Shown here piece by piece: positions 1-64,000 of a stretch of 64,000 nucleotides of DNA. The stretch is taken from the NCBI RefSeq assembly GCF_000213055.1, contig NZ_CM001165.1, positions 3,452,945 through 3,516,944 of the forward strand, given 5' to 3'. Source of the DNA: Streptomyces sp. Tu6071. Its GTDB lineage: Bacteria > Actinomycetota > Actinomycetes > Streptomycetales > Streptomycetaceae. The notes under the pieces are model-generated. The model worked only from the letters and a program-made list of their open reading frames with translations, made no database searches and had not been told where the DNA came from. How positions within the stretch are numbered: the first letter of the stretch is position 1; every line of letters begins with the position of its first letter. The translations under genes were made by a program, and so were the position numbers.

Positions 1-35
1 CGGGCGTGCGGCGTTCCTGCGGCGGGCGTACGGCT

Positions 36-147
36 TCGCTACCGCGTGCGTACGGGGTCGCTACCGCGTGCGTACCGCATGCGTGGTCCGTACGTCGTCG
101 CCACCGCGTCCGCAGTTCCTACGACGGCGCTACCGCGTCCGTACCGC
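36..147. repeat. degenerate short repeats next to yqeY
   Basis: An 18-base unit (core gctaccgcgtgcgtac) occurs at 36-53 and again at 58-75, a 22-base period. More degenerate copies (ccaccgcgtccgc, gctaccgcgtccgtacc) follow up to about 147. No gene is convincing on either strand of bases 1-147, although short ORFs run through it. It lies just downstream of the yqeY-like stop codon, so it may be decayed intergenic repeat DNA. Function unknown. Confidence 0.4.
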
Positions 148-615
148 TCAGCCCCCGGCGAGCGCCTTCTTCACCGCGGCGGCCACGCGACCGCCCTCGG
201 CGAGGCCCTTGACCTTCGGGCCCACGATCTTCATGACCTGCCCCATCGCCTTGGGCCCCTCGGCCCCGGCGGCGCGCGCCTCGGCGACGGCCTCGGCGAC
301 GACGCGGTCCAGCTCGGCGTCGTCGAGCTGGCGGGGCAGGTAGTGCGCGAGCACCTCGCCCTCGGCCTGCTCGCGCTCGGCCTGCTCGGTGCGGCCCGCC
401 TGGGCGAAGGCGTCGGCGGCCTCGCGGCGCTTCTTCGCCTCCTTGGCGAGCACCTGGAGCACCTCCTCGTCGGAGAGCTCGCGGGCCTTCGTACCGGAGA
501 CCTCTTCCTTGCTGATCGCGGTGAGCGTCAGCCGGAGCGTCGCGGACCGCAGCTCGTCACGCGCCTTGATGGCGGTCTGGAGGTCGTCGCGCAGGGTGGA
601 CTTGAGGGTGGTCAT
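148..615 (-). CDS. GatB/YqeY domain-containing protein
   Basis: A 155-residue cytosolic protein, the usual length of YqeY-family proteins. It starts MTTLKSTLRDDLQTAIKARD and carries the family hallmarks: a helical N-terminal half (LRLTLTAISKEE) and a C-terminal half with LPRQLDDAELDRVV and PKAMGQVMKIV. YqeY resembles the tRNA-binding tail of the GatB amidotransferase subunit, but its cellular role is not firmly known. It is divergent from the metallophosphoesterase gene, with 74 bases between the two starts, so both promoters must lie there. Nothing unusual is visible in the sequence. Confidence 0.9.
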   Translation of the reverse strand: MTTLKSTLRDDLQTAIKARDELRSATLRLTLTAISKEEVSGTKARELSDEEVLQVLAKEAKKRREAADAFAQAGRTEQAEREQAEGEVLAHYLPRQLDDAELDRVVAEAVAEARAAGAEGPKAMGQVMKIVGPKVKGLAEGGRVAAAVKKALAGG

Positions 616-689
616 GCGGCCAGTGTCTCAGGTGGGTACGGGAAAGCCCTCCGGATTTCCCGGGGCCCCGCGTCTGACACGATGAGGTC

Positions 690-1628
690 ATGCGCGCGCG
701 ATTCAAGGTACCTCTGGGCATCACGGCGGGAATCGGGGCGACGGCGGCGGCCGGCCTCGTCTACGCGGCGGGTTTCGAGGTGAGGTCGTTCCGGCTGCGC
801 CGGGTCACGATCCCCTGCCTGCCGCAGGGGATGCGCCCGCTGCGCGTCCTCCAGGTCTCGGACATCCACATGGTGTGCGGCCAGAAGAAGAAGCGCCGCT
901 GGCTCCAGTCGCTCGCCGGGCTGCGCCCGGACTTCGTGATCAACACGGGCGACAACCTCTCGGACCCGCAGGGGGTCCCGGAGGTCCTGGACGCGCTCGG
1001 GCCGCTCATGGAGTTCCCCGGCGCGTACGTGTTCGGCTCGAACGACTACTACGGGCCCCGGCTGCGCAACCCGGGCCGCTACCTCCTGGAGAAGGCGCGC
1101 GGCGCGCACGGCCTCAACGGCAACGCGCCCGCCGAGAACGTGGTGCACAACCCGTGGGAGGAGCTGCGGGACGGCTTCGACGCGGCGGGCTGGCTCAACC
1201 TGACCAACACGCGCGACACCCTGAAGCTCGACGGCTGCCGCATCGGGCTGACGGGCATCGACGACCCGCACATCAAGCGGGACCGCTACGCGCGGGTCGC
1301 GGGCGGCCCCGACCCGGAGGCGGACGTCTCCTTCGGCATCGTGCACGCCCCGTACCTGCGCGCCCTGGACGCCTTCACGGCGGACGGCTACCCGCTGATC
1401 CTGGCCGGTCACACCCACGGCGGCCAGCTCTGCGTCCCCTTCTACGGGGCCCTGGTCACCAACTGCGACCTGGACACGGACCGCGTGAAGGGCCTGTCCA
1501 CCCACACGACGGCCGGCCACACCGCCCACCTGCACGTTTCCGCGGGCTGCGGCACCAACCGCTACACCCCCGTCCGCTTCGCCTGCCCCCCCGAGGCATC
1601 CCTCCTCACCCTGACCCCCTCGGCCTGA
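690..1628 (+). CDS. membrane-anchored metallophosphoesterase
   Basis: A 312-residue calcineurin-like phosphoesterase of the YaeI type. An N-terminal hydrophobic segment (about residues 8-27) probably anchors it in the membrane with the catalytic domain outside. The metal-binding motifs appear in order: SDIH (about 58), GDN (about 87), GSND in place of the usual GNHD (about 116), and GHTHGGQ near residue 240. Family members hydrolyse phosphodiesters or phospholipid pyrophosphates; the substrate here is not known. The ATG at 690 is preceded by gatgagg. The tRNA-Pro gene follows 91 bases downstream. Confidence 0.85.
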   Translation: MRARFKVPLGITAGIGATAAAGLVYAAGFEVRSFRLRRVTIPCLPQGMRPLRVLQVSDIHMVCGQKKKRRWLQSLAGLRPDFVINTGDNLSDPQGVPEVLDALGPLMEFPGAYVFGSNDYYGPRLRNPGRYLLEKARGAHGLNGNAPAENVVHNPWEELRDGFDAAGWLNLTNTRDTLKLDGCRIGLTGIDDPHIKRDRYARVAGGPDPEADVSFGIVHAPYLRALDAFTADGYPLILAGHTHGGQLCVPFYGALVTNCDLDTDRVKGLSTHTTAGHTAHLHVSAGCGTNRYTPVRFACPPEASLLTLTPSA

Positions 1629-1636
1629 GAACCGGA

Positions 1637-1687
1637 TTTCGCCCTGGGCCCGGAGTCGGCTAAAGTATCGGTTGTCGCCACGACAAC
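1637..1687 (+). promoter_or_regulatory. possible promoter and leader hairpin of tRNA-Pro
   Basis: A TAAAGT sequence at 1661-1666 lies about 18 bases after TTTCGC (1637-1642) and may be the -10/-35 pair for the tRNA. A perfect 7-base inverted repeat with a 3-base loop (gttgtcg/cgacaac, 1671-1687) follows. Spacing to the tRNA start is plausible, but the -35 match is weak, so this is a tentative call. Confidence 0.35.
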
Positions 1688-1719
1688 ATCACCACCGAGT
1701 GACCAGTCGCCGACGACAC

Positions 1720-1793
1720 CGGGGTGTGGCGCAGCTTGGCAGCGCGCTTCGTTCGGGACGAAGAGGTCGTGGGTTCAAATCCCGCCACCCCGA
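1720..1793 (+). tRNA. tRNA-Pro (CGG anticodon)
   Basis: A 74-base cloverleaf can be folded by eye. The acceptor stem CGGGGTG pairs with CACCCCG, the D-arm is GCGC/GCGC, the anticodon stem CTTCG/CGAAG encloses loop TTCGGGA with anticodon CGG, and the T-arm is GTGGG/CCCGC with loop TTCAAAT. The discriminator is A, and CCA is not encoded. The 3' part, from the anticodon loop onward, is repeated exactly at 25121-25165, so an element has integrated here while rebuilding a complete tRNA gene on the left side. Confidence 0.97.
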
Positions 1794-1796
1794 CAG
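1752..1796 (+). repeat. attL: 45-base attachment repeat
   Basis: The sequence from the tRNA anticodon loop (ttcgggacgaag) through the acceptor end (ccaccccgacag) is identical to 25121-25165. The base before it differs (g here, a on the right) and so does the base after it (t here, c on the right), so both edges of the identity block are defined. The copy lies inside the intact tRNA-Pro gene. Confidence 0.93.
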
Positions 1797-1808
1797 TGAA
1801 GTACCAGG

Positions 1809-1845
1809 TCAGGGGCCTGATCCGCAGCGCGGGTCAGGCCCCTGA
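1809..1845 (+). terminator. element-supplied terminator after tRNA-Pro
   Basis: A perfect 12-base stem (tcaggggcctga/tcaggcccctga) with a 13-base loop lies 15 bases after the tRNA end. It is inside the element, so it replaces the terminator that lay behind the tRNA before integration and now sits beyond attR. There is no U-tract, as is common in Streptomyces. Confidence 0.65.
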
Positions 1846-1864
1846 GTGGTTCCTGGAGATCGTT

Positions 1865-1889
1865 TGGGAGAAATCTGGGAGAAGATCTT
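1865..1889 (+). repeat. left copy of 25-base element-end repeat
   Basis: A 25-base sequence beginning tgggagaaatct and ending gatctt matches 24996-25020 at 23 of 25 positions, in the same orientation. In the circular form of the element the two copies would flank attP at roughly 70-110 bases. This placement fits arm-type binding sites for the integrase. The role is inferred from position only. Confidence 0.55.
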
Positions 1890-2036
1890 GGTCGGCTTCT
1901 CCCAGGACCGGCCTCCAGTGCCGCAGGATGAGTGACGCTCAAGCGCCCTCGGACCTGCGCGTTCGCGAATCCAGGGCTCGTAGCTGACCAGGAACGCCGC
2001 GGCGGGCCGCCCCAACGGTCGTTAGGAACACCGCAC

Positions 2037-2726
2037 ATGGCAGGTCATCGCTCAGCTCCTCCCCACGGCCCCGCCCATGCGCTTGCCGAACGAGTGCGGG
2101 CGTTACGGGAGGACCGCGGGTGGACGCGTGAACGGCTGGCCAAAGAGGCAGGCATCGCCGCCGTGACGCTGCGCCGCTTGGAGAGCGAGGGAGCGATCCA
2201 GCCAGGTTTCTTCACCGTCGGCGCGGTGGCTGAGGCTCTTTCCGTCTCCCTCGATGATCTTTTCCGGGTGACCCAGGTCCCACCCGCTACCCCCGGTCTC
2301 TGGTCAGCCGGGTACGAAGGCCGAGACATCGACTCATTCGTCGCCTCTCTCGTCGACAGTCACATCGGTGTTGTAGCGGACGTAAGGCTCACCCCGATCA
2401 GCCGCAAGAAGGGCTTCAGCAAGACCCGCCTCGGGGAGGCCCTGGCCGAGGCCGGCATCGAGTACACGCACCTTCGTGGCCTGGGCAATCCGAAGGACAA
2501 TCGACAGCCCTTCTGGGACGGCCGCATCGAAGTGGGGTGCGCGCGCTTCCGTGGCCTGCTGCGATCCGAAGAGGCACAGGCCGACCTTGACCGCCTGGCA
2601 GAGCACGCCCGAGCGTCGCGGGTCGCGGTGCTGTGCTTCGAAAAGGACCAGAGTCGCTGTCACCGGCAGGTCGTCTTGGAGACGATCCGCAACCGGGTCC
2701 AAGTGCCGGTGAATCCTTTGGCCTGA
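2037..2726 (+). CDS. XRE HTH - DUF488 fusion protein
   Basis: A 229-residue fusion. Residues about 12-68 form an XRE-type helix-turn-helix (RVRALREDRGWTRERLAKEA, then TLRRLESEG). Residues about 80-225 are a DUF488 domain with the typical WSAGYEGRDIDSFV, VADVRLTPISRKKGFSKTRL and the C-terminal CFEKDQSRCHR. DUF488 proteins are widespread and of unknown biochemistry. The ATG at 2037 has aggaa about 10 bases ahead. The gene heads a probable two-gene operon with the following gene (88 bases apart). Placed as first cargo next to attL, it may be a defence or regulatory module; that is inference. Confidence 0.75.
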   Translation: MAGHRSAPPHGPAHALAERVRALREDRGWTRERLAKEAGIAAVTLRRLESEGAIQPGFFTVGAVAEALSVSLDDLFRVTQVPPATPGLWSAGYEGRDIDSFVASLVDSHIGVVADVRLTPISRKKGFSKTRLGEALAEAGIEYTHLRGLGNPKDNRQPFWDGRIEVGCARFRGLLRSEEAQADLDRLAEHARASRVAVLCFEKDQSRCHRQVVLETIRNRVQVPVNPLA

Positions 2727-2814
2727 CTTCGTCCCCGGCTTTCGTACGCGCCCTTGCCAGCGGTGCATGCCTCTCGTCCAATCGGATCGGGGAGACCGAG
2801 GGAGGGGGCACGCC

Positions 2815-3648
2815 ATGGCGTCGTCGGCATTCAGGAAGCGACAGCGCGCACGGATCATGATCACGGTCAAGACGTATCCGGAGCTGTCCAGCAAATACCG
2901 TGAGACCAGCTGTGTGGCCGGCATACGCCTCGACCAAGGCGAGCCACAGCACGTGCGGCTCTTCCCTGTACCCTTCCGACTCCTCAGCGAAGAGGCGCAG
3001 TTCTCCAAATACTCGATCATCGAAGTCGACGTCGAGCCACACCGTCTTGAGCGGGATTCCCGCCCAGAGAGTCTCCGGCCGTATCTCGACACGCTGGAGA
3101 TTGTGGGCGAGGTGCCGCCAGACGGCGGCTGGCGGAAGCGGTATCGCCACGTTGAGCCGCTGCTCGCCCCGTCGCTCTGCGCCATCAAGCGGGATCAGCA
3201 GAAGCGAGGTACGTCCCTCGGTGTCTTCCGCCCCGCCGAGATCACCCGCTTCCGTCTGGAGGCCGCCGAGCCCTGGTCCGTCTCCAAGGCCGCGCTGGCC
3301 GACCAACTCGACTTGTTCGAGCAGGAGCTGAACCCGCTGGAGTGGGTGCCGCTCGACCTCCGCTACAGCTTTCGCTGCGCCGAAGACGACTGCCCGACCC
3401 ACGACATGGGGCTGAAGGACTGGGAGGCAGGACAGTCGTACCGCAAGTTCCTGCGCAAGTACGGTGAGCGCGGGGTCCGTCATGCGCTCCGCGAGCGCTG
3501 GTACACGCGGATGTGCGCCCCAAGCCGGGCCGTCCACTTCTTCGTCGGCAACATCGCGGCCCATCCCAAGACGTTCATGCTGCTGGCCGTCTTCTACCCG
3601 GAGCGGAAGGTCGTCGAGTACATGCAGGACAGCCTGTTCGGCGAGTGA
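2815..3648 (+). CDS. DUF488-partner protein, putative zinc-binding
   Basis: A 277-residue cytosolic protein with no membrane segment. It has a Cys/His cluster near residue 190 (FRCAEDDCPTHDM followed by DWE) that looks like a metal site, and a C-terminal part around VHFFVGNIAAHPKTFML. The ATG at 2815 follows a strong ggaggggg ribosome site. I do not recognise a named family with certainty. Genes of this shape are, to my knowledge, found beside DUF488 genes, which suggests the two products act together. The next gene is convergent, 22 bases away. Confidence 0.6.
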   Translation: MASSAFRKRQRARIMITVKTYPELSSKYRETSCVAGIRLDQGEPQHVRLFPVPFRLLSEEAQFSKYSIIEVDVEPHRLERDSRPESLRPYLDTLEIVGEVPPDGGWRKRYRHVEPLLAPSLCAIKRDQQKRGTSLGVFRPAEITRFRLEAAEPWSVSKAALADQLDLFEQELNPLEWVPLDLRYSFRCAEDDCPTHDMGLKDWEAGQSYRKFLRKYGERGVRHALRERWYTRMCAPSRAVHFFVGNIAAHPKTFMLLAVFYPERKVVEYMQDSLFGE

Positions 3649-3670
3649 GTGAAACGCTCCTGCCAAAGAC

Positions 3671-4786
3671 TCAGGCAGACTTGCTGTGCTGCTGCGCGTC
3701 GCTCGCTTCGGACGCTCCGAACTGCTTTGGAAACGGGGTGACCGTCTTCATGCGGGGCTCCCTACCAAAGAACGACCGGTACTTCTCAACGGTGCCGATC
3801 TCCCTGACGACCTTCTTCACCCAGGCGGGCGTATAGACGTACGCGCCGAACGCCTCGCTGTAGATGCAATACTTCGCGTTCGTGGCGTGCGGATCGGAAG
3901 CGCCAGTGGCAGGTCTGACCCCGAGCCGTCGCCACATCTTGGCGTGCTCGTTGTGGACGCTGAATTCGAAGGGCACCTGATCTTCTACGAGGCGAGCCAC
4001 TCGTCCAGGGAGCAGTTTGTCCTTGTCTGCCACTTCGACGTGCTTGACCTTCTCGATCACCGTGCCGAGACGACCGGCCTCGACCATGGTCCTGCGCTCG
4101 CTCTCGCTCAGTTCGTCGAGCTTGACGAAATTGATCGCTAGGTCGGCGTCCGTCTTCGACCCGATAATGGGCACGAGCCGTACGCGGTAGTCGTATCGGA
4201 GGTCGTCGAGCAGTGCAGGATCGATGGCGGCCTCAAACTTCGCCACCAGGTCACGGGTGTGCTTCGGCAGCTTCTTGGCCGCTGCCTGGAGCTGCTCCCG
4301 CCCCTCAGCGGTGAGTGCCTGAAGCGAGATCGGGAATCGGAGCCGATCGGCAAGGCTGCACTCGGGGCCGAAGTGGGCGACCATTTCCTGCTCGTAGTTC
4401 ACTACGAGCGCCTGGGCCCTGCCACCTGTGACGATCTTCAGGTTGTGCTCGTAGCGGTGCTCCACCTTGTTGCGAAGCGCCACAAAGAGTTCCCCATTCA
4501 AGCGCACGGGATCTTTGTTGTCGGGGAACCGCTCCCTCAAGCAGCGGTCCAGATCCCAAGCCTTGGGTTCACCGTCGATCAGCTGGTGATGACCAGTCTT
4601 GGGATCGCTGTAGTGGTAGTCGATCTTCGCCTTGTGAAACTCCGCATGGAGCAGGTAGTGCCACGCCTTGTGCATGTGCGTGAGGAAATCGCTGTAGTTA
4701 CCAGTCGTGCAATTCCACTCATCCACCGCTTTGAGGGCGTGCCGCTGCGACTCCATGAGGATGTGGCGCCAGCGCGCGTATGCCAT
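3671..4786 (-). CDS. DUF3644 domain protein
   Basis: A 371-residue soluble protein. The N-terminal third matches DUF3644: ILMESQRHALKAVDEWN, then DFLTHMHKAWHYLLHAEF and ELFVALRNKVEHRYEHNL near residue 110. This helical, RN..EHRY-containing pattern resembles HEPN-like domains, which are often RNases in defence loci; that link is inference. I start it at ATG 4786 because gaagga lies 8 bases upstream; an in-frame ATG 24 bases earlier is less well placed. It lies downstream of int on the same strand but a hairpin separates them. Codon use is less GC-biased than in the flanking chromosome. Confidence 0.65.
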   Translation of the reverse strand: MAYARWRHILMESQRHALKAVDEWNCTTGNYSDFLTHMHKAWHYLLHAEFHKAKIDYHYSDPKTGHHQLIDGEPKAWDLDRCLRERFPDNKDPVRLNGELFVALRNKVEHRYEHNLKIVTGGRAQALVVNYEQEMVAHFGPECSLADRLRFPISLQALTAEGREQLQAAAKKLPKHTRDLVAKFEAAIDPALLDDLRYDYRVRLVPIIGSKTDADLAINFVKLDELSESERRTMVEAGRLGTVIEKVKHVEVADKDKLLPGRVARLVEDQVPFEFSVHNEHAKMWRRLGVRPATGASDPHATNAKYCIYSEAFGAYVYTPAWVKKVVREIGTVEKYRSFFGREPRMKTVTPFPKQFGASEASDAQQHSKSA

Positions 4787-4916
4787 GTCGTACGTCCTTC
4801 TCGTCCACAAGAAGGGTCACACCAACGGCCGCATCAGCACAAGCACGATTCTCACAACCAGTCAGGAAGAGCAGTCGTTCACAACTTCACCGTACGGATA
4901 CCGTCCCACCCCGCCT

Positions 4917-4945
4917 GATGCCCCACAACAGTGTTGTGGGGCATC
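4917..4945 (-). terminator. hairpin terminator behind the integrase gene
   Basis: A perfect 13-base stem (gatgccccacaac/gttgtggggcatc) with a 3-base loop starts 8 bases beyond the integrase stop on the minus strand. It probably ends int transcription before the DUF3644 gene. Confidence 0.75.
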
Positions 4946-4953
4946 AAATAGGG

Positions 4954-6471
4954 CTACCGAGGGGCTGCCATACGTGTGCGCAGGAGGTCGTCCAGCACGC
5001 GTACAGGGGAAGTTGGGCACATGACCAGGCGAGTGCAAAGAGCCGCCTCCCACTGCTCGGTCAGGCCGAGCATAAGGCGGGAGCGCATGCCACGGGTGAC
5101 GTGCGCGTAGCGCGCCGAGACAGAACCGTCGATGTGGCCCATGCGTTCGTCCATGAGGACCTTCTCCGTACCGAGGTCCTCCATCATCGTGCGGTGGGTG
5201 TGGTGAAGGCCGTGGGGTGTGAGGCCCGTGGCGATCGGGAGCCAGCAGGCGTCCGCCCGAGCAGCAGCGCCCCGGCCTCGGGCAGGGACGCCGGGCCACG
5301 GTTCACCCAGGATCGGCACGGGGCGAGCCTCCTGCGGAGCCTTCTTGGGGTACCAGCCTGATGCTGCCGGGGTGAACAGCCAGGTGGCGAAGCCGTTTCG
5401 GCGCCAGTGAGCTGCGTGCTCCGACGTGGCGCCACCGCGTACGAACCTGAGCTCAGCGATGGCGAGTTCGACGCGTACGCGGGTGTCCTCGCTTACGCGG
5501 TCGGGGTGGTTGAGGACGTTCGAGACCGTGCCCGTGGAGACTTCGGCACGGCGGGCGACATCGACGAGCCTCGCGCCCTGGTGGCCTCCTGTGCGCGCCG
5601 CGCCTTGGCCTCGGAAGACGTACGTCCTGCCGTGACAAGGGCAGGGCGTCGGCTTCGTACGGGCGATGTGGTTGAAGACCAGGGCGGACAGCCAGTCCAT
5701 CGAGTCGATGGTGCGGTAACTATCGTCCTTGGGCGGACAGCGCACCAGCTCGCCGGTGTCCAGCTCGTACAGCCGCCATTCGACGCGAAAAGCGGCAGGT
5801 CGGACGAACCCCGTTTCCAGGCCGACGATTTCGCCCCACCGCTTGCCGGTGTAGCCCTTGAGGACCGTGGCGACGAACTCGTCGTCGCGCCCGGAGAGCA
5901 GGGCCGCCCGCTCGGCAGTCAGCAGGATGCCGAGCGCGTCGGTGACGACCTTCTCCGGGCCGCGGTCGCGAGAGCGACCGGCGCGCTTGCCTCGTCCGCG
6001 CCGCCGGGCGGCCGGGTTGGACGTGAGCAGGCCCTCGTCGATCGCGTCCTCGAAGATCAGGTGGAGCGTGGAGCGCCAGGTCTTGACGCTCGATGCCGCG
6101 TAGGCTGCGCGCTCCTTCTTCTCCCACAGCTCGACGTCCGTGCGCAGGATGCTGGCGAGCGCCTTGTCCTCGAAGTCAGGGAGCAGGTGCTCCTCGATGT
6201 GGCGCTTGTAGTTCTGCATGGTCGAGGCAGCCAGGTCCTGGGAGGCGTACCAGCGGCTCGCGTACTCGCCGAAGGTTTCCTGGCCGAGGCCCGGATCGCG
6301 CCACTGGCCACGACGAACCGCCACCTCTTCGGCGTCTGCGGCCTGCTTGGCCTCGCGCTTGGTGGCGAACTTGACCACGGCGCCCGTGGAATCGGCGACG
6401 GTGCCGTACTTGCCGTCCTCGATCTTGTAACGGCCACGCCAGTAGCCACTGCGCTTCTCTGCGTACCCCAC
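4954..6471 (-). CDS. int: tyrosine integrase with inserted LacI-type HTH
   Basis: A 505-residue site-specific recombinase that should integrate the element into tRNA-Pro. Residues about 1-60 look like an arm-binding domain, 65-150 the core-binding domain, and the catalytic domain begins near 180. Catalytic candidates are R211 (GKRWGEIVGL), H420, H445 (RMGHIDG) and the nucleophile Y455 (SARYAHVT). The normal HxxR box reads HGLH, so the second arginine (position 423) is histidine. Between catalytic blocks, residues 300-347 are a LacI-family helix-turn-helix (LVDVARRAEVSTGTVSNVL). Start GTG 6471 follows gggaggga. The excisionase-like gene ends 32 bases upstream. Confidence 0.9.
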   Translation of the reverse strand: MGYAEKRSGYWRGRYKIEDGKYGTVADSTGAVVKFATKREAKQAADAEEVAVRRGQWRDPGLGQETFGEYASRWYASQDLAASTMQNYKRHIEEHLLPDFEDKALASILRTDVELWEKKERAAYAASSVKTWRSTLHLIFEDAIDEGLLTSNPAARRRGRGKRAGRSRDRGPEKVVTDALGILLTAERAALLSGRDDEFVATVLKGYTGKRWGEIVGLETGFVRPAAFRVEWRLYELDTGELVRCPPKDDSYRTIDSMDWLSALVFNHIARTKPTPCPCHGRTYVFRGQGAARTGGHQGARLVDVARRAEVSTGTVSNVLNHPDRVSEDTRVRVELAIAELRFVRGGATSEHAAHWRRNGFATWLFTPAASGWYPKKAPQEARPVPILGEPWPGVPARGRGAAARADACWLPIATGLTPHGLHHTHRTMMEDLGTEKVLMDERMGHIDGSVSARYAHVTRGMRSRLMLGLTEQWEAALCTRLVMCPTSPVRVLDDLLRTRMAAPR

Positions 6472-6503
6472 AGATCTCCCTCCCTTCTGTCGTATGGGGT
6501 GCG

Positions 6504-6881
6504 TTAAGCAGCTGCTTCGTACTGGGACTTGGTCATCCGTCGCGGTGGCCGGGCCTGGAGCCGGACGGTGGGTACAGCCACATCGGGCCGGTGCCGAGCG
6601 GGAGGCTTGCGCGTCGGCGCAGGAGCGCCGCCGGTGCGCTGCGCATTCACGGCCGGGCGCTCTTCGTGCATGCGGATGATCCCCGCGAGGTGCTCGTCCG
6701 AGAAGCGGTAAGCACGGCCGACGCGGGTGAACGGGATGAGCCGGCGGCGGGCACGGTCCTTGACCCACCAGGCGGTGCAGCCGAGGACGGCTGCGACTTC
6801 CTCGGGGACGTAGAGACGCGGCAGGCCGGCCTCGGCGGGCGAAGTCGGTGCCGAGGCAGGGGTTATCGCGGGTTGGCGCAA
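6504..6881 (-). CDS. xis: excisionase-like HTH protein
   Basis: A 125-residue basic protein. Residues about 20-70 form a MerR/excisionase-type winged helix (LYVPEEVAAVLGCTAWWVKD, then FTRVGRAYRFSDEHLAGI). The C-terminal third is rich in Pro and Arg and probably disordered. It lies directly upstream of int on the same strand, the usual xis-int order, and should bias recombination toward excision. The start used is TTG 6881 with agagga upstream; a later start is possible because there is no strong ribosome site. Confidence 0.75.
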   Translation of the reverse strand: MRQPAITPASAPTSPAEAGLPRLYVPEEVAAVLGCTAWWVKDRARRRLIPFTRVGRAYRFSDEHLAGIIRMHEERPAVNAQRTGGAPAPTRKPPARHRPDVAVPTVRLQARPPRRMTKSQYEAAA

Positions 6882-7007
6882 GGGGTGGGTCCTCTTCTGG
6901 CGGACATGGGGCGCGGCAACGCCGACCCGCCGGTCGATCGCTAGGGATGTGGGTGAGCTGCCCGGCCTGGGGGTTTGCGGCTCCAGGCCGGGAGGGGGTG
7001 CCGGAGG

Positions 7008-7520
7008 CTATGCCTCGCCGGTGGAGTGACCGTCACGGCCACCGGGCGGAGGGCCATGCATCTTCAGCATGGTCTTGCTGGCCTCCTCCGCGATGGCGCT
7101 CTGGACCATGAGGTCGGCTTCCTCGCGGATATCGGAGTGCTCGGTCAAATAGGCGTCGAGCGCGTCGCGCGCCTCGGTGAAGGCCATGTTGGCTCTCTGG
7201 GTGGCGCGGAACGCGTCCACGACCTCGTCGATGAGTTCCATGGCGCGGGCCTTGGCAGCCAGCTGCGGTGGCCCGACGAGGTTGCGCAGGTCGATGCCGA
7301 AGACTTCGGCGAAGCCGATGGCGTCGTCGAGGTTGATGCGGCGCTTGCCGTTTTCGATCCGCCAGACTGCGGACGGGTTCATCTCAAAGCCGGCCTCGTT
7401 GAGCCGGTCCGACAGGGCGTTGGTGCTCCAGCCGCGCGCCTCACGCTCCACCCTGATGCGAGTGGCAACGTTCGCCTCGCCGCTGAGCAGGACCCCCTCG
7501 GGCGGTTCTTCCTCCGCCAC
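7008..7520 (-). CDS. XRE-family repressor of the element
   Basis: A 170-residue protein. Residues about 18-75 are an XRE/Cro helix-turn-helix (VATRIRVEREARGWSTNALS, then SAVWRIENGKRRINLDDAIG). The rest is helical (VVDAFRATQRANMAFTEARD). It is divergent from the replication/mobilization block and faces four repeated GCGA(nn)TGCA sites in the intergenic region, so it probably represses that block and itself. This fits a master switch for the element. Its stop is 126 bases upstream of the excisionase-like gene, on the same strand. Confidence 0.8.
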   Translation of the reverse strand: MAEEEPPEGVLLSGEANVATRIRVEREARGWSTNALSDRLNEAGFEMNPSAVWRIENGKRRINLDDAIGFAEVFGIDLRNLVGPPQLAAKARAMELIDEVVDAFRATQRANMAFTEARDALDAYLTEHSDIREEADLMVQSAIAEEASKTMLKMHGPPPGGRDGHSTGEA

Positions 7521-7540
7521 GGCACTCCCTTCCGTTCGTA

Positions 7541-7618
7541 GCGATGCACTGCGGTTTGCAGCACAGCCTAAACAGTAGCATCGCTACTGCGAGATGCAAA
7601 GCGCTTATGCGATCTGCA
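7541..7618. promoter_or_regulatory. operator cluster between repressor and plus-strand block
   Basis: Four related half-sites of the form GCGA-(0 or 2 bases)-TGCA occur at 7541-7548, 7578-7584 (inverted, GCATCGC), 7589-7598 and 7609-7618. They sit in the 164-base divergent region, just ahead of the repressor start. Repressor binding here is inference from spacing and position. Confidence 0.55.
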
Positions 7619-7684
7619 ATTCGTGTGGCATAGTGATGGCATCCCACCTCACTGCCCTCAGGAGTCCGCACGCCCGCAAGTCAC

Positions 7685-7999
7685 ATGAAAGAAGCCCCCG
7701 GCGATGCCGAGGGCTCAAGCGCAAACCTCTTAACCGCCATCCCTAGCGATCAACCTGCGAAGTCCGGGATTGCCGTCCCATATGGCCCGCAAGCAGAGGA
7801 GCTGATGCTCAGTATGACCGATGCCCAGCCGAATACGCCATCCCTTCCCGACGGCTCCGGTACGCCGTGGCCCCCAGTCGCCGTCCCTGGCCAGCCGTCC
7901 GGCGCTGGCGCGCCTCTAACAGAAGAGGACCCCGATGACACCGCCTCGCCTACGCCGCTGTCTCAGGTGGCGCAGATCCTGGACGACCTTCGGGCATAG
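7685..7999 (+). pseudogene. N-terminal part of DUF3631 ATPase gene, cut by TAG
   Basis: A 104-codon reading frame, rich in Pro, Ser and Asp, that ends PLSQVAQILDDLRA at a TAG (7997-7999). The next codons in the same frame, LTRYVAMPSEEA, continue the expected DUF3631 sequence into the ORF at 8012. In DUF3631 proteins this ILDDLRA-x-LTRYVA region is continuous, so the TAG looks like a nonsense mutation. Readthrough, re-initiation at GTG 8012 or ATG 8018, or a sequence error are alternatives. No good ribosome site precedes ATG 7685, so the true start may differ. Confidence 0.55.
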
Positions 8000-8011
8000 C
8001 TGACGCGGTAC

Positions 8012-9091
8012 GTGGCGATGCCGAGCGAGGAGGCCGTGACAGCGGTGGCCTTGTGGGTCGCGGCGACGCATCTGCAGCGTGCGTGGCAGCACGCGCCGCG
8101 CCTGGCGATCGTCGCGCCGGAGAAGCGGTGCGGTAAGTCCCGCCTGCTGGACGTAGTGACCGAGACAGTGCACAACCGGCTGATCACGGTCAACGCCAGC
8201 GCGGCGGCGATCTTCCGGTCGATCGACGGGGAGGACCCGCCGACACTGCTGGTCGACGAGGCCGACACCATGTTCAGCTCCACCAAGGCCGCAGAGAAGA
8301 ACGAGGAGGTCCGCGGACTCATCAACGCCGGACACCAGCGTGGCCGGCCGACTCTGCGAGTGTCCGGGCCGGAGCACCAGGTGCAGGAGTTCCCCACCTT
8401 CGCCATGGCAGCACTGGCTGGGATCGGCGACCTGCCGGACACGATCATGGACCGTGCGGTGGTCATCCGAATGCGCCGCCGAGCAGCGGGCGAGAAGGTA
8501 GCGTCCTTCCGCACTGGCCGGGACACACCCGCCCTGAACGCGATCCGCGATCGCCTCCGCGCGTGGCTCCAGCCCCTCTATGAGCTGGCCATGGAGATGG
8601 AGCCACCGATGCCGGTCGAGGACCGCGCGGCGGACACCTGGGAGCCGCTGATCATCGTCGCCGATCTCGCCGGTGGCGACTGGCCCGCGCTCGCTCGTAC
8701 CGCTTGCCGCACCATGACCGACTACGAGGCCGGCCAGGACGAGGAGGGCGGCCTGCGCACCCGCCTCCTGACCGGCATCCGCCGCGCCTTCGCCGCCGTC
8801 GGCGACCCTGCCGTGCTGAGCACGAAGCACCTGCTGGAATCCCTGAACGCAGACAGGGAAGCACCGTGGGCGGAGTACGGCGCAAACGGCCTGACCCCGC
8901 GCGGCCTGCAACTGCTGCTCAAGCCGTACGGCATCGGCTCGGCCAACCGCCGCTTTCCCGACGGCACTCAGGCCAAGGGCTTCGCGCGCAACCAATTCCT
9001 CGACACCTGGGCGCGCTACTGCCCCGAGCCGAAGGCGACAGACGCGCCCGCCTCTTCAGCCGACGGACCGGCGCCCGGCACCGCAGCCTGA
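8012..9091 (+). CDS. DUF3631 P-loop ATPase (core domain)
   Basis: The 359-residue downstream part of a DUF3631 protein. It has a Walker A-like APEKRCGKSRLLD (about residue 36), a Walker B PTLLVDEAD (about 76), NEEVRGLINAGHQRG, and TFAMAALAGIGDLPDTIMDR, followed by RAVVIRMRRRA. DUF3631 proteins are common on actinomycete plasmids and integrated elements and are thought to serve in replication; direct proof is lacking to my knowledge. It is in frame with the 7685 ORF across a single TAG. A repeat-rich, hairpin-bearing gap follows. Confidence 0.75.
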   Translation: MAMPSEEAVTAVALWVAATHLQRAWQHAPRLAIVAPEKRCGKSRLLDVVTETVHNRLITVNASAAAIFRSIDGEDPPTLLVDEADTMFSSTKAAEKNEEVRGLINAGHQRGRPTLRVSGPEHQVQEFPTFAMAALAGIGDLPDTIMDRAVVIRMRRRAAGEKVASFRTGRDTPALNAIRDRLRAWLQPLYELAMEMEPPMPVEDRAADTWEPLIIVADLAGGDWPALARTACRTMTDYEAGQDEEGGLRTRLLTGIRRAFAAVGDPAVLSTKHLLESLNADREAPWAEYGANGLTPRGLQLLLKPYGIGSANRRFPDGTQAKGFARNQFLDTWARYCPEPKATDAPASSADGPAPGTAA

Positions 9092-9237
9092 CTCGACGCC
9101 ACTCGCATCACTCGTCCCCGCGCAGGTCAGTGCGGGGACGAGTGAAGTACCCGCAACGAGTCGTCTCGACATCGCCACGCCACTCGTACCTGTGCTGACC
9201 AGGCACGCGACGAGTGGTACGAGTCCCCGCACCTCAC
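9089..9237. repeat. iteron-like ACTCG cluster with strong hairpin
   Basis: About ten copies of actcg/cgagt, in both orientations, occur in some 150 bases (for example actcgacg, actcgcat, actcgtcccc, gacgagtga, acgagtcg, actcgtacc, gacgagtgg, acgagtcccc). At 9108-9145 two of them form a perfect 14-base stem with a 10-base loop. The cluster sits between the DUF3631 gene and the DUF2637 gene. It could be a replication or transfer origin, a terminator, or both. Confidence 0.5.
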
Positions 9238-10374
9238 GGCGGCCACGCCCTGCCCGCCTCTGCGCCGAGACCGCCACCCCAAGCCCACCTGGAGCACCCC
9301 CGCTTGCTTGCACGCATCACCGCCCTGCTCAGCCGAACTGATTCGCATCAGCATCGCCCCGCTGCCGATCCTGGAAGTGGCCGCCGGGCGGGCGCACGCG
9401 CCACCCTCGTTCTCGGCCTGATTGCCGTCGTCCTCATGGCCTTCCGGGTCTCGTGGAACGCGCTGTCCGACGTAGCCCGCGCCATCGGCGCCGATCCCAC
9501 CGCCGCCCTGCTCTACCCGATCGTGGTCGACGGGCTCATGGCCCTCGCACTCATCGCCACGCTTGTGCTGACCGGCTCCGACCGGGAGTTCGCGCTACGG
9601 GTACTGGCGACCTACACGATCGCCAGCCTCCTGCTGAACTACGTCCACGGGCTCATACCGACCCTGCGCACCGAGTCGACCCGGCTGGGTCGACTCACCA
9701 CCTGGGAGCCTGCGAACTGGGCCCTCGTACTGCTGGCCACATCACTCCCAGTCGGGTCGATCTACTTCGGCTCGGACCTCGTGGCAAAGGTGCTGCACCA
9801 CAAGCACGAGGCGGCCGACTCGGCCCAGTCGGTCAGCCGGCAACGAGAAGAATCCGCTGGCCAGCGCGCCAGGGAGCAGGCCGCACCGTCGGTGACCGAC
9901 CGAGCCGAATCGGTTCCCGAGGAGCCGTCCGAGTCGATTTCCACGAAGGTCGACGAGGCACACATGACGGGATCGACCGGAGCCGACGAGTCGGCCCTCA
10001 CTGCCCGACCGCCCCGGTCGACCACCACGGCGAAGTCGACCAAAGCCGCCCCGCACGAGACGACCGGTCCGCGTCTCACCAACGCCGAGTCGACCACCGA
10101 CCGCCACCGCACCGACGCCGAAGTGCTCGCTGAAGGCCGTCGCCTGACCGCCGACTGGAGCGACGACCTGTTGACCGCCAAGCGACTGCGCAGCGAACTG
10201 CGGATCGCCCAGATGCGCGCCCGCACCGTGCGCGACCAACTGAGGGCCGAGCGCGCCAGTCGCCCCGAGCCTGTCGCGGACGATGGCTTCGGGGGCCAGC
10301 GTCTCGGCACGTACGACGACGCCAAGTTCCAGCAGCAAAGGGAAGCCGCCGCAGTCCCCTCCGCCACCGCCTGA
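9214..10374 (+). CDS. DUF2637 membrane protein, SpdB-like
   Basis: A 386-residue protein with about four hydrophobic segments between residues 65 and 190 (TLVLGLIAVVLMAF, ALLYPIVVDGLMALALIATL, VLATYTIASLLLNYVHGL, WALVLLATSLPVGSIYFG). The DUF2637 signature LLYPIVVDGLMA is clear. The C-terminal half is Ser/Glu-rich, then helical (TAKRLRSELRIAQMRARTVR). Such proteins are frequent on Streptomyces plasmids among spread genes, which act in movement of plasmid DNA within the mycelium. The start at 9214 is uncertain because the first 60 residues are low complexity and overlap the repeat cluster. Confidence 0.65.
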   Translation: MVRVPAPHGGHALPASAPRPPPQAHLEHPRLLARITALLSRTDSHQHRPAADPGSGRRAGARATLVLGLIAVVLMAFRVSWNALSDVARAIGADPTAALLYPIVVDGLMALALIATLVLTGSDREFALRVLATYTIASLLLNYVHGLIPTLRTESTRLGRLTTWEPANWALVLLATSLPVGSIYFGSDLVAKVLHHKHEAADSAQSVSRQREESAGQRAREQAAPSVTDRAESVPEEPSESISTKVDEAHMTGSTGADESALTARPPRSTTTAKSTKAAPHETTGPRLTNAESTTDRHRTDAEVLAEGRRLTADWSDDLLTAKRLRSELRIAQMRARTVRDQLRAERASRPEPVADDGFGGQRLGTYDDAKFQQQREAAAVPSATA

Positions 10375-10474
10375 TCCAGCGCACGCCCTGGCCGCCCCCT
10401 CTATGCCGACAAGCACGAGGGGGCACCCACATACAGCTAACACTCGCCCCCAGCACTCCACGGAGAACCAGCCC

Positions 10475-11140
10475 ATGCGCGACCCGCACCACGAACTCGC
10501 CATCCCGCAGCAGGAGATGGCCACCGGCCTGAACAGCGCAGCAAGGTATCCCGCTGGACCGTCCAAGGGCCGGCCTCACGGGGAAGCCTCCGCCCCGGGG
10601 GTGGCGGAGGCACTCGGGCACCAGGGGGTGCCCGAGCAGGAACAGCCCACCGCCGTCGCCGACAGGACTGCTGCCGTCGAGATGCCATTGCCGCGTGCCG
10701 CAGAAGAAGCCGCCTTGCACCGCGTCGCCCAACGTCGCAAGCCCGACCCCAACGGCCGTCGCGAGGGACGAGTCGACGTCCGCTACAGCGAAAAGGAAGA
10801 GGCCGACATACGCGCCAAGGCAGCGTCGCTGAACCTCAGCGGCGCCCACTACGTTGCCGCAGCCACTCTGGCCCACGTCCACGGCGACCTCACCCTGGTC
10901 GGCCAGCGCACCCAGCTCGACGACTACATCGACGAGATCAATGCCCTGCGCGAGCAGGTCACCGCCATCGGCCGCAACGTCAACCAGATCGCCAAGAAGC
11001 TCAACTCCGGCGGCCATCCACACCCTGGGGACAGCGCCCTCCTCGCCCAGACCGACCGGAGCCTGAACGCCGTGGGTGAGGCCGTGCGCCGCATCGCCAC
11101 CGCCGCGAACCAGGCCGTCAGCCATAAGGCGGCCCGATGA
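10475..11140 (+). CDS. mobC: MobC-like relaxosome protein
   Basis: A 221-residue basic protein. The C-terminal half matches the MobC family: GRVDVRYSEKEEADIRAKAA, LNLSGAHYVAAATLA (ribbon-helix-helix-like DNA binding), then LREQVTAIGRNVNQIAKKLN. MobC binds near oriT and helps the relaxase open the strand. ATG 10475 has ggaga 8 bases upstream. Its stop overlaps the relaxase ATG by four bases, so the two are translationally coupled. The first 70 residues are low complexity and their DNA contains two tandem hairpins. Confidence 0.85.
   Translation: MRDPHHELAIPQQEMATGLNSAARYPAGPSKGRPHGEASAPGVAEALGHQGVPEQEQPTAVADRTAAVEMPLPRAAEEAALHRVAQRRKPDPNGRREGRVDVRYSEKEEADIRAKAASLNLSGAHYVAAATLAHVHGDLTLVGQRTQLDDYIDEINALREQVTAIGRNVNQIAKKLNSGGHPHPGDSALLAQTDRSLNAVGEAVRRIATAANQAVSHKAAR
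10587..10636. repeat. two tandem hairpins in the 5' part of mobC
   Basis: Inverted repeat one: cctccgcc (10587-10594) and ggcggagg (10603-10610). Inverted repeat two: ctcgggcacc (10613-10622) and ggtgcccgag (10627-10636), a perfect 10-base stem with a 4-base loop. The pair lies about 500 bases before the relaxase gene, where oriT-associated hairpins may occur. Confidence 0.5.
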
Positions 11141-12825
11141 TCGCGAAGATCACTGGAGGCAAGGACACCGCCAACCTGATCCGCTACCTCTACGACACGG
11201 AGAAGAAGGGCCACACCAACCCGCACCTGGTCGCCTCCTGGGACGGCTTCGCCCCCGACCCTGGCCGCACCCCCGATTTCGACGCCACGAAGCGAGCTCT
11301 CGTCGCCGACCTCGACCTGCACGTCAAACAGGCCGCGCGGCTCGGCCGGGCACCCGAGAAGCACGTGTGGCACTGCTCGATCCGCGCCACCAAGACCGAC
11401 CGCCACCTCAGCGACGAGGAATGGGGCGACATCGCCCGCCGGATCGTCGCCGCAACCGGCATCGCACCCGACGGCGATCCGGACGGCTGCCGCTGGGTCG
11501 CCGTCCGCCACGCCCCCGACCACATCCACATCGCCGCCAGCACAGTTCGCGCCGACCTGCGCACCGCCCGGCACTGGAACGACTACCTCACTGCCGACCG
11601 CGAACTCGCAGCCGTCGAAAAGGAGTACGGTCTCTTCCAGGTCATACGCGGGGATCGCACAGCCGCGAAACGGCCCACCCGTGCCGCGCAGGAGAAGGCC
11701 AAGCGCGCCGGCCAAGCCCGCACCGCCCGCGAACACCTGCGCACCACCGTGCGCACCGCCGTGGCCGCCGCCACCAGCACCGAGGAGTTCGTCCACCTGC
11801 TGGAGCGCACCGACGGCATCCTCGTGGACATCAAGCACTTCCCGTCCGGTGATGTACGCGGCTACACCGTCGCCCTCAACGGCGACGTCAACGCCCAGCA
11901 GAAGCTGATCTGGTACTCCGGCTCCGAACTCTCCCCCGACCTGTCCCTCCCCAAGATCCGCAAGCGTCTAGAAGCCACCGACCCCCAGCACAGCCCCCGT
12001 CGGGTGAACCCGTGGCACCAGGCAACCGCCGCCGCGGAACGCATCCCCCACCACCTCGACGGCGATGACGATGCAGCCGCTCAGGCCCACCTGGCCGCCT
12101 TCGGTGAAGCCCTCGACGCCCTGCCGATGCAAGCACCCCAGGAGATTCGTCCCCAGCTATGGCAGGCAGCCGAGGCGTTCGAGCGCGCCACCCGCTCCCG
12201 CGTCCAGGCCGAGCACCAGCACGCCCGCGCCCTGCGTATCGCCGTACGAGCCATGGTCCGCGAGCCCGCCCCCAAGGACGGCGCGCTGCTGGCGATGTTC
12301 CTCGACGCAGCGATCCTCGCCGTCATCGCCGCCGCCCGCTGGCACCAGCTCCGCCACCACGACCAACAGGTGGCCGCAGCCCACCAGACCCTGATCCACC
12401 TGCAAGCCGCCTACGAGCAGACAGCCACCGCACCCCTGACCGCCCTCGCCCAGCGCCGGCCACCCCAGCAGATCGTGGAACGGCACATCCTCCTCATCCG
12501 ACAGGCCATGCCTGCCCACGCCGAGCAGGTGGTCGAGGACTTGGCCTTCGACGCCCTCACTGCCGCCCTCGCGACCGCCGAGAAGGACGGGCATGATCCG
12601 AAGCAGCTACTGCAGCAGGCCACCGACGAACGGGCGCTCAACGACGCCCGCAGCCCTGCACGGGTACTGACCTGGCGCATCGAGCGGCTCAGCACCAGGT
12701 CGGTTCCGAGCGACCGTGCACGAGTGGCACGGATGCGGAGCGCGGCACGGCGGCAAGGCACATCGGTCAGCCCGGCAGCGGTCGCGGCCTCGCAGCCACA
12801 GCCGCCCCAGGCACGTCGACGCTGA
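11137..12825 (+). CDS. mobA: MobA/VirD2-type relaxase
   Basis: A 562-residue relaxase. The N-terminal domain starts MIAKITGGKDTANLIRYL. Its metal-binding three-histidine motif is RHAPDHIHIA near residue 132. The catalytic Tyr is probably one of those in the first 20 residues (LIRYLYDTEK). The rest, to residue 540, is helical and rich in Ala and Arg. It nicks oriT and stays covalently bound to the transferred strand. It is coupled to mobC by an ATGA overlap. With no coupling protein in the element, transfer would need a helper's secretion machinery. Confidence 0.88.
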   Translation: MIAKITGGKDTANLIRYLYDTEKKGHTNPHLVASWDGFAPDPGRTPDFDATKRALVADLDLHVKQAARLGRAPEKHVWHCSIRATKTDRHLSDEEWGDIARRIVAATGIAPDGDPDGCRWVAVRHAPDHIHIAASTVRADLRTARHWNDYLTADRELAAVEKEYGLFQVIRGDRTAAKRPTRAAQEKAKRAGQARTAREHLRTTVRTAVAAATSTEEFVHLLERTDGILVDIKHFPSGDVRGYTVALNGDVNAQQKLIWYSGSELSPDLSLPKIRKRLEATDPQHSPRRVNPWHQATAAAERIPHHLDGDDDAAAQAHLAAFGEALDALPMQAPQEIRPQLWQAAEAFERATRSRVQAEHQHARALRIAVRAMVREPAPKDGALLAMFLDAAILAVIAAARWHQLRHHDQQVAAAHQTLIHLQAAYEQTATAPLTALAQRRPPQQIVERHILLIRQAMPAHAEQVVEDLAFDALTAALATAEKDGHDPKQLLQQATDERALNDARSPARVLTWRIERLSTRSVPSDRARVARMRSAARRQGTSVSPAAVAASQPQPPQARRR

Positions 12826-12855
12826 TCACACCCGTCTCCGTCCCCGAAGCGGGTG

Positions 12856-13650
12856 TCAGGCCGCGCACCCCAGCGCATCGTGGGCGAACGCGAGAGCCCG
12901 GAACCGGGCGCCCACAGCGTCGGGGCCACGGAAGGCCAGCGCCCGCAGAGCACTGACCTGTCGCCCCGAGGCCCACAGACCAGTGGCCGGCGAGAGAAAC
13001 GGGACGACGGCTACGCCCAGCTCGGTGAAGGGGGCATGGTCCAGGTAGGTCATGCCCCCGGGACCGCACAGATACGCCCGTGCGCCAGTGGCGTCGGCCA
13101 GGTCGGCCAGCCGCTCGGACCGACCTGTGCGTGCAGGCAGGGCGCTGCTGGTGAAGATCTGTCCCCGCCAGCCGAGCAGTTCGAGCAGGGCACGGGTCGA
13201 GGCAGTGGCGACCGGCGCGACTCTTCCTGTGTCGAAGGCGTCCCAGACCGGCTGGAGGGCGCGGTCAAGCGCGGGCCAGTGTGGGCTGATCCCGTACTGC
13301 TGGCGCAGGATCGATAAGGCTCTGCGTCGGGCCGCGGCAGGGTCGGCGATCAGGGTGTCTCTGATGAGGGTGGCGCCCCCGGAGGGGCGGTGAGTGGGGA
13401 TGGTCAGCCACCGGTTCGGGCCAAGGCCGTCGAGTGTGGCGATGCGAGCGCGATGCTGGTAGTCGCGGCGGGCGAACTGCACGTCGTCCAGGACGATCCA
13501 GTGGTCCGACGCGAACAGCTTGGCCAGCGTGATCAGTCGGGGCATGAAGTTGGGCTGGTGGATGGCGCACAGGCTGCCCGGGAAGGTGAGTTCAGGAAGC
13601 GATGAGGCGGCTGGTGAAGCCGGCGTGGATGAGGGATTCGTACGCGGCAT
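12856..13650 (-). CDS. WbqC family protein
   Basis: A 264-residue soluble protein with the WbqC start region CAIHQPNFMPRLITLAKLFA and DDVQFARRDYQHRARI, followed by WLTIPTHRPSGG. WbqC-family proteins occur in sugar or glycolipid and other biosynthetic clusters; their reaction is not well defined. The ATG at 13650 has ggagga 6 bases upstream and overlaps the 3' end of the YdcF-like gene by 59 bases, so translation is probably coupled. It is the last gene of the minus-strand operon with the YdcF-like protein and the XRE regulator, and it converges with the relaxase gene. Confidence 0.8.
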   Translation of the reverse strand: MPRTNPSSTPASPAASSLPELTFPGSLCAIHQPNFMPRLITLAKLFASDHWIVLDDVQFARRDYQHRARIATLDGLGPNRWLTIPTHRPSGGATLIRDTLIADPAAARRRALSILRQQYGISPHWPALDRALQPVWDAFDTGRVAPVATASTRALLELLGWRGQIFTSSALPARTGRSERLADLADATGARAYLCGPGGMTYLDHAPFTELGVAVVPFLSPATGLWASGRQVSALRALAFRGPDAVGARFRALAFAHDALGCAA

Positions 13651-14260
13651 GCACGTCCTCCGGGACCTCCTGCTCGATGGCGAACCCGAGCTTCGGATAC
13701 TCGATCACCCGCTGGAGGTCGCCGACGAGCATGTCCACCACGAGCTTCTCGTCGCCGATGGACTTGAGGTAGTCGTCGAACTCCAGGGTTTCCGAGGCGC
13801 ACACCATCTCGGCCTCGGGCCACAGCTTGCGGGCGGTGGCGTACGACCGCCGTTCCATGTAGGGCTTGGAGACCAGCAGCACCTTCTCCGGGGTGATGCC
13901 GGCGTCGGCCAGGACCTCGCGGGCGAGGGTGATGTTCTGCCCGGTGTTCGCGGCGTGGGGCTCCAGCAGGATCGCTGAGGCTGGGACGTCGAGGTCGATG
14001 GCGTGCTCGCGGAAGTGGACCGCTTCGCCGCGAGGGAAGACCTTGGCGGTGGTCGGGCTGTTGCCACCGGTGAAGACCAGCGTGGGGAAGAGACCCGCGT
14101 GGTACAGCTCGGCGGCCCGCGTGGCCACTCCCAGGTCGTGGCTGCCCAGGCCGATCGCCACGTCCACGGGGCGGGCCTGGTGGTGCATCTGGTGAAAGTC
14201 CCAGATCGCCTTGGCCTGGTGCCACTGGTCTTCGGCGATGCCCTGCTGGTTGTCACTCAC
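13592..14260 (-). CDS. YdcF/ElyC/SanA-like (DUF218) protein
   Basis: A 222-residue soluble protein with the DUF218 pattern: DVAIGLGSHDLGVATRAAEL, then PTLVFTGGNSPTTA, EPHAANTGQNITLAREVL and VLLVSKPYMERRSYATARKL. Most DUF218 proteins are membrane-anchored and act in envelope biology; this one lacks a membrane segment. Its ATG overlaps the stop of the XRE regulator (ATGA). The biochemical activity is unknown. Because it is coupled to the regulator and to the WbqC protein, the three likely share one function. Confidence 0.8.
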   Translation of the reverse strand: MSDNQQGIAEDQWHQAKAIWDFHQMHHQARPVDVAIGLGSHDLGVATRAAELYHAGLFPTLVFTGGNSPTTAKVFPRGEAVHFREHAIDLDVPASAILLEPHAANTGQNITLAREVLADAGITPEKVLLVSKPYMERRSYATARKLWPEAEMVCASETLEFDDYLKSIGDEKLVVDMLVGDLQRVIEYPKLGFAIEQEVPEDVHAAYESLIHAGFTSRLIAS

Positions 14261-15381
14261 GCGTTCGTCTCCCTGATCACCGTCGGCGAGGCCCCGGGCG
14301 GCCCCTCACTGCTGGCCTTGACGCTCTCGATACTGCGCAGTTGGTGCACGAGGCCGTACTGCGCGGCCGTCCGAGCGGCCTGGCCGAGAACGCGTAGCCC
14401 ATCATCGCGGGTCGCCGTGTCGGAGAGCAGGATGTGGCCGTGAGCGGTGTCCAGTCGTACGCGTTGCATCGGTGAGTCGGTGCTCCCGCTGCTTCGGGCG
14501 ATGTCGATGAAGTGCATGGCCTGGGTGAGGTCTCCGACGCCCCGGCGGGCCAGGGCTAGCTTCTGATGGGCCACCGACCAGTCGTCGGGTTCGGTGAGGT
14601 CTTCGAACTCACGGGTCGCGGCCTGCATCACGCGGGTCGCGTAGTCGTGGTTGCCGTCCTTGCTGAGTGCCGTGCCCACCCACAGGCGGGCTCTGGCCCG
14701 GTCACGGCGAGAGAGCCGGTCGTCGACAGCGAGCGTCTCGTACGTACGGGCCGACGCCTCCAGGTCACCGGACATCTCCGAGACGACCGCGAGGGACAGA
14801 TCGAGCTGGGCGACGCGGCGGGGGATGTCGAGCTGGGTGAAGATCGAGCGCGCGCCCGCGTAGGAGTGGCGTGCGGACAGCGGTCCGAGCACGGCGCCCC
14901 GATCACGCTTGAGGTCTCCGAGTAACGCGGTGGAACGGGCGTAGAGGTACAGGCCCTTGTCGTCGAGTTCGGCGGCCGTGAAACGGTTGAGCCATCGGCC
15001 CAGCAGGCTGTCCGCGAAGGTGAAGTTCTGTCGGGACAAGGCGACAACGGCACGATCCAGGTCGTCGGTCCACGACTCGTACTCCCAGGCTCTGGGCCCG
15101 GCAGCCGTCACCCGGCGTCCGGCTGCCACCTGCCCGGGGCCGGCCATCTCCGACAGCAGCGTTTCGAAGCGCAGGTGCACGGAGGCATCGGCGCGGCCGA
15201 GCGCGGTGTCGAGAATGGCCTGCGTGTCAGGGCGGGGCTCGGTCGCGGACCGGAGCTTTTCCCACTTGGAGATGGTCGCGACGGCGAGACCGAGTCGCTC
15301 GGCGAAAGCCCGCACACTCAGGCGGAGGGCGAGCCGTAAGGCTCTGGCCTCCAGGCCGGTCCAATGGTGCACGGTCGCCAC
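14257..15381 (-). CDS. XRE regulator with TPR-like C-terminal domain
   Basis: A 374-residue protein. Residues about 8-65 are an XRE helix-turn-helix (RALRLALRLSVRAFAERLGL, TISKWEKL). The remainder is a helical repeat region with TPR-like spacing (YARSTALLGDLKRDRG, AQLDLSLAVVSEMSGDLEAS, AHQKLALARRGVGDLTQAM). Such regulators often sense a peptide or small ligand. GTG 15381 is chosen because ggaaggga lies 6-8 bases upstream; an ATG 24 bases earlier is the alternative. It is divergent from the radical SAM operon with about 155 bases between, so it is the best candidate to control both. Confidence 0.8.
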   Translation of the reverse strand: MATVHHWTGLEARALRLALRLSVRAFAERLGLAVATISKWEKLRSATEPRPDTQAILDTALGRADASVHLRFETLLSEMAGPGQVAAGRRVTAAGPRAWEYESWTDDLDRAVVALSRQNFTFADSLLGRWLNRFTAAELDDKGLYLYARSTALLGDLKRDRGAVLGPLSARHSYAGARSIFTQLDIPRRVAQLDLSLAVVSEMSGDLEASARTYETLAVDDRLSRRDRARARLWVGTALSKDGNHDYATRVMQAATREFEDLTEPDDWSVAHQKLALARRGVGDLTQAMHFIDIARSSGSTDSPMQRVRLDTAHGHILLSDTATRDDGLRVLGQAARTAAQYGLVHQLRSIESVKASSEGPPGASPTVIRETNA

Positions 15382-15535
15382 GCGTCGCTCCCTTCCACCA
15401 GCCATGGAAGCAGAAGCGTGCGGCCGGTGGGGCGGAAGTAGAGCGCAAGTGGAACAGCGGGCGATTCCCTGCGCGTTGGGGTACGGCGACGCTCAAGGGG
15501 TCACTCTTTCGCCGAGTCCCTGGACGGTCACCAGC

Positions 15536-15964
15536 ATGGAACTCCTTACCGAGCACCGTCCGGTCAACGGGCCCGTCGTCTACGGCTTCCTGCGGCTGGT
15601 CGGCGTCTCCGTAGCCCGTCAAACGGCGTTACAGGCGTCACTGACGGAGTACTGCCGGATCCATGAGCTGCAGCTCTCCGGCGTCTTCAAGGACAGGCGC
15701 GCGACGACCGATCCGACCTCCACCGCCTTCACCGGTCTGCTGGACGCGCTGGCCCTTCCCGATGTCTACGGCGTCATCGTCCCCGCCCTGTCCCACCTGG
15801 GACCGAAGCACCTCGCCACCGAACGCACGCGCCGTATCGAGGCCACCGGCGCCCGCCTGCTGCTGGCCCGCCGTCCCCGCATCGGACCCGTCCACGTACC
15901 TCGCCACCCGATCGCCCACCGCCGCTTCCCCGCACCACTTCGCCCCCTGAGCACGGAGTCATGA
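15536..15964 (+). CDS. resolvase-domain-like protein, probably inactive
   Basis: A 142-residue protein resembling the N-terminal catalytic domain of serine recombinases: YGFLRLVGVSVARQTALQAS, YCRIHELQLSGVFKD, then LLDALALPDVYGVIVPALSH. The usual arginine-rich end of this domain (R-x-x-R) reads SHLGPKH, the Y-x-R-x-S box is altered, and there is no DNA-binding tail. A recombinase role is therefore unlikely; such stand-alone domains may be regulatory. It is the first gene of the operon and overlaps the next by four bases. No clear ribosome site is present. Confidence 0.55.
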   Translation: MELLTEHRPVNGPVVYGFLRLVGVSVARQTALQASLTEYCRIHELQLSGVFKDRRATTDPTSTAFTGLLDALALPDVYGVIVPALSHLGPKHLATERTRRIEATGARLLLARRPRIGPVHVPRHPIAHRRFPAPLRPLSTES

Positions 15965-16425
15965 GGCACCCCATGCCCGAGTCGCTTCAGCAGTTCTTCG
16001 ACGCTCGACACCAGTCCGTCCGCAGGGCAAGGGAGTTCGCCATCCGGGCGCTGGACGGCTGGGGCCTGACGAGCCGCACCGAGGACATCCGCCTGTGCGT
16101 CTCCGAACTCGCCACGAACGCCGTCGTCCACGGCACCGCCCGCGGGCACGGCTTCCTCGTCCGGCTCGACATCGACGACAACTGCGTACGCCTGGAAGTG
16201 CACGACAGCCGTCGCCAGCAGCCCGTCGTACGCGAGCCGGCCGTCACAGACATCTCCGGGAGGGGCCTGATGTTGGTGGCCGCGCTCTCCGACGAGTGGG
16301 GAGTGAAGGACCGTACCCCGCTCGGAAAGGTCATCTGGTCCTGCTTCAAGACCGCGGGTGACGACGCAAACCCGATCAGCCCTCCCGGCTCAGACCGCGA
16401 CGACCGCCCTTTGGAGGTCCGATGA
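15961..16425 (+). CDS. RsbW-like ATP-binding protein
   Basis: A 154-residue HATPase_c domain protein. The N-box is LCVSELATNAVVHG, the G1-like box VHDSRRQ and the G2 box GRGLMLVAALSDEWG, at the usual spacing for anti-sigma factor kinases and related Streptomyces regulators. It may bind a sigma factor or an anti-sigma antagonist, or act as a partner for the SAM enzyme; which of these is unknown. ATG 15961 overlaps the stop of the preceding gene, and its own stop overlaps the radical SAM start, so the whole operon is tightly coupled. Confidence 0.75.
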   Translation: MRHPMPESLQQFFDARHQSVRRAREFAIRALDGWGLTSRTEDIRLCVSELATNAVVHGTARGHGFLVRLDIDDNCVRLEVHDSRRQQPVVREPAVTDISGRGLMLVAALSDEWGVKDRTPLGKVIWSCFKTAGDDANPISPPGSDRDDRPLEVR

Positions 16426-17582
16426 CCGCAACCGGCACACCGGATCGGGCTGCGCCTGCCGCATCAAGCACGCGTCTCGTGGCCAGCCCGTTCCTCGCCC
16501 AGCACCTCCTTCTTCAGCCAGGCCATGCGGTCGGTGTGCGCATTCCTGGGATCCGCTACGAGGAGCTGCGCGCCGCGAGCCACGAGGGAGACCCCCTGCC
16601 GGCCTGGCTTGCCGATGCCGCACGGCAGGCGTGGGGCATCGAACTGCCCGACGGGCCGGTCGGCGATTTCGTCCTCGTCCGTGAGCGTTCGCCGTACGGG
16701 TACGCGAAGGCATCCTGGGAGATCAACCTCGGCTGTGACTACGACTGCGAGTTCTGCTACCTCGGCGAGAAGCGCTTCGAGGGCCTGGACTGGGCGGGCA
16801 AGCAGCAGCTCCTGCGGACGATGCGCGACGCGGGCGTGCTCTGGCTGCAGATCACGGGTGGCGAGGCACTGATCGACCGCGAGTTCGGCGCGGCCTACGA
16901 GTACGCCCACCAGCTCGGGATGATGGTGCAGGTCTCTTCGAACGGCTCGTCCCTGCGCAAGCCGCCGATCCGCGGGCTGTTCGCACGCCGTCGCCCCTAC
17001 CGGCTTACCCTCAGCGTCTACGGCGCGACCGCGGGTATTTACGACAAGGTCACCCGCAACTGCGGCGCGTTCGACCGGTTCATCCAGGGCCTGGACGCCG
17101 CCCACCAGGACCGGCTGCCGGTCCGGCTGAACGTGATCGTGTCGGACGACAACGCTCACGAACTCGACGCGATGGTGGCTCTGTGCGCGCGCTACGCCTT
17201 CCCGCACCAGGTCTTCACGAACATGTCGCCGACGATCGACGGCGAGGCGAACCCGCTGGCGACGCAGGCCGAGGGCCACATCAAGGCCCGGAGCGTCTTC
17301 AGCGGCTGCAACGCGGGCCGGACCTTCTTCCACGTGAACCCGCACGGGATCGCGTCCGTCTGCAAGGTCGGCCGCGACCCGAGCGTGAACCTCGTGACCG
17401 AGGGCGTCGCCGCCCTCCCCCGGCTCGGCGCCATCGCCGAGTCCCTACAGCTCCGCACCGGTGGATGCTCCGGCTGCACGAAGGTCGGCACCTGCCGTAC
17501 CTGCCGGCCGCTGGCCAAGCTCTACCAGGAGGCGGGGGACCGTCGAGAGCTCTACTGCCAACACGGAGGCTACGGATCATGA
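16422..17582 (+). CDS. radical SAM/SPASM enzyme
   Basis: A 386-residue radical SAM enzyme. The [4Fe-4S] motif is C105-x3-C109-x2-C112 (NLGCDYDCEFCYLG), followed by the TGGEAL box near 145-150. The C-terminal region has SPASM-type cysteines (296, 314, 349, 352, 358, 361, 379) that should hold auxiliary clusters. Such enzymes usually modify peptides or proteins. The start overlaps the ATPase stop and the end overlaps the ATG of a 70-residue Cys-tailed peptide gene, the typical arrangement of a maturase and its precursor. That substrate is inference, and the type of crosslink cannot be predicted. Confidence 0.88.
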   Translation: MTATGTPDRAAPAASSTRLVASPFLAQHLLLQPGHAVGVRIPGIRYEELRAASHEGDPLPAWLADAARQAWGIELPDGPVGDFVLVRERSPYGYAKASWEINLGCDYDCEFCYLGEKRFEGLDWAGKQQLLRTMRDAGVLWLQITGGEALIDREFGAAYEYAHQLGMMVQVSSNGSSLRKPPIRGLFARRRPYRLTLSVYGATAGIYDKVTRNCGAFDRFIQGLDAAHQDRLPVRLNVIVSDDNAHELDAMVALCARYAFPHQVFTNMSPTIDGEANPLATQAEGHIKARSVFSGCNAGRTFFHVNPHGIASVCKVGRDPSVNLVTEGVAALPRLGAIAESLQLRTGGCSGCTKVGTCRTCRPLAKLYQEAGDRRELYCQHGGYGS

Positions 17583-17791
17583 CCCCACCCACCACACCCC
17601 TCACCCCGCCACGCGAACCGGTGCTGCTCACCATCGGACGGCGCCCCACCGATGGTGCAACCGGCGCCCTGGCCGTGCCACTTCCGGCCGCAGCCATCCG
17701 TGACGACGAGGTCCAGATCATCGCCGACCTGGACGAGGCCGCCGAAGGCGCCGAGTGCAGCTGCTCGGCTGGCGACGACCAGCCGTACTAG
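17579..17791 (+). CDS. candidate RiPP precursor peptide with CxC tail
   Basis: A 70-residue peptide. The N-terminal 55 residues are Pro/Thr-rich, then hydrophobic and acidic (EPVLLTIGRR, VQIIADLDEAAEG), as in leader peptides. The tail is AECSCSAGDDQPY, with the only two cysteines (60 and 62). Its ATG overlaps the radical SAM stop by four bases. No transporter or peptidase gene lies nearby. It is too short for homology-based assignment by eye; the precursor role rests on size, coupling and the Cys-rich tail. Confidence 0.6.
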   Translation: MTPPTTPLTPPREPVLLTIGRRPTDGATGALAVPLPAAAIRDDEVQIIADLDEAAEGAECSCSAGDDQPY

Positions 17792-17835
17792 ACACACCGC
17801 AGGCGGGCGCCGCACCGCTCGCGTACGCGCCCCAT

Positions 17836-17874
17836 GAGTGCCGCCCCGGTCATACCCTGTCTGGGGCGGCACTC
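17836..17874 (+). terminator. terminator after the radical SAM/peptide operon
   Basis: A perfect 12-base stem (gagtgccgcccc/ggggcggcactc) with a 15-base loop, followed by ccttgttt. It lies 44 bases after the peptide stop and 31 bases before the phosphotransferase start. It should end the operon or attenuate readthrough into the next gene. Confidence 0.75.
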
Positions 17875-17905
17875 CCTTGTTTCCGAGCCCCATGAGGAAC
17901 CGCGC

Positions 17906-18706
17906 GTGTCCATGTCTCGCATTCCCTTCGAGCAGCTCCCCGCCGACGTCCGCCAAGCTGTCACCGACAAGACCGGCCCCGTGCATCAGGCGGTGACCAT
18001 GACCGGCGGCATGAACTCCGGCGTCGCCTCCGTCCTGGAGACCGAGAGCGGCAGCGTTTTCGTGAAGGGCATCGCGAGTGATCATCCGCAGGTCGCAGCA
18101 CAGCGGCGCGAGGCGGAGATCGCCCCCCACCTGCCAACGTCCTGTCCCCGCCTTTACTGGCACCTGGAAGTCGGTGGATGGAGTCTCCTCGGATACGAGG
18201 TCCTCAGCGGTCGCCATGCCGACTACAGCCCCGGCTCGGCCGACTTGGTGCTCGTAGAAGCCGCGCTCACCGACCTGCAACGGATCACAGCTCCGGCCGA
18301 CATCGAGATCAAGGACGCGGTGGACCGCTGGGCGGATTACGCTCCGCCCGGAACGCTCCAGCACTTCAGCGGCAACACCCTGCTGCACACCGACTTCGCA
18401 CCACACAATGTCCTGATCGCCGACGGGCGTGCTCGCCTCATCGACTGGGCGTGGCCAACGCGCGGTGCGGCGTGGATCGATCCAGGCGCCTTGGCGCTGA
18501 GGCTCATGGACGCCGGCCACCCGGCGGAGGACGCGATCATGTTCGCAGGCCGCTTCCCGTCGTGGCGGAACACCGATCCGGAGGCACTCACGGCATTCGG
18601 TTCCGCATCTGCGGCGCTGTGGCGGGAGATCGCCCAGGAGGATCCAACGCCCTGGAAGCAGCGGATGGCCAAGCGAGCCGCTGCGTTCAGGCTCGTACTC
18701 CTCTAA
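17906..18706 (+). CDS. aminoglycoside phosphotransferase-like kinase
   Basis: A 266-residue APH-family protein. The catalytic loop is LLHTDFAPHNVLI (H-x-D-x4-N) and the metal-binding motif is LIDWAWP, at the spacing of small-molecule kinases. The N-lobe starts QAVTMTGGMNSGVASVLETE. The substrate could be an antibiotic, a choline-like compound or the product of the neighbouring operon. GTG 17906 is chosen because gagga lies 8 bases upstream; the longer frame from 17834 runs through the terminator hairpin. It is on the same strand as the radical SAM operon but behind its terminator. Confidence 0.75.
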   Translation: MSMSRIPFEQLPADVRQAVTDKTGPVHQAVTMTGGMNSGVASVLETESGSVFVKGIASDHPQVAAQRREAEIAPHLPTSCPRLYWHLEVGGWSLLGYEVLSGRHADYSPGSADLVLVEAALTDLQRITAPADIEIKDAVDRWADYAPPGTLQHFSGNTLLHTDFAPHNVLIADGRARLIDWAWPTRGAAWIDPGALALRLMDAGHPAEDAIMFAGRFPSWRNTDPEALTAFGSASAALWREIAQEDPTPWKQRMAKRAAAFRLVLL

Positions 18707-18728
18707 GAGTCCATGCCCGCCATCGGAT

Positions 18729-18892
18729 CTACCTCGTCATGAACTCGATCTTTCCGGTACTCATACGGAAGTTCCCACTCGAGTACAGCGTGGGTCGGGC
18801 CTCAACGTGGTTGCCGCTGTATTTCTCCACATGCCGGATCTCCACCCCGCCTGGAACATCGAAGTCGATCAAGGCAAGAGCGACGCAGTAGG
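18729..18892 (-). pseudogene. possible 3' fragment of an unidentified gene
   Basis: The minus strand holds about 54 codons with protein-like composition (LIDFDVPGGVEIRHVEKYSG, then TLYSSGNF), ending in TAG at 18729-18731. There is no start codon with a ribosome site. It abuts the peptide deformylase relic, so the 18.7-19.1 kb interval looks like a graveyard of gene ends. I do not recognise the family. Confidence 0.3.
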
Positions 18893-18895
18893 ACA

Positions 18896-19036
18896 GGTCT
18901 CGCCCGCCTCATCCGTCGCGAGATCGACCACCTCAATGGGGTGCTCTACACGGCCCGCATGAAGACCGGGGTCTTCCCGATCCCCGTCGAGGAGTACCGC
19001 CAGACCGGTCAGGCGTGGAACTACGAGCGATCCTGA
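18896..19036 (+). pseudogene. peptide deformylase C-terminal remnant
   Basis: About 46 codons read GLARLIRREIDHLNGVLYTA and then RMKTGVFPIPVEEYRQTGQA, ending at TGA. This is the last part of peptide deformylase, whose metal motif is HExxH. Here the first His is Arg (RREIDH), and there is no upstream half of the gene. It is therefore a decayed fragment, probably left from an insertion or deletion within the element. Confidence 0.7.
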
Positions 19037-19130
19037 GGTCCTACAACGACGCGGGCTTCTACCAGTTCAGCAGAGGCGGAACATGCGAACCGTGGCGCTG
19101 AGAGAACGCCGGGCGCAGGAGCGTCCAGCG

Positions 19131-20364
19131 CTACTGCGCGGGGTCGACAGGGACGGATGTTGCCAGGGCCATTTCGATGGCCGCTACGGCGTCAGTAAGC
19201 CTGCGGTAGATGGGCGTCGAACGCCCCATGCGCCTCAGGCCGTGCTGCAACGGATCGCGCATGTGCTTCTCGCAGACGACAAAGTCCGCGTATCCGGCCG
19301 CGCAGGAAAGGTAGATCATGTCAGTCAGGTCATTAGGGCGCCACCTCGTGCCCTTGTTGAGATGCCGACTCTGAAGCATCTCCCGGAAGAGGCCGACAGC
19401 AGGAGACTCGCCAATGGCCCGCACCCAGCCTTTGAAGCCCCAGCGCCGGAACAGTTCCTTCGAAACGTCTGCCGCAGCTGCCTCCTCGGCCAGTTCCCGC
19501 TGCAGATCCGTCACGAGGTGGATGTCAATGGCCCTGCGCTTCTGTTGTGAGTCCTGGTCAAGCTCGTCCAGCCAGTCACTGAACCGCTGGCTTGCCGCGG
19601 TCCACCCGGTGTCCGGCCCCTCCCCAACCCTCTGGGTGTCGAGCATGGCATCGATGGAGCCGGAGGCAGCGACTAGCGCCTCGGGCTGGAAAACAAAGTG
19701 GTTCTGGAACGTAGACGGCATCTCAGCACCAGCCTCGGCTCGGCGGGTAGGGGAGTGAAGAGCATCCGGGTCGAGAGTGAAAACCGGGGCATTACGCACG
19801 TTGCCGGGTCGATCTAGTCGGTGGCAAAAGGCATCGTAAATCTCGTTTCGTCGGACCTGCAGCGGATCGCGCATCTGCCAGCCTCGGCTGTACTGAAGGA
19901 TCGTCAACCCGAGGTCGTAGCGCTTATCCGTGCTGAACCGTTTGCCGGTCTCGTAGTAATGGCCGGCAGAAACAGGCAAGACGATCCGGCGTTGGTCCAC
20001 CCATTCTTTGAGTCTCAGGGCAGCGGCTCGATCTGCCTCGCTGCTCGTCGGCGCACCGTGGGATGCGTTGCTCAGCAAGCTCCACTGGTTCTGGTCGAGG
20101 TACACGACGAGCCGTCCTGCCAACTGATCAGGGGCCCCCGCCAGTGGCATTTCGAAGAGGACCTGATCACCGCTCAGGGTGGTAGCGAGGAGGGCTGCCA
20201 AGGCTGGACTGAAGTCCAGTCTGGCTATGACGCTCGTGTCCTCGAACGGGGAGGGGTCCAGGGGGGAACCGGGCCTCCTTCCCATCCGAGCGGGTGAAGA
20301 TGGTGCACGATGCCGCGCGATCCATCGTGACGAGCTTGATGGAGAGGGTGCTTTCGTCTTCCAC
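19131..20364 (-). pseudogene. PIN-like domain protein, apparent frameshift
   Basis: The likely N-terminus (MEDESTLSIKLVTMDRAA to DGKEARF) is in one frame from ATG 20364, while the rest (DTSVIARLDFSPALAALL onward to 19131) is in the next frame. The switch falls in a run of six G on the plus strand (20261-20266); with five bases the two parts join smoothly at ARF-P-LDPSPFEDT. The body has PIN-like features: VVYLDQNQWSLLSNA (acidic metal site), ETGKRFSTDKRYDLGL and LTDMIYLSCAAGYADFVVCE near the C-terminus. Intact, it would be about 410 residues and may be an RNase toxin or effector. Frame loss could be real or a sequencing error. Confidence 0.55.
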
Positions 20365-20511
20365 AGCACCTATCTTGCGGTGCTTCTCCCGAGAACGTGA
20401 AGGGGCTTAATTCCGCATACGCGGACCCCTGCGTTGTTTCCAGGGCCACTTTGGGCGCCAAGTGCGGAACACAGCTCCCCATAAGCTTCGAGCAGGCGCC
20501 CCACCGGGGGT

Positions 20512-20913
20512 TCAGCTCAGCAGCCCATTCACGGCATGCGCGAGAGCCTCTCCGCTCTGCTGGACAACCGTCCCGAGAACGAGTGCCGGCAGCGCCTGCG
20601 CGACCCCCCTCAACGTGGTCGCGCTCTCGGCCGGGGCCGTGAGCGAGCCGTCTACCGTGCCCGCCATGGCCCTCAGCGCCTCTACGTGCTGTAGACCAGC
20701 CGCGTTGCGGTCCAGATCCTCGCGGAACGTGATGAGGAGATCCCGAACGGCCTCGACGTCGGTGGTCCCGTCTGCCGATGCAGCTTGGTACACGCGTGAG
20801 ATGTTCTGCCCGACGACATTCTGGAGTGGGGCGATGTTGTTGCCGCCGATACTGATGCCCGACCCGTGTCCCGGTTCGGATGTGGGGTCCGGTCGGCGTC
20901 GTCCGATGGCCAT
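20512..20913 (-). CDS. small protein with GNN-type repeat motif
   Basis: A 133-residue soluble protein. Near residues 18-40 it has GSGISIGGNNIAPLQNVVGQ, a glycine/asparagine motif that recurs at the C-terminus of the adjacent 591-residue membrane protein. The remainder is helical (DVEAVRDLLITFREDLDRNA). It lies 11 bases downstream of that gene on the same strand, so the two are co-transcribed. The shared motif suggests that they interact. The family is not certain; small Streptomyces proteins with such motifs exist (DUF5955-like is a guess). Confidence 0.6.
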   Translation of the reverse strand: MAIGRRRPDPTSEPGHGSGISIGGNNIAPLQNVVGQNISRVYQAASADGTTDVEAVRDLLITFREDLDRNAAGLQHVEALRAMAGTVDGSLTAPAESATTLRGVAQALPALVLGTVVQQSGEALAHAVNGLLS

Positions 20914-20924
20914 TTCTTTCCTCC

Positions 20925-22700
20925 CTATTTAGCGGGGCCTTGTCCAACGTTGCTGTTGCCGTTGCCGACGACGTTCTGGATGGGCGCGTTGTTGTCGCCA
21001 TAGATCTGGATGTTGTTGGTCACGGCGGCTACCTGCTGGTCGTATGCGGTGGTGTCGATGCCCCGGTCGCGCAGGTAGGAGGCAACCGTGCGGAAGACGC
21101 AGGTCTCTATGAGGACGACGTGGCGCTTGGCATCGTCGCTCTGGTGCATATCAGTGACTTCCTCGGTCGAGTACCGGTCTCTGATGCTTACCGGGCCCTC
21201 TTCCTCGACGTGACTCTCGATGCTCTCGCCGAGACCGATACGGGCCACCCTTCGCCACAGAGTGAGTGGACCGACAACTGCATCCAGGAGAGCCTGGACC
21301 GTTACCCATCTCCACAGCCGTATGCCGTGCTGCCCGGCAGAGGCAGCCGTCACTTTCAGCTCGTTGTAGAGCGGGGTCATCACGTGCGGTCGCACGGTCA
21401 GCCTCAACTCACCCGCTTCCAAAGCAGCGTGCACGAAAACGCTGACCACGACCTGGCCGTTCCAGGTGATGCACTGCGCGCGCAGGTATAGGCGTTCCGG
21501 CTCACTGGAAGGCGACTTACGGCCCCTGCCCGCCAGGTCTGGGGCTTCCCCGTTTCCCTCCCGAGTCCGCTGTAGCCAGAGGTGGGACGGTAGCCCGAGC
21601 ACCCGCTCCATGGAAAACCCTGGCAGCGGGTCCGTGATCTCCCTTACGCCACGGCCCAATTCGTCAAGTGCGGCACCTACACGCCGCAGTAGTTCGGCTT
21701 CACCGAAGGACTTGACCGGCTCCTCGGGGTCTTTAGGCTTTAGAGGGATGTTGATGTGGGCGGCTCCCCAATGATCACGGCCGGCACCGATGAAGTGCTG
21801 CGAAGCGTCGTAGGGCAGGAGACGCCCCTCCTGCTCCTCTCCGAGCACGGATACCCTCCGAGAGGCCCTCGGCGTCGCCCACGGCAATGCATCGCGGGAG
21901 ACCTTCTCGCGGCTCAACACGGACAGCGCGGATCTCGCAAGGAGCCGGTCCCCGGCATACACCACCACCATCCCGGCGAGAAAGCCGAACGGCACTACGG
22001 CTAGGCCAAGACGAGTCGCCGACACCACGTCCCCACCCGAGTGGTAGGGCACCAGCGCAAGCAGCCATGGGATGACGAGAGGTAGGTATGCCAGACGTGG
22101 GCGACGGGCCAATCGACTGTTGCGCCTCTGTTTGCGCTGGGCTCGAAACGCTGCCCACCTCATGGTGAGGGCGATCGTGATTGCCCCCAGCCAGATCGCT
22201 GTCGCCCAAGGAGTGACGTACCCGACTCCTGCCAGAAGCAGCAGGAAGCACAGACGCCGTAGGCGTTTACCTCGGTGCGCACGCACACTGTGCCTCACCA
22301 CAGGGACAAGATCGAACCCATAGGACGGCACGGGAGCCGGCGGGCCATTCAGTACGTGGTCGACAACCCACTGAGCCGTCGGTTCACCCAGCGGAGGGCA
22401 GTCGTCGCTGCCCTCCAGGTAGATGGGCCGACGCGTGCTACGACGCGGCCTCTTCGCGGGGGCGTTTTTGCCCCGGAACATGCGCCACCATGCCTTGATT
22501 TGCTTCGCTCGGTCCGGCCGCGCGTACACCGCTTGACACAGAAGCCTCGTCACCTCGGTGGCCGTCGGTTCCACCTCAGCAGGCCGAGGGGTATCAGCTA
22601 GGTGCGGTGCCCGCTGCGTGGGGACACCCGGCCATTGGCCGGGTCCCGACTCCCCGTGCCTCTTCCTCCCCCGGGCCTTGGTGCCCCAGGCAGCTCCCAT
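20925..22700 (-). CDS. membrane protein with C-terminal GNN motif
   Basis: A 591-residue protein. The first 130 residues are basic and soluble. Hydrophobic segments lie near 134-168 (LCFLLLLAGVGYVTPW, WLGAITIALTM) and 190-245 (LPLVIPWLLALVPY, LGLAVVPFGFLAGMVVVYAG). The large C-terminal cytosolic part ends QIYGDNNAPIQNVVGNGNS, matching the motif in the next gene. Start ATG 22700 is preferred; a GTG 18 bases upstream is possible. With the downstream partner it forms a sensor/effector-like pair of the kind seen in defence islands; function unproven. Confidence 0.6.
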   Translation of the reverse strand: MGAAWGTKARGRKRHGESGPGQWPGVPTQRAPHLADTPRPAEVEPTATEVTRLLCQAVYARPDRAKQIKAWWRMFRGKNAPAKRPRRSTRRPIYLEGSDDCPPLGEPTAQWVVDHVLNGPPAPVPSYGFDLVPVVRHSVRAHRGKRLRRLCFLLLLAGVGYVTPWATAIWLGAITIALTMRWAAFRAQRKQRRNSRLARRPRLAYLPLVIPWLLALVPYHSGGDVVSATRLGLAVVPFGFLAGMVVVYAGDRLLARSALSVLSREKVSRDALPWATPRASRRVSVLGEEQEGRLLPYDASQHFIGAGRDHWGAAHINIPLKPKDPEEPVKSFGEAELLRRVGAALDELGRGVREITDPLPGFSMERVLGLPSHLWLQRTREGNGEAPDLAGRGRKSPSSEPERLYLRAQCITWNGQVVVSVFVHAALEAGELRLTVRPHVMTPLYNELKVTAASAGQHGIRLWRWVTVQALLDAVVGPLTLWRRVARIGLGESIESHVEEEGPVSIRDRYSTEEVTDMHQSDDAKRHVVLIETCVFRTVASYLRDRGIDTTAYDQQVAAVTNNIQIYGDNNAPIQNVVGNGNSNVGQGPAK

Positions 22701-22739
22701 ACATTCCCCCGTTCTCACTTACGGCGGGCATTTTCACGG

Positions 22740-23055
22740 CGAATGACGGAGACCGCCAGACCACAAAAGCGACATTGTGCACAACAGGCCGCAGCGCGCG
22801 TAGGAATGGCCGAAATATGTTCAGCTTCGGCAGACCGAAGTCCTGCGAAGATCCACCAGTGAAGGAGGGGGAATGGAAGCGCAGCTCAGCCCACCGAACG
22901 GATCTCGCGGAAGGTCTGCATCCACTTACCCAGGAGATTGGGCTCTGCCAACAGATCGATTTCGAGGCACGACCTGAAGGTTTCCCCTGTCTAGCTGAAC
23001 CGCTGGCGTCCGTCGCCGACCACCAGCGCGCAGCTGGCCACGGAGCAGACCGCGC
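22740..23055. other. intergenic, no gene seen
   Basis: About 315 bases between two minus-strand genes. Short plus-strand frames here lack ribosome sites and Streptomyces-like third-position bias. It probably holds the promoter of the 591-residue membrane protein gene near 22720-22760. No repeat or hairpin stands out. Confidence 0.5.
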
Positions 23056-23394
23056 TCACGAACTGGGGCTCACCTTGGGGCGCGCTCGTGAGCTGGGCTT
23101 TAGCTCCGCGATTGGATGACGCGTTGTCGGCCGCGCCGACCGCACATCCGGCTCGCAATGGAACATCTCATCGATACGTTCGAGATCATTTTCGGTAAAG
23201 TACACAAACTTGCCGATCTTCCCATGCGGCAGCTCCATGATGTGGGCCCGCAGCCAGTTCTCACTGACGCGCAATTCTCGGGCCGCCTCGGGGTATGTCA
23301 TCCGCCCTTTGCGCTTAGGGTCGCAAGGCATCTTTTTTGAACGGCCGCCGATCAGGCAGCGACTGTAGGCCACCTTGGGTCCCTCAGAACTCAT
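23056..23394 (-). CDS. small HTH (excisionase-like) protein
   Basis: A protein of up to 113 residues. The middle (RMTYPEAARELRVSENWLRA, then HGKIGKFVYFTENDLERI) is an excisionase/MerR-type winged helix. It is distinct from the xis-like gene next to int. The start is uncertain: ATG 23394 gives the longer form, ATG 23331 a shorter one beginning MPCDPKRKGR. Its place near the right end of the element, ahead of a membrane protein gene on the same strand, suggests a second recombination directionality factor or a regulator of the right-end cargo. Confidence 0.55.
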   Translation of the reverse strand: MSSEGPKVAYSRCLIGGRSKKMPCDPKRKGRMTYPEAARELRVSENWLRAHIMELPHGKIGKFVYFTENDLERIDEMFHCEPDVRSARPTTRHPIAELKPSSRARPKVSPSS

Positions 23395-23517
23395 GCTTGC
23401 ACCGCGCAATCTCAGAGCAGGCGGAGCCAATGCCGACGGGCTCAGCTCTCACCCGCCCAGTGTGACACCAGTTAGGCCGTCGCTAGGCAGCACCGTTCCG
23501 CCGAACCATCAACCTCG

Positions 23518-24570
23518 TCAGACAGGCAGAAGCTCGATGATGCGCGCAACGCGACCCCAGCCCGCTACCAGAGTCGCAGCGAGGACACTCGCTCCCAGAG
23601 TTAGCCACGGGCGCAGATCGTCGCCCACACCGATGACCGGCAGTACGCGTGCCGTGAGCACCGCCGCAACCATGGCTGCGACGATTGCCAGCGCGATATG
23701 AGCGGACTCGAGCCAGGTGTTGCGCAAGCGGGACACAGGCCGTACCTCCTGTAGCCGCTCGCTAGACAGAAGGGCTGCCTGCTGACCACACAAGTGATTC
23801 TCAGCGATGGCCAACTGCAGACGCGCAAGCTCGGTGAGCGCACGCGCCGGAGCCACATCCACTTGATGCAGCGCGACCCGTTGCGCACCGGCGACGAGCG
23901 CGGCATGCCGCTTGATCGGTCGAAGTCTGGAAGAACGCCGCGGGACCGAACGCGCGATGGTGTGCACCTGAAAGAGGCGCTGCTCGACAAGTCTGCAGCT
24001 TCGGTCTACATTCCGGAGCGCTTTGGCCTTCGCCCTTCCCCGAGGCGCTGCGCTTGCCTCGGCGCCGGCGATGACAGCATCGATCACCGCTCGGACCAAT
24101 CGATATTGCGCAGTCGAACTCCACCGCATCGCATGCAATACAGGCACGAAAATCACCCCGAACATGATCACCAGAATGACCATCCAGTCACCAAAGCCCA
24201 TGGCCACTTGGTTCTCCGGTTTACCCATCCACCGGTAGTGCTCCACTGCTTTGATGCCCCATGCCCAGTGCAGCCACGCAACTCCAGATTCCACTAGCGC
24301 GAGTGAGACTCGGACGGCTGCCCATACGGCGAACCAACCGCATATGACGGCCAGCGCACAAGCTCCATAACGAGGGCGCCAGGATCCGAGAACGCCGTGT
24401 ACTCCCGGTGCCTCAGCAACCGGAATGCCCAACGACTCCATGGCCGCATCCAGCTCGCTCCTCCGAGTCCCGGCCCAGCCCCATCTCTGGCTGGATCTCC
24501 TCTGCCAGAGCCTGTGGCGAGCCCAGAGCCGGATGGCCCAATGCTCCAGTCGTAAGTCCCACGCCGCCAT
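23518..24570 (-). CDS. multi-pass membrane protein of unknown function
   Basis: A 350-residue protein. Hydrophobic segments lie near residues 70-92 (ACALAVICGWFAVWAAVRVS), 128-150 (DWMVILVIMFGVIFVPVL), 290-312 (ALAIVAAMVAAVLTARVLPV) and 325-345 (TLGASVLAATLVAGWG). Between the second and third is a long helical cytosolic region. ATG 24570 follows ggggga. The family is not recognised. As the last gene before attR it is typical accessory cargo; a role in phage exclusion is possible but unsupported. Confidence 0.6.
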   Translation of the reverse strand: MAAWDLRLEHWAIRLWARHRLWQRRSSQRWGWAGTRRSELDAAMESLGIPVAEAPGVHGVLGSWRPRYGACALAVICGWFAVWAAVRVSLALVESGVAWLHWAWGIKAVEHYRWMGKPENQVAMGFGDWMVILVIMFGVIFVPVLHAMRWSSTAQYRLVRAVIDAVIAGAEASAAPRGRAKAKALRNVDRSCRLVEQRLFQVHTIARSVPRRSSRLRPIKRHAALVAGAQRVALHQVDVAPARALTELARLQLAIAENHLCGQQAALLSSERLQEVRPVSRLRNTWLESAHIALAIVAAMVAAVLTARVLPVIGVGDDLRPWLTLGASVLAATLVAGWGRVARIIELLPV

Positions 24571-25120
24571 AGAAGTCCCCCAGCCCAGTCCGCTTTACAT
24601 GGTGTGGAGCCGCATTATGGGGCATCCGATGCCCCCGCCACTGCGAGTTTCTACAGCACGGTCGAGCGCGCGCTTGGTTGCATCTCGGGTTGCGTTCACC
24701 GACGTACGACGCCGTTCGCGGACCACACCAGTCACGGTCGTACCGCAGGTCAGGACGCTCCCGCACACCCTAGAACCCCTAAACGGACATTTTGGAAAGC
24801 GCGCTGGGCCCCCACGAGGAGCCAGTGCATGCCGGACGTAACGTGCGCGAGATCAGGGCGGTGGGGCGCGAGTTCCGGTGGAACGGGACGACGACGCACT
24901 CCCGGCGCGCCCGCCGCAAGAGGCTCACCCGACACGCAAACTTGCTGCTGCAACCACAACGGTCCACGCCGATCCTGCAGGTGGCCGCTCCCCATTGGGA
25001 GAAATCCGGGAGATGATCTTCCAGCCGAGGCCCACCGAGCCCACGCGAGGCCACTCCGCACCATGCGTCTGACCAGCACAGATACCTATCACTACCGGTC
25101 GTGATCCTGCCCGAACCTCA
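24571..25120. other. right end of element, no gene seen
   Basis: About 550 bases from the start of the membrane protein gene to attR. ORFs here overlap on both strands without ribosome sites. The region contains the right copy of the 25-base end repeat (24996-25020), so it is mostly integrase-binding DNA plus the promoter of the minus-strand gene. Confidence 0.5.
24996..25020 (+). repeat. right copy of 25-base element-end repeat
   Basis: It matches 1865-1889 at 23 of 25 bases in direct orientation and ends 100 bases before attR. See the left copy; the pair would flank attP in the excised circle. Confidence 0.55.
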
Positions 25121-25165
25121 TTCGGGACGAAGAGGTCGTGGGTTCAAATCCCGCCACCCCGACAG
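25121..25165 (+). repeat. attR: 45-base attachment repeat
   Basis: Identical to 1752-1796 (ttcgggacgaag through ccaccccgacag). There is no 5' half of a tRNA in front of it, so it is a tRNA-Pro 3' fragment and not a second tRNA gene. It marks the right end of the integrated element. Confidence 0.93.
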
Positions 25166-25177
25166 CCAAAGCAGCAG

Positions 25178-25215
25178 ATCAGGGCCACCGACTCACGTGA
25201 GTCGGTGGCCCTGAT
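25178..25215 (+). terminator. original tRNA-Pro terminator, stranded by integration
   Basis: A perfect 19-base palindrome (arms 25178-25196 and 25197-25215, centre actcacgtgagt) followed by tcgttgtg. It lies 12 bases after attR, the position a terminator would hold behind the uninterrupted tRNA-Pro gene. The element has moved it 23 kb away. Confidence 0.75.
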
Positions 25216-25812
25216 TCGTTGTGCGTGTCTATTTGCGTGACTACCGCGCCGCGAGGAGCGAGGGGTCTCGAAGATTCACTCATGGCGACGCCCCGCCCCT
25301 CGGTTGGAGGCCGCACCCGAGCGCATCGGGGTGGTACTCGACCTGGGCGGCGAGGGGACGTGCGTCCGGTGCTGTCGTCCCGGTACGTGCCAGCAAGGCG
25401 GCACCCTACGGGCCGGTCCTCACCTTCACGTCCGCCTCCTGGGGCGCGTTCGTCGCGGACGTCAAGGGCGGCCCAGTGGGCTGACGTTCGGGTGGGAAGT
25501 GGAGAGGCGGGGCCGGTGGCGCCCACGTGCGCGGTCGGCCCCGCGCCCGCATACCCGGCCGCCGGGCGGCGCACCGGGACCCCGTGCGCCGGGGTCCGGT
25601 GCGTCGCCGATTTCCTGAAAGGACCGGGGGAAAGAACTCCTACCCGCCCGCCCTCCCCGCGCGTGCGCGGCGCCTCACTCGTACGGGTGAGGGGCTTGCA
25701 CGGCGCTCGCGGAGACGGTTACGTTCGCCGCGACAACCGCACACAGAACGGCCCCCGCCGGGACGGCAATCCCGGACGAGGGCCTGACCAACCAGGAAGC
25801 AAACCCTTCCCG
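25216..25812. other. intergenic leader region
   Basis: About 600 bases without a convincing gene, although a frame stays open into the next CDS because of high GC. A small hairpin (ccggga/tcccgg, 25758-25775) and a ggaagc about 16 bases before ATG 25813 are the only features seen. It probably carries the promoter and leader of the HTH gene. Confidence 0.5.
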
Positions 25813-27021
25813 ATGGCTGACACGCAGTTTAACGCGCCCTCTTGCGCCCCTTCCGGGGCTTCTCCGGCCTCCGCGGCCCCCGTCGAGGCCGCCCCCGCCC
25901 CCGTTTTCGAGGCCGCCCCAGCGCCGCACCACGCCTCCGAGGTTCCCGCCGACTCATCTCCCGGCCCCAGCGTCCCCGCCGACGCGCACCACGCCTCCGA
26001 CACCCCCGACGGCTCTCACCCCGGCTCCGGGGTTCTCCACGTCCGCACCCGGCTCACCACCGGCTTCACGGTCCTCGCCAATGCCCTTCTCCAACGGCGC
26101 GGCAGTGCCGTCACGGTCGGCGTCGCGGCGTACATCCTCTCGCTGCCCGACGGCGCCCCCGTGACCATCGACGCGCTCCGTGCCCACTTCACCGAGGGCG
26201 AGGTCCTCATCTCCCGGGCGCTGCGCGAGCTGGAGGCGGCGGGCTACCTGGAGCGGCGGCGCGTGCGGCTCGCGTCGGGGAGGTTCCGTACGTGCACGTA
26301 CCTGCACGACGTGCCGGTCGGCCGCAGGGGCGGGGCACTGCGCGAGGTGCGGCACGGGGACGGTGCACAGCAGCGCGCGGCCGGACGGCCGGCCCGGCAC
26401 GAGGGACGAGTCCGGACGCGTACCGGCGAGTCGGCGCCCCTCGCCGCAGCGGTCCCTTCCCGGGTCCATGAGAGCGGGGCTCGCACCGCCGCCGTCCCCC
26501 GGCAGCCGTCCGACCCTCGTGAACGTGAACCCGTGCCGCTCGCCGCCGTCGATCCCCGCGCTCTCCTCGTGCTCGCCTCGCTCCGGCGCCGCGATCCGCG
26601 CCTCGTGCTCTCCGAGCGCGACGCGGCGGACCTGAGCCCCGCCATCGGCCGCTGGCTCGCTTCAGGACTCAGCGCGCGCCGGATCGCGGATGTCCTCACC
26701 GCACGCCTCCCCGATCATTTCGTCAGCCGTCCCGCCGCGCTCCTCGCCTTCCGTCTCAGGGACACCCCGCTGTCCGCGCCGCCCGAGTCCAAGCCCTCCG
26801 CCGCAGCCCCCGCGCCGCCCGCCGTCCACCCGTTCCACACCTGTGACGGCTGCGAGCGCGTCTTCCGCTCACCGGACCCGGGGCGCTGTCGCGACTGCCG
26901 CTCGGGGGCGCGGGAGGGCAGCGCTTTCATCGCGTCCCCGGCCGCTTTCTCGCGCGGCACGCGGGGGGTGGGTGCCCGGGAGGTGGCGAGATCTCTGACG
27001 GGTCGCACGGTGCTCCCGTAG
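25813..27021 (+). CDS. HTH replication-initiator-like DNA-binding protein
   Basis: A 402-residue protein. The first 80 residues are Ala/Pro-rich and disordered. Residues about 85-150 form a winged helix (TTGFTVLANALLQRRGSAVT, ALRAHFTEGEVLISRALREL, EAAGYLERRR). A long low-complexity linker follows. The C-terminus has a four-Cys zinc motif, CDGCERVF then GRCRDC. The upstream frame is open to 25219, but ATG 25813 is the first codon after which the protein looks natural. Streptomyces chromosomes hold several such proteins near tRNA sites; their role is unknown. It lies outside the attR boundary. Confidence 0.65.
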   Translation: MADTQFNAPSCAPSGASPASAAPVEAAPAPVFEAAPAPHHASEVPADSSPGPSVPADAHHASDTPDGSHPGSGVLHVRTRLTTGFTVLANALLQRRGSAVTVGVAAYILSLPDGAPVTIDALRAHFTEGEVLISRALRELEAAGYLERRRVRLASGRFRTCTYLHDVPVGRRGGALREVRHGDGAQQRAAGRPARHEGRVRTRTGESAPLAAAVPSRVHESGARTAAVPRQPSDPREREPVPLAAVDPRALLVLASLRRRDPRLVLSERDAADLSPAIGRWLASGLSARRIADVLTARLPDHFVSRPAALLAFRLRDTPLSAPPESKPSAAAPAPPAVHPFHTCDGCERVFRSPDPGRCRDCRSGAREGSAFIASPAAFSRGTRGVGAREVARSLTGRTVLP

Positions 27022-27030
27022 CCTCCGCGC

Positions 27031-27744
27031 ATGACCTTTCCGCCGCCCCGTGCGCTCACGTCCGCAGAGAAGACCGTCGCGTCGGCGGTGGCGCCCGAGG
27101 GGGGTGCCGCTGTGCGGGGGTCGTACGACGCCGTGGCGGAGAGTTATGCGGAGTTGGTGGGGCGGGGGATGGAGGACGAAGCCGTCTGGTAGCGCGGGGT
27201 GTTGCGGGTCTTCGTGGAGTCGTTGGCGCCGGGTGTGGTCGTCGGGGATCTCGGGTGCGGGACCGGGCGCGTCGCGGGGTATGTGCGGGGGCTCGGGGCT
27301 TCGGTGGTGGGGGTGGACATCTCGCCGGGGATGCTGCGGGTCGCGGCGCGTGATCACGCTCAAGTGGGCTTCGCAGCGGGGGACATGGCTCGGTTGCCGC
27401 TCGCGTCCGGTGTGCTCGGCGGGGCGCTCGCCTGGTACTCGACCGTGCACTCCTCCGATGGGCAAGTGGACGCGATGGCGGCGGAGTTCGCGCGGGTGCT
27501 CGCGCCCGGGGGTGTGCTGTGCGTCGCGTTCAAGGTGGGGCCGGACGGCTCGGCTCCGGCGTCCTGGCTCCGGCACGCGTACGGGCATGCGGTGCAACTG
27601 CCGGTGTATCGGCGGCCCGTGGACGACATGAGCGCGATACTCGGTCGGCACGGGCTCGTGGAGACGGCGCGCGTGGTGCGGCAGCCGGTGGGGCGACACG
27701 AACCGACCCCGCAGGGATTCGTACTGCTCCGTCGCGCCGCCTGA
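27031..27744 (+). pseudogene. SAM-dependent methyltransferase with in-frame TAG
   Basis: The frame from ATG 27031 encodes SYDAVAESYAELVGRGMEDE and AVW, then TAG at 27190-27192 (codon 54), then RGVLRVFVESLAPGVVVGDL and the class I SAM motif GDLGCGTGRVAGYVRGLGAS, VVGVDISPGML and, further on, [15 protein letters not shown]. The part behind the TAG, from GTG 27199, keeps the SAM-binding core. Related methyltransferases have a charged residue at the stop position, so a GAG to TAG change is likely. This may be a real pseudogene, a functional short form, or a base-calling error. Confidence 0.7.
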
Positions 27745-27761
27745 GTGGCACTATCGGCGCC

Positions 27762-28286
27762 ATGAGCGATACGGAGTGGCCGAAACTGACAGTGGTGCGC
27801 GGGGACCTCACCCGCCAGGACGTGGACGCGCTGGTGAACGCGGCGAATTCGTCGCTCCAGGGCGGCGGGGGTGTGGACGGGGCCCTGCACCGCGCCGCCG
27901 GGCCCGAACTCGCCCGCGCCGGGCGGGACCTCGCGCCGTGCCGGCCCGGTGATGCCAAAGCGACCCCCGCCTTCCGCCTCTCGCCGCCGGTCCGCCACGT
28001 GATCCACACCGTGGGCCCCGTCTGGCGCGGCGGCGGCAACGGCGAACGCGAGACGCTCGCCTCCTGCTACCGCCGCTGCCTGGAGGTCGCCGACGAACTG
28101 GGCGACGTCACGAGCCTCGCCTTCCCGTCCCTCTCGACGGGCATCTACGGCTTCCCGGCGGACGAGGCCGCCACGATCGCGGTCCGCACGCTCCGCACCA
28201 CGCCGACACGGGTCACCGAAATCCGGCTCGTGGGGTTCGACGAGCGGGGGTACGACGTGCTGCGGGCCGCGGTGGCGGAGGGCTGA
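27762..28286 (+). CDS. macro domain protein (ADP-ribosyl hydrolase)
   Basis: A 174-residue macro domain. The ligand-binding motifs are clear: [39 protein letters not shown], and [20 protein letters not shown]. Family members hydrolyse O-acetyl-ADP-ribose or remove ADP-ribose from proteins or nucleic acids. ATG 27762 is 17 bases after the methyltransferase stop, so the two genes may be one transcript. It converges on the HelR-like gene. Confidence 0.9.
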
Positions 28287-28397
28287 GCGCGCGGGCGGAG
28301 GGGGGCGGCTGCCCGGCCACGCCTCGCAACGGTCACACGCGTCCGGAGAGTCCCCGTTCACGGGTCGTTTCGGTCGCTCGTGTCCGGAGGGGTCCGT

Positions 28398-30692
28398 TCA
28401 CGCGTCGTTTCGGTCGCTCGCGCCCAGGGGTGACGGGCCCCCGTGGAGGATGTGCAGGCTCGTGACCGCGCGGGTCAGGGCGACGTAGAGGAGCTGGTCG
28501 CCGCGCGGGGTGCTCGCGCGGACGGCGGCGGGGTCGTGGAGGACGACGTGGTCGAACTCCAGGCCCTTGGCGAGGCACGCGGGGACGACGGTGAGGCGGT
28601 CCGTGGGCGCCAGGCCGTGCGCGTCGAGCATCGCCCGTACGGGAAGCTCTTCCGCGCACAACACCGCGACTGTTCCCGGGCGTTCGAGGGCCCGGCGGAC
28701 GGCGGCGGCGAGCGTGGCGGGGTCCGTCGCGCGGGTCGTGGCGAGGGCGGTGGGCTCGGCGCGCAGCGAGCGGGGCGGGCGCAGGGTGGGGGCGATGCGC
28801 GGGAGGAGGCGGCTCGCGAGGTCGAGGACGGGCGCGGGGACGCGGTAACCCGTGGTCAGTTCGGTGTACGCGGTGGCGGGGCGGCCCAAGTGGGCGAGAT
28901 GCGTGGGCCAGTCGCGGGCCGCCCACGGCGTCGTGCCCTGCGCGAGGTCGCCGAGGACCGTGAGGGACCCCGCCGCGCCGAGGCGGCGCGCGACGGCGCG
29001 GCACTCCATCGGGGAGAGGTCCTGCGCCTCGTCGACGACGATGTGCCCGAAGACGGGCGGGTGCGCGAGCAGTCCGGCGGCCTCGTCGAGGAGGACGAGG
29101 TCGGCGGCGGTACGGGCCCGGCTCGTGGCCGGTCGGCGCAGCGCCTCGCACGCGTCGGCGTCGAGCAACCCGGCGGCGTACAGCTCCGGTCGGGCCAGCG
29201 CGGCGCGCAGCACGTCCTCCGGCCGGGCCTGCGGCCACAGCGTGTCGAGGAGCGTGCGAACGGGGCGGCCGTGCGCGACGCGGCGCTCCCACGCGGCGGT
29301 ACGGGGACCGGCGCGGCGTTCGGCGCGGGCGCGGACGAGTGCGAGGAGCCGGGCGCGGAAGCGCTCGCGGCCCGCGCGGTAGGGGAGGGTGCCGTCGCCG
29401 ACGGCGGTACGGATCGGGGCGAGCGCCTCGCGGACGGCCTCGGCGTCCACGCGCCACAGCGCGGAGCCGTCGGGGACGGTGAGCGAGGCGTCGGCGTCCC
29501 CGGGGGCGGCGGTGAGGGCGTGGAGGGCGCGGTGCAGGACGGTGGCGAGGCGGGGATCGTGCTTGAGGCGGGCGGCGGGTGCGGGGTCCGTCGTGCGGGC
29601 GGGGCCGTGGTCGAGGAGGGCGGTGAGAGTGGACTGGCGGACCCCCGATTCACCGAGGGCGGGCAGGACTTCGGCGATGTGGCGGAGGAAGGCGGGGTTC
29701 GGGCCGAGGACGAGGACGCCCGCGCGGCTCAGGCGGCGGGGGTGCGCGTAGAGGAGGTACGCGACGCGGTGCAGGCCGACCGCCGTCTTGCCCGTGCCCG
29801 GGGCGCCCTGCACGCAGACCGAGACGTCGAGCGGGGCCCGTACCAGCGCGTCCTGCTCGGGCTGGAGCGTCGCGGCGATGTCGCGGAGCGGGCCACTGCG
29901 GGGACGCTCGATCTCGGCGAGGAGGAGGGGGCTCGTGGGGGCGGCGGAGGTGTCGGCCGAGGCTCCGGCGGCAGAGGTTTCGGCCGAGGCTCCGGCGGCA
30001 CCGGGCACCTCGGCGGGGGCGGAGGCACCGGGGCCTTCGGCGGGGGCGGGGGCCTCGGCGGGCTCGGAGGCTTGCGGCGACTCGGGGTACTCGTCCTCGT
30101 ACGCGGTGAGGGCGTCGTCCGCGCCGTCCGCTCCCGGGGCCCAGCCGAAGCGGCGGCGACGTGCGAGGCCGTAGGGCTCCGCGGGGCTCGCGCGGTAGAA
30201 GGCGCGCGCGACGGGCGCGCGCCAGTCGACGACGAGCGGGGGCACGGTGGGGTCCTCGGAGACGCGGCGGCGGCCGAGATGGTAGCGCTGCCCGGCGTGC
30301 TCGCCCGCGCGGGCGGACTCCGGGACGAAGTCGATACGGGCGAAGAAGAGCGGGCCCGGGGGGAGTTCGTCCAGGTCCCGCGCGTGACCGCGCAGGGCGC
30401 GGCCGAGCACCTCGGCGTCGGCGCCCGAGGCGGAGACGGTCGCGCCGCTGAGGACGTGGTCGTGGGCGGCCTCGCGTGCGGCCTCGACAGCGGCGCGGCA
30501 ACGGGCGTGGTGGGCGCGGGCGGCGCGGAGGGGGGCGGGGGCTTCGGGCTCGGCGGGGGTGGCGGCGGTGGGGGCCGGGGCGGGCGAGACCGAGGGTGGG
30601 ACCGGGGTCGGGGACGGGCCGCACGTGGTGGACGGGGTGGGCATGCCGGACGAGGTGGGCGAGGCGTCGGCGGAGGGAGGCTTCGGCGTCAT
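28398..30692 (-). CDS. helR: HelR/HelD-like UvrD-type ATPase
   Basis: A 764-residue protein. The N-terminal arm (RAARAHHARCRAAVEAAREA, then LPPGPLFFARIDFVPES) is typical of HelD/HelR proteins that bind RNA polymerase. Walker A is GAPGTGKTAVGLHRVAYLL near residue 282, Walker B HIVVDEAQDLSPM near 538, and motif VI-like LLYVALTRAV lies near the end. Streptomyces HelR frees RNA polymerase from rifamycin; HelD recycles stalled polymerase. Which role applies here is not settled, as no rifamycin-associated element is seen upstream. It has a low-complexity insert near residues 190-250. A TetR gene lies 61 bases upstream on the same strand, with an operator between. Confidence 0.8.
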   Translation of the reverse strand: MTPKPPSADASPTSSGMPTPSTTCGPSPTPVPPSVSPAPAPTAATPAEPEAPAPLRAARAHHARCRAAVEAAREAAHDHVLSGATVSASGADAEVLGRALRGHARDLDELPPGPLFFARIDFVPESARAGEHAGQRYHLGRRRVSEDPTVPPLVVDWRAPVARAFYRASPAEPYGLARRRRFGWAPGADGADDALTAYEDEYPESPQASEPAEAPAPAEGPGASAPAEVPGAAGASAETSAAGASADTSAAPTSPLLLAEIERPRSGPLRDIAATLQPEQDALVRAPLDVSVCVQGAPGTGKTAVGLHRVAYLLYAHPRRLSRAGVLVLGPNPAFLRHIAEVLPALGESGVRQSTLTALLDHGPARTTDPAPAARLKHDPRLATVLHRALHALTAAPGDADASLTVPDGSALWRVDAEAVREALAPIRTAVGDGTLPYRAGRERFRARLLALVRARAERRAGPRTAAWERRVAHGRPVRTLLDTLWPQARPEDVLRAALARPELYAAGLLDADACEALRRPATSRARTAADLVLLDEAAGLLAHPPVFGHIVVDEAQDLSPMECRAVARRLGAAGSLTVLGDLAQGTTPWAARDWPTHLAHLGRPATAYTELTTGYRVPAPVLDLASRLLPRIAPTLRPPRSLRAEPTALATTRATDPATLAAAVRRALERPGTVAVLCAEELPVRAMLDAHGLAPTDRLTVVPACLAKGLEFDHVVLHDPAAVRASTPRGDQLLYVALTRAVTSLHILHGGPSPLGASDRNDA

Positions 30693-30714
30693 ACCTCCGA
30701 GCCTAAAGCAACCC

Positions 30715-30730
30715 AGTTACATTTGTAACT
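30715..30730. promoter_or_regulatory. palindromic TetR-type operator before helR
   Basis: A perfect 7-base palindrome with a 2-base spacer (agttaca-tt-tgtaact), AT-rich compared with its surroundings, lies 22 bases ahead of the HelR-like start and just behind the TetR gene. It is a good candidate site for that TetR protein. Binding is inferred. Confidence 0.6.
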
Positions 30731-30753
30731 CGGTTAAACACGTAGTGCCCTGC

Positions 30754-31452
30754 TCAGCGCTCCCCCAGCGCCGTCGCGAGTCCCGTGAAGCCCTCCTCGG
30801 CCTCGTGCGCGGCGGTCGGGTAGAGGGCGTCGGCCGTGGCCCCGGCCGCGATGCGGCGCCAGTTCTCCATGGCGAGGACGCGCTGGACGGCGACGATCTG
30901 GGCGGCGGCGAGCCGGTGCGCGAGCGGCGGGAGGTCCGCGTCCGGCGCGGGGGGTCCGGCGAGGGCGCGGGCGAGGGCCGTTTCGGAGCGGTGGGTGTAG
31001 GCGTGGAGACGCGCGAGGAGGGACGGCGTGCCGTAGAGGAGGCGGTGGTAGGCGAGGACGGCGGGCACGTCGTTGAGGCCGGTCACGGGGTCGCGGCGGT
31101 CGAGCCCCGTACGGAAGTGGGCCGCCAGGGCGGCGACCGGGGGGCGGCGCTCGGCGCGGGCCTCGGTCACGACGCGGGCGGGCTCGTCCTCGTGATCGGC
31201 GAAACGGTGGAGGACGAGGTCCTCCTTGGTGGGGAAGTACCGGAAAAGCGTCGGCTTCGAGACGCCCGCGACGGCGGCGATCTCGGCGACGGGCACCGCG
31301 TCGAAGCCGCGTGCGAGGAAGAGGGCGATGGCGGTCTCGGAGACGTGCCGGTAGGTCTGGAGGCGCTTGCGTTCACGCAGGCCGGGCGGCCGGTCCGCGC
31401 CCCCCGCACCGCCGTTGCCCGCGCCCTGACCCGCCCCGCTCCTCGCTCGCAC
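30754..31452 (-). CDS. TetR-family regulator
   Basis: A 232-residue regulator. The DNA-binding domain lies at about 24-75 (RERKRLQTYRHVSETAIALF, AEIAAVAGVSKPTLFRYF). The C-terminal ligand-binding part is helical. The gene is directly upstream of the HelR-like ATPase gene with an operator in the gap, so control of helR is likely. The ligand could be an antibiotic or a stress signal. The start at 31452 is the longest option; the first 20 residues are low complexity. Confidence 0.82.
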   Translation of the reverse strand: MRARSGAGQGAGNGGAGGADRPPGLRERKRLQTYRHVSETAIALFLARGFDAVPVAEIAAVAGVSKPTLFRYFPTKEDLVLHRFADHEDEPARVVTEARAERRPPVAALAAHFRTGLDRRDPVTGLNDVPAVLAYHRLLYGTPSLLARLHAYTHRSETALARALAGPPAPDADLPPLAHRLAAAQIVAVQRVLAMENWRRIAAGATADALYPTAAHEAEEGFTGLATALGER

Positions 31453-31652
31453 CCGGCCATCCTAGGCAGGCGGGAGGGGCGGGCGGGGCGCAGCCGTTCG
31501 TCGCTGTCCGCCGCCGTACGAGAGGGGGGCGGGCGAACCCGGGCCGGAGGCGGGGGGGGCCGGGGCCCTCCCAGGGTGGCTCCCCGACGGACCCGGGCTG
31601 ATAGCCTCCCCTCTTCGCCGGGCCACCGGCCGGAGTCCGCAGGCAGGCCGCC

Positions 31653-32360
31653 ATGCACCCGTACCGGCACGCGCTCCTCAGCGCGCTCGACGCCCTCGAC
31701 GCCGCCTTCGCGGCGGAACCCGCCTTCCCTGTCACGGGTTGCGCGTACTGCTGGGGCGAGGAGCACTTCGCCGAGCTGTCCGGGCCGCTCGACGCGCTCT
31801 CCGAGGAGACGATCCTGGGCGTCGCCATGGAGGTCTCCGATCACTGGAACGACTTCCCGCGCCTGTACCGACGGCTGACGCCACTCCTCGTCCGGCGCGC
31901 CGTCCTGGGCGGTGAGCACGGCGTGCCGGCCGATGTCGTGGCGTCCCGCTTGCGGGAGGCGGGGTGCCTGGGGTGGGCCCCGGGGCTGACGGACGTGCTG
32001 CGGGCGGTGGGGGTCACGTGGTGGCGGGCGGTGCTCCACGGCGAGGTCCGCGGCGCGGGCGGGAACCCGGACGCGGGAGAGGCGCTCGGCGTGCTCACGG
32101 TCGCGAGCGGCACGGTACGACCGTGGCTCGGCATCTGGGCGGCGACCCGGACTCCGTACGCGGACGCCCTCCTGGCGGAGTACGTCGCCCAACTCCCCTC
32201 CTCAGTGGACGATCTGGGCAACGGCTGGTGGGACGACGATCCGCGTCACGACCCGCGACGCGAGGTCGCGACCTGGCTGCTCCGCGACGTGCGGGACCGG
32301 CTGAACGGCCTCACGCCCGACGACGTCATGGCGCTCGACGAGGTGCGCTGCACGTTCTGA
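31653..32360 (+). CDS. conserved hypothetical protein
   Basis: A 235-residue protein rich in Trp, Asp and Leu, without signal peptide or membrane segment. It starts MHPYRHALLSALDALDAAFA and contains GCAYCWGEEHFAELSG (a possible metal or redox pair of cysteines) and TWWRAVLHGEVRGAGGNPDA. I do not recognise the family. ATG 31653 has ggcagg upstream. It is divergent from the TetR gene and converges on the phosphotransferase gene. Confidence 0.7.
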   Translation: MHPYRHALLSALDALDAAFAAEPAFPVTGCAYCWGEEHFAELSGPLDALSEETILGVAMEVSDHWNDFPRLYRRLTPLLVRRAVLGGEHGVPADVVASRLREAGCLGWAPGLTDVLRAVGVTWWRAVLHGEVRGAGGNPDAGEALGVLTVASGTVRPWLGIWAATRTPYADALLAEYVAQLPSSVDDLGNGWWDDDPRHDPRREVATWLLRDVRDRLNGLTPDDVMALDEVRCTF

Positions 32361-32428
32361 GGCGGCGGGGCGGCGCGGAGCTGGTGGGCCCGGACTCAGG
32401 GAGCCGCGCCGAGCCGGTGGGCCGGGAC

Positions 32429-33757
32429 TCAGGGAGCCGCTCCGACCGCCCCTCCGAGCGCCGCGAGAGAGGCCCGCGCCGCAGCCAGCGTGCGGCCGTA
32501 ACGGCGCACCGCGCGGCGGACGTTGGGGGCGTCGAGCGCCGTACCGGTGACGATGCGGTCGAGGTCCAGGTACGCGCTGCGGAGGCGTTCGAGGTGGGCG
32601 TAGACGGGGGCGTCGCGCTCCCAGCCCGTTGTGCGGTCCTGGGCGAGCGCGCGGCTCCAGCGGTCGAGCATGCGGCTGCGCAGCGAGGGGCGGGCCGGGG
32701 CGAGGTGGAGGTGGCGGACCAGCTCGTACAGGGGGTCACCCGTCAGGGCCAACTCCCAGTCGATCAGAGCGAGATCGTCGCCGGGCAGGCGGACGATGTT
32801 CCAGGGGTTGAGGTCGCCGTGAAGGAGGCCGGGGGTGCGCGGTGTGACGGTGAGCGGAGCGAGCAGCTCTTCGAGCGCCGCCGGGCCGGGCAGGCCGCTC
32901 GCGGTGGCGCGGGCGAGGACCGGGGCGGGCAGCGAGGTCACGAGGCGGACGAGTTCGGCGCGCAGCCAGGCGAAGAACTCCGGTCGCCCTGCGGCCGGTT
33001 CGAGGTGGGAGCAGTCCACGCGACTGAGCGCGGCGAGCTGGTCGACGAGGGCGTCCGCCTCGCGCACGCGCAGCCCGTTGACCGGGTGGCGGGGGGTGAG
33101 CCGGTCGGGCGTGACGCGCGCGGGGGCGGGCAGCGGGCCCTCGTACGTGTGGAGCGAGAAGGAGCCCTCCGCGTCGCGGCCGAGCGCGAGGACGCGGGGG
33201 ACGCGCGGGGCGTCGGGCGCTCCGCCCTCGTACGTCGCGTGGATCGCCTCCAGGACGCTGTGCTCGCTGTAGAAGCCGCGCTCCCTGCGGACGGCGACAG
33301 CGGGGGCGAACCTCCGTACGACGACCGCGCGTTGCCAGACGGGAAGCCACACGACGACGTTGCGGTGCGCGGTGCCGCTCAGGACGCGGACACGCGCCGG
33401 GTCGGCGGTACGGGCCGCCGCGAGCGCCTCCGTGACGGCGGCGACCGGGAACTCCGGTCCCAGCGGCACACGTTCGTCCGGCGTCCAGCCGAACCGGCTC
33501 GCGGACGACGGCGGTACGGGGCGATGACGACCGGTGCCCGCGACGTGGGCGCCCGCCGCCTGCGCCCCGGCGGCGTGGGCGACCCCGCAGGCGATGGCGT
33601 GCAGGCGCGGAGCGGTCCCGTGGTGGGCGGCACGGAGGCCGTGCGGCTCGTAACTCCCGTGTGACGCACCGTGCGTGGCGCCGTGCGCGCCCTCACGCCC
33701 GCCGCCCTCGCCGCCACCCGGCTCCTTGCCCTGCCAACCGGACCTCACGGTGCGCAC
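32429..33757 (-). CDS. aminoglycoside phosphotransferase family protein
   Basis: Up to 442 residues. The kinase core begins near residue 85 and has LLHGDLNPWNIVRLPGDD (catalytic H-x-D-x4-N) and LALIDWELALTGDPLYEL (metal motif). The first 80 residues are His/Gly/Ala-rich and may be outside the true gene, since no ribosome site supports the longest start; a later start is likely. The substrate is not predictable. It is isolated between a hypothetical gene and a 660-base gap. Confidence 0.75.
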   Translation of the reverse strand: MRTVRSGWQGKEPGGGEGGGREGAHGATHGASHGSYEPHGLRAAHHGTAPRLHAIACGVAHAAGAQAAGAHVAGTGRHRPVPPSSASRFGWTPDERVPLGPEFPVAAVTEALAAARTADPARVRVLSGTAHRNVVVWLPVWQRAVVVRRFAPAVAVRRERGFYSEHSVLEAIHATYEGGAPDAPRVPRVLALGRDAEGSFSLHTYEGPLPAPARVTPDRLTPRHPVNGLRVREADALVDQLAALSRVDCSHLEPAAGRPEFFAWLRAELVRLVTSLPAPVLARATASGLPGPAALEELLAPLTVTPRTPGLLHGDLNPWNIVRLPGDDLALIDWELALTGDPLYELVRHLHLAPARPSLRSRMLDRWSRALAQDRTTGWERDAPVYAHLERLRSAYLDLDRIVTGTALDAPNVRRAVRRYGRTLAAARASLAALGGAVGAAP

Positions 33758-34416
33758 GTGCCACTCCCGAACCGGCCCCGCCCTCCGGGGCTCTGCTCGC
33801 TCACCGTAACGGGGCGGAAGAGGTGCCTCCGCTCGCGGGGCCGCGAAGAAACGATTCAGCGGACGGCAGTACGAGTCCCCGCGCGGCGCGCCTCATTTCG
33901 CCACCCGCCCGCCACCCCCGCACGCAAGCCCGCGCCACCCATTGCGCCAGGTCAGGGGTGGGAGTGGAGGGTGGCTGGACGGGGGCGGGCGGAGGGGACG
34001 CATCGGGTTCCGGTCAGGGGTGGTGGACGGGTGCGGGAGGGGTGACAGGGCGGGGGCTGTTCTTCGTACGGGACGTTGTGCGTCGGCGACAGGAAGTGAC
34101 GGGGGGCGGGTGCGGGGAAGGGGGGAGAGGCCGCGCGGGGGCGTGGGGGCGGGAGCGAGCGGGGCGGGCGGGCAGGAAGGCGGGCGAAGGCGAGTGGGGT
34201 TGGGTGGCGGCGGGCTCGTTCGTCACAGGGGGCGACGGGTGTACCCGGCAGGCACCGCCTGCACCGGGTACGTCTCGCTGCCGCACGGGGCAGGCACTGT
34301 CGGCCTTCGGCTACGCCCCGCCGCACCCCCGGCCGCCCCCTCACCGCCCGACCGGCGGGACGCGTCCGAGCGGACCCCGGCCAACCGTCCCGCCGCCCCT
34401 CCGCTCCCCCTCCCCC
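33758..34416. other. GC-rich intergenic gap
   Basis: About 660 bases with long G- and C-rich tracts. ORFs on both strands are shadows without ribosome sites and consist of Arg, Gly, Pro and Ala. No tRNA, repeat array or hairpin of note was seen. Part of the 33758-33900 interval may hold the promoter of the kinase gene. Confidence 0.5.
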
Positions 34417-35205
34417 CTACAGCACCTCCGCGTACGACGCCACCACGTGCTTCGCCCCGGCCGCGCACAACTCCGCTCGCCGGGACGGGCGTTCGGCGTA
34501 GCCCAGGAAAGGGATACCGGCGGCTCGGGCCGCCTTCGCGTCGCCCGGCTCGTCGCCGATCATGAGCGTCGCGCGGGGGTCGGCGTCGAGGGACCTGACC
34601 GCCTCGGTCAGGCAGTACGGGTCGGGTTTGAGGCGGAGCGGGAGGCTCCTGCCGTGGTAGTGGTCGGCGAAGTAGCCGTCGAGGTGCTGGAGTTCGAGGT
34701 AGCGGCGGGCGGCGAGCGGGGAGTTGTTGGTCGTCACGGCGAAGCGGCGGCCCGCCTCGTACCACGTGTGCAGGAGTTCGGCGAGGTGCGGGGTCGGGCG
34801 GGCGCTCTCGACCGCCTTCAACTCCTCCTGCGTCAGGAGGGATTCGAGGGCGCGGACGGTGCCGCCCTCCGTGTCCCGCGTGCCGACGGCGCGCAGGAGG
34901 GCCTGCGGGTTCTTGCTGAGCGCGGCGCCCGCCGCGAGCGCGCGGCCGCCGGGGCGCGCGTCGAGCCAGCTCGCCATCCGGCGGGCGATGCCGCGCGCGG
35001 GGTGCCCGGCGAAGAGGCGGCACACGGGTCCGTCGAAGTCGAAGAGCACCCAGCGGGTGCGGTCGAGCAGTTCGGTGAGGGGTTCGGCGGGGGTCTCGGC
35101 GCGGAGGGCGGGCACGGCCGGCCCGGACTCCGGTCCGGGCCGGGGCCCCGACTCCCGTGCGAAGCAGGCGTGTTCCGGTTCCGTGTGCGTCCTGGTTGTC
35201 GTCAC
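34417..35205 (-). CDS. HAD-family hydrolase
   Basis: A 262-residue phosphatase-like protein. Motif I is WVLFDFDGPVC near residue 52 (the second Asp acts as acid/base), motif II is VTTNNS (about 160), motif III the Lys in LRLKPDPYCL and motif IV MIGDEPGDAKAARAAG. The substrate is unknown. Its ATG overlaps the GntR gene stop (ATGA), so it is co-transcribed and coupled with that regulator. The first 45 residues are Pro/Gly-rich. Confidence 0.85.
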   Translation of the reverse strand: MTTTRTHTEPEHACFARESGPRPGPESGPAVPALRAETPAEPLTELLDRTRWVLFDFDGPVCRLFAGHPARGIARRMASWLDARPGGRALAAGAALSKNPQALLRAVGTRDTEGGTVRALESLLTQEELKAVESARPTPHLAELLHTWYEAGRRFAVTTNNSPLAARRYLELQHLDGYFADHYHGRSLPLRLKPDPYCLTEAVRSLDADPRATLMIGDEPGDAKAARAAGIPFLGYAERPSRRAELCAAGAKHVVASYAEVL

Positions 35206-36284
35206 CCGTCGAGTTTCAGCTCCTCGCTGATGGTCTGCCAGAGGCCCTCGAACCAGCGGGCGGACTGCGCGACGAAGACCTCGTCGCGCGGACCGTGCGT
35301 GACGTCGTACGGAAAGAGCTGGGCGCGCGGTCCCCAGGTGTCGATCATCTCGGGGACGTCCTCGCCGTTCTCGTCGGTCCGTCTCACGAGGTAGTACGCG
35401 AAGAGGGCTTCGCTCCCGTTGAGGACGTACAGCTTCACGGGCGGGGTGAAGGGGACCGTGCGGAAGGCGACGGACACCTTCGTGCCGTGGGACTGCCGCA
35501 GCCCGGTGAGCGTCCGGCTCAGGACGCGTACCTGCGAGTCGCGCATCTCCAGCCAGCGGCGGTGGACGGCCGCCGCCTCGACGGGCTCGCCCGAGGCCGC
35601 GACGGGGAAGGCCAGGTCGATGCTGCGGCTGGGCAGCAGGATGCGCACGTCGACGGACTCGGGCCGCAGGCTCCCGCTGTGCACGCCGATGACGGCCTCG
35701 CTCACGGCGGGGATGAGGGATTCGGCGGTGAGGCAGAGGGCGTCGATCCGCACCTCGGGCGCGGCGAACGCCCGTACGAGGCGGGGGCCGAGCGCGACGA
35801 GCGTGGGGCGCGGTTCGGGGGTGCCGCCGCCCGCGCGCTCGCCGTCGTGGCCGGGCTGCGCGACGCGCGGCGGGACGCCCTTCGTGGAGTGGCTGAGCAG
35901 GCCCTCGGCGCGCAGCGCTTGGAGCGCCTGGCGCACCCGGCCGCGCTCGACGCCGAACTCCTGCGACAGCTCCGCCTGGGTGGGGATGCGGTCGCCCGCC
36001 TTGAGCACGCCGCGCGCGATGCGGTCGCGAAGGGCGGCGGCGATGGCGGCGGGGGTGGGGGGCAGGGGGTGCGGCGGGGACGACGGGGCGCCGAACGGTG
36101 CGGGCGCCGCTGACGGCGGGGGCGCGGGGACGGGGCCCGCTGACGGTGCGGGCGCGGGGGCGGGGGCCGCTGATGGTGCGGGCGCCGGTATCGGGGCGGG
36201 TGCGGGCGCGGCGGAGGGGCCCTCGGCGGTCCGGCCGGGGCTCGGGGCCGGGCCCGGGGACTCGACGGGGTTCTCCTCGCTCAC
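35202..36284 (-). CDS. GntR-family regulator, paralog 1
   Basis: A 360-residue regulator. A Pro/Ala-rich N-terminal tail (about 70 residues) precedes the winged helix (LRDRIARGVLKAGDRIPTQA, ELSQEFGVERGRVRQALQAL, EGLLSHSTKG). The C-terminal domain shares with paralog 2 (36456-37385) the pattern FVAQSARWFEGLWQTISEEL. I choose GTG 36284 because the paralog starts at the matching GTG and its equivalent of ATG 36305 is followed by a stop; the ATG lies in the operator-like motif. Coupled to a HAD hydrolase gene downstream. The motif at 36291-36327 is probably its operator. Confidence 0.8.
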   Translation of the reverse strand: MSEENPVESPGPAPSPGRTAEGPSAAPAPAPIPAPAPSAAPAPAPAPSAGPVPAPPPSAAPAPFGAPSSPPHPLPPTPAAIAAALRDRIARGVLKAGDRIPTQAELSQEFGVERGRVRQALQALRAEGLLSHSTKGVPPRVAQPGHDGERAGGGTPEPRPTLVALGPRLVRAFAAPEVRIDALCLTAESLIPAVSEAVIGVHSGSLRPESVDVRILLPSRSIDLAFPVAASGEPVEAAAVHRRWLEMRDSQVRVLSRTLTGLRQSHGTKVSVAFRTVPFTPPVKLYVLNGSEALFAYYLVRRTDENGEDVPEMIDTWGPRAQLFPYDVTHGPRDEVFVAQSARWFEGLWQTISEELKLDG

Positions 36285-36290
36285 GTCATC

Positions 36291-36327
36291 ACCGTACAAC
36301 TTCATGCCACCTCAGGGGAGTTGTCGG
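36291..36327. promoter_or_regulatory. operator-like motif, GntR paralog 1
   Basis: acc-g-tacaacttca-t-gcca ... gggagttg-t-cgg matches the sequence ahead of paralog 2 (37392-37428). caact and agttg are inverted with their starts 22 bases apart in both copies. It overlaps the presumed -10/ribosome-site zone, as an autoregulatory operator would. Confidence 0.6.
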
Positions 36328-36455
36328 CAGATGAGCGGAAAGTACGGGCCAACAGCACACAACCGGACCGCAACCAGAACCTTCTTTCCGCCAACTCCGT
36401 CCCGCACACCCGCTCCGGGCGCCCGGCCGGGCCCGCAAGTCCCGCGTCCCGCCCC

Positions 36456-37385
36456 TCACGTGAGCCGCAGCGGCGCGCTGATCGTGTTCCACAGGCCGTC
36501 GAACCACGCGGCGGACTGGCTGACGAAGGCGGCGTCGCGCGGGCCCGCGTCCTGGTCGAAGGCGAAGAGCACCGCCTCCGTGCCCTCGGCGTCGAAGGTC
36601 TCGACGTGCGCGGGCCCGTAGTCCGCGCCGCGCCGCACGGGGGTGTAGTACGCGAACAGCGCCTCCTCCTCGTTGAGGAGGTAGAGCTTCACGGGCGGCG
36701 TGAAGGGGATCGCGCGGTACTCGACGTGGACGTCCATGCCGTGCGAGGAGCGCAGGGCGAGCAGGTTGTGGGCGAGGACCTTGCCCTGGGCGTTGCGCTG
36801 CGCGAGCCAGTGGCGGTGGACGACGTCGCTGTCCCGCGCGGCGCTCCCCGCCGGGCCGCCGCCCGGGTCCACCGCGGCCGGGAAGGCGAGCCCTATGGCG
36901 CGGTCGGGGAGGAGGACACGCAGGTCGACGCGGTCCGGCTTCAGTTCGCCCGCGTGGATCTGGCGCAGGGGTTCGCCCATGGCGAGGGTGAGCGAGACGG
37001 AGGTGAGGCACAGCGCCCGGATCTCGACTTGCGGCTGTTCGAAGGCCGTGGCGATACGGGGGCCGAGCGCCGCGGTCGTGGAGCGCGGGAGCTGGCCGGG
37101 GCCGCCGCGCCCGCGCGCGGCGTGGTCGGCGACGGCCGGGGGCGCGCCCTTGGTGGCGTGGGTGAGGAGGCGTTCGGCGCGCAGGACGCGCAGGGCCTCG
37201 CGCACGGTGCCGCGCTCGACGCCGAACTCCGCGGCGAGCCGGGCCTGCGTGGGCATCCGGTCGCCAGGGCGCAGCGCCCCGGACCTGATCCGGGCGCGCA
37301 GTTCGTCGGCCACCTCGCGGTGACTCGGCCGCGGCCGGGTGCTCCCGTGCGGAGCGCTCGCGCCGTGGGCACGGTCCGTACTCAC
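36456..37385 (-). CDS. GntR-family regulator, paralog 2
   Basis: A 309-residue winged-helix regulator with the same plan as paralog 1: DELRARIRSGALRPGDRMPT, RLAAEFGVERGTVREALRVL, LTHATKGAPP, and a C-terminal FVSQSAAWFDGLWNTISAPL. Start GTG 37385 matches the paralog. The C-terminal domain does not look like FCD or UTRA. The pair likely arose by tandem duplication. Each keeps a copy of the same upstream motif, which suggests cross-regulation. It is divergent from mshD. Confidence 0.8.
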   Translation of the reverse strand: MSTDRAHGASAPHGSTRPRPSHREVADELRARIRSGALRPGDRMPTQARLAAEFGVERGTVREALRVLRAERLLTHATKGAPPAVADHAARGRGGPGQLPRSTTAALGPRIATAFEQPQVEIRALCLTSVSLTLAMGEPLRQIHAGELKPDRVDLRVLLPDRAIGLAFPAAVDPGGGPAGSAARDSDVVHRHWLAQRNAQGKVLAHNLLALRSSHGMDVHVEYRAIPFTPPVKLYLLNEEEALFAYYTPVRRGADYGPAHVETFDAEGTEAVLFAFDQDAGPRDAAFVSQSAAWFDGLWNTISAPLRLT

Positions 37386-37391
37386 AAGCTC

Positions 37392-37428
37392 ACCCTACAA
37401 CTTCACGCCAAGTTGAGGGAGTTGCCGG
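37392..37428. promoter_or_regulatory. operator-like motif, GntR paralog 2
   Basis: The same motif as at 36291-36327, with c in place of g and t at a few positions. It lies seven bases ahead of the paralog 2 start, in the divergent region shared with mshD (188 bases). Confidence 0.6.
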
Positions 37429-37572
37429 TTCGCTGGTCACCGGGCGCGACCAAGCGGGGACGGGTGGGCGGGTTTGGTCGCCAAGTGAGGGGTTGGTCGG
37501 GGGCGTGGACAGCGGTGACGCGGCCAGGGGTGGTGGCGGCATCGGGCCGCCCCGTACTCGTACGCTCGCAGC

Positions 37573-38523
37573 ATGAGCAGCGAAGCGAACACCCCCACCG
37601 GGCCCGCCGCGCCCGCCCCCGCGCGCCGGATCGATGTCCTCGACGTCCTCGACGAGGAGCAGGCCACCGCCGTCGGCGAGCTGATCGCCGCGGGCGCGCG
37701 CGAGGACGGGCAGTACGCCGTCTCCGAGCAGGGCCGGCTGCATCTGCGCGGCGGCGAGCGCCCCGGCGTACGGCACGTGCTGCTGCGCCTGCCGGACGGC
37801 ACCCTCGCCGGGTACGCGCAGCTCGACGGCTCCGACCCCGTCGAGTCGCCGGCCGCCGAACTCCTCGTCGCGCCCGGTCTGCGCGCGCGGGGCCACGGCC
37901 GGGCGCTGGGCGAGGAGCTGCTGCGGCTCACGGGGCGGCGGCTGCGGATCTGGGCGCACGGCGGGCACCCGGCGGCGCGGCACCTCGCGCGGGTGCTCAA
38001 GCTGCACCTCTTCCGCGAGCTGCGCCAGCTGCGCCGCCCGCTCACGGACCTCGACCTGCCGGAGCCCGTGTGGCCGGAGGGGATCGCGGTGCGGGCGTTC
38101 GTGCCGGGGCAGGACGAGGAGGCGTGGCTGGAGCTGAACGCCGCCGCGTTCGCCCACCACCCGGAGCAGGGCGGCATGACGCCGCGCGACCTCGCCGACC
38201 GCGAGGCGGAGCCGTGGTTCGACCCGGAGGGCTTCTTCCTCGCGGTGCGCGAGGACGGCGGCGAGCTGGTCGGCTTCCACTGGACGAAGGTGCACGCGGC
38301 GGAGGAACTCGGCGAGGTCTACGTGGTCGGGGTCCGCCCCGGCGCCCAGGGCGGCGGCCTCGGCCGCGCCCTGACCACGACGGGCCTGCGCCACCTCGCC
38401 TCCCGCGGCCTGCCGACCGGAATGCTCTACGTGGACGCGGACAACGTCCCGGCGGTGACGGTCTACGAACGCCTCGGCTTCACGACGTACGAGACGGACT
38501 TGATGTACCGCACGGAGAACTGA
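37573..38523 (+). CDS. mshD: mycothiol synthase
   Basis: A 316-residue protein with two tandem GNAT domains, the MshD plan. It acetylates desacetyl-mycothiol in the last step of mycothiol synthesis. The C-terminal acetyl-CoA loop is VYVVGVRPGAQGGGLGRALT and the end is YVDADNVPAVTVYERLGFTT. The N-terminal domain has LLVAPGLRARGHGRALGEEL. Length and architecture fit the family. It converges with the secreted phosphoesterase-like gene, 46 bases away. Mycothiol is the actinobacterial thiol buffer, so the gene supports the taxonomic reading. Confidence 0.92.
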   Translation: MSSEANTPTGPAAPAPARRIDVLDVLDEEQATAVGELIAAGAREDGQYAVSEQGRLHLRGGERPGVRHVLLRLPDGTLAGYAQLDGSDPVESPAAELLVAPGLRARGHGRALGEELLRLTGRRLRIWAHGGHPAARHLARVLKLHLFRELRQLRRPLTDLDLPEPVWPEGIAVRAFVPGQDEEAWLELNAAAFAHHPEQGGMTPRDLADREAEPWFDPEGFFLAVREDGGELVGFHWTKVHAAEELGEVYVVGVRPGAQGGGLGRALTTTGLRHLASRGLPTGMLYVDADNVPAVTVYERLGFTTYETDLMYRTEN

Positions 38524-38569
38524 GCGGAGGCGGTCCGGGGCGGAAGGCCGGACCACGCGCGAGTGCCGT

Positions 38570-39640
38570 TCAGGACACCTCGCAGCCGCCTCCCGCCCCG
38601 CCCCCGCCGCCCGCCGTCCAGCTCAGCTCCGTGTACACCGCGTTGTGGTCGGAGCGCCTGGCGTGGACCTCCGCCCAGCGGGCGTCCTCCTCGGCCTGGC
38701 TCGTCACGACGCGCGGCTCCCCCCGGTCCTTGTAGACCTGGCCCGCGCCGGGGACACAGTGCAGCCCGCTGCCGAAGTAGACGTGGTCGATGGGCAGGTT
38801 CCCCGCGCCCTCCGGCTCGCCGTACCAGACCGGGCTGTAGGCCGTGGTGAAGGTCTTCGCGTGCAGGGTGCTGGTCCGCCGGCCGGCCGGTACCGCGTCG
38901 GTGAGCGGGCCGGTGCGGGACGCGAAGGCGTCGTTCACGTGCGCGGCGGTCGCGTCCGTCCTCCGCGCGTTGAAGTCGCCGGCGACGACGGTACGGGTTC
39001 CCAGCGGAAGAGCCGCGCCGAGACCTGCCGCGAGCCGGTCGAGCTCACGGCCCTGCCGCTCCGCGTCCCCGTTGGCGAGGTGGACGTCGACCACCGTGGC
39101 GCGGTTGTTCGTCCCCTTGCGCGCGAACTGCGCCCAGGGGAAGACCTTCGACGCCGCGTCCGGTTCGCCGACTCCGACCGTCCCGCTGTCCGTCACGCTC
39201 AGGGTCGACGTGTTGTAGAGGATCCAGCGCTCGTCCTGCTTGGAGGCGATCTTGTACTCCTCGAAGATCGCCTCCAGCTTCTCGCCGTCCCCCGCCGTGC
39301 CGGTGCTCACCTCTTTGTAGTTCGCCTCCTGGAGCACCAGCACGTCCGGACGTCTTGACTGGCCGTCGCGGTTGACGACCCACTCCTGGATCTGGCGGAG
39401 ACGGTCCTCGGTGCCCGCCAGTCCGTACGTCCCGGCGCACCGGGTGTTCATGCAGACGTTGTAGGTCAGGACTCGGAGGGTGTCGGGGTTCGGGTTGTTC
39501 GTGAAGCCGGCGGCGGAGGCCGGGCTCACGGCTCCGGCGGTGAGAACGAGCGCGGTGAGCGCGGAGATCGCCACGCCGGAGAACCTGGGTCTCCGGCGTG
39601 GCGGTCGGGCTGTGCGGAGCTGCGGGTGCGGCGTGTTCAC
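38570..39640 (-). CDS. secreted endonuclease/exonuclease/phosphatase-fold protein
   Basis: A 356-residue protein. The signal peptide is twin-Arg/Ala rich (RPPRRRPRFSGVAISALTAL, ending TAGAVSPASAAG). The EEP fold follows: LRVLTYNVCMN (metal Asn), DVLVLQEANYKE (Glu), TVVAGDFNARR (Asp/Asn) and DHVYFGSGLH with a late SDHNAVYTEL. Substrates could be DNA, sphingomyelin-like lipid or phosphate esters. I start at GTG 39640 with gagaggc upstream. Conserved catalytic residues appear intact, so it should be active outside the cell. Confidence 0.82.
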   Translation of the reverse strand: MNTPHPQLRTARPPRRRPRFSGVAISALTALVLTAGAVSPASAAGFTNNPNPDTLRVLTYNVCMNTRCAGTYGLAGTEDRLRQIQEWVVNRDGQSRRPDVLVLQEANYKEVSTGTAGDGEKLEAIFEEYKIASKQDERWILYNTSTLSVTDSGTVGVGEPDAASKVFPWAQFARKGTNNRATVVDVHLANGDAERQGRELDRLAAGLGAALPLGTRTVVAGDFNARRTDATAAHVNDAFASRTGPLTDAVPAGRRTSTLHAKTFTTAYSPVWYGEPEGAGNLPIDHVYFGSGLHCVPGAGQVYKDRGEPRVVTSQAEEDARWAEVHARRSDHNAVYTELSWTAGGGGGAGGGCEVS

Positions 39641-39712
39641 GTCTGCGTGCCTCTCTCGGCGGGACTCCACCGGGTGGGCACGACGCTCCGGCCCCCTGGC
39701 CTGCCGCGAAGG

Positions 39713-40243
39713 CTAGCTCCTCGCCCGGTGCGCCGTCAGCGCCCAGATGACCCAGGCGTCGATCGCGATCGCGATGAGGGCCCAGACCGGGAAGTACGGG
39801 AGCCACAGGAAGTGGGCGACGATGCTCGCCGAGGCGACGAAGACGCCGACCACCCGGGCCCACAGGGCGTCGCGGAAGAGGCCGAGACCGACGAGGACCG
39901 CGACGATGCCGATGATGAGCAGCGCCCAGCCCCACCCCGTCGCCGACCAGCGGAAGACGTAGTCGTTGACGCGCGTGTAGACGTCGTCCTCGGCGATGCC
40001 GCTGATGCCTCTGAGAATGTCGAGCACCCCGTTGACGAGCAGCAGCACCGCGGCGAAGGCCGTGCCGCCCACCGCCCAGCCGCTCTCGGCCCGCCGCCGG
40101 TGCGCGTCGTCGTCACCCGGTACGTTGCCGTCCGGCGCGTGGCCGCCGGACGCGTTGCCGCCCGGCACGTCGCGGCCCGGGCCCGGAGGCCGGCCGGTGG
40201 CCGGGCCGGTGTCCTGGCCGGGCGTCTGATCGGGGTACGACAT
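39713..40243 (-). CDS. DUF7144-like membrane protein
   Basis: A 176-residue protein. The first 50 residues are Pro/Gly/Asp-rich. Four hydrophobic segments follow (AVGGTAFAAVLLLVNGVLDI, GWGWALLIIGIVAVLVGLGL, ARVVGVFVASASIVAHFLWL, FPVWALIAIAIDAWVIWALT), the pattern of DUF7144 proteins. ATG 40243 begins MSYPDQTPG and is the natural start; the longer frame is not credible. Function unknown. It lies between the secreted phosphoesterase-like gene and the oxidoreductase gene on the same strand. Confidence 0.8.
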   Translation of the reverse strand: MSYPDQTPGQDTGPATGRPPGPGRDVPGGNASGGHAPDGNVPGDDDAHRRRAESGWAVGGTAFAAVLLLVNGVLDILRGISGIAEDDVYTRVNDYVFRWSATGWGWALLIIGIVAVLVGLGLFRDALWARVVGVFVASASIVAHFLWLPYFPVWALIAIAIDAWVIWALTAHRARS

Positions 40244-40390
40244 GGTGGCCTCCTCCGTCCCCCGCTGCGCGAGAACCTCTGGAGTCCACCCTCGGCCCGC
40301 ACCCTGCCCGCCGCCACTCGGGCGGCTCGGGAGCGCGGAGGGTGCCACCCGTCGGGGCGCCGGTACGCGGCGAGTCCCCCGCACCGCCCC

Positions 40391-41440
40391 CTACGGCCGC
40401 AGCACCAGCTTCCCCACGTGGCCCCGCCGTTCCAGCTCCTCCTGCGCCCGCGCCGCGTCGGCCAGTCCGTACGAGGCCGCGATCACGGGGTGCACCGCGC
40501 CCTCGCGTGCGAGGTCCATCAGGAGGGCGAAGTGGGTGCGCGTGTGCATCGCGGAGCCGATGACCTGGGCGTTGTGGAGGTACAGGCGGCGTACGTCGAG
40601 CGTGACGGCCCAGCCCGCGAGGGCTCCGGCGACGACCCAGCGACCGCCCTCGCGCAGCAGCGGCAGGCCGTCGCCGAGCAGTTCGCCCGCGACGACGTCG
40701 AGCGCGACGTCGATGCCCTCGGGCGCCGCCTCGCGCAGCAGCGCGGTCACGTCCCCGGCGCGGTCCACGACCACGTCCGCGCCCGCCTCCCGTACCGCCG
40801 CGAGCTTCGCGCCGCTGCTCAGCGCGACGACCTTCGCGCCCCGCGCCCGTGCGAGCTGCACCGCGGCGAGGCCGACGCCGCCCGAGGCCCCCGTGACGAG
40901 GACCGTTTCGCCCCCGGCGAGCCGGCCGCGCTCGATCATGCCGAGCGCCGTGCCGTACGCGGTCGGCAGGCTCGCGAGCTGTTCGTCGTCGAGCGGCGAG
41001 TCCGTCACGTCGTGGACCTGCCCGGCCGGTGCCGTCACGTACTGGGCGTAGCCGCCGTCCCGTTCGCTCCCCATGAGGCCCACGGGGTGGGCGTCGGGCC
41101 CGTCGCCGTCGTAGAGCGCCGGGTCGACGACCACGCGGCGCCCGAGCAGCCCCTCGGCCGCGCCCGCGCCGAGCGCGGCGACCCGTCCCGCGACGTCGGC
41201 GCCCTGGATGCGCGGGAAGTCGAGCGGCCCGCGCCAGCCCGAGAGCGCCTCGGGGTCCTCGGGCGTGCCGTAGGCGCCCTGCCGCGTCCACAGGTCGGTG
41301 TTGTTGAGCGCCACCGCGCTCACCGCCACGAGCACCTCGCCCACGCCCGGCGCGGGGACGGGCATCTCGGCGAGCCGCATGACCTCCGGTCCGCCGTGCC
41401 CGGTGATCCGTACCGCGCGCATGGTCTTCGCCGCAGCCAT
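40391..41440 (-). CDS. zinc-independent MDR oxidoreductase (quinone reductase-like)
   Basis: A 349-residue medium-chain dehydrogenase. The NADPH loop is TGASGGVGLAAVQLARARGA; the N-terminal part has RITGHGGPEVMRLAEMP and the substrate-side helix FPRIQGADVAGRVAALGAG. It lacks the catalytic zinc cysteines of alcohol dehydrogenases, so it fits quinone or enone reductases. It is divergent from a TetR gene with a shared operator, so it is likely the target of that regulator. The ATG at 41440 has gaggagg upstream. Confidence 0.85.
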   Translation of the reverse strand: MAAAKTMRAVRITGHGGPEVMRLAEMPVPAPGVGEVLVAVSAVALNNTDLWTRQGAYGTPEDPEALSGWRGPLDFPRIQGADVAGRVAALGAGAAEGLLGRRVVVDPALYDGDGPDAHPVGLMGSERDGGYAQYVTAPAGQVHDVTDSPLDDEQLASLPTAYGTALGMIERGRLAGGETVLVTGASGGVGLAAVQLARARGAKVVALSSGAKLAAVREAGADVVVDRAGDVTALLREAAPEGIDVALDVVAGELLGDGLPLLREGGRWVVAGALAGWAVTLDVRRLYLHNAQVIGSAMHTRTHFALLMDLAREGAVHPVIAASYGLADAARAQEELERRGHVGKLVLRP

Positions 41441-41463
41441 CGTGTCGCCCTCCTCGCAGGTAT

Positions 41464-41501
41464 ACTGATCTGTGTACTTGCGCCACCGTACACCGATCAG
41501 T
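41464..41501. promoter_or_regulatory. TetR operator between oxidoreductase and tetR
   Basis: Inverted repeat actgatctgtgtac / gtacaccgatcagt, 14-base arms with one mismatch and a 10-base spacer. It lies between the divergent oxidoreductase and TetR genes and covers a tatact -10-like box, so one repressor could shut both promoters. Confidence 0.8.
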
Positions 41502-41513
41502 GAAGGAGCGCGC

Positions 41514-42215
41514 GTGCCGGAGAACCCGCACCCCCCGGCGGACCCCGCGTCCCCGCCGCCGGGCCCCGCCCCACAGGCGGACGCCCCCGCCTTGCCTCCG
41601 GACGCCCCCGCCTCGCAGGCGGGCTCCCCGGCGTCCCCCGCGGAGCCGGAGCGTCCCCTCTCCCCCGCGGGGCGCCGTGTCGTGGCGGCGGCCGAGGAGC
41701 TGTTCTACGCGCACGGCATCACGGCCGTCGGCGTGGACCTCATAGCCGAGCGCTCCGGCGTCACCAAGCGCACGCTGTACAACCAGTTCGGCTCGAAGGA
41801 CCGGCTCGTCGCCGCGTACCTCGCCGCCCGCGACGCCCGCTGGCGCGCGCTCGTACGCGCCGAGGTGGACGCCGTACGCGGCACGGACCCCGTCGCCGCC
41901 GTCACCGCGCCCTTCACCGCGCTGCGCGAGTGGAGCCGCGCGGACGCGGCGCGCGGCTGCGCCTTCATCAACGCGCTCGCCGAACTCCCCGACCCCGCCC
42001 ACCCCGCGCACCGCGTCGCCGCCGGACAGAAGCTGTGGCTGCGCGCCCTCTTCGCCCACCTCGCCACCGAGGCCGGCTGCCGCGCCCCCGACGCCCTCGC
42101 GACCCGCCTCCTCGTCCTCCACGAAGGCGCCCTCGCCACTCAGCCCCTCCCCCTCGACACGCTCGCGGAGACGACGGCACTGGCCGGGGAGCTGGTCCGG
42201 GCGGCGGCGAGGTGA
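41514..42215 (+). CDS. TetR-family regulator
   Basis: A 233-residue TetR protein. The helix-turn-helix is at about 55-100 (GRRVVAAAEELFYAHGITAV, LIAERSGVTKRTLYNQFGSK). The first 50 residues are Pro/Ala-rich. GTG 41514 is preferred, with gaagga 6-8 bases upstream; an earlier in-frame GTG at 41472 lies inside the operator. The C-terminal ligand part is helical and contains CAFINALAELPDPAHPAH. It likely controls itself and the divergent oxidoreductase; an electrophile or quinone inducer is a guess. Confidence 0.85.
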   Translation: MPENPHPPADPASPPPGPAPQADAPALPPDAPASQAGSPASPAEPERPLSPAGRRVVAAAEELFYAHGITAVGVDLIAERSGVTKRTLYNQFGSKDRLVAAYLAARDARWRALVRAEVDAVRGTDPVAAVTAPFTALREWSRADAARGCAFINALAELPDPAHPAHRVAAGQKLWLRALFAHLATEAGCRAPDALATRLLVLHEGALATQPLPLDTLAETTALAGELVRAAAR

Positions 42216-42834
42216 TCACCGGGAGGTGCGGTGAGCGCGGGGGAGCGAGCTGATCGCGGGGCCGGGCGCCGATCGCGCGGCGGCGAGCTGATCGCGGGGC
42301 GGGGCGGGCACGGTGGGGCCGGTACGGGAACGGGGCGCGACCCGCGTACGAACGTACGAGCCGCGCCCCAACCGGGTACGGCCGCACACGCGACCGCGAC
42401 ACCCGTACACGCCCCCCCGCACGCGCACCCGCACGCGCCGCCCCCGCCCCCGCACCGGCCCCGCTCCCCGCGCGCCCGCCCCGTACCGACCCCCTCCCCC
42501 GCACGCCCCTCGCCCGACCCCGGCAAACTCCGCGCCACGTGTACGTAACCCTTCATTCAGCAAGCCTTGCGACGCTCGCCGAATGCAGCCGCCCGCCCCG
42601 GAGCCCGGCTCCTCCGGCACGCCCCCCACACCGCCCGCGCCCGCCCCGGCCGAGAGCACCGAGGCCCGCGCGGTCGCCGAGGGCTCCCACGGCGCCCCCG
42701 GCACCCACCGCGCCAACGGCCACGACCCGCGCCCCGGCGCCCCGCGCCCCGCGTCCGCGCCCGGCGCGCCCTCTTCCCCGGGAACATCCCCGCTCAACGC
42801 GCCACAACCGCCGTTCAGGCGGAAGAATGACCCC
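42216..42834. other. intergenic region ahead of ppk
   Basis: About 620 bases. A gcgagctgatcgcgggg unit occurs twice (near 42246 and 42284). The frame of ppk is open upstream with no stop, and an in-frame ATG at 42583 could give a 84-residue Pro/Ala/Gly-rich extension. A promoter near 42540 is possible (gtacgtaacccttcattc). I saw no clear PHO box, but did not exclude degenerate ones. Confidence 0.45.
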
Positions 42835-45171
42835 ATGACGCAGCCGAGCAGCAGCAGCCCCAGCGCCCCGGTCCCCGGTTCCGCCCCCTCCTCCCCCGAC
42901 TCCGGCCGCGCCACCGACCCCGCCGGGACCGCCCGCGCCGAGACCGGCCGCGCCACCGTCGCCTCGCTGCCCGGCCACCGCTCCGCCCCCACCGGGCAGC
43001 CCCCGCACGGCAGCGCGCACGGCGGCACCGCGGGCACCGGTTCCGCTCTCGAACCCGACCTCGACGCCGACCTCGACGCCTACGAGGACCCCGAGGGCGT
43101 GGAGCTTCCCGCCGGCCGCTTCCTCGACCGCGAGCGCTCCTGGCTCGCCTTCAACGAGCGCGTCCTCGAACTCGCCGAGGACCCGCGCACCCCGCTGCTC
43201 GAACGTGCCAACTTCCTGGCGATCTTCGCGAGCAATCTGGACGAGTTCTTCATGGTCCGGGTCGCGGGCCTCAAGCGACGTATCGCGACAGGTGTCGCGA
43301 CACGTTCGGCGTCCGGGCTGCTGCCGCGCGAAGTCCTGGAGCTGATCTGGACGCGCTCGCGCGAACTCATGGCGCGCCACGCGGCCTGCTTCCAGCAGGA
43401 CGTGCTGCCCGCGCTCGCCGACGAGGGCGTGCAGCTCGTGCGCTGGGCGGAGCTGAGCGAGACCGAGCAGGCGCGGCTCTTCACGCTCTTCCGGCAGCAG
43501 ATCTTCCCCGTCCTCACCCCTCTCGCGGTGGACCCGGCGCACCCCTTCCCGTACATCTCGGGGCTGAGCCTCAACCTCGCGGTGGTGGTGCGGAACCCGG
43601 TGAGCGGCCACCGCCACTTCGCGCGCGTCAAGGTCCCGCCGCTCCTGAGCCGCTTCCTGGAGGCCGCGCCCGACCGGTACGTCCCCATCGAGGACGTCAT
43701 CGCGGCGCACCTGGAGGAACTGTTCCCGGGCATGGAGGTGCTCGCGCACCACAGCTTCCGGCTCACCCGCAACGAGGACCTGGAGGTCGAGGAGGACGAC
43801 GCGGAGAACCTGCTCCAGGCGCTGGAGAAGGAGCTGATGCGCCGCAGGTTCGGGCCGCCGGTCCGTCTCGAGGTGGAGGAGTCGATCGACCCGTACATCC
43901 TCGACCTGCTCGTGCGCGAGCTGAAGATCTCGGACGTCGAGGTGTACCCGCTGCCGGGGCCGCTCGACCTCACGGGCCTCTTCGGGATCGCCTCGCTCGA
44001 CCGTCCCGAGCTGAAGTTCCCGAAGTTCATCGCGGGCACGCACCGCGACCTCGCCGAGGTGGAGTCGGCGTCCGCGCCGGACATCTTCGCGGCGGTACGG
44101 GAACGGGACGTGCTGCTGCACCACCCGTACGACTCCTTCTCGACCTCGGTGCAGGCGTTCCTCGAACAGGCCGCCGCCGACCCGGACGTGCTCGCCATCA
44201 AGCAGACGCTGTACCGGACTTCGGGCGACTCGCCGATAGTGGACGCGCTCATCGACGCGGCCGAGTCGGGCAAGCAGGTGCTCGTCCTCGTCGAGATCAA
44301 GGCGCGCTTCGACGAACAGGCGAACATCAAGTGGGCGCGGAAGCTGGAGGAGGCCGGCTGCCACGTGGTCTACGGGCTCGTCGGCCTCAAGACCCACTGC
44401 AAGCTCTCGCTCGTCGTCCGCCAGGAGGGCGAGACGCTGCGCCGCTACTCCCACGTGGGGACGGGCAACTACCACCCGAAGACGGCCCGGCTCTACGAGG
44501 ACCTCGGCCTTCTCACCGCCGACCCGCAGGTCGGCGCGGACCTCTCCGACCTCTTCAACCGGCTCTCGGGGTACTCGCGGCGCGAGACGTACCGCCGTCT
44601 CCTCGTCGCCCCGCGCTCGCTGCGCGACGGCCTGATCGAGCGCATCGAGAACGAGGTGCGCCACCACCGCGCGGGCCGTCCCGCGCACGTGCACTTCAAG
44701 GTCAACTCGATGGTGGACGAGGCGATCATCGACGCCTGCTACCGCGCCTCGATGGCGGGCGTCCCCGTCGACGTGTGGGTGCGGGGCATCTGCGCGATCC
44801 GCCCCGGGGTCCCCGGGCTCTCCGAGAACATCCGCGTCCGCTCGGTCCTCGGCCGCTTCCTGGAGCACTCGCGGGTCTTCGCCTTCGGCAACGGCGGCGA
44901 ACCCGAAGTGTGGTTCGGCAGCGCCGACATGATGCACCGCAACCTGGACCGCCGGATCGAGGCGCTGGTACGGGTCTCGGACCCCGCCCACCGCGCGGCG
45001 CTCGCGCGCGTCCTGGAGACCGGCATGTCGGACTCGACGGCCTCGTGGCACCTCGGCCCCGACGGCGAGTGGAACCGGCACTCGACCGACGCGGACGGAC
45101 AGCAACTTCCCAACGTGCAGGAACTGTTGATCGACGCGCGGAGGCGGAGGCGTGGCACCTCGACCCCCTGA
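42835..45171 (+). CDS. ppk: polyphosphate kinase 1
   Basis: A 778-residue enzyme that makes polyphosphate from ATP and can run in reverse. After a disordered 75-residue tail, it reads [20 protein letters not shown] and [20 protein letters not shown]. The catalytic part has [40 protein letters not shown], and the histidine motif [20 protein letters not shown] near residue 545-560, whose first His is expected to be phosphorylated. ATG 42835 is chosen with ggaag 9 bases upstream. It overlaps the CHAD gene by 20 bases. Confidence 0.93.
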
Positions 45172-46201
45172 GCAGGCCCGGCCGCAGGGCACGCCGGTCC
45201 GCGCCCCCCAGGGCCCCGGCGCGCCCGGAGCCCCCGGCTCGCCCGGCCACCCCGTCACGGCCTACCTCCAGGAGCAGGCCGCCGCGTTCCTCCGCGCCCT
45301 GCGCGCCCGCCGCGAGTCGGGCACCTCGGCGCCGGAGACGGAGGCGGCGGTGCACGCCCTGCGCGGCGCGGCGCACCGCGTGGAGGCGACCCTGCACACC
45401 TTCCGCCCGCTCCTGGAGGCGGAGTGGGCGGAGCACCTGCAAGGCGAACTCAACTGGCTGTCGGCGGTGCTGGGCAGCGAGTACGCGTGCGCGCACCGGC
45501 TCGGGCGGCTCCTCGGCGCGCTGCGGAGGCTGCGGGACGAGGAGGGGGCACGGGCCGCCGCCGTGCCCGCCCAGGGGCACCCGGAAGGGCCGCTCCCCAT
45601 GGGCGCGGCACGCGCGGGCGCGCTCCTCGACCGGCAGTTGACCCTCGCCCGCAACCGCGCGCACTCGGCGGCGCTCGACGCGCTCGGCTCGGCGCGCTTC
45701 CACGCGGTCGCGGACGCGGTCGCGGTCCTCGCGAGCGAGGTCCCCTACCGTCGCGGCACCTCCCCGCACGATCCCGAAGTCATCGGCGCCCTGGCCTCGT
45801 TGACCTCGCACCGGCTCGCCGACGCGATCGCCGCGCTTCCGCTCGACCGCGCGGGCGCCCCGTACAACGCCGAGGCGTCGGCGCTCGGCAGCGCCGCCCC
45901 CGGCGGGGAGCCGCAGGACGCGCCCTGGCACCGGGTGCGGGGCCTGCTGCGGGTGCGGGTGTACGCGGCGGAGGCGCTCGGCGCCGCGCCGGAGGCCCGT
46001 ACCGCCCCGGGGGCGCACGCCCTGGACCGGCACCGGGAGGCGGCGGACGCGGCGACGGCGGCAGCGGCGGCGGCCCGCACCCCGCGCATCGCCCCGCCGA
46101 CGGCGTACGCGCTCGGTGTCCTGCACGCGGTCCAGCGCCAGGAGGTGGAGGCGGCGCGCCACACCTTCCAGCGCGTGTGGCGAGAGGCGGTACGCGTATG
46201 A
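45152..46201 (+). CDS. CHAD domain protein
   Basis: A 349-residue helical protein. The CHAD pattern is visible: [20 protein letters not shown], then [20 protein letters not shown] (conserved His) and VGVDDAH-like [24 protein letters not shown] proteins bind polyphosphate, which fits the neighbouring ppk. GTG 45152 overlaps the ppk end, and the stop overlaps the NUDIX ATG by four bases. The N-terminal 40 residues are Pro-rich. It probably localises or regulates polyphosphate granules. Confidence 0.85.
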
Positions 46202-46614
46202 GCACCCCGGTCCGCGCGGCGGGCTGCGTCCTGTGGCGCCGCTCGCCCGCGCACGGCGTCGAGTTCTGCCTCGTCAGCCGTCCTAAATGGCACGATTGGT
46301 CGCTTCCTAAGGGGAAGCTCAAGCACGGGGAGACGGAGCTGGCGGCGGCCCTGCGCGAGGTCGAGGAGGAGACGGGCCGTACGTGCCGCCCCACGACCCG
46401 CCTCCCGCGCGTCCACTACCGGACCCACGACGGCCGCCGGAAGACGGTCGACTACTGGCTCGCGGAGGAGACGGGCGGCACGTTCACGCCGAACCAGGAG
46501 ATCGACGAGATCCGCTGGCTGCCGACCGCGGCGGCGGCGGAGCTGCTCACGGAGGCGCGGGACCGGGCGCTGCTGGCCCAAGCGGTGCGGGAGTTGGCGC
46601 TGAGCCGGGGCTGA
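46198..46614 (+). CDS. NUDIX hydrolase (MutT-like)
   Basis: A 138-residue NUDIX protein. The box is GKLKHGETELAAALREVEEE followed by TG, matching G-x5-E-x7-REVEEETG. It starts [20 protein letters not shown] and has WHDWSLPKGK. It may hydrolyse damaged nucleotides, diadenosine polyphosphates or inositol-like polyphosphates. ATGA overlap with the CHAD gene places it in the ppk operon. In S. coelicolor a MutT-like gene follows ppk and the CHAD gene in the same order, from memory. Confidence 0.88.
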   Translation: MSTPVRAAGCVLWRRSPAHGVEFCLVSRPKWHDWSLPKGKLKHGETELAAALREVEEETGRTCRPTTRLPRVHYRTHDGRRKTVDYWLAEETGGTFTPNQEIDEIRWLPTAAAAELLTEARDRALLAQAVRELALSRG

Positions 46615-46688
46615 GCCGGGGCTGAGCGGGGACCCGTACGCTCGCCGGACCGGCAACGCGTCACCTGCCCACTCACCGAGGGAGCCCC

Positions 46689-47027
46689 GTGATCACCGTC
46701 CACCTCAAGTACGAGATCGACCCCGACCGCGTGGAGGACTTCGCCGAGTACGGGCGCCGCTGGATCACCCTGGTCAATCGCTTCGGCGGCGTCCACCACG
46801 GGTACTTCCTGCCGAGCGAGGGGGACAGCGACATCGCGTACGCCCTCTTCACCTTCCCCGACTTCGCGAGCTACGAGCGCTACCGCAAGCGGAGCGCCGA
46901 GGACCCCGAGAGCCGGGCCGCGCTCGACCTCGCCCGTACGACGCGCTGCATCCGCCGCTACGAGCGCCGCTTCCTCGCCCCCCTCGACCACCCCGAGACC
47001 CCCTGGACACAGGCGCCCGGGGCCTGA
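46689..47027 (+). CDS. NIPSNAP family protein
   Basis: A 112-residue protein of the NIPSNAP/dimeric alpha-beta barrel type: MITVHLKYEIDPDRVEDFAE, YGRRWITLVNRFGGVHHGYF, LPSEGDSDIAYALFTFPDF. The biological role in bacteria is unclear. GTG 46689 follows ggagcc. It is the first gene after the ppk operon; the 74-base gap makes co-transcription possible but not certain. Confidence 0.8.
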   Translation: MITVHLKYEIDPDRVEDFAEYGRRWITLVNRFGGVHHGYFLPSEGDSDIAYALFTFPDFASYERYRKRSAEDPESRAALDLARTTRCIRRYERRFLAPLDHPETPWTQAPGA

Positions 47028-47115
47028 GGAGCCCGAAGGGCGTGCGCCGGGTGGTACCGGCACGGCAGACTGGCCGTGTACCACCCCCGTGCCCCGCCCG
47101 CTCGCCAGGAGACCC

Positions 47116-48051
47116 ATGCCCCCGCTGACGTACGACGACATCAAGACGGCGCGCGACAGGATCGCCGGGCACGTGCGCCCCACCGTCGTGGCGCCCTTCG
47201 CGCCCGGGGTGTGGAACGCGCTGGAGTTCACGCAGCACACGGGGAGCTTCAAGGCGCGCGGGGCGTGGAACTTCGTCGCGGCGCACCGCGAGGCGGGGAC
47301 GCTTCCGGACGCCGGGGTGACGATCGCCTCGGGCGGCAACGCGGGGCTCGCGTGCGCGTGGGCGGCGCGCGAGGCGGGCGTACCGGCGACGGTGTTCCTG
47401 CCGCAGAACGCGCCGCGCGTGAAGGTCGACCGGCTCGCGGAGTACGGGGCGCGGGTGCGCCTGGTGGGCAGGGAGTACGCGGAGGCGGCGGCCTCCTGCG
47501 CGGAGTACGCGGCCGACTCGGGCGCGCTGCTCTCGCACGCCTACGACGACGCGCTCATCGCGGCGGGCGCGGGCACGCTGCTCGACGAGGTCCGGGAGCA
47601 GGTCCCCGGTCTGACGACGGTCGTGGTGGCGGTCGGCGGAGGCGGCCTGTTCGCCGGGGTCGCGACGGCGGCGCACCACCACGGCATCCGTGCGGTGGGC
47701 GTGGAGCCGGCCCAGTGCGCGGCGCTGGCGGAGGCGCTGAAGGCGGGCGAAGTGGTCGACGTGGTCCCGGACTCGGTCGCGGCGGACTCCCTGGGCGCCC
47801 GCAGGGCGACGGAGCTGGCCCTGCACGCCGCCCGCGACCCCCTGTCCGCGCTCCTCACCGTCCCCGACGAGGCGATCATCCGCGCCCGCCGCGACCTCTG
47901 GGACCACCACCGCCTGGCGGTCGAACACGCGGCGGCGACGGCCCTGTCCGCCCTGACGACCTCCGCCTACACACCCCACCCGGACGAACGCGTCGCCGTC
48001 ATCCTCTGCGGTGCCAACACCGACCCGGCCACCCTCTCGGACAACCGCTGA
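47116..48051 (+). CDS. PLP-dependent threonine/serine dehydratase
   Basis: A 311-residue fold-type II PLP enzyme. The PLP lysine is in TQHTGSFKARGAWNFVAAHR. The phosphate loop ASGGNAGLACAWAAREAG and the GGGGLFAG motif are present. There is no C-terminal ACT-like regulatory domain, so it is a short, catabolic-type threonine/serine dehydratase or racemase. ATG 47116 is preferred, with aggaga upstream, over an in-frame ATG 27 bases earlier. It lies 88 bases after the NIPSNAP gene on the same strand. Confidence 0.85.
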   Translation: MPPLTYDDIKTARDRIAGHVRPTVVAPFAPGVWNALEFTQHTGSFKARGAWNFVAAHREAGTLPDAGVTIASGGNAGLACAWAAREAGVPATVFLPQNAPRVKVDRLAEYGARVRLVGREYAEAAASCAEYAADSGALLSHAYDDALIAAGAGTLLDEVREQVPGLTTVVVAVGGGGLFAGVATAAHHHGIRAVGVEPAQCAALAEALKAGEVVDVVPDSVAADSLGARRATELALHAARDPLSALLTVPDEAIIRARRDLWDHHRLAVEHAAATALSALTTSAYTPHPDERVAVILCGANTDPATLSDNR

Positions 48052-48066
48052 ACCCTCGCGCGCCGC

Positions 48067-48541
48067 TCAGCCCCCGGGCAGACGCGCGGGCAGATCGCAC
48101 CGGGCGTCCTTGTGCGCCTGCCGGGCGAAGTCGGTGGCGAGCGTGAGGAGAACCTTGCGCGCGTTCCCGCTCCCGGTATCGAGCGGTTCGCTCGCCTGCA
48201 CCGACACCGCGAGGTCGCGCACCGCCTCGCCCGGCGCCTCGGCAGGCCAGCAAGGAACCCCGATCACCACCGCCCGGGAGCCGGCCCATGCCCTCTCACC
48301 GGCCCGGTACGGCTCAAGCCCGTCCCGCTTGAGCCCGCAAGGAAGAGGAGGACTCCTCGCGCAGAACGGAGCGCGGAACTTCGGCGGTCTTCGCGCGGTC
48401 GGGGACGTTCGAGCAGACATCGGACGCCGCGATGTCCCCGCGCGGGGAGCAGGCCCCCTGCGAAGCCGCGACACCGAGCCCCGCGCCGACGGCCACCACC
48501 ACGAGCGCACCCCCGATCACCCATGTGCGCCTGGCGATCAC
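48067..48541 (-). pseudogene. secreted/membrane protein, apparent frameshift
   Basis: The N-terminal part, from GTG 48541, is ARRTWVIGGALVVVAVGAGL and then GVAASQGACSPRGDIAASD with CSNVPDRAKTAEV, a lipoprotein/signal-type start. About 60 residues later the frame stops, but the adjacent frame continues GLKRDGLEPYRAGERAWAGS, AVVIGVPCWPAEAPGEAVRD up to the stop at 48067. The switch lies in a gaggagtcctcctcttcctt tract near 48335-48355. Two Cys pairs suggest an exported domain. Genuine frame loss and sequencing error are both possible. It follows a small WxG-like gene on the same strand. Confidence 0.55.
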
Positions 48542-48606
48542 GGCCGCCCCACCCCGAAGAAGCTGCCCGAGGTGGCGTCCGGGTCCATGTGGTCCGGCCC
48601 CCTCTC

Positions 48607-48939
48607 TCAGAGCATCCGCCGGTTGCGGTTCATCGCCGCCGCCTCTTCCGGAGTCACCTGGGCGGGCATGGAGTTGATGTGGCGCTGTACGTCGCTGAGT
48701 ACGACGTCGATGCGCTCCCGCACCTTCTTGCGGTGGCCCGCCACGTCGGTGTGCCAGCGCTCGGCCGTATCGCCCACCCAGGCCAGTGCGGCGGTCGCGC
48801 TCCCCTTGCCGACCTCTTTCGCCGCCGGCTCGAAGGCCCCGACGAAGGCCGAGCGGTCTCCCTTCAACTGCCCGAGGGGGTCGCCGAGTCGGGTCCGGTC
48901 CGGATTGTCGACCTTCGGTTTGGCGCCTTCCGTTCCCAT
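48607..48939 (-). CDS. small helical protein, WXG100-like
   Basis: A 110-residue helical protein starting MGTEGAKPKVDNPDRTRLGD. It has a central W-V-G turn (ALAWVGDTAERWHTDVAGHR), and a C-terminus VTPEEAAAMNRNRRML. The length and the central Trp-x-Gly recall WXG100 proteins of type VII secretion, but the fit is loose. It is followed on the same strand by a gene for an exported protein, which would suit a secreted pair. No type VII genes are near. Family not certain. Confidence 0.6.
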   Translation of the reverse strand: MGTEGAKPKVDNPDRTRLGDPLGQLKGDRSAFVGAFEPAAKEVGKGSATAALAWVGDTAERWHTDVAGHRKKVRERIDVVLSDVQRHINSMPAQVTPEEAAAMNRNRRML

Positions 48940-49052
48940 CCGTCCCCCCAAAGTCCCCCGTTGGCCGCTGCGCGACGAAGCTAGTCCGGCACGCTCCGGT
49001 TCCACCAGTGCGCGAGGGCCCTGGAGCCCACGCGACTCCCAGGGGCCACACG

Positions 49053-49814
49053 TCAGTTGCCGAAGAACTCCCCCACCACCCGCGCGAACCCCTCCGGGTT
49101 GTCGAGCATGATGTTGTGCCCGCAGTCCGGTACGGACCGGAGCGTGACGCCCGCCGCGCGCAGCGCCTCCGCCCCGGCGACGGGCCCGTCCGCCTCGGGG
49201 TGGAGGTACGCGCGGGGGACGGCGAGCCGCGTGAGGACGCCCCGTACCTCCGTACGCGCCAGGTGCACCGCGCTGCGGTGCAGGGCCTCGCGCCCCGCGA
49301 GCCGCATCGTCGCCCACCAGTGCGCCCCCGCCCGGTCCCGCACCTCCCGCCACGCCCCGGCGAGGAACTCCTCCTCGCCGAGCGCGGCGAGCCCGCTGCT
49401 CCCCGGCGTCTCCGCCTCGGGCCGTACGGGATCGAGGTTGGCGTCGACGAGGACGAGCCGCCCCACGAGGTGCGGATGGCGCGCGGCGAGCAGTACCGCG
49501 ACGGTCCCGCCCATGCTGTGCCCGACGACGTACGCGCCCCGCACCCCCGCGGCCTCCAGCGCACGGGCCAGGAAGTCCGCGTGCTCCTCCATCGTGTAGG
49601 CGAGCGACGTCGGCCGGTCGCTGATCCCGTGGCCGGGCAGGTCCACGAGGAGCGAGCGGTGCCCGGCGAGCGCCGGGTGCAGCGCGACCTCGGTGAAGTA
49701 CGGGCCCGAGGCGGCCCCGAGCCCGTGCACGTACACCCGCGCGGGCCGCGCGGCCCCTGGCATCTCGATCCACCGGACCCGGTCACCGGCAGCGGTCACC
49801 TGAACTGCGCGCAC
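49053..49814 (-). CDS. alpha/beta hydrolase
   Basis: A 253-residue alpha/beta hydrolase. The oxyanion strand is YVHGLGAASGPYFTE, the nucleophile elbow GHSMGGT (Ser near residue 98), the acid RLVLVDANLD or a later Asp, and the His NIMLDNPEGFAR with DCGHN. Function and substrate are unknown; esterase or epoxide/haloalkane-type activity is possible. It is divergent from a PadR gene with an operator between, so it may be a PadR target. Confidence 0.87.
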   Translation of the reverse strand: MRAVQVTAAGDRVRWIEMPGAARPARVYVHGLGAASGPYFTEVALHPALAGHRSLLVDLPGHGISDRPTSLAYTMEEHADFLARALEAAGVRGAYVVGHSMGGTVAVLLAARHPHLVGRLVLVDANLDPVRPEAETPGSSGLAALGEEEFLAGAWREVRDRAGAHWWATMRLAGREALHRSAVHLARTEVRGVLTRLAVPRAYLHPEADGPVAGAEALRAAGVTLRSVPDCGHNIMLDNPEGFARVVGEFFGN

Positions 49815-49845
49815 GACAGAACTCCCCCGTGACGAACGACGAAAA

Positions 49846-49879
49846 TACCTCGCCTAAGCTATACCTCGTCATCGAGGTA
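49846..49879. promoter_or_regulatory. PadR operator-like repeats
   Basis: tacctcg at 49846-49852 and again at 49862-49868, the latter pairing with cgaggta at 49873-49879 over a 4-base spacer (perfect 7-base arms). It lies between the divergent hydrolase and PadR genes. Binding by the PadR protein is inferred. Confidence 0.65.
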
Positions 49880-49911
49880 CCAGGCCACCCCGGACGAGAG
49901 AAGAAGACCCC

Positions 49912-50445
49912 GTGCTCGAACTCGCCATCCTCGGCTTCCTGTACGAACAGGGCCTGCACGGCTACGACTTGAAGCGTCGCGTGGCCCGGCTGACCGGTCA
50001 CGTGCGCCCCCTCTCGGACGGCACCCTCTACCCGGCGATCAAGCGCCTGGAGCGCGCGGGCCTCCTCACCCGCCGCACGGAACCCGGCACCCGCGCCGCC
50101 CCCCGTCACGTCCTCACCCTGACCGAGACGGGCCGCGCCGAACTCCGCCGCCGACTCCGTGCCACCGAGGGCACGGCGCTGACCGACGAGAACCACTGGT
50201 TCACCGTCCTGGCCTTCCTCCGCCACCTCCCCACCCCGGCCGGACAGGCCGCCGTGCTCCGCCGCCGCCTGGCCTTCCTGACCGAGCCGAGCAGTTTCTT
50301 TTACAGGGACGAGGACGAACGCCCCCTGCGCGCCGAGGAGTTCCCCGACCCCTTCCGCCGGGGCCTCCTCCGCATCGCCCGCGCCACGAGCGAGGCCGAA
50401 CTGACCTGGCTGAACGCGACACTTGCCGAGCTGGAGCGCGCGTGA
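49912..50445 (+). CDS. PadR-family regulator
   Basis: A 177-residue PadR protein. The winged helix is at about 1-75 (LELAILGFLYEQGLHGYDLK, YPAIKRLERAGLLTRRTE). The C-terminal helical part resembles the long-form PadR dimer domain. GTG 49912 is used; there is a gaagaag upstream. It probably represses itself and the divergent hydrolase gene through the palindrome described. The ligand is unknown. Confidence 0.87.
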   Translation: MLELAILGFLYEQGLHGYDLKRRVARLTGHVRPLSDGTLYPAIKRLERAGLLTRRTEPGTRAAPRHVLTLTETGRAELRRRLRATEGTALTDENHWFTVLAFLRHLPTPAGQAAVLRRRLAFLTEPSSFFYRDEDERPLRAEEFPDPFRRGLLRIARATSEAELTWLNATLAELERA

Positions 50446-50488
50446 AAACCGCGCGACCGCCCGCCCGGCCCCCTGCTACGGTGCGCCA

Positions 50489-50923
50489 ATGCCTACGCTC
50501 CGCCAGCTCCAGATCACCATCGACTGCGCCGAACCGGCCCTCCTCGCGGCCTTCTGGTGCGAGGCGGTCGGCTACGTCCTCCCCCCGGTTCCCGAGGGCT
50601 TCGCGAGCTGGGAGGAGTACCACCGCTCGCTGCCGCCCGAGGAGCAGCCGGCCTACTTCGCGTGCGCCGACCCGACGGGCGTGGGCCCGCGCCTCCTCTT
50701 CCAGCGCGTTCCCGAGGGCAAGACGGTCAAGAACCGCGTGCACATCGACGTAAGGGCGGGCAAGGGCCTCGTCGGCGAGGAGCGCCTCGCGACGCTCCAG
50801 GGGGAGCAGGCCCGCCTGGAAGCGCTCGGCGCGGTCCACCTGTGGACCCAACTCGCGGACGGCGAGGAGGAGTCGTGCGTCACGATGCAGGACCCCGAGG
50901 GCAACGAGTTCTGCTTGGACTGA
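50489..50923 (+). CDS. VOC family (glyoxalase-like) protein
   Basis: A 144-residue single-domain VOC protein: TLRQLQITIDCAEPALLAAF, WCEAVGYVLPPVPEGFASWE, LLFQRVPEGKTVKNRVHIDV, and a late MQDPEGNEFCLD. Metal ligands typical of glyoxalases are partly present (His in HIDV and Glu in GNEF). Substrate unknown. ATG 50489 lies 43 bases after the padR stop. Many VOC proteins in Streptomyces act in resistance or small-molecule handling. Confidence 0.82.
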   Translation: MPTLRQLQITIDCAEPALLAAFWCEAVGYVLPPVPEGFASWEEYHRSLPPEEQPAYFACADPTGVGPRLLFQRVPEGKTVKNRVHIDVRAGKGLVGEERLATLQGEQARLEALGAVHLWTQLADGEEESCVTMQDPEGNEFCLD

Positions 50924-50946
50924 GCGAGCGCCTTGCGGCCCGGAGC

Positions 50947-51010
50947 GAGCGGGCGCGGTCCCGCCCTGACCGGGCGCGCGCGGTCTCGCCCTGACCGGGC
51001 GCGCGCGTCG
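50947..51010. repeat. short tandem repeats, intergenic
   Basis: Units of about 25 bases built from cgggcgcg-cggtc-tcgccctgac recur twice and partly a third time between the VOC and dienelactone hydrolase-like genes. No gene overlaps. It may be neutral GC-rich repeat DNA. Confidence 0.4.
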
Positions 51011-51101
51011 CAACCTGGCAGCCGCACGGGCGGGCGGCGAGGTCGTCCGCCCTCGGTGAACCCGCGCGCGGGCCAGGCGTGCGGCTCGTAGGGTCCGGCG
51101 T

Positions 51102-51827
51102 ATGACCACAGTCCGCACGCGCAGCGTCCCGTACACCGCCGACGGGCTGGACATGACCGGCCACCTCGCGCTTCCCGCGGGCACGGGGCCGCGCCCCGCC
51201 GTGCTGGTGGGGCCGGAGGGGACCGGGCTCAGCGACGTCGAGCGGGCCAGAGCCGAGGCGCTGGCCGAACTCGGCTACGTGGCGCTGGCGTTCGACCTGC
51301 ACGGCGGAAGGTACTTCCGCGAGCCGCAGGACATGCTCGACCGCTGCCTGCCGCTCCTCGCCGATCCCGGGCGGCCGCGCGGGATCGGGCGCGCGGCACT
51401 CGACGTCCTGACCGCCGAGCCCCGTACCGACCTCGGGCGCATCGGGGCGATCGGGTACGGGACCGGCGGGGCCGTCGTGCTCGAACTCGGCCGCGACGGG
51501 GCGCCGTTGAAGGCCATCGGGACGGTCAACGCGTTGATGACGGGCGGGATCGCCGAGACGGCCCGCATCCGCTGCCCGGTCTGGGCCGGGGTCGGCTCCG
51601 AGGACCCGATCATGGCGCCCGCCCAGCGCGAAGCCTTCGCCGCCGAACTCCAGGCGGCCGGGACCGACTGGCGCCTCACCGTCTACGGCGGCGCCCGCCA
51701 CGCCTTCCCCTACCCCCCGGTCGACCACCCCACGGTCCCCGCCGTCGCCTTCCACCCCGTGCACGCCCCGCGCGCCTGGCGCGACCTCGTGGACCTGCTC
51801 GGCGAGTGCCTGCCGGTGACGGACTGA
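51102..51827 (+). CDS. dienelactone hydrolase-like protein
   Basis: A 241-residue alpha/beta hydrolase of the DLH family: YVALAFDLHGGRYFREPQDM, LGRIGAIGYGTGGAVVLELG, WRLTVYGGARHAFPYPPVDH. The expected nucleophile motif G-x-C-x-G-G reads GYGTGG, with Gly at the Cys position, so normal dienelactone hydrolase chemistry is doubtful. Acid and His candidates are present. ATG 51102 has a weak ribosome site. It converges on the 5'-nucleotidase gene. Confidence 0.75.
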   Translation: MTTVRTRSVPYTADGLDMTGHLALPAGTGPRPAVLVGPEGTGLSDVERARAEALAELGYVALAFDLHGGRYFREPQDMLDRCLPLLADPGRPRGIGRAALDVLTAEPRTDLGRIGAIGYGTGGAVVLELGRDGAPLKAIGTVNALMTGGIAETARIRCPVWAGVGSEDPIMAPAQREAFAAELQAAGTDWRLTVYGGARHAFPYPPVDHPTVPAVAFHPVHAPRAWRDLVDLLGECLPVTD

Positions 51828-51906
51828 CCGGGGACGCCAGCGGGCCCCGCACCCCCGCGGAAGGCGGAGGGTGCGGGGCCCGGTCGGCCGCCCGGGGGCT
51901 ACGCCG

Positions 51907-53748
51907 TCACTTCACCACCGTGATCCGGTCCGCCTTCGGCGGGGCCAGGGGGGTGGCCGAGGAGGAGTTGGCCGTCAGGTAGTCGTTGAACGCCTTCAGG
52001 TCGTCGCTGCCCACGAGGGGGCTCGTCCCCTTGCCGAGGGACGTGAAGCCGTCGCCCCCGCCGGCGAGGAAGCTGTTCATCGCCACGCGGTAGGAGGCCG
52101 CGGGGTCGATCGCCGCGCCGCTCAGGCGGATCGACGACGTGTCCACCCGGGCCGCTCCCGACTTCGTCAGGTCCAGGGTGTACGTCAGGCCGTCCGAGAC
52201 CTGGAGGATCTTCGGGGACGCCTCGTTCGGGCCGCTGACCTGCTCCTGGAGCGCGCTCACGAGTTGCGCGCCCGTCAGCGTCACGAGGTTCACCGTGTTG
52301 CTGAAGGGCTGCACCGTGAACGCCTCGCCGTATGTCACGACGCCGTCCCCCTCCGCCCCGCTCGCCGCGTGCACGAGGTCCGCGCGGATGCCGCCCGGGT
52401 TCATGAGCGCGAGCGACGTGCTCGGGTCGAGGGTCTTCGCGTGCGCGAGCTGGGCGTCCGCGATCAGGTCGCCGAGCGGCTGCTCCGGGCCAGTGCCGCG
52501 CGGGATGTCCGCCGCGATCCAGCCCACCGCCTGGTTCGCGACCGGGGCGGCCAGGGTGTTCCAGCGGCCGATGAGGGCCGTCATGTCGGCGGCCTTCGGC
52601 TGCGTGCGGCTCACCACGTGGTTCGCGGAGCCCACCTTGGTGCGGACGATGTCCCGCGTGCGGCGGTCGTAGGTGAGGGTCGTGTCGGTGTAGAGGCGGC
52701 CGAAGGACGAGGCCGAGGTGACCAGGCGCGGGTTCCCCGCCGGGTCGGGGATCGTGCACACGTACGCGTTGTGCGTGTGGCCCGTCACGAGCGCGTCCAC
52801 CTTGGGCGTGATGCCCTTCGCGATGTCGACGATCGGGCCCGAGACCCCGCCGCCCGCCGCGGGCGAGTCGCAGTCGTAGTTGTACGCGCCGCTCGCGGGC
52901 AGTCCGCCCTCGTGGATGAGCGCCACGATCGACTTCACGCCCTGCTTGTCGAGTTCCTTGGCGTACTTGTTGATCGTCTCGACCTCGTCGTGGAACGCGA
53001 GGCCCTTGACGCCCTCCGCCGTGACGATGTCCGGGGTGCCTTCGAGCGTGACGCCGATGAAGCCGACCTTCACGCCGTTCTTCTTCCACACCCAGTACGG
53101 CTTGAGGAGCGGCTTCCCGGTCTTCTCCTTCGTCACGTTCGCCGTGAGGTAGGGGAAGTCGGCGCCCCGGAACTTCTTGCCCTTCTCGTAGCAGCCGTCG
53201 GTCGGGTGGCAGCCGCCGTTCTGCATCCGGGCCAGCTCCGCGGCGCCCTCGTCGAACTCGTGGTTCCCGACGCTCGTGACGTCGAGATCGAGCTTGTTCA
53301 TCGCCTCGATGGTCGGCTCGTCGTGGAAGAGGCCGGAGAGCAGGGGGCTCGCGCCGATGAGGTCACCGGCCGCCGCCGTCACCGAGTACGGGTGGCCCTT
53401 GCGGGCGGTGCGGAGCGAGGAGGCGAGGTACTCGACGCCGCCCGCCGCGACCGTCTTCGTCGTGCCGTCCGGCTGGAGTTCGGAGAGGGAGCCGGAGGAA
53501 CCGGCCGGGGTTTCGAGGTTGCCGTGGAAGTCGTTGAAGGAGAGCAACTGGACATCGACGGTACGGGAGTTGTGGCCGTGACCCGGGTGGCCGTGCGACG
53601 GGTGGCCGTGCGACCGGCCGCCGTGCGACGGGCTGCCGTGTGCCGCCGCCGGGCTCGCCGCCGTCAGCGCGGCGACGGTGGCGAGTCCGGCGGCAACGGT
53701 CAGCAGCCGACGGCCTCTTCGGGGCGGGCGGGGTGGCGTGGCGGGCAT
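51907..53748 (-). CDS. secreted 5'-nucleotidase / metallophosphatase
   Basis: A 613-residue bifunctional UshA-like protein. The signal peptide (RRGRRLLTVAAGLATVAALT) is followed by a His/Gly/Ser-rich linker of about 30 residues. The metallophosphatase domain has LLSFNDFHGNLE, SVGNHEFDEGA, and ALVTGHTHNAYV. The C-terminal nucleotidase domain begins near residue 385 and has VTYGEAFTVQPFSNTVNLVT. Substrates are nucleotides, UDP-sugars or cyclic phosphodiesters. ATG 53748 follows gagggg. The enzyme should be exported. Confidence 0.88.
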   Translation of the reverse strand: MPATPPRPPRRGRRLLTVAAGLATVAALTAASPAAAHGSPSHGGRSHGHPSHGHPGHGHNSRTVDVQLLSFNDFHGNLETPAGSSGSLSELQPDGTTKTVAAGGVEYLASSLRTARKGHPYSVTAAAGDLIGASPLLSGLFHDEPTIEAMNKLDLDVTSVGNHEFDEGAAELARMQNGGCHPTDGCYEKGKKFRGADFPYLTANVTKEKTGKPLLKPYWVWKKNGVKVGFIGVTLEGTPDIVTAEGVKGLAFHDEVETINKYAKELDKQGVKSIVALIHEGGLPASGAYNYDCDSPAAGGGVSGPIVDIAKGITPKVDALVTGHTHNAYVCTIPDPAGNPRLVTSASSFGRLYTDTTLTYDRRTRDIVRTKVGSANHVVSRTQPKAADMTALIGRWNTLAAPVANQAVGWIAADIPRGTGPEQPLGDLIADAQLAHAKTLDPSTSLALMNPGGIRADLVHAASGAEGDGVVTYGEAFTVQPFSNTVNLVTLTGAQLVSALQEQVSGPNEASPKILQVSDGLTYTLDLTKSGAARVDTSSIRLSGAAIDPAASYRVAMNSFLAGGGDGFTSLGKGTSPLVGSDDLKAFNDYLTANSSSATPLAPPKADRITVVK

Positions 53749-53877
53749 AGGGGTCCCCTCGTGCGCTCGGGAGATTCGCTGTGCGGAGCCTGTACGGACG
53801 CGGTGCCCGTACGGGCGGCAGGATACGGTCAACGCGCGTAGCACGGCGAGGGATTGGGTGACGAGGAGCGGTACGGC

Positions 53878-55104
53878 TCAGAAACCGTCGGGGCACCAGG
53901 GGCGGCGGGCGGTGCGCAGCACCTGTTCGGCACGGGCCGCCACTCCCTCCGTACGTACGTCGAGCAGCCCCGCCTCCGCGAGCGCGAGCGGCGAGCCGTC
54001 ACCGAGCCACAGCCGCGCCAAATCGCTGACGCCAAGGCTGAGTTCGGGCTCCTCCTCGGTCCGCTTGACCTGCCCCGTACCGTCCGCGTCCGCCGTCAGC
54101 CGGTACGTGCCGCCCGCCGGGCCGCTCGGGTCGGCCACGCCGATGACGAGACTGCCGGGGGCCTCGTACGTCCGCGCCTCGAAGGCCACGACGACGTCCA
54201 GGACCCGTACCCACAGGAAGTCCGTCAGGCGCGTGACCTTCGCGGCGCGCGGGTCGGGCAGCAGGAGCGGGAGGACGTCGTCCGGCGGGCGGTGGTACGT
54301 CTCCACGTGCGAGACGTGGTCGATCGTGCACAGGTACGTCCACAGCGCGCGCCGGGCGGCGGCGGTCGTGGCGAGGAGGTCGTGGACCTTGGCGGTGCGG
54401 GAGGTGTCGTCCGCCTCGTAGCAGAGCAGGCCCGCCGGGGTGCCGTCCGCGTCCCGGTGGAGCACGTACACCGGCTCCTTCCAGCCCGGGTCGCGCCGCC
54501 CGGTGCCCGTGAGGGCGCGCCACCACGCGGCGTCCCTGCTGAGGGCGCCGGGCTGCCCGGCGAGGAACCGGGCGTGCAGCGCCGGTCCCTCCGCGAGGGC
54601 CGTCTCCGCGTCGACGAGGGCGAGCCGCCCGTCGCCGGGCTGGAGCGCGCGCTGCCGGTCGATCCCCGTCGCCGCGACGTCGACGCGCCAGTCGAGCGAG
54701 TGCGTCGCGGGGCCGAAGCCGAAGCGGCCGTAGATGGGGTACTCGGCCGAGATGAGCGTCGCGACGGCGTCGCCCCGCGCGTGCGCGGCGGCGAGGTCCG
54801 CGCCCATCATGCGGCTGAGGATGCCGCGCCTGCGGTGCGTCGGCGCGACGGACACGCCGGTGACGGCGTTGGCCGCGACCTGCCCGCCGCCGACCGCCGT
54901 GACGCGCTGCGGGAAGGAACGCAGGGTGCCGACGCAGCCGCCGTCCTCGAAGGCCCCGGTGAAGCGCGACTCGCCGAAGGAGCCGACGATTTCGGCGAGC
55001 CGCTCGGCCGGGACGGTGGGGGGTTCGAGGAAGGCGGTGCGCACGACCTTGAGCCAGGAGGGGAGTTCGTCGGGGCCGGTGAGCGGGCGTACGTCGAGGG
55101 GCAT
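53878..55104 (-). CDS. Eis-like GNAT acetyltransferase
   Basis: A 408-residue protein of the Eis family: two GNAT-like lobes and a C-terminal SCP-2-like domain. The acetyl-CoA loop is GVSVAPTHRRRGILSRMMGA, the conserved Tyr lies in EYPIYGRFGFG, and the chain ends in Phe (CPDGF), whose carboxylate is used in catalysis in Eis. Eis proteins acetylate aminoglycosides or proteins. It lies between the nucleotidase and asparaginase genes, all on the same strand. Confidence 0.88.
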   Translation of the reverse strand: MPLDVRPLTGPDELPSWLKVVRTAFLEPPTVPAERLAEIVGSFGESRFTGAFEDGGCVGTLRSFPQRVTAVGGGQVAANAVTGVSVAPTHRRRGILSRMMGADLAAAHARGDAVATLISAEYPIYGRFGFGPATHSLDWRVDVAATGIDRQRALQPGDGRLALVDAETALAEGPALHARFLAGQPGALSRDAAWWRALTGTGRRDPGWKEPVYVLHRDADGTPAGLLCYEADDTSRTAKVHDLLATTAAARRALWTYLCTIDHVSHVETYHRPPDDVLPLLLPDPRAAKVTRLTDFLWVRVLDVVVAFEARTYEAPGSLVIGVADPSGPAGGTYRLTADADGTGQVKRTEEEPELSLGVSDLARLWLGDGSPLALAEAGLLDVRTEGVAARAEQVLRTARRPWCPDGF

Positions 55105-55157
55105 GGGGGCAGGCTAGGCCGGGTGCCCGCCCGGAGCCATCCGGTTTCCCCGGCCGC

Positions 55158-56123
55158 TCAGAACGTCGCCCGGATCTCCCCGACCGCCACCGCGCCGCCG
55201 GTCAGGGGCAGGTCGCCGATGCGGTCCACCACCGGGTCGTCCACGTCGAGCAGTTCCAGGGCGCGCGCGAGGACGGCGCGCAGGGCCCGGCCGCCGCCGT
55301 CGTCGATCTTGAAGGCGAGCGCGGAGCCGTCGGGGAGGGCGACCGCCTGCACGGCCTCCGCGCCCATCTTGGAGAGGACCCCGGGGACCGCCCGCATGAG
55401 CCAGGTGTCCGGGCGGCGCGTGCCCGCCACGTACTCCGGGTGCGCGCGCATCGCGGCGGCGACGCGGCCCTCCGCGCTGCCCGGTTCGGCGAGCACGAAG
55501 GAGCGGAAGGCGCGCGCGAGGCCCGTGAGGGTCAGCGCCATGAGCGGCGCGCCGCAGCCGTCGATGCCGAGCGCGGAGATCTCCTCGCCCGCCGCCTCCT
55601 CGACGCAGTCGCGCACGAGGAGCTGGAGCGGGTGCCCGGGGTCGAGGTAGGAGTCGGTCGGCCAGTCGGCGGCCTCGCAGGCGGCGAGCATCGCGGTGTG
55701 CTTGCCGGAGCAGTTCATGGTGACACGGGCCCTGACCTCGCCGGCCGCGAGGTACGCCTCCGCCTCCTCGGCGTCGAGCGGCAGGTCGGGCGGGCACTGG
55801 AGCTGGTCGGGGTCAAGCCCGTACTCGTCGAGCATCGTCCGTACGAGGGAACGGTGGAAGGGCTCTCCGGAGTGGCTGGCCGCCGCGAGGGCGAGCCGGG
55901 GGCCCTCCAGGTCGAGCCCGGCGCGCAGCACGGCCGCCGCCTGCATCGGCTTGTTCGCCGAGCGCGGGAAGACCGGCGCGGCCGGATCGCCCAGGGCGGT
56001 ACGGACCGAGCCGTCCGGGGCGAGCAGGACGAGGCTGCCGCGGTGCCTGCTCTCGGGGAAGCCGGACCGTACGACCTCGGCGAGTACGGGGGCGACGACG
56101 GAGTGCGAGGGGGTGGTGCTCAT
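55158..56123 (-). CDS. asparaginase (Rhizobium/class 3 type)
   Basis: A 321-residue asparaginase of the PF06089 type. The signature segments are FPRSANKPMQAAAVLRAG (Ser/Lys dyad), MNCSGKHTAMLAACEAADWP, and IDGCGAPLMALTLTGLARAF. It is not related to the classical AnsA/B enzymes. It hydrolyses L-asparagine to aspartate and ammonia. The ATG at 56123 is the only good start. It lies 53 bases upstream of the Eis-like gene on the same strand. Confidence 0.88.
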   Translation of the reverse strand: MSTTPSHSVVAPVLAEVVRSGFPESRHRGSLVLLAPDGSVRTALGDPAAPVFPRSANKPMQAAAVLRAGLDLEGPRLALAAASHSGEPFHRSLVRTMLDEYGLDPDQLQCPPDLPLDAEEAEAYLAAGEVRARVTMNCSGKHTAMLAACEAADWPTDSYLDPGHPLQLLVRDCVEEAAGEEISALGIDGCGAPLMALTLTGLARAFRSFVLAEPGSAEGRVAAAMRAHPEYVAGTRRPDTWLMRAVPGVLSKMGAEAVQAVALPDGSALAFKIDDGGGRALRAVLARALELLDVDDPVVDRIGDLPLTGGAVAVGEIRATF

Positions 56124-56221
56124 GGGGGGTGGTACGGCCTTCCGGGCGGGCGGCCCGCCCCCTCGGTCCCCGGCCGCGCCCCGCGGGGGGCACGGCCGGG
56201 GACGGCGGGATCACCGCCTCG

Positions 56222-56983
56222 TCACAGGAGCAGGTCGTCTACTTGCGCTTCTCCCTCACGGTACCTGCGGGCGATCTCCGCGCTGCACCCGTCGGCGGTG
56301 CGCTGGAGGGCGAGACGGCGGCGCGAGACGTCCGCCTCGTACGCGAGCAGGCGGGCCCGGCCGCGCGACAACTCCTCGTCGGTGCGGGCCGCGAGGTCCG
56401 AGAGCGCGACCTCCTGGAGCATCGTGCCCGCGAGCCGGTCGGCCTCCACGCCGTCCGGTGTCACGACGCCGAGGTGCCGGACCGAGGACCGGTGCCGGGG
56501 CGGGCCGTCCCGCAGGATGTCCGCGAGCCGCGCCACGACATCGGCGTCCCCGGGGCCCGCGACGGCGGGGGGCGCGGGGCGCGGGACGGGGGGCGCTTGC
56601 GGCGCGGGGGGCGCCGGTACGGCAGCGGGCGGCTGTTCGGCGGTCGGCGCCTGCCGTGCGGCGGACGCCTGCTGAGCGGCGGACGCCTGCTCGGCGGCGG
56701 GTGCCGGTGCGGCGGTGCGCCCGCGGATCTCGGCCGTGAGGATGTCGATGCGGCCGTGCAGTATCCGCCGTACGTAGCTGAGTTCGGCCTCCTCGCGGCC
56801 CGAGACCCGCCGCAGTTCGCGCAGTTCGGGCAGCGTGAGCCGCCCGAGGCGGGCCGCGGGCTCCTCGGGTTCGTCCTCACGCGGGCGCGGCGCGCGGGCC
56901 GTGGCCCAGACGTGGGCGGTGCCCTCGGTGCGCGTGGTCGGGGCCGCGAGGGCCCCGGGGTGTCTCATGGCTGAGCTGTTCAT
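56222..56983 (-). CDS. rsiG: RsiG, c-di-GMP-dependent anti-sigma factor (AmfC-like)
   Basis: A 253-residue protein with two helical hairpins separated by an Ala/Pro/Gln-rich linker (about 90-145). In S. venezuelae RsiG, c-di-GMP arms the protein to hold the sporulation sigma factor WhiG. Two copies of E-x3-S-x2-R-x3-Q-x3-D are expected. The C-terminal copy is intact (E216, S220, R223, Q227, D231). The N-terminal copy has His at the Gln position (E65, S69, R72, H76, D80). ATG 56983 follows gagggga; an upstream frame is non-coding. Divergent from dtd. Confidence 0.85.
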
Positions 56984-57288
56984 GTGTTCCGTCCCCTCGA
57001 CAGCGCCTCGCGGCGCTGGTTGCATTCTGCTCCCGCGAGGCGGCCGTTGTGTCCAACTGGCCGCATTCGCGGGACGTTGAACCATTAGCGACCGCTTTAT
57101 GTGCGCACGTCCGGAGCGGGATCGAGGGGGAAGGACGCCCGGCGGGATGCAGCCATCCAGCGCAGCGCACGAGGGCGTACGAGGTGGAGCGGGGGCGGCA
57201 CAGGGGGGCGGCCGGGACCGGGGCGTGTGCGCCCCCGGGCGCCCCCCTTCACGTTCCCCGTGCGGGGCGGCACGGTTCAATGGGGCGC
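56984..57288. other. rsiG-dtd divergent promoter region
   Basis: About 305 bases between divergent starts. It contains a gttgtgtccaactggccgcatt region near 57045-57070 and no gene. A WhiG-type or developmental promoter may lie here, but I cannot identify -35/-10 boxes with confidence. Confidence 0.45.
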
Positions 57289-57714
57289 ATGCGTGCAGTC
57301 GTGCAGAGGGTGGACGGGGCCGATGTCGTCGTCGCGGGCGAGGTCGTCGGGGAGATCAAGGGAGAGGGGCTGTGCGTCCTCGTCGGGGTGACGCACGAGG
57401 ACACCCCGGCGAAGGCGGCCCAGCTCGCGCGGAAGCTGTGGTCCCTGCGGATGCTGAACGACGAGAAGTCGTGCTCCGACACCGGCGCCCCGCTCCTCGT
57501 CGTCAGCCAGTTCACGCTGTACGGCGACGCGCGCAAGGGCCGCCGCCCCACGTGGAACGCGGCGGCTCCCGGCGAGGTCGCCGAGCCCCTCGTGGACGAG
57601 GTCGTACGGTGCCTGCGCGACCTCGGGGCGCACGTCGAGACGGGCCGCTTCGGCGCCTCGATGCGGGTCTCGCTGACGAACGACGGCCCCTTCACGGTCC
57701 TGCTGGAGATGTGA
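57289..57714 (+). CDS. dtd: D-aminoacyl-tRNA deacylase
   Basis: A 141-residue [62 protein letters not shown], and the C-terminal [14 protein letters not shown] with the conserved Gly-Pro pair of the chiral pocket. It removes D-amino acids (and glycine) from tRNAs. ATG 57289 is the first in-frame Met before the conserved start. It converges with the folate-binding YgfZ gene, 10 bases away. Confidence 0.92.
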
Positions 57715-57724
57715 GCCCGCAGGG

Positions 57725-58705
57725 CTACGGGGCGACCACGGCTTCCTGCGCCGCGGCCGTCTCCTCCGCCAGCAGCGGGGCGTCCACCGGCACGTTCCGC
57801 TTGATGAGGCCCAGGGCGATCGGGCCGAGTTCGTGGTGGCGGGCCGAGGTCGTCACGAAGCCGAGGACGCGGCTCTCGGGGCCGTCCGCCGCGAGACGCA
57901 GCGGCGCGCCGTGCGGCGGGAGGTGGACCTCGCTGCCGTCGAGGTGGAGGAAGACGAGGCGGCGCGGCGGCTTCCCCAGGTTGTGGACGCGCGCGACGGT
58001 CTCCTGGCCCCGGTAGCAGCCCTTGTCGAGGTGGACGGCGCTCGCGAGCCAGCCGACCTCGTGCGGGATGGTGCGGTGGTCGGTCTCGAAGCCGAGCCGG
58101 GGGCGCTGCGCCTCGACACGCAGCGCCTCCAGGGCGAGCAGCCCGATCGCGGGCCCGGCGGCCTCCGCGAAGGCGGCGAGGTCCGTACGGGGCAGGAAGA
58201 CGTCCCGGCCGTCCGGGGTCTCCCGTACGGCGGCGCCCTCGGGCGTCGGCGTGATCGACCCGGCGGGCAGGTGCACAACGGCGTACTCCGCCGTGCGGTC
58301 CACGACCTCGACGCGGTAGAAGAACTTCATGCTCTCCAGGTAGCCCGCGAGGGCCTCGCGCGTGCCGGGCTCGACGTGGAGCCACGTCGTGGTGCCGTCG
58401 TCCACGAGCGAGAGGTGGTGCTCGACGTGGCCGTTGGCGGAGAGGACGAGGGCCTCGGTGGCCTGCCCGGCGGGCAGCTCGCTGACGTGCTGCGTCAGGA
58501 GCAGGTGCAGCCAGGCGAGCCGCTCGGGCCCCTCGACGGTGAGCACGCCCCGGTGGGAGAGATCGACGAAGCCGCGCCCGTCCGCGAGGGCGCGTTGCTC
58601 GCGGAAGAGGTCGCCGTAGTGCGCGGCGACCCCGGCGTCCACGCCTTCGGCGGCGACGGCTCCGGGAAGGGTGAGGAGCGGGCTCTGCGACTCGGTCGTC
58701 TTCAT
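57725..58705 (-). CDS. ygfZ: folate-binding YgfZ-like protein
   Basis: A 326-residue protein of the COG0354 family. The family hallmark is LDKGCYRGQETVARVHNLGK near residue 215 (KGCYxGQE). Upstream: DLSHRGVLTVEGPERLAWLH. It assists in synthesis or repair of Fe-S clusters with folate. ATG 58705 is chosen over an upstream frame with a Pro/Thr-rich stretch. It lies 34 bases behind nur on the same strand, so the two may be co-transcribed. Confidence 0.87.
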   Translation of the reverse strand: MKTTESQSPLLTLPGAVAAEGVDAGVAAHYGDLFREQRALADGRGFVDLSHRGVLTVEGPERLAWLHLLLTQHVSELPAGQATEALVLSANGHVEHHLSLVDDGTTTWLHVEPGTREALAGYLESMKFFYRVEVVDRTAEYAVVHLPAGSITPTPEGAAVRETPDGRDVFLPRTDLAAFAEAAGPAIGLLALEALRVEAQRPRLGFETDHRTIPHEVGWLASAVHLDKGCYRGQETVARVHNLGKPPRRLVFLHLDGSEVHLPPHGAPLRLAADGPESRVLGFVTTSARHHELGPIALGLIKRNVPVDAPLLAEETAAAQEAVVAP

Positions 58706-58739
58706 ATCCACGAAGGGTACGACCCCGGCACGGCCCGGG

Positions 58740-59243
58740 TTATTCCGGCAGGGAGCGGCTGTGCTCGGCGCGGTCACCGGATGCGTGCCCGGCGTGCTCG
58801 GTGTGCTCACCGGGGGTCCGCTCGCGGTCCTCGCGGCAGTTGCGGCAGCGGCCGAAGATCGCGAAGTGCTTGAGGTCGGTCTCGAAGCCGAACTCCTCGC
58901 GGAGCTTGCGCGCGAACGCGTCGGCGCTGGAGACCTCGGTCTCGATGACGTCGGCGCAGTCGCGGCACACGAGGTGCAGGTGGTCGTGCCGGTCGGCGAG
59001 GTGGTAGGTGGGCGCGCCGTGGCCGAGGTGCGCGTGGCTGACGAGCTTCAGCTCCTCCAGGAGCTCCAGCGTGCGGTAGACCGTCGAGATGTTGATGCCC
59101 GAGGCCGTCTTGCGCACCTCGCAGAGGATGTCGTCGGGCGTCGCGTGTTCGAGCGCGTCGACGGCCTCCAGGACGAGCTGGCGCTGCGGCGTCAGCCGGT
59201 AACCGCGCTGCCTGAGATCGCTCTTCCAGTCGGTGCTCACCAC
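58740..59243 (-). CDS. nur: Nur nickel-responsive Fur-family repressor
   Basis: A 167-residue Fur-family regulator. The DNA-binding N-terminus is TDWKSDLRQRGYRLTPQRQL, then STVYRTLELLEELKLV. The Nur metal ligands are all present: His33, His86, His88, His90 and His70, His72, His126. A Cys pair CxxC (93, 96) and a second one (133, 136) match the structural zinc site. Nur represses nickel uptake and Fe-superoxide dismutase genes when nickel is present. The tail is extra long and His/Glu-rich. It is the first gene of a pair with ygfZ. Confidence 0.85.
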   Translation of the reverse strand: MVSTDWKSDLRQRGYRLTPQRQLVLEAVDALEHATPDDILCEVRKTASGINISTVYRTLELLEELKLVSHAHLGHGAPTYHLADRHDHLHLVCRDCADVIETEVSSADAFARKLREEFGFETDLKHFAIFGRCRNCREDRERTPGEHTEHAGHASGDRAEHSRSLPE

Positions 59244-59273
59244 ACGACCAGTGTAGGCGCGGGCGCGCGAAGC

Positions 59274-59300
59274 GGGACCGGACCGCGAAAAGGCGGTCCC
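59274..59300 (-). terminator. hairpin between nitrobindin-like gene and nur
   Basis: gggaccg (59274-59280) and cggtccc (59294-59300) form a 7-base stem with a 13-base loop, 41 bases after the nitrobindin-like stop on the minus strand. It may terminate that gene ahead of nur. Confidence 0.45.
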
Positions 59301-59340
59301 GGCCCCGTGCGACGGACCGCGGGCGGGAGTGCCGCGGGGC

Positions 59341-59913
59341 CTACTTGAAGAACGCGATGCCGTCGTCCGGCATGTCCGGCAGGTTGCGGGCCATCTCGGC
59401 GACCTGCTCGGGGCTCACGACCTTCTTGAGCTGCGCGGACATGTACGGGCGCAGGCTGACCTCGGGGGTCTGCTTCTCGCCGACCCACAGCAGGTCGCCG
59501 TTGACGTACCCGTACAGGCGCTTGCCGCCGCTGTACGGCTCGGCCGCCTCGACGCGGGCCACGGCGTCCGTGACGAGGTCGATCTGCGGCTTGCCCTCGG
59601 CGAGCTGCCCGTACCAGACCTCGACGACCCCGGTGTCACGCGTCATGACGGTCTCGACCTGGCGGTCCTTGCCGATCCGCCAGAAACCCGACTCGGACTC
59701 CAGCGGGCCCACCTTGTTGCCGTCCTTGTCGAGGACCCAGCTGTGCGAGGTGTACTCCAGGAAGTCCCTGCCGTCGTGGCTGAAGGAGAGCTCCTGCCCG
59801 AAATTGCACTTCTCGGCGCCGGGGAAGTCGAAGACGCCCGCGCCGGCCCAGTCGCCGAGGAGCCAGGCGAGGGGGACGAGGTCACGGTGGAGGTCGGAGG
59901 GGATCTCGATCAT
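59341..59913 (-). CDS. nitrobindin-like (FABP-fold) heme protein
   Basis: A 190-residue protein of the THAP4/nitrobindin family (DUF1794). It starts LHRDLVPLAWLLGDWAGAGV with the conserved G-x-W-x-G-x-G motif. Further conserved blocks are NFGQELSFSHDGRDFLEYTS, ESGFWRIGKDRQVETVMTRD and ARVEAAEPYSGGKRLYGYVN. These proteins bind heme and may isomerise peroxynitrite. The proximal heme His is not obvious by eye here. ATG 59913 follows ggagg. A small membrane peptide gene lies 97 bases upstream. Confidence 0.85.
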   Translation of the reverse strand: MIEIPSDLHRDLVPLAWLLGDWAGAGVFDFPGAEKCNFGQELSFSHDGRDFLEYTSHSWVLDKDGNKVGPLESESGFWRIGKDRQVETVMTRDTGVVEVWYGQLAEGKPQIDLVTDAVARVEAAEPYSGGKRLYGYVNGDLLWVGEKQTPEVSLRPYMSAQLKKVVSPEQVAEMARNLPDMPDDGIAFFK

Positions 59914-60010
59914 GGCGTGCGTGCTCAGCGATCTCTCGGTGTACGGCGGTGGCTCGGGGTGCCCTGCGCACCGGGCGGTGCGGCCCGTGCGCGGCGGTGG
60001 CGGGACGCGG

Positions 60011-60112
60011 TCAGCGCTGGCCCTGGTACAGCTTCTTCAGCGAGAGGCCGGCGAAGGCGAGGACGCCGACGCAGACGAGCACGAGGAGAGTCGTGTAGAT
60101 GGCCTCAAGCAT
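60011..60112 (-). CDS. 33-residue single-pass membrane peptide
   Basis: A 33-residue peptide: MLEAIYTTLLVLVCVGVLAF followed by AGLSLKKLYQGQR. One transmembrane helix spans about residues 5-25 with a basic C-terminus. The ATG at 60112 has a strong aaggag 7 bases upstream, which argues for real translation although the frame is short. The product is unknown; similar tiny proteins exist in Streptomyces. It precedes the nitrobindin-like gene on the same strand. Confidence 0.7.
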   Translation of the reverse strand: MLEAIYTTLLVLVCVGVLAFAGLSLKKLYQGQR

Positions 60113-60246
60113 GGAGTGCTCCTTGGGAGGGGCTGACCGCGTGCGCGCGGGGCCCGGTGGTCGGGCGGCACTCAGCTTAATCGGAGGCGCGGGCAGGGGT
60201 GGGGGCGAGGGCGGCCGGGTGGCGGTATCGGCCGCCCTCGCACGGC

Positions 60247-61262
60247 TCAGGCCAGGAGCTGGCCCTGGAGGATCATCATCTGGCGGAAGGGGACGGCGGG
60301 GGTGCGGCCGGGGTGGTCGGTGATCATCAGGGCGACCGTGTCCCCCATCCGCAGGTAACCGTGCCGGATCTGGCGGGCGCCGAAGGGGGCCTCCTCCGCA
60401 TACGCCATCCCCGAGCCCGCCTCGTATGCCGCCGGGAAGGGCTCCCAGCCGGGATCACGCGTACTGAGCGAGGACCCGCGCGGTTCGATGGCGGGGGCCT
60501 GCGCCCTCGCACCGAGGTCCTCGCCGAGGAAGGAGGCCGCGTATCCGGCTCCGGGGAAACGCAGCAGGTAGACCCGCGCGTGAGTGCCGTCGGGCATCGT
60601 CCAGCCGCGCGCCGTGACCTGGCGCAGCCCGGTCACGTCGAGGGCGTCGCGAAGCGTGGCGCGTTCGTCCTTCCCGTATTCCGTGAGGAAGCGGTCCACC
60701 GGGACGACGCCGCCGGGCAGCGCCTTGTCCGTCTTCGCGCCCGCAGGAGCGGGGAGCAGCAGGTCGCGAGGATCGGCGAAGTGGGTCCCCGCCGTGTTGG
60801 CGCGGTCTCCCGGCTTCGGCTCGTCGGTGCGCAGCGCGGGCAGCGACAGCTCGGAGTAGTCCCAGCGGCCGTCGCTCTTCGTCGAGAGCCCCGGCACGTC
60901 CGCGCGGTGGAGCGAAGTGACGTACGCGGCGGAGCCGCCGGCGAGGCCCGCGCACAGCACGACGGCGAGGCCCCAGCGCACGGCGGCGCGCGGCCCGCGA
61001 CGCTCGCGCAGCGGGATACGGGGGGGGTCGCGGGGGGCTCGACGGGAACGACCTGGGGCTCGGCGGCCTCGGTCGTCCGCTCGTCCCCGCGCTCGGCGGA
61101 GACGGCCGAAGGTTCGGCAGAGGGCTCAGCGGGCGCGGGCCCGGCGGACGCGGGCCCGGCGGACGCGGGCTCCGCGAGCGCGGGCACGGTGGTGGCGGGC
61201 CCGGTGGTGGCGGGCTCGGCCTTCGGCTCGGCCGGGACGGGCGAGTGGAGCTGGTCGGTCAT
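60247..61262 (-). pseudogene. third of three paralogous membrane proteins, frameshifted
   Basis: From ATG 61262 the frame encodes a Pro/Ala/Glu-rich cytosolic tail (TDQLHSPVPAEPKAEP), then shifts at a run of eight G on the plus strand (61020-61027). The following frame has a TM segment (WGLAVVLCAGLAGGSAAY) and an exported domain with SELSLPALRTDEPKPGDRAN, LLLPAPAGAKTDKALPG, and WTMPDGTHARVYLLRFPGAG. One base more in the run restores a 338-residue protein. ATGA overlap with the upstream gene supports one operon. Same plan as the two upstream paralogs. Frameshift or sequencing error undecided. Confidence 0.6.
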
Positions 61263-62188
61263 ACGGCGGTCCCCGTGGACTTGAGGCGGTCGAGCTGGCG
61301 GGCGAAGAAGCGGGTGGCGGCGCTCTTGTCGAGCGGGGTGGAGCCCGTGACCTCCAGGGAGGCGACGAGATCGCCGTGCGTACCGAGGCAGGTCAACCCG
61401 CCGACGCCGCTCTTCACGCCCTTCCAGTTCTCCTTCTCGGGTACCACGAAGCACGCGGCGTCCTGAGCGTGTCCGGGCACCTTCGGTCCCTTGGTCTGTG
61501 CGCCCTTCAGGGCCTTCGTCGTCGCCGCCAGATTGGCGACCGCCGAGCTGCCCTCCTTGCTCTGCGAGAGCGTGACGAAGTAGACGGCGTCCTTCTCGGG
61601 CGTCACGTAGCTGCGCATCGCAAGCGCGCGCGGCGCCGCTTCGCGCAGCAGCTTCTCGAGACGCTTGCTCTCGGGGTCGTCCCCAACCGAGGAGAGGAGA
61701 TCGCCGATCTGGCGGGAGCCGAGTTCGACATCGTTCCCGTCCTTGCTCACGTACGGGCCGAGCGCGTAGCCGTCCGGCACCGGCAGCAGCTGGCGCCGCA
61801 ACTGCCCGTGGGTACTGCCCTTGCCGAAGTCGCTCTCCGGCCTCGCGGGGCCTTCCTCCTCGCGATCCCACAAATTCGTGACGACGGTGCGATCCGCGCC
61901 GTCGGCGCTCGACTTCGCGTAGGCGAGGGAACCGATGCCGGAACCGAGGAGGACGAGTACGGGAAGGGCGTAGGTGAGGGCGGTACGGAGACGGGGGCGG
62001 CGGGAGGCGGAGCCGACGGGTGGTGCGGGATCGGTGGGCCCGGCCGGGTCGGGCGCCGGTACGGGGGCGGGCTCCGGCGTGGCACTGTGCGCGACGTTCA
62101 CTTCCGCAGGCCCGGGAGCCGTTCCGGTGTCACCGTTGTCGGCGGCCTCGCCGGTCACGCCGATCTCGTTCTTCTCGTAGTCGTTCAC
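61259..62188 (-). CDS. membrane protein, paralog 2 of three
   Basis: A 309-residue protein. A Pro/Ala/Asp-rich tail of about 70 residues is followed by a TM segment (LTYALPVLVLLGSGIGSLAY) and an exported domain: GQLRRQLLPVPDGYALGPYV, then VYFVTLSQSKEGSSAVANLA and NWKGVKSGVGGLTCLG. GTG 62188 is used because it overlaps the previous stop as GTGA and has ggag close by; an earlier GTG at 62200 is possible. Function unknown. The exported domain contains a shared LLLP-x-P-x-G motif seen in the other two. Confidence 0.75.
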   Translation of the reverse strand: MNDYEKNEIGVTGEAADNGDTGTAPGPAEVNVAHSATPEPAPVPAPDPAGPTDPAPPVGSASRRPRLRTALTYALPVLVLLGSGIGSLAYAKSSADGADRTVVTNLWDREEEGPARPESDFGKGSTHGQLRRQLLPVPDGYALGPYVSKDGNDVELGSRQIGDLLSSVGDDPESKRLEKLLREAAPRALAMRSYVTPEKDAVYFVTLSQSKEGSSAVANLAATTKALKGAQTKGPKVPGHAQDAACFVVPEKENWKGVKSGVGGLTCLGTHGDLVASLEVTGSTPLDKSAATRFFARQLDRLKSTGTAV

Positions 62189-62997
62189 AGCCGCTCCCAC
62201 TGCTTCTTCGCGAGCCCCATGAGCAGCTTTTCGTCGAGCGGCTTGTTGTCCCAGAACGTCAGGTCGATGAGGACGGAGCCCCGGGAACCGATCACCCTGC
62301 CGGACCAGGAGGGGGCGTACCCCGCCTCGGCGGGCTCCTTCCAGGTGAAGATCCGGACCCCGGGCGGCCCGTTCAGGGTCCTGACGTCCTGGTAGGTCTC
62401 GTCCATCGTGATGCCCCCGGCCCTGTCCGACGCGACGTTTCTCGCCTGCGCCCGGGAGCGGGGCGCGTAGTCCACCAGCCTTATCTGACCGCTGAGTTCG
62501 CCGGGCCCGCTCCAGTCGTCACCCGCGATGCGGGCGAACCCGCGGACGAGTTCCTCCTCAAGCACCTCGGCCGGGTACACGTAGTCGTAAACGTTCAGCG
62601 CCAGGTCGCCCGAGCGGTCGAAGCCTTCGCCGAACGTCTTGTGTCCTTCCTCGTCCTGCCGCCACCCCTTCGGCAGCGGCAGCAGGAGCCGGTCCAGGCC
62701 GCCGCGGTAGACGAGTTGGTGGTCCTGGTTCTCCTCCAGGGGCGGGTGGGAGCCCTTCGCGTCGGCCGGGAGCGCCTTCTTCGGGTAGCTCAGCCCGGAC
62801 TGGGCCAGCGGCGGGAGCGGCTTCGGGTGGCGGTCCGCCTGGACGTGGTACCCGTAGGCCGTACCGCCGCCGAGGCCGAGTACAGCGGCGGCGACGAGCA
62901 GCAGCGTGGTCGCTCCGCGTGGGCGGCGGCTGCCGGGAGCCGCGGGCGTGCCCGGCTCCCCCTCTTCGTCTCGCTGCCTGCGTCCGCGCAGGTTCAC
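62185..62997 (-). CDS. membrane protein, paralog 1 of three
   Basis: A 270-residue protein. A short basic N-terminus (NLRGRRQRDEEGEPGTPAAP) leads into one TM segment (TTLLLVAAAVLGLGGGTAYG) and an exported domain with LDRLLLPLPKGWRQDEEGHK, SGQIRLVDYAPRSRAQARNV and FTWKEPAEAGYAPSWSGRVI. GTG 62997 is preferred over an upstream start. It is the first gene of the three-gene operon and is divergent from the DsrE-like gene, with 127 bases in between. Role unknown; a surface complex is a reasonable guess. Confidence 0.75.
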   Translation of the reverse strand: MNLRGRRQRDEEGEPGTPAAPGSRRPRGATTLLLVAAAVLGLGGGTAYGYHVQADRHPKPLPPLAQSGLSYPKKALPADAKGSHPPLEENQDHQLVYRGGLDRLLLPLPKGWRQDEEGHKTFGEGFDRSGDLALNVYDYVYPAEVLEEELVRGFARIAGDDWSGPGELSGQIRLVDYAPRSRAQARNVASDRAGGITMDETYQDVRTLNGPPGVRIFTWKEPAEAGYAPSWSGRVIGSRGSVLIDLTFWDNKPLDEKLLMGLAKKQWERL

Positions 62998-63124
62998 GCG
63001 ATCCCCCCAAGGTGTCGGAAAAAGTGGGTTCTCGTCAGAAACAGTGGATGCACTGTGCGACTCCGCGCACAGAAGACCCACAGTTCCCCGGGGGAGTTGT
63101 ACACCGCACGGTTACGATTCGGCC

Positions 63125-63487
63125 ATGGCAAAAAAGCTGGTGATCAAGGTGACGGCGGGCGCGGACGCGCCCGAGCGCTGCTCGCAGGCGTTCACGGTCG
63201 CCTCGGTGGCGGCGGCGAGCGGGGTCGAGGTCTCGCTGTGGCTCACGGGCGAGTCGGCGTGGTTCGCGCTGCCGGGCCGCGCGGCGGAGTTCGCACTCCC
63301 GCACTCGGCACCGCTGCCCGACCTGATCGAGGCGATCCTGGCCGGCGGCACGATCACGCTGTGCACGCAGTGCGCGGCGCGCAGGGACATCGGGCAGAAG
63401 GACGTCCTGGAGGGCGTGCGGATCGCGGGGGCGCAGGTCTTCGTGAGCGAGATCATGAAGGACGGCGTCCAGGCGCTCGTGTACTGA
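63125..63487 (+). CDS. DsrE-family protein
   Basis: A 120-residue DsrE/F-like protein: AKKLVIKVTAGADAPERCSQ, AFTVASVAAASGVEVSLWLT, ITLCTQCAARRDIGQKDVLE. It has a Cys-x-x-Cys pair typical of sulfur-relay DsrE proteins. Function in Streptomyces is unknown. ATG 63125 is the first codon of the conserved part; longer frames on the same strand are shadows of the divergent region. Confidence 0.82.
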   Translation: MAKKLVIKVTAGADAPERCSQAFTVASVAAASGVEVSLWLTGESAWFALPGRAAEFALPHSAPLPDLIEAILAGGTITLCTQCAARRDIGQKDVLEGVRIAGAQVFVSEIMKDGVQALVY

Positions 63488-63519
63488 TCAGGCCCGGCGA
63501 GCACGGAGCGGGACGGGAC

Positions 63520-64000
63520 CCACGCGCTGTGAGCCCGTCCCGCCGGGGCCCGGCGCCACGCGCGGTGAGCCCGTCCCGCCCCGGCCCAGTGCCACGCGCG
63601 GTGAGCCCGTCCCGGCCTGCCCTCGTCGGTGCGCCCGTCCTCGGGCAGCTCCTCGATATGGCGCACGCGCGCGGCGAGCGGCGGGTGCGAGTCGTACGGC
63701 GAGGCCGGTTCGTCGGGCAACTCGGTTCTCATGTGCACGAGTTCGAGCTGCCGGGCGTCGAGCAGCCGCCCGTACCCGCCGAAGACTTCGCCGCGCGGCG
63801 GGAGCAGTCCCCGATCGGTGCCGGCGAGGGCGTAGCGGTCGAGGTGGTAGGCGAAGAGCCTTCGAGCGCGGGGAGTTCGCGCAGCGCCGAGGCGGTCGCG
63901 GTACGGCCCGCGAGGCGCGCGGCGAGCCGGTCGGCCGCGAACTCCTGGCCTGGAGGAGCGCCAGCCCGAGATACAGCGCGCGCGGCCCGGGTACGAGGCC
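63520..64000 (-). pseudogene. M48-like metallopeptidase, partial and frameshifted
   Basis: The C-terminal part of an M48/HtpX-like peptidase enters from the right window edge. Recognisable pieces lie in three frames: LYLGLALLQ; EFAADRLAARLAGRTATASA; and FAYHLDRYALAGTDRGLLPP, then MRTELPDEPASPYDSHPPLA with ARVRHIEELPEDG. Frame changes fall near 63947 and 63860. The zinc HExxH motif would be outside the window. The frame then runs on through 36-base repeats antisense to the DsrE gene with no natural stop. Either decay or sequence error. Confidence 0.55.
63521..63618. repeat. 36-base tandem repeat
   Basis: Units start at 63521, 63557 and 63593 (cacgcgcggtgagcccgtcc core), a 36-base period, the last unit partial. 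On the minus strand they encode a 12-residue repeat, GRAHRAWHWAGA/GRAHRAWRRAPA, at the tail of the M48 frame. Confidence 0.75.

Follow-up and report, generated by a model that had tools for sequence, protein, structure and literature searches.

The window analysed here, a 64,000-nucleotide stretch of a 7.5-Mb genome, contains three consecutive genes coding for a radical SAM enzyme, a small peptide and a kinase. Across genomes the enzyme and the peptide are coupled as in an operon, the peptide carries a conserved C-terminal core, a third gene follows in most loci, and the genes are carried by mobile DNA. We interpret the three genes as a mobile RiPP cassette, in which the enzyme modifies the peptide core and the product of the third gene acts on the result, and put the probability of this reading at about 85%.

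Radical SAM enzyme of the cassette

The proposed peptide maturase is encoded on the forward strand at 16422-17582 (386 residues). It matches the radical SAM family PF04055 with 36.3 bits, above the Pfam cut-off of 29.5. The cluster ligands, assigned from the sequence and the alignment, are C105, C109 and C112 of a CX3CX2C motif (16734-16757). Close to the C-terminus lies a region of seven cysteines (C296, C314, C349, C352, C358, C361 and C379; 17307-17558). The preliminary description of this DNA had pointed out both features. The alignment bears this out: in all 59 sequences, made up of the query plus 58 of the 120 homologues that the search listed, every one of these cysteines is conserved. 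No separate SPASM domain was matched in Pfam at E<=0.01; we call the seven-cysteine region SPASM-type on the basis of the canonical cysteine spacing of SPASM domains. The N-terminal part (residues 16-92; 16467-16697) is a bbb-aa domain that resembles the RRE and is proposed to bind the leader. The RRE leader-binding domain itself is defined as bbb-aaa in PMC12710340.

The nearest full-length folds belong to RiPP maturases, with SkfB as the best match and SuiB as the second. The nearest named relatives come from Streptomyces and its sister genera, and most named homologues are recorded as either ‘radical SAM protein’ or ‘hypothetical protein’. Among the best 25 of 37 NCBIfam rows none exceeded its cut-off, the top one scoring 59 bits against a cut-off of 500. 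Assignment to the AhbD, NirJ, MoaA, BlsE or viperin families was rejected on the same grounds, all scores being under the respective cut-offs. Judged by its sequence, the cassette appears to work like a radical SAM RiPP system that is outside every curated subfamily model tested.

Probable precursor peptide and its coupling to the enzyme

The ATG of the peptide ORF (17579-17791, forward strand) lies inside the enzyme stop (ATGA). The four-base overlap, the length of 70 residues and the presence of only two cysteines had all been noted before and are confirmed in the window sequence. Both cysteines are within the last 13 residues, which form the proposed core AECSCSAGDDQPY (residues 58-70; 17750-17788, forward strand). 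The peptide matched no Pfam or NCBIfam model, and to our knowledge its core fits no known motif.

To follow the pair across genomes, we gathered 166 loci from a related-locus search, from genome searches at the genus, class and family levels (the family-level matches were fetched in part) and from the stretches around further matches. Far relatives (L032-L052; 22-27% identity) were excluded from the set, and removal of 19 duplicates left 147 unique loci. A family peptide is present right after the enzyme in 144 of them. In the other three it could not be scored because the 3' end of the enzyme gene or adequate downstream sequence is missing: the enzyme is cut at residue 189 in L031, and L127 and L192 are at contig ends. 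The 144 peptides comprise 138 tails found by pattern at the expected position and six identified by eye (L146-L150 and L157). As a control we considered the other ORFs of 30-150 residues in the same 147 loci, leaving out those that end at the peptide position; such a tail occurs in 1 of 7515. The tail motif at the expected position is thus more than chance. A start codon coincides with the 4-bp overlap in 96 of the 144 cases and is within -10 to +20 of the enzyme stop in 42 more. Even among the 11 loci in which fewer than 300 enzyme residues could be aligned (broken, cut or split genes), 10 keep the peptide. In L030 there is an in-frame stop.

The reverse search, starting from the window peptide, gave 33 matches in 32 of 295 sampled genomes of the same genus. 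Thirty of these matches adjoin an enzyme gene or what remains of one; the three exceptions (G237, G202:C7 and G262) are weak matches. The enzyme is found in 57 of the same 295 genomes (E<=1e-30, fragments included). The preliminary description had proposed a maturase with its precursor and had named the lack of conserved pairing as the finding that would speak against it. With the peptide kept in every one of the 144 loci that could be scored, the proposal stands in this respect. The family is, however, wider than the two-cysteine peptide suggested, as the single-cysteine members, the third gene and the distribution in phages had been overlooked.

Within the 144 peptides two core classes can be distinguished, C-x-C (98) and single-Cys (46), both ending in roughly DDNPY. 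Frequent tails are CSCSAGDDQPY, CSCDAGDDNPH, CSCNAGDDNPY, and GCNDDNPYR or GCGDDNPYN (89 of 94 loci). The last Cys and the Pro of the core are present in all 144 aligned peptides; in one viral contig, L210, the Pro is replaced by Val (tail ...SSDQVYNN). The Pro is directly preceded by Asn or Gln in 143 of 144 peptides, and the acidic column preceding DNP holds D, N and E in 134, 6 and 4 of them. The gap between the last Cys and the first acidic residue is three in 77, zero in 17 and two in 4 of the 98 C-x-C peptides; the corresponding gap in the single-Cys class is one in 40 and two in 6 of 46. An Asp of the leader is kept in 132 of 144 peptides, and 141 have no Cys beyond the last 13 residues. 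The median length is 54 residues, with start codons being uncertain.

Selection was assessed in 22 close relatives. For the peptide, 175 pairs with pS >0.2 gave a median pN of 0.139 and a median pS of 0.359 (pN/pS about 0.40), while the last 300 codons of the enzyme gave medians of 0.068 and 0.369, respectively. Both peptide and enzyme are under purifying selection in these relatives. One peptide cluster of the family, P0036, is called ‘ATP-grasp-modified RiPP’ in UniRef. Perhaps this name was transferred wrongly, as the family has a radical SAM protein for its coupled enzyme.

Kinase or acetyltransferase as the third gene

The third gene of the cassette (17834-18706, forward strand; possibly with the ATG at 17912 as its conserved start) codes for an APH-type kinase. 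It matches PF01636 with an E-value of 6e-4 and 20 bits, under the cut-off of 23.2, and carries the motifs HTDFAPHN and DWAW. HTD...N and DWaW also stand out in the consensus of 92 kinase sequences. Of 98 complete sequences, 82 and 92 contain the strict patterns of the first and the second motif, respectively; some copies seem to be truncated. No sequence in the PDB matched the kinase at E<=0.1, and L072, a far relative, has no Pfam match. The product of the alternative third gene has a GNAT domain in its C-terminal part. Among the 147 loci, 98 have only the kinase, 40 only the GNAT gene, 3 both and 6 neither; a kinase homologue is thus found downstream in 101 loci and a GNAT gene in 43.

The identity of the third gene goes together with the residue that follows the core Pro. 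This residue is Tyr in all 101 kinase loci (six tails were read by eye). The 40 GNAT-only loci have His (32), Phe (5) or Asn (3) instead. Since only about 1.5 kb of downstream sequence is available in ten of them, a farther kinase could be missed there; where 2.4 kb or more is available downstream (30 loci), the residue is His in 24, Asn in 3 and Phe in 3 cases. Of the six loci with neither gene, L110 has Phe, L116 and L194 have Tyr together with no more than a fragment of the enzyme, and three are without a scored peptide. In L116 the enzyme fragment is followed by an ORF that, by eye, is transposase-like. Phage, plasmid and viral loci agree, with Tyr in 9 of 9 that have the kinase (after Val in L210). 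Taken together, the kinase implies Tyr in 110 of 110 loci. The rule is one-way: a two-way rule was rejected, because the viral contigs L205 and L206, with identical peptides, have only the GNAT gene and yet keep Tyr. A third GNAT-only locus among the phage, plasmid and viral ones, L207, has Phe.

We also considered the kinase-Tyr association on an enzyme tree (139 rows; L113, short enzymes, and viral and plasmid loci were left out). No more than two contrasts in this tree are independent. Both of them are concordant (sign test, p 0.5); shared descent could explain much of the pattern.

Neighbouring genes

Upstream of the enzyme and overlapping its start is a gene for an RsbW-like ATPase (15961-16425, forward strand; PF13581, HATPase_c_2, 60 bits), and farther upstream an XRE-type HTH regulator is encoded on the opposite strand (14257-15405; PF01381). 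Where 2.9 kb or more of upstream sequence is available (56 loci), XRE-type gene clusters occur in 32 loci; the ATPase gene is present in 10 loci, and 5 have a Nudix gene. Most of the XRE-type clusters hold an HTH-matching member, with cluster 8 judged by eye. The ATPase that the preliminary description placed before the enzyme is therefore a real upstream gene, but not a conserved partner. The ‘resolvase-like’ ORF named alongside it matched neither Pfam nor NCBIfam at E<=0.01 and is found in 7 of the 125 loci with called neighbours. Both were rejected as parts of the system for their poor conservation. WbqC (9 of 125 loci) and YdcF (12 of 125) genes, which are found in nearer relatives, were rejected as partners as well.

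Among the neighbours covered, no leader protease or exporter recurs beside the cassette, an MFS-like cluster being present in just 5 of 125 loci. MFS and ABC Pfam families each match 2 of 107 neighbour representatives (best 25 of 114 families; the scan covered part of the ORFs of the window element).

Carriage by mobile elements, plasmids and phages

The cassette of the window is situated between two exact copies of a 45-bp repeat. The left one (attL, 1752-1796, forward strand) consists of the 3' end of a tRNA-Pro gene (1720-1794) plus 2 bp, and the right one (attR) is at 25121-25165, forward strand. The interval codes for an integrase of the tyrosine-recombinase type on the reverse strand (4954-6768; PF14659, PF22022 and PF00356; the start is uncertain and 4957-6600 was scanned) and for a MobC-like protein and a relaxase on the forward strand (10283-12825; PF05713 and PF03432), as well as for DUF3631 and DUF2637 proteins. 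The repeats, integrase, MobC and relaxase identify the cassette as cargo of an integrated element of about 23.4 kb, confirming the integrative element proposed earlier. From its gene content, this tRNA-Pro element is probably mobilisable. A LacI-type HTH domain (PF00356, 52.6 bits) is inserted in the middle of the integrase.

Between the kinase and attR, at 19131-24570, the minus strand has three long ORFs of 412, 597 and 350 residues. None of them matched Pfam or PADLOC at E<=0.01. One, at 20925-22718, carries NNIQIYGDNNAPIQNVVG near its end. In Streptantibioticus parmotrematis (L014:9352-11870) a CBASS oligonucleotide cyclase and an E1-E2 fusion are encoded some 2-3 kb past the kinase, and the three ORFs are possibly an undescribed cargo system at the place where this locus holds CBASS. 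At the other end of the window element, just inside attL (1932-4810), are genes for an HTH-DUF488 protein with its partner (PADLOC PDC-M19A/B) and for a DUF3644 protein (PDC-S19); by these model matches they are candidate anti-phage defence genes.

The cassette is not limited to integrated elements. Using tblastn we found it in eight plasmid records, of which one is chromosome-sized and two represent a single megaplasmid. The search also found it in Streptomyces phage Success (two records of one phage). In phage Success (L200) genes 3, 2 and 1, at the genome end, code for the enzyme, a 38-residue peptide ending in GCGDDNPYN and the kinase; HTH genes and a tyrosine recombinase start within the first 7 kb. 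Gene 3 of this phage is annotated as ‘oxidoreductase’; it is actually a radical SAM enzyme of the cassette family (44% identity). The phage-plasmid phiDSM40276 has the same gene order, and its kinase is recorded as ‘aminoglycoside phosphotransferase’ (‘kinase’ in phage Success). Ten viral contigs also carry the cassette, and the enzyme of one of them, L211, is 91% identical to that of phage Success. Phage genes near the cassettes of viral contigs include those for a tail protein and an endolysin (L208), a portal protein (L209), DnaB helicase and primase (L210) and an integrase (L204).

Proposed mechanism and alternatives

The tiny protein encoded after the radical SAM enzyme is almost surely its substrate, and the cassette probably makes a modified peptide. 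In the proposed mechanism, the N-terminal domain of the enzyme would hold the leader of the peptide, while the radical cluster would abstract a hydrogen from the short core. The most likely outcome would be a thioether between the one invariant Cys and a residue close to it in Asp-Asp-Asn/Gln-Pro. The kinase may then phosphorylate the Tyr beside Pro, or a product containing this Tyr, either as tailoring or for self-protection; at kinase-less loci an acetyltransferase would take the place of the kinase. As there is no conserved transporter or protease beside the cassette, the site of action may be inside the cell, or the product may leave by host export. Competition, signalling and phage exclusion are the roles that we infer for it as candidates.

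The least probable alternative, and a very improbable one, is that the peptide is no substrate at all and serves instead as a regulator, as a toxin or antitoxin, or as a subunit that stabilises the enzyme. Translational coupling taken alone would fit a subunit or a mobile toxin-antitoxin pair too. However, conservation peaks at the extreme C-terminus (Cys and DDNP), with linker and leader being variable as in RiPP precursors, and the enzyme resembles the RiPP maturases SkfB and SuiB. We also regard as quite improbable that the cassette makes, rather than a toxin or a signal, a peptide-derived redox cofactor (such as PQQ or mycofactocin) from the C-terminal DDNPY. Such a product could be expected from a core that is short, C-terminal and often Tyr-ended, and radical SAM enzymes of mycofactocin and of haem synthesis are indeed among the nearest NCBIfam rows. 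Yet these scores are far under the cut-offs (57 against 265 bits for mycofactocin), the GNAT-only loci (40 of the set of 147) lack Tyr, and no user enzyme recurs nearby, the third gene aside. The patchy presence (57 of 295 genomes) and the carriage by phages and mobile elements also argue against a cofactor.

A tentative reading, which we consider a genuine though minority possibility, concerns the third gene: kinase and acetyltransferase would not be biosynthetic, but would confer self-immunity by inactivating a toxic product, as antibiotic producers do. The swapping of APH-type and GNAT genes at one position and the phosphate-accepting residue kept in kinase loci are consistent with this, but tailoring enzymes would predict the same pattern. 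Moreover, no toxicity is known, the kinase substrate is only putative, and 3 of the 147 loci have both genes. Rather improbable is the idea that the cassette is an exclusion system borne by phages, elements and plasmids. Here the modified peptide would block competing mobile DNA or phages, within the cell or between neighbours, and the kinase or acetyltransferase would activate or neutralise it. In its favour are the PADLOC defence candidates on the window element and the CBASS pair that lies a short way past the cassette in the sister locus L014. Against it, the kinase, peptide, ATPase and regulator gave no matches to PADLOC models and the enzyme matched only the viperin core. Among the neighbours, for which 107 representatives from 225 clusters were compared, each of the best 25 of 91 PADLOC families matches 1-3 members.

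Comparison with known systems

In the open-access library searched we found no paper naming the family of this proposed mobile RiPP cassette, and the words of the core tail were unmatched; the family may be among the 22 pathways of PMC9062424. The earlier label ‘undescribed’ holds to the extent of the libraries searched, which gave neither a description nor an NCBIfam score above cut-off (best 25 of 37). The cassette adds a radical SAM peptide family that is widespread, considering its presence in 57 of 295 sampled genomes of one genus. Streptomyces lividans is the recorded host of a phage that has all three genes, which makes for a small model system.

The sactipeptide maturases SkfB, StsB and AlbA are radical SAM-SPASM enzymes with an N-terminal RRE, and sactipeptides contain crosslinks between Cys sulphur and an alpha-carbon. 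These maturases share with the cassette enzyme the CX3CX2C motif, the SPASM-type cysteines and an adjoining small Cys-bearing precursor. Nevertheless, the enzyme scores well below the cut-offs of the respective NCBIfam models (30.7 against 300 bits for SkfB, 52.7 against 625 for StsB and 28 against 850 for AlbA). The cassette core also differs in having one or two cysteines only, near the C-terminus and accompanied by DDNP, and there is no conserved transporter or protease.

In the case of freyrasin (PapA/PapB), a ranthipeptide with thioethers, PapB is reported in PMC8172795 to need a strict Cys-X3-Asp. The C-x-C class, including CSAGD of the window, is similar in having an acidic residue at Cys-X3 (the first acidic one in 77 of 98 peptides; CDAGDD and CQADDD by eye). 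In contrast, all 46 single-Cys peptides show a Cys-X1- or Cys-X2-acidic arrangement, and there is one motif rather than six; this comparison is one of motifs, not of sequence-level membership.

SuiB, the maturase of streptide, resembles the enzyme in fold over its full length with the N-terminal domain included. Streptide contains a Lys-Trp crosslink, and neither Lys nor Trp occurs in the window core. MftC of the mycofactocin pathway is likewise a radical SAM-SPASM enzyme, which acts at the C-terminal end of its small peptide substrate. The cassette enzyme reaches 57.1 bits with the MftC model TIGR03962 (cut-off 265), its substrate core is different, and the cassette is mobile cargo. Prokaryotic viperins (PADLOC pVip, 47 bits) are similar in the radical SAM core only: the viperin model NF038283 gives 38.2 bits against a cut-off of 180, and the enzyme has in addition the N-terminal domain, the SPASM-type region and the peptide partner.

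The alternation of kinase and acetyltransferase, together with the one-way Tyr rule, offers a direct and cheap handle on the function of RiPP-associated kinases. Class V lanthipeptide clusters code for an APH-type kinase with a HopA1-like partner. The cassette has this kinase type in common with them, but here the kinase goes together with Tyr and not with Ser/Thr.
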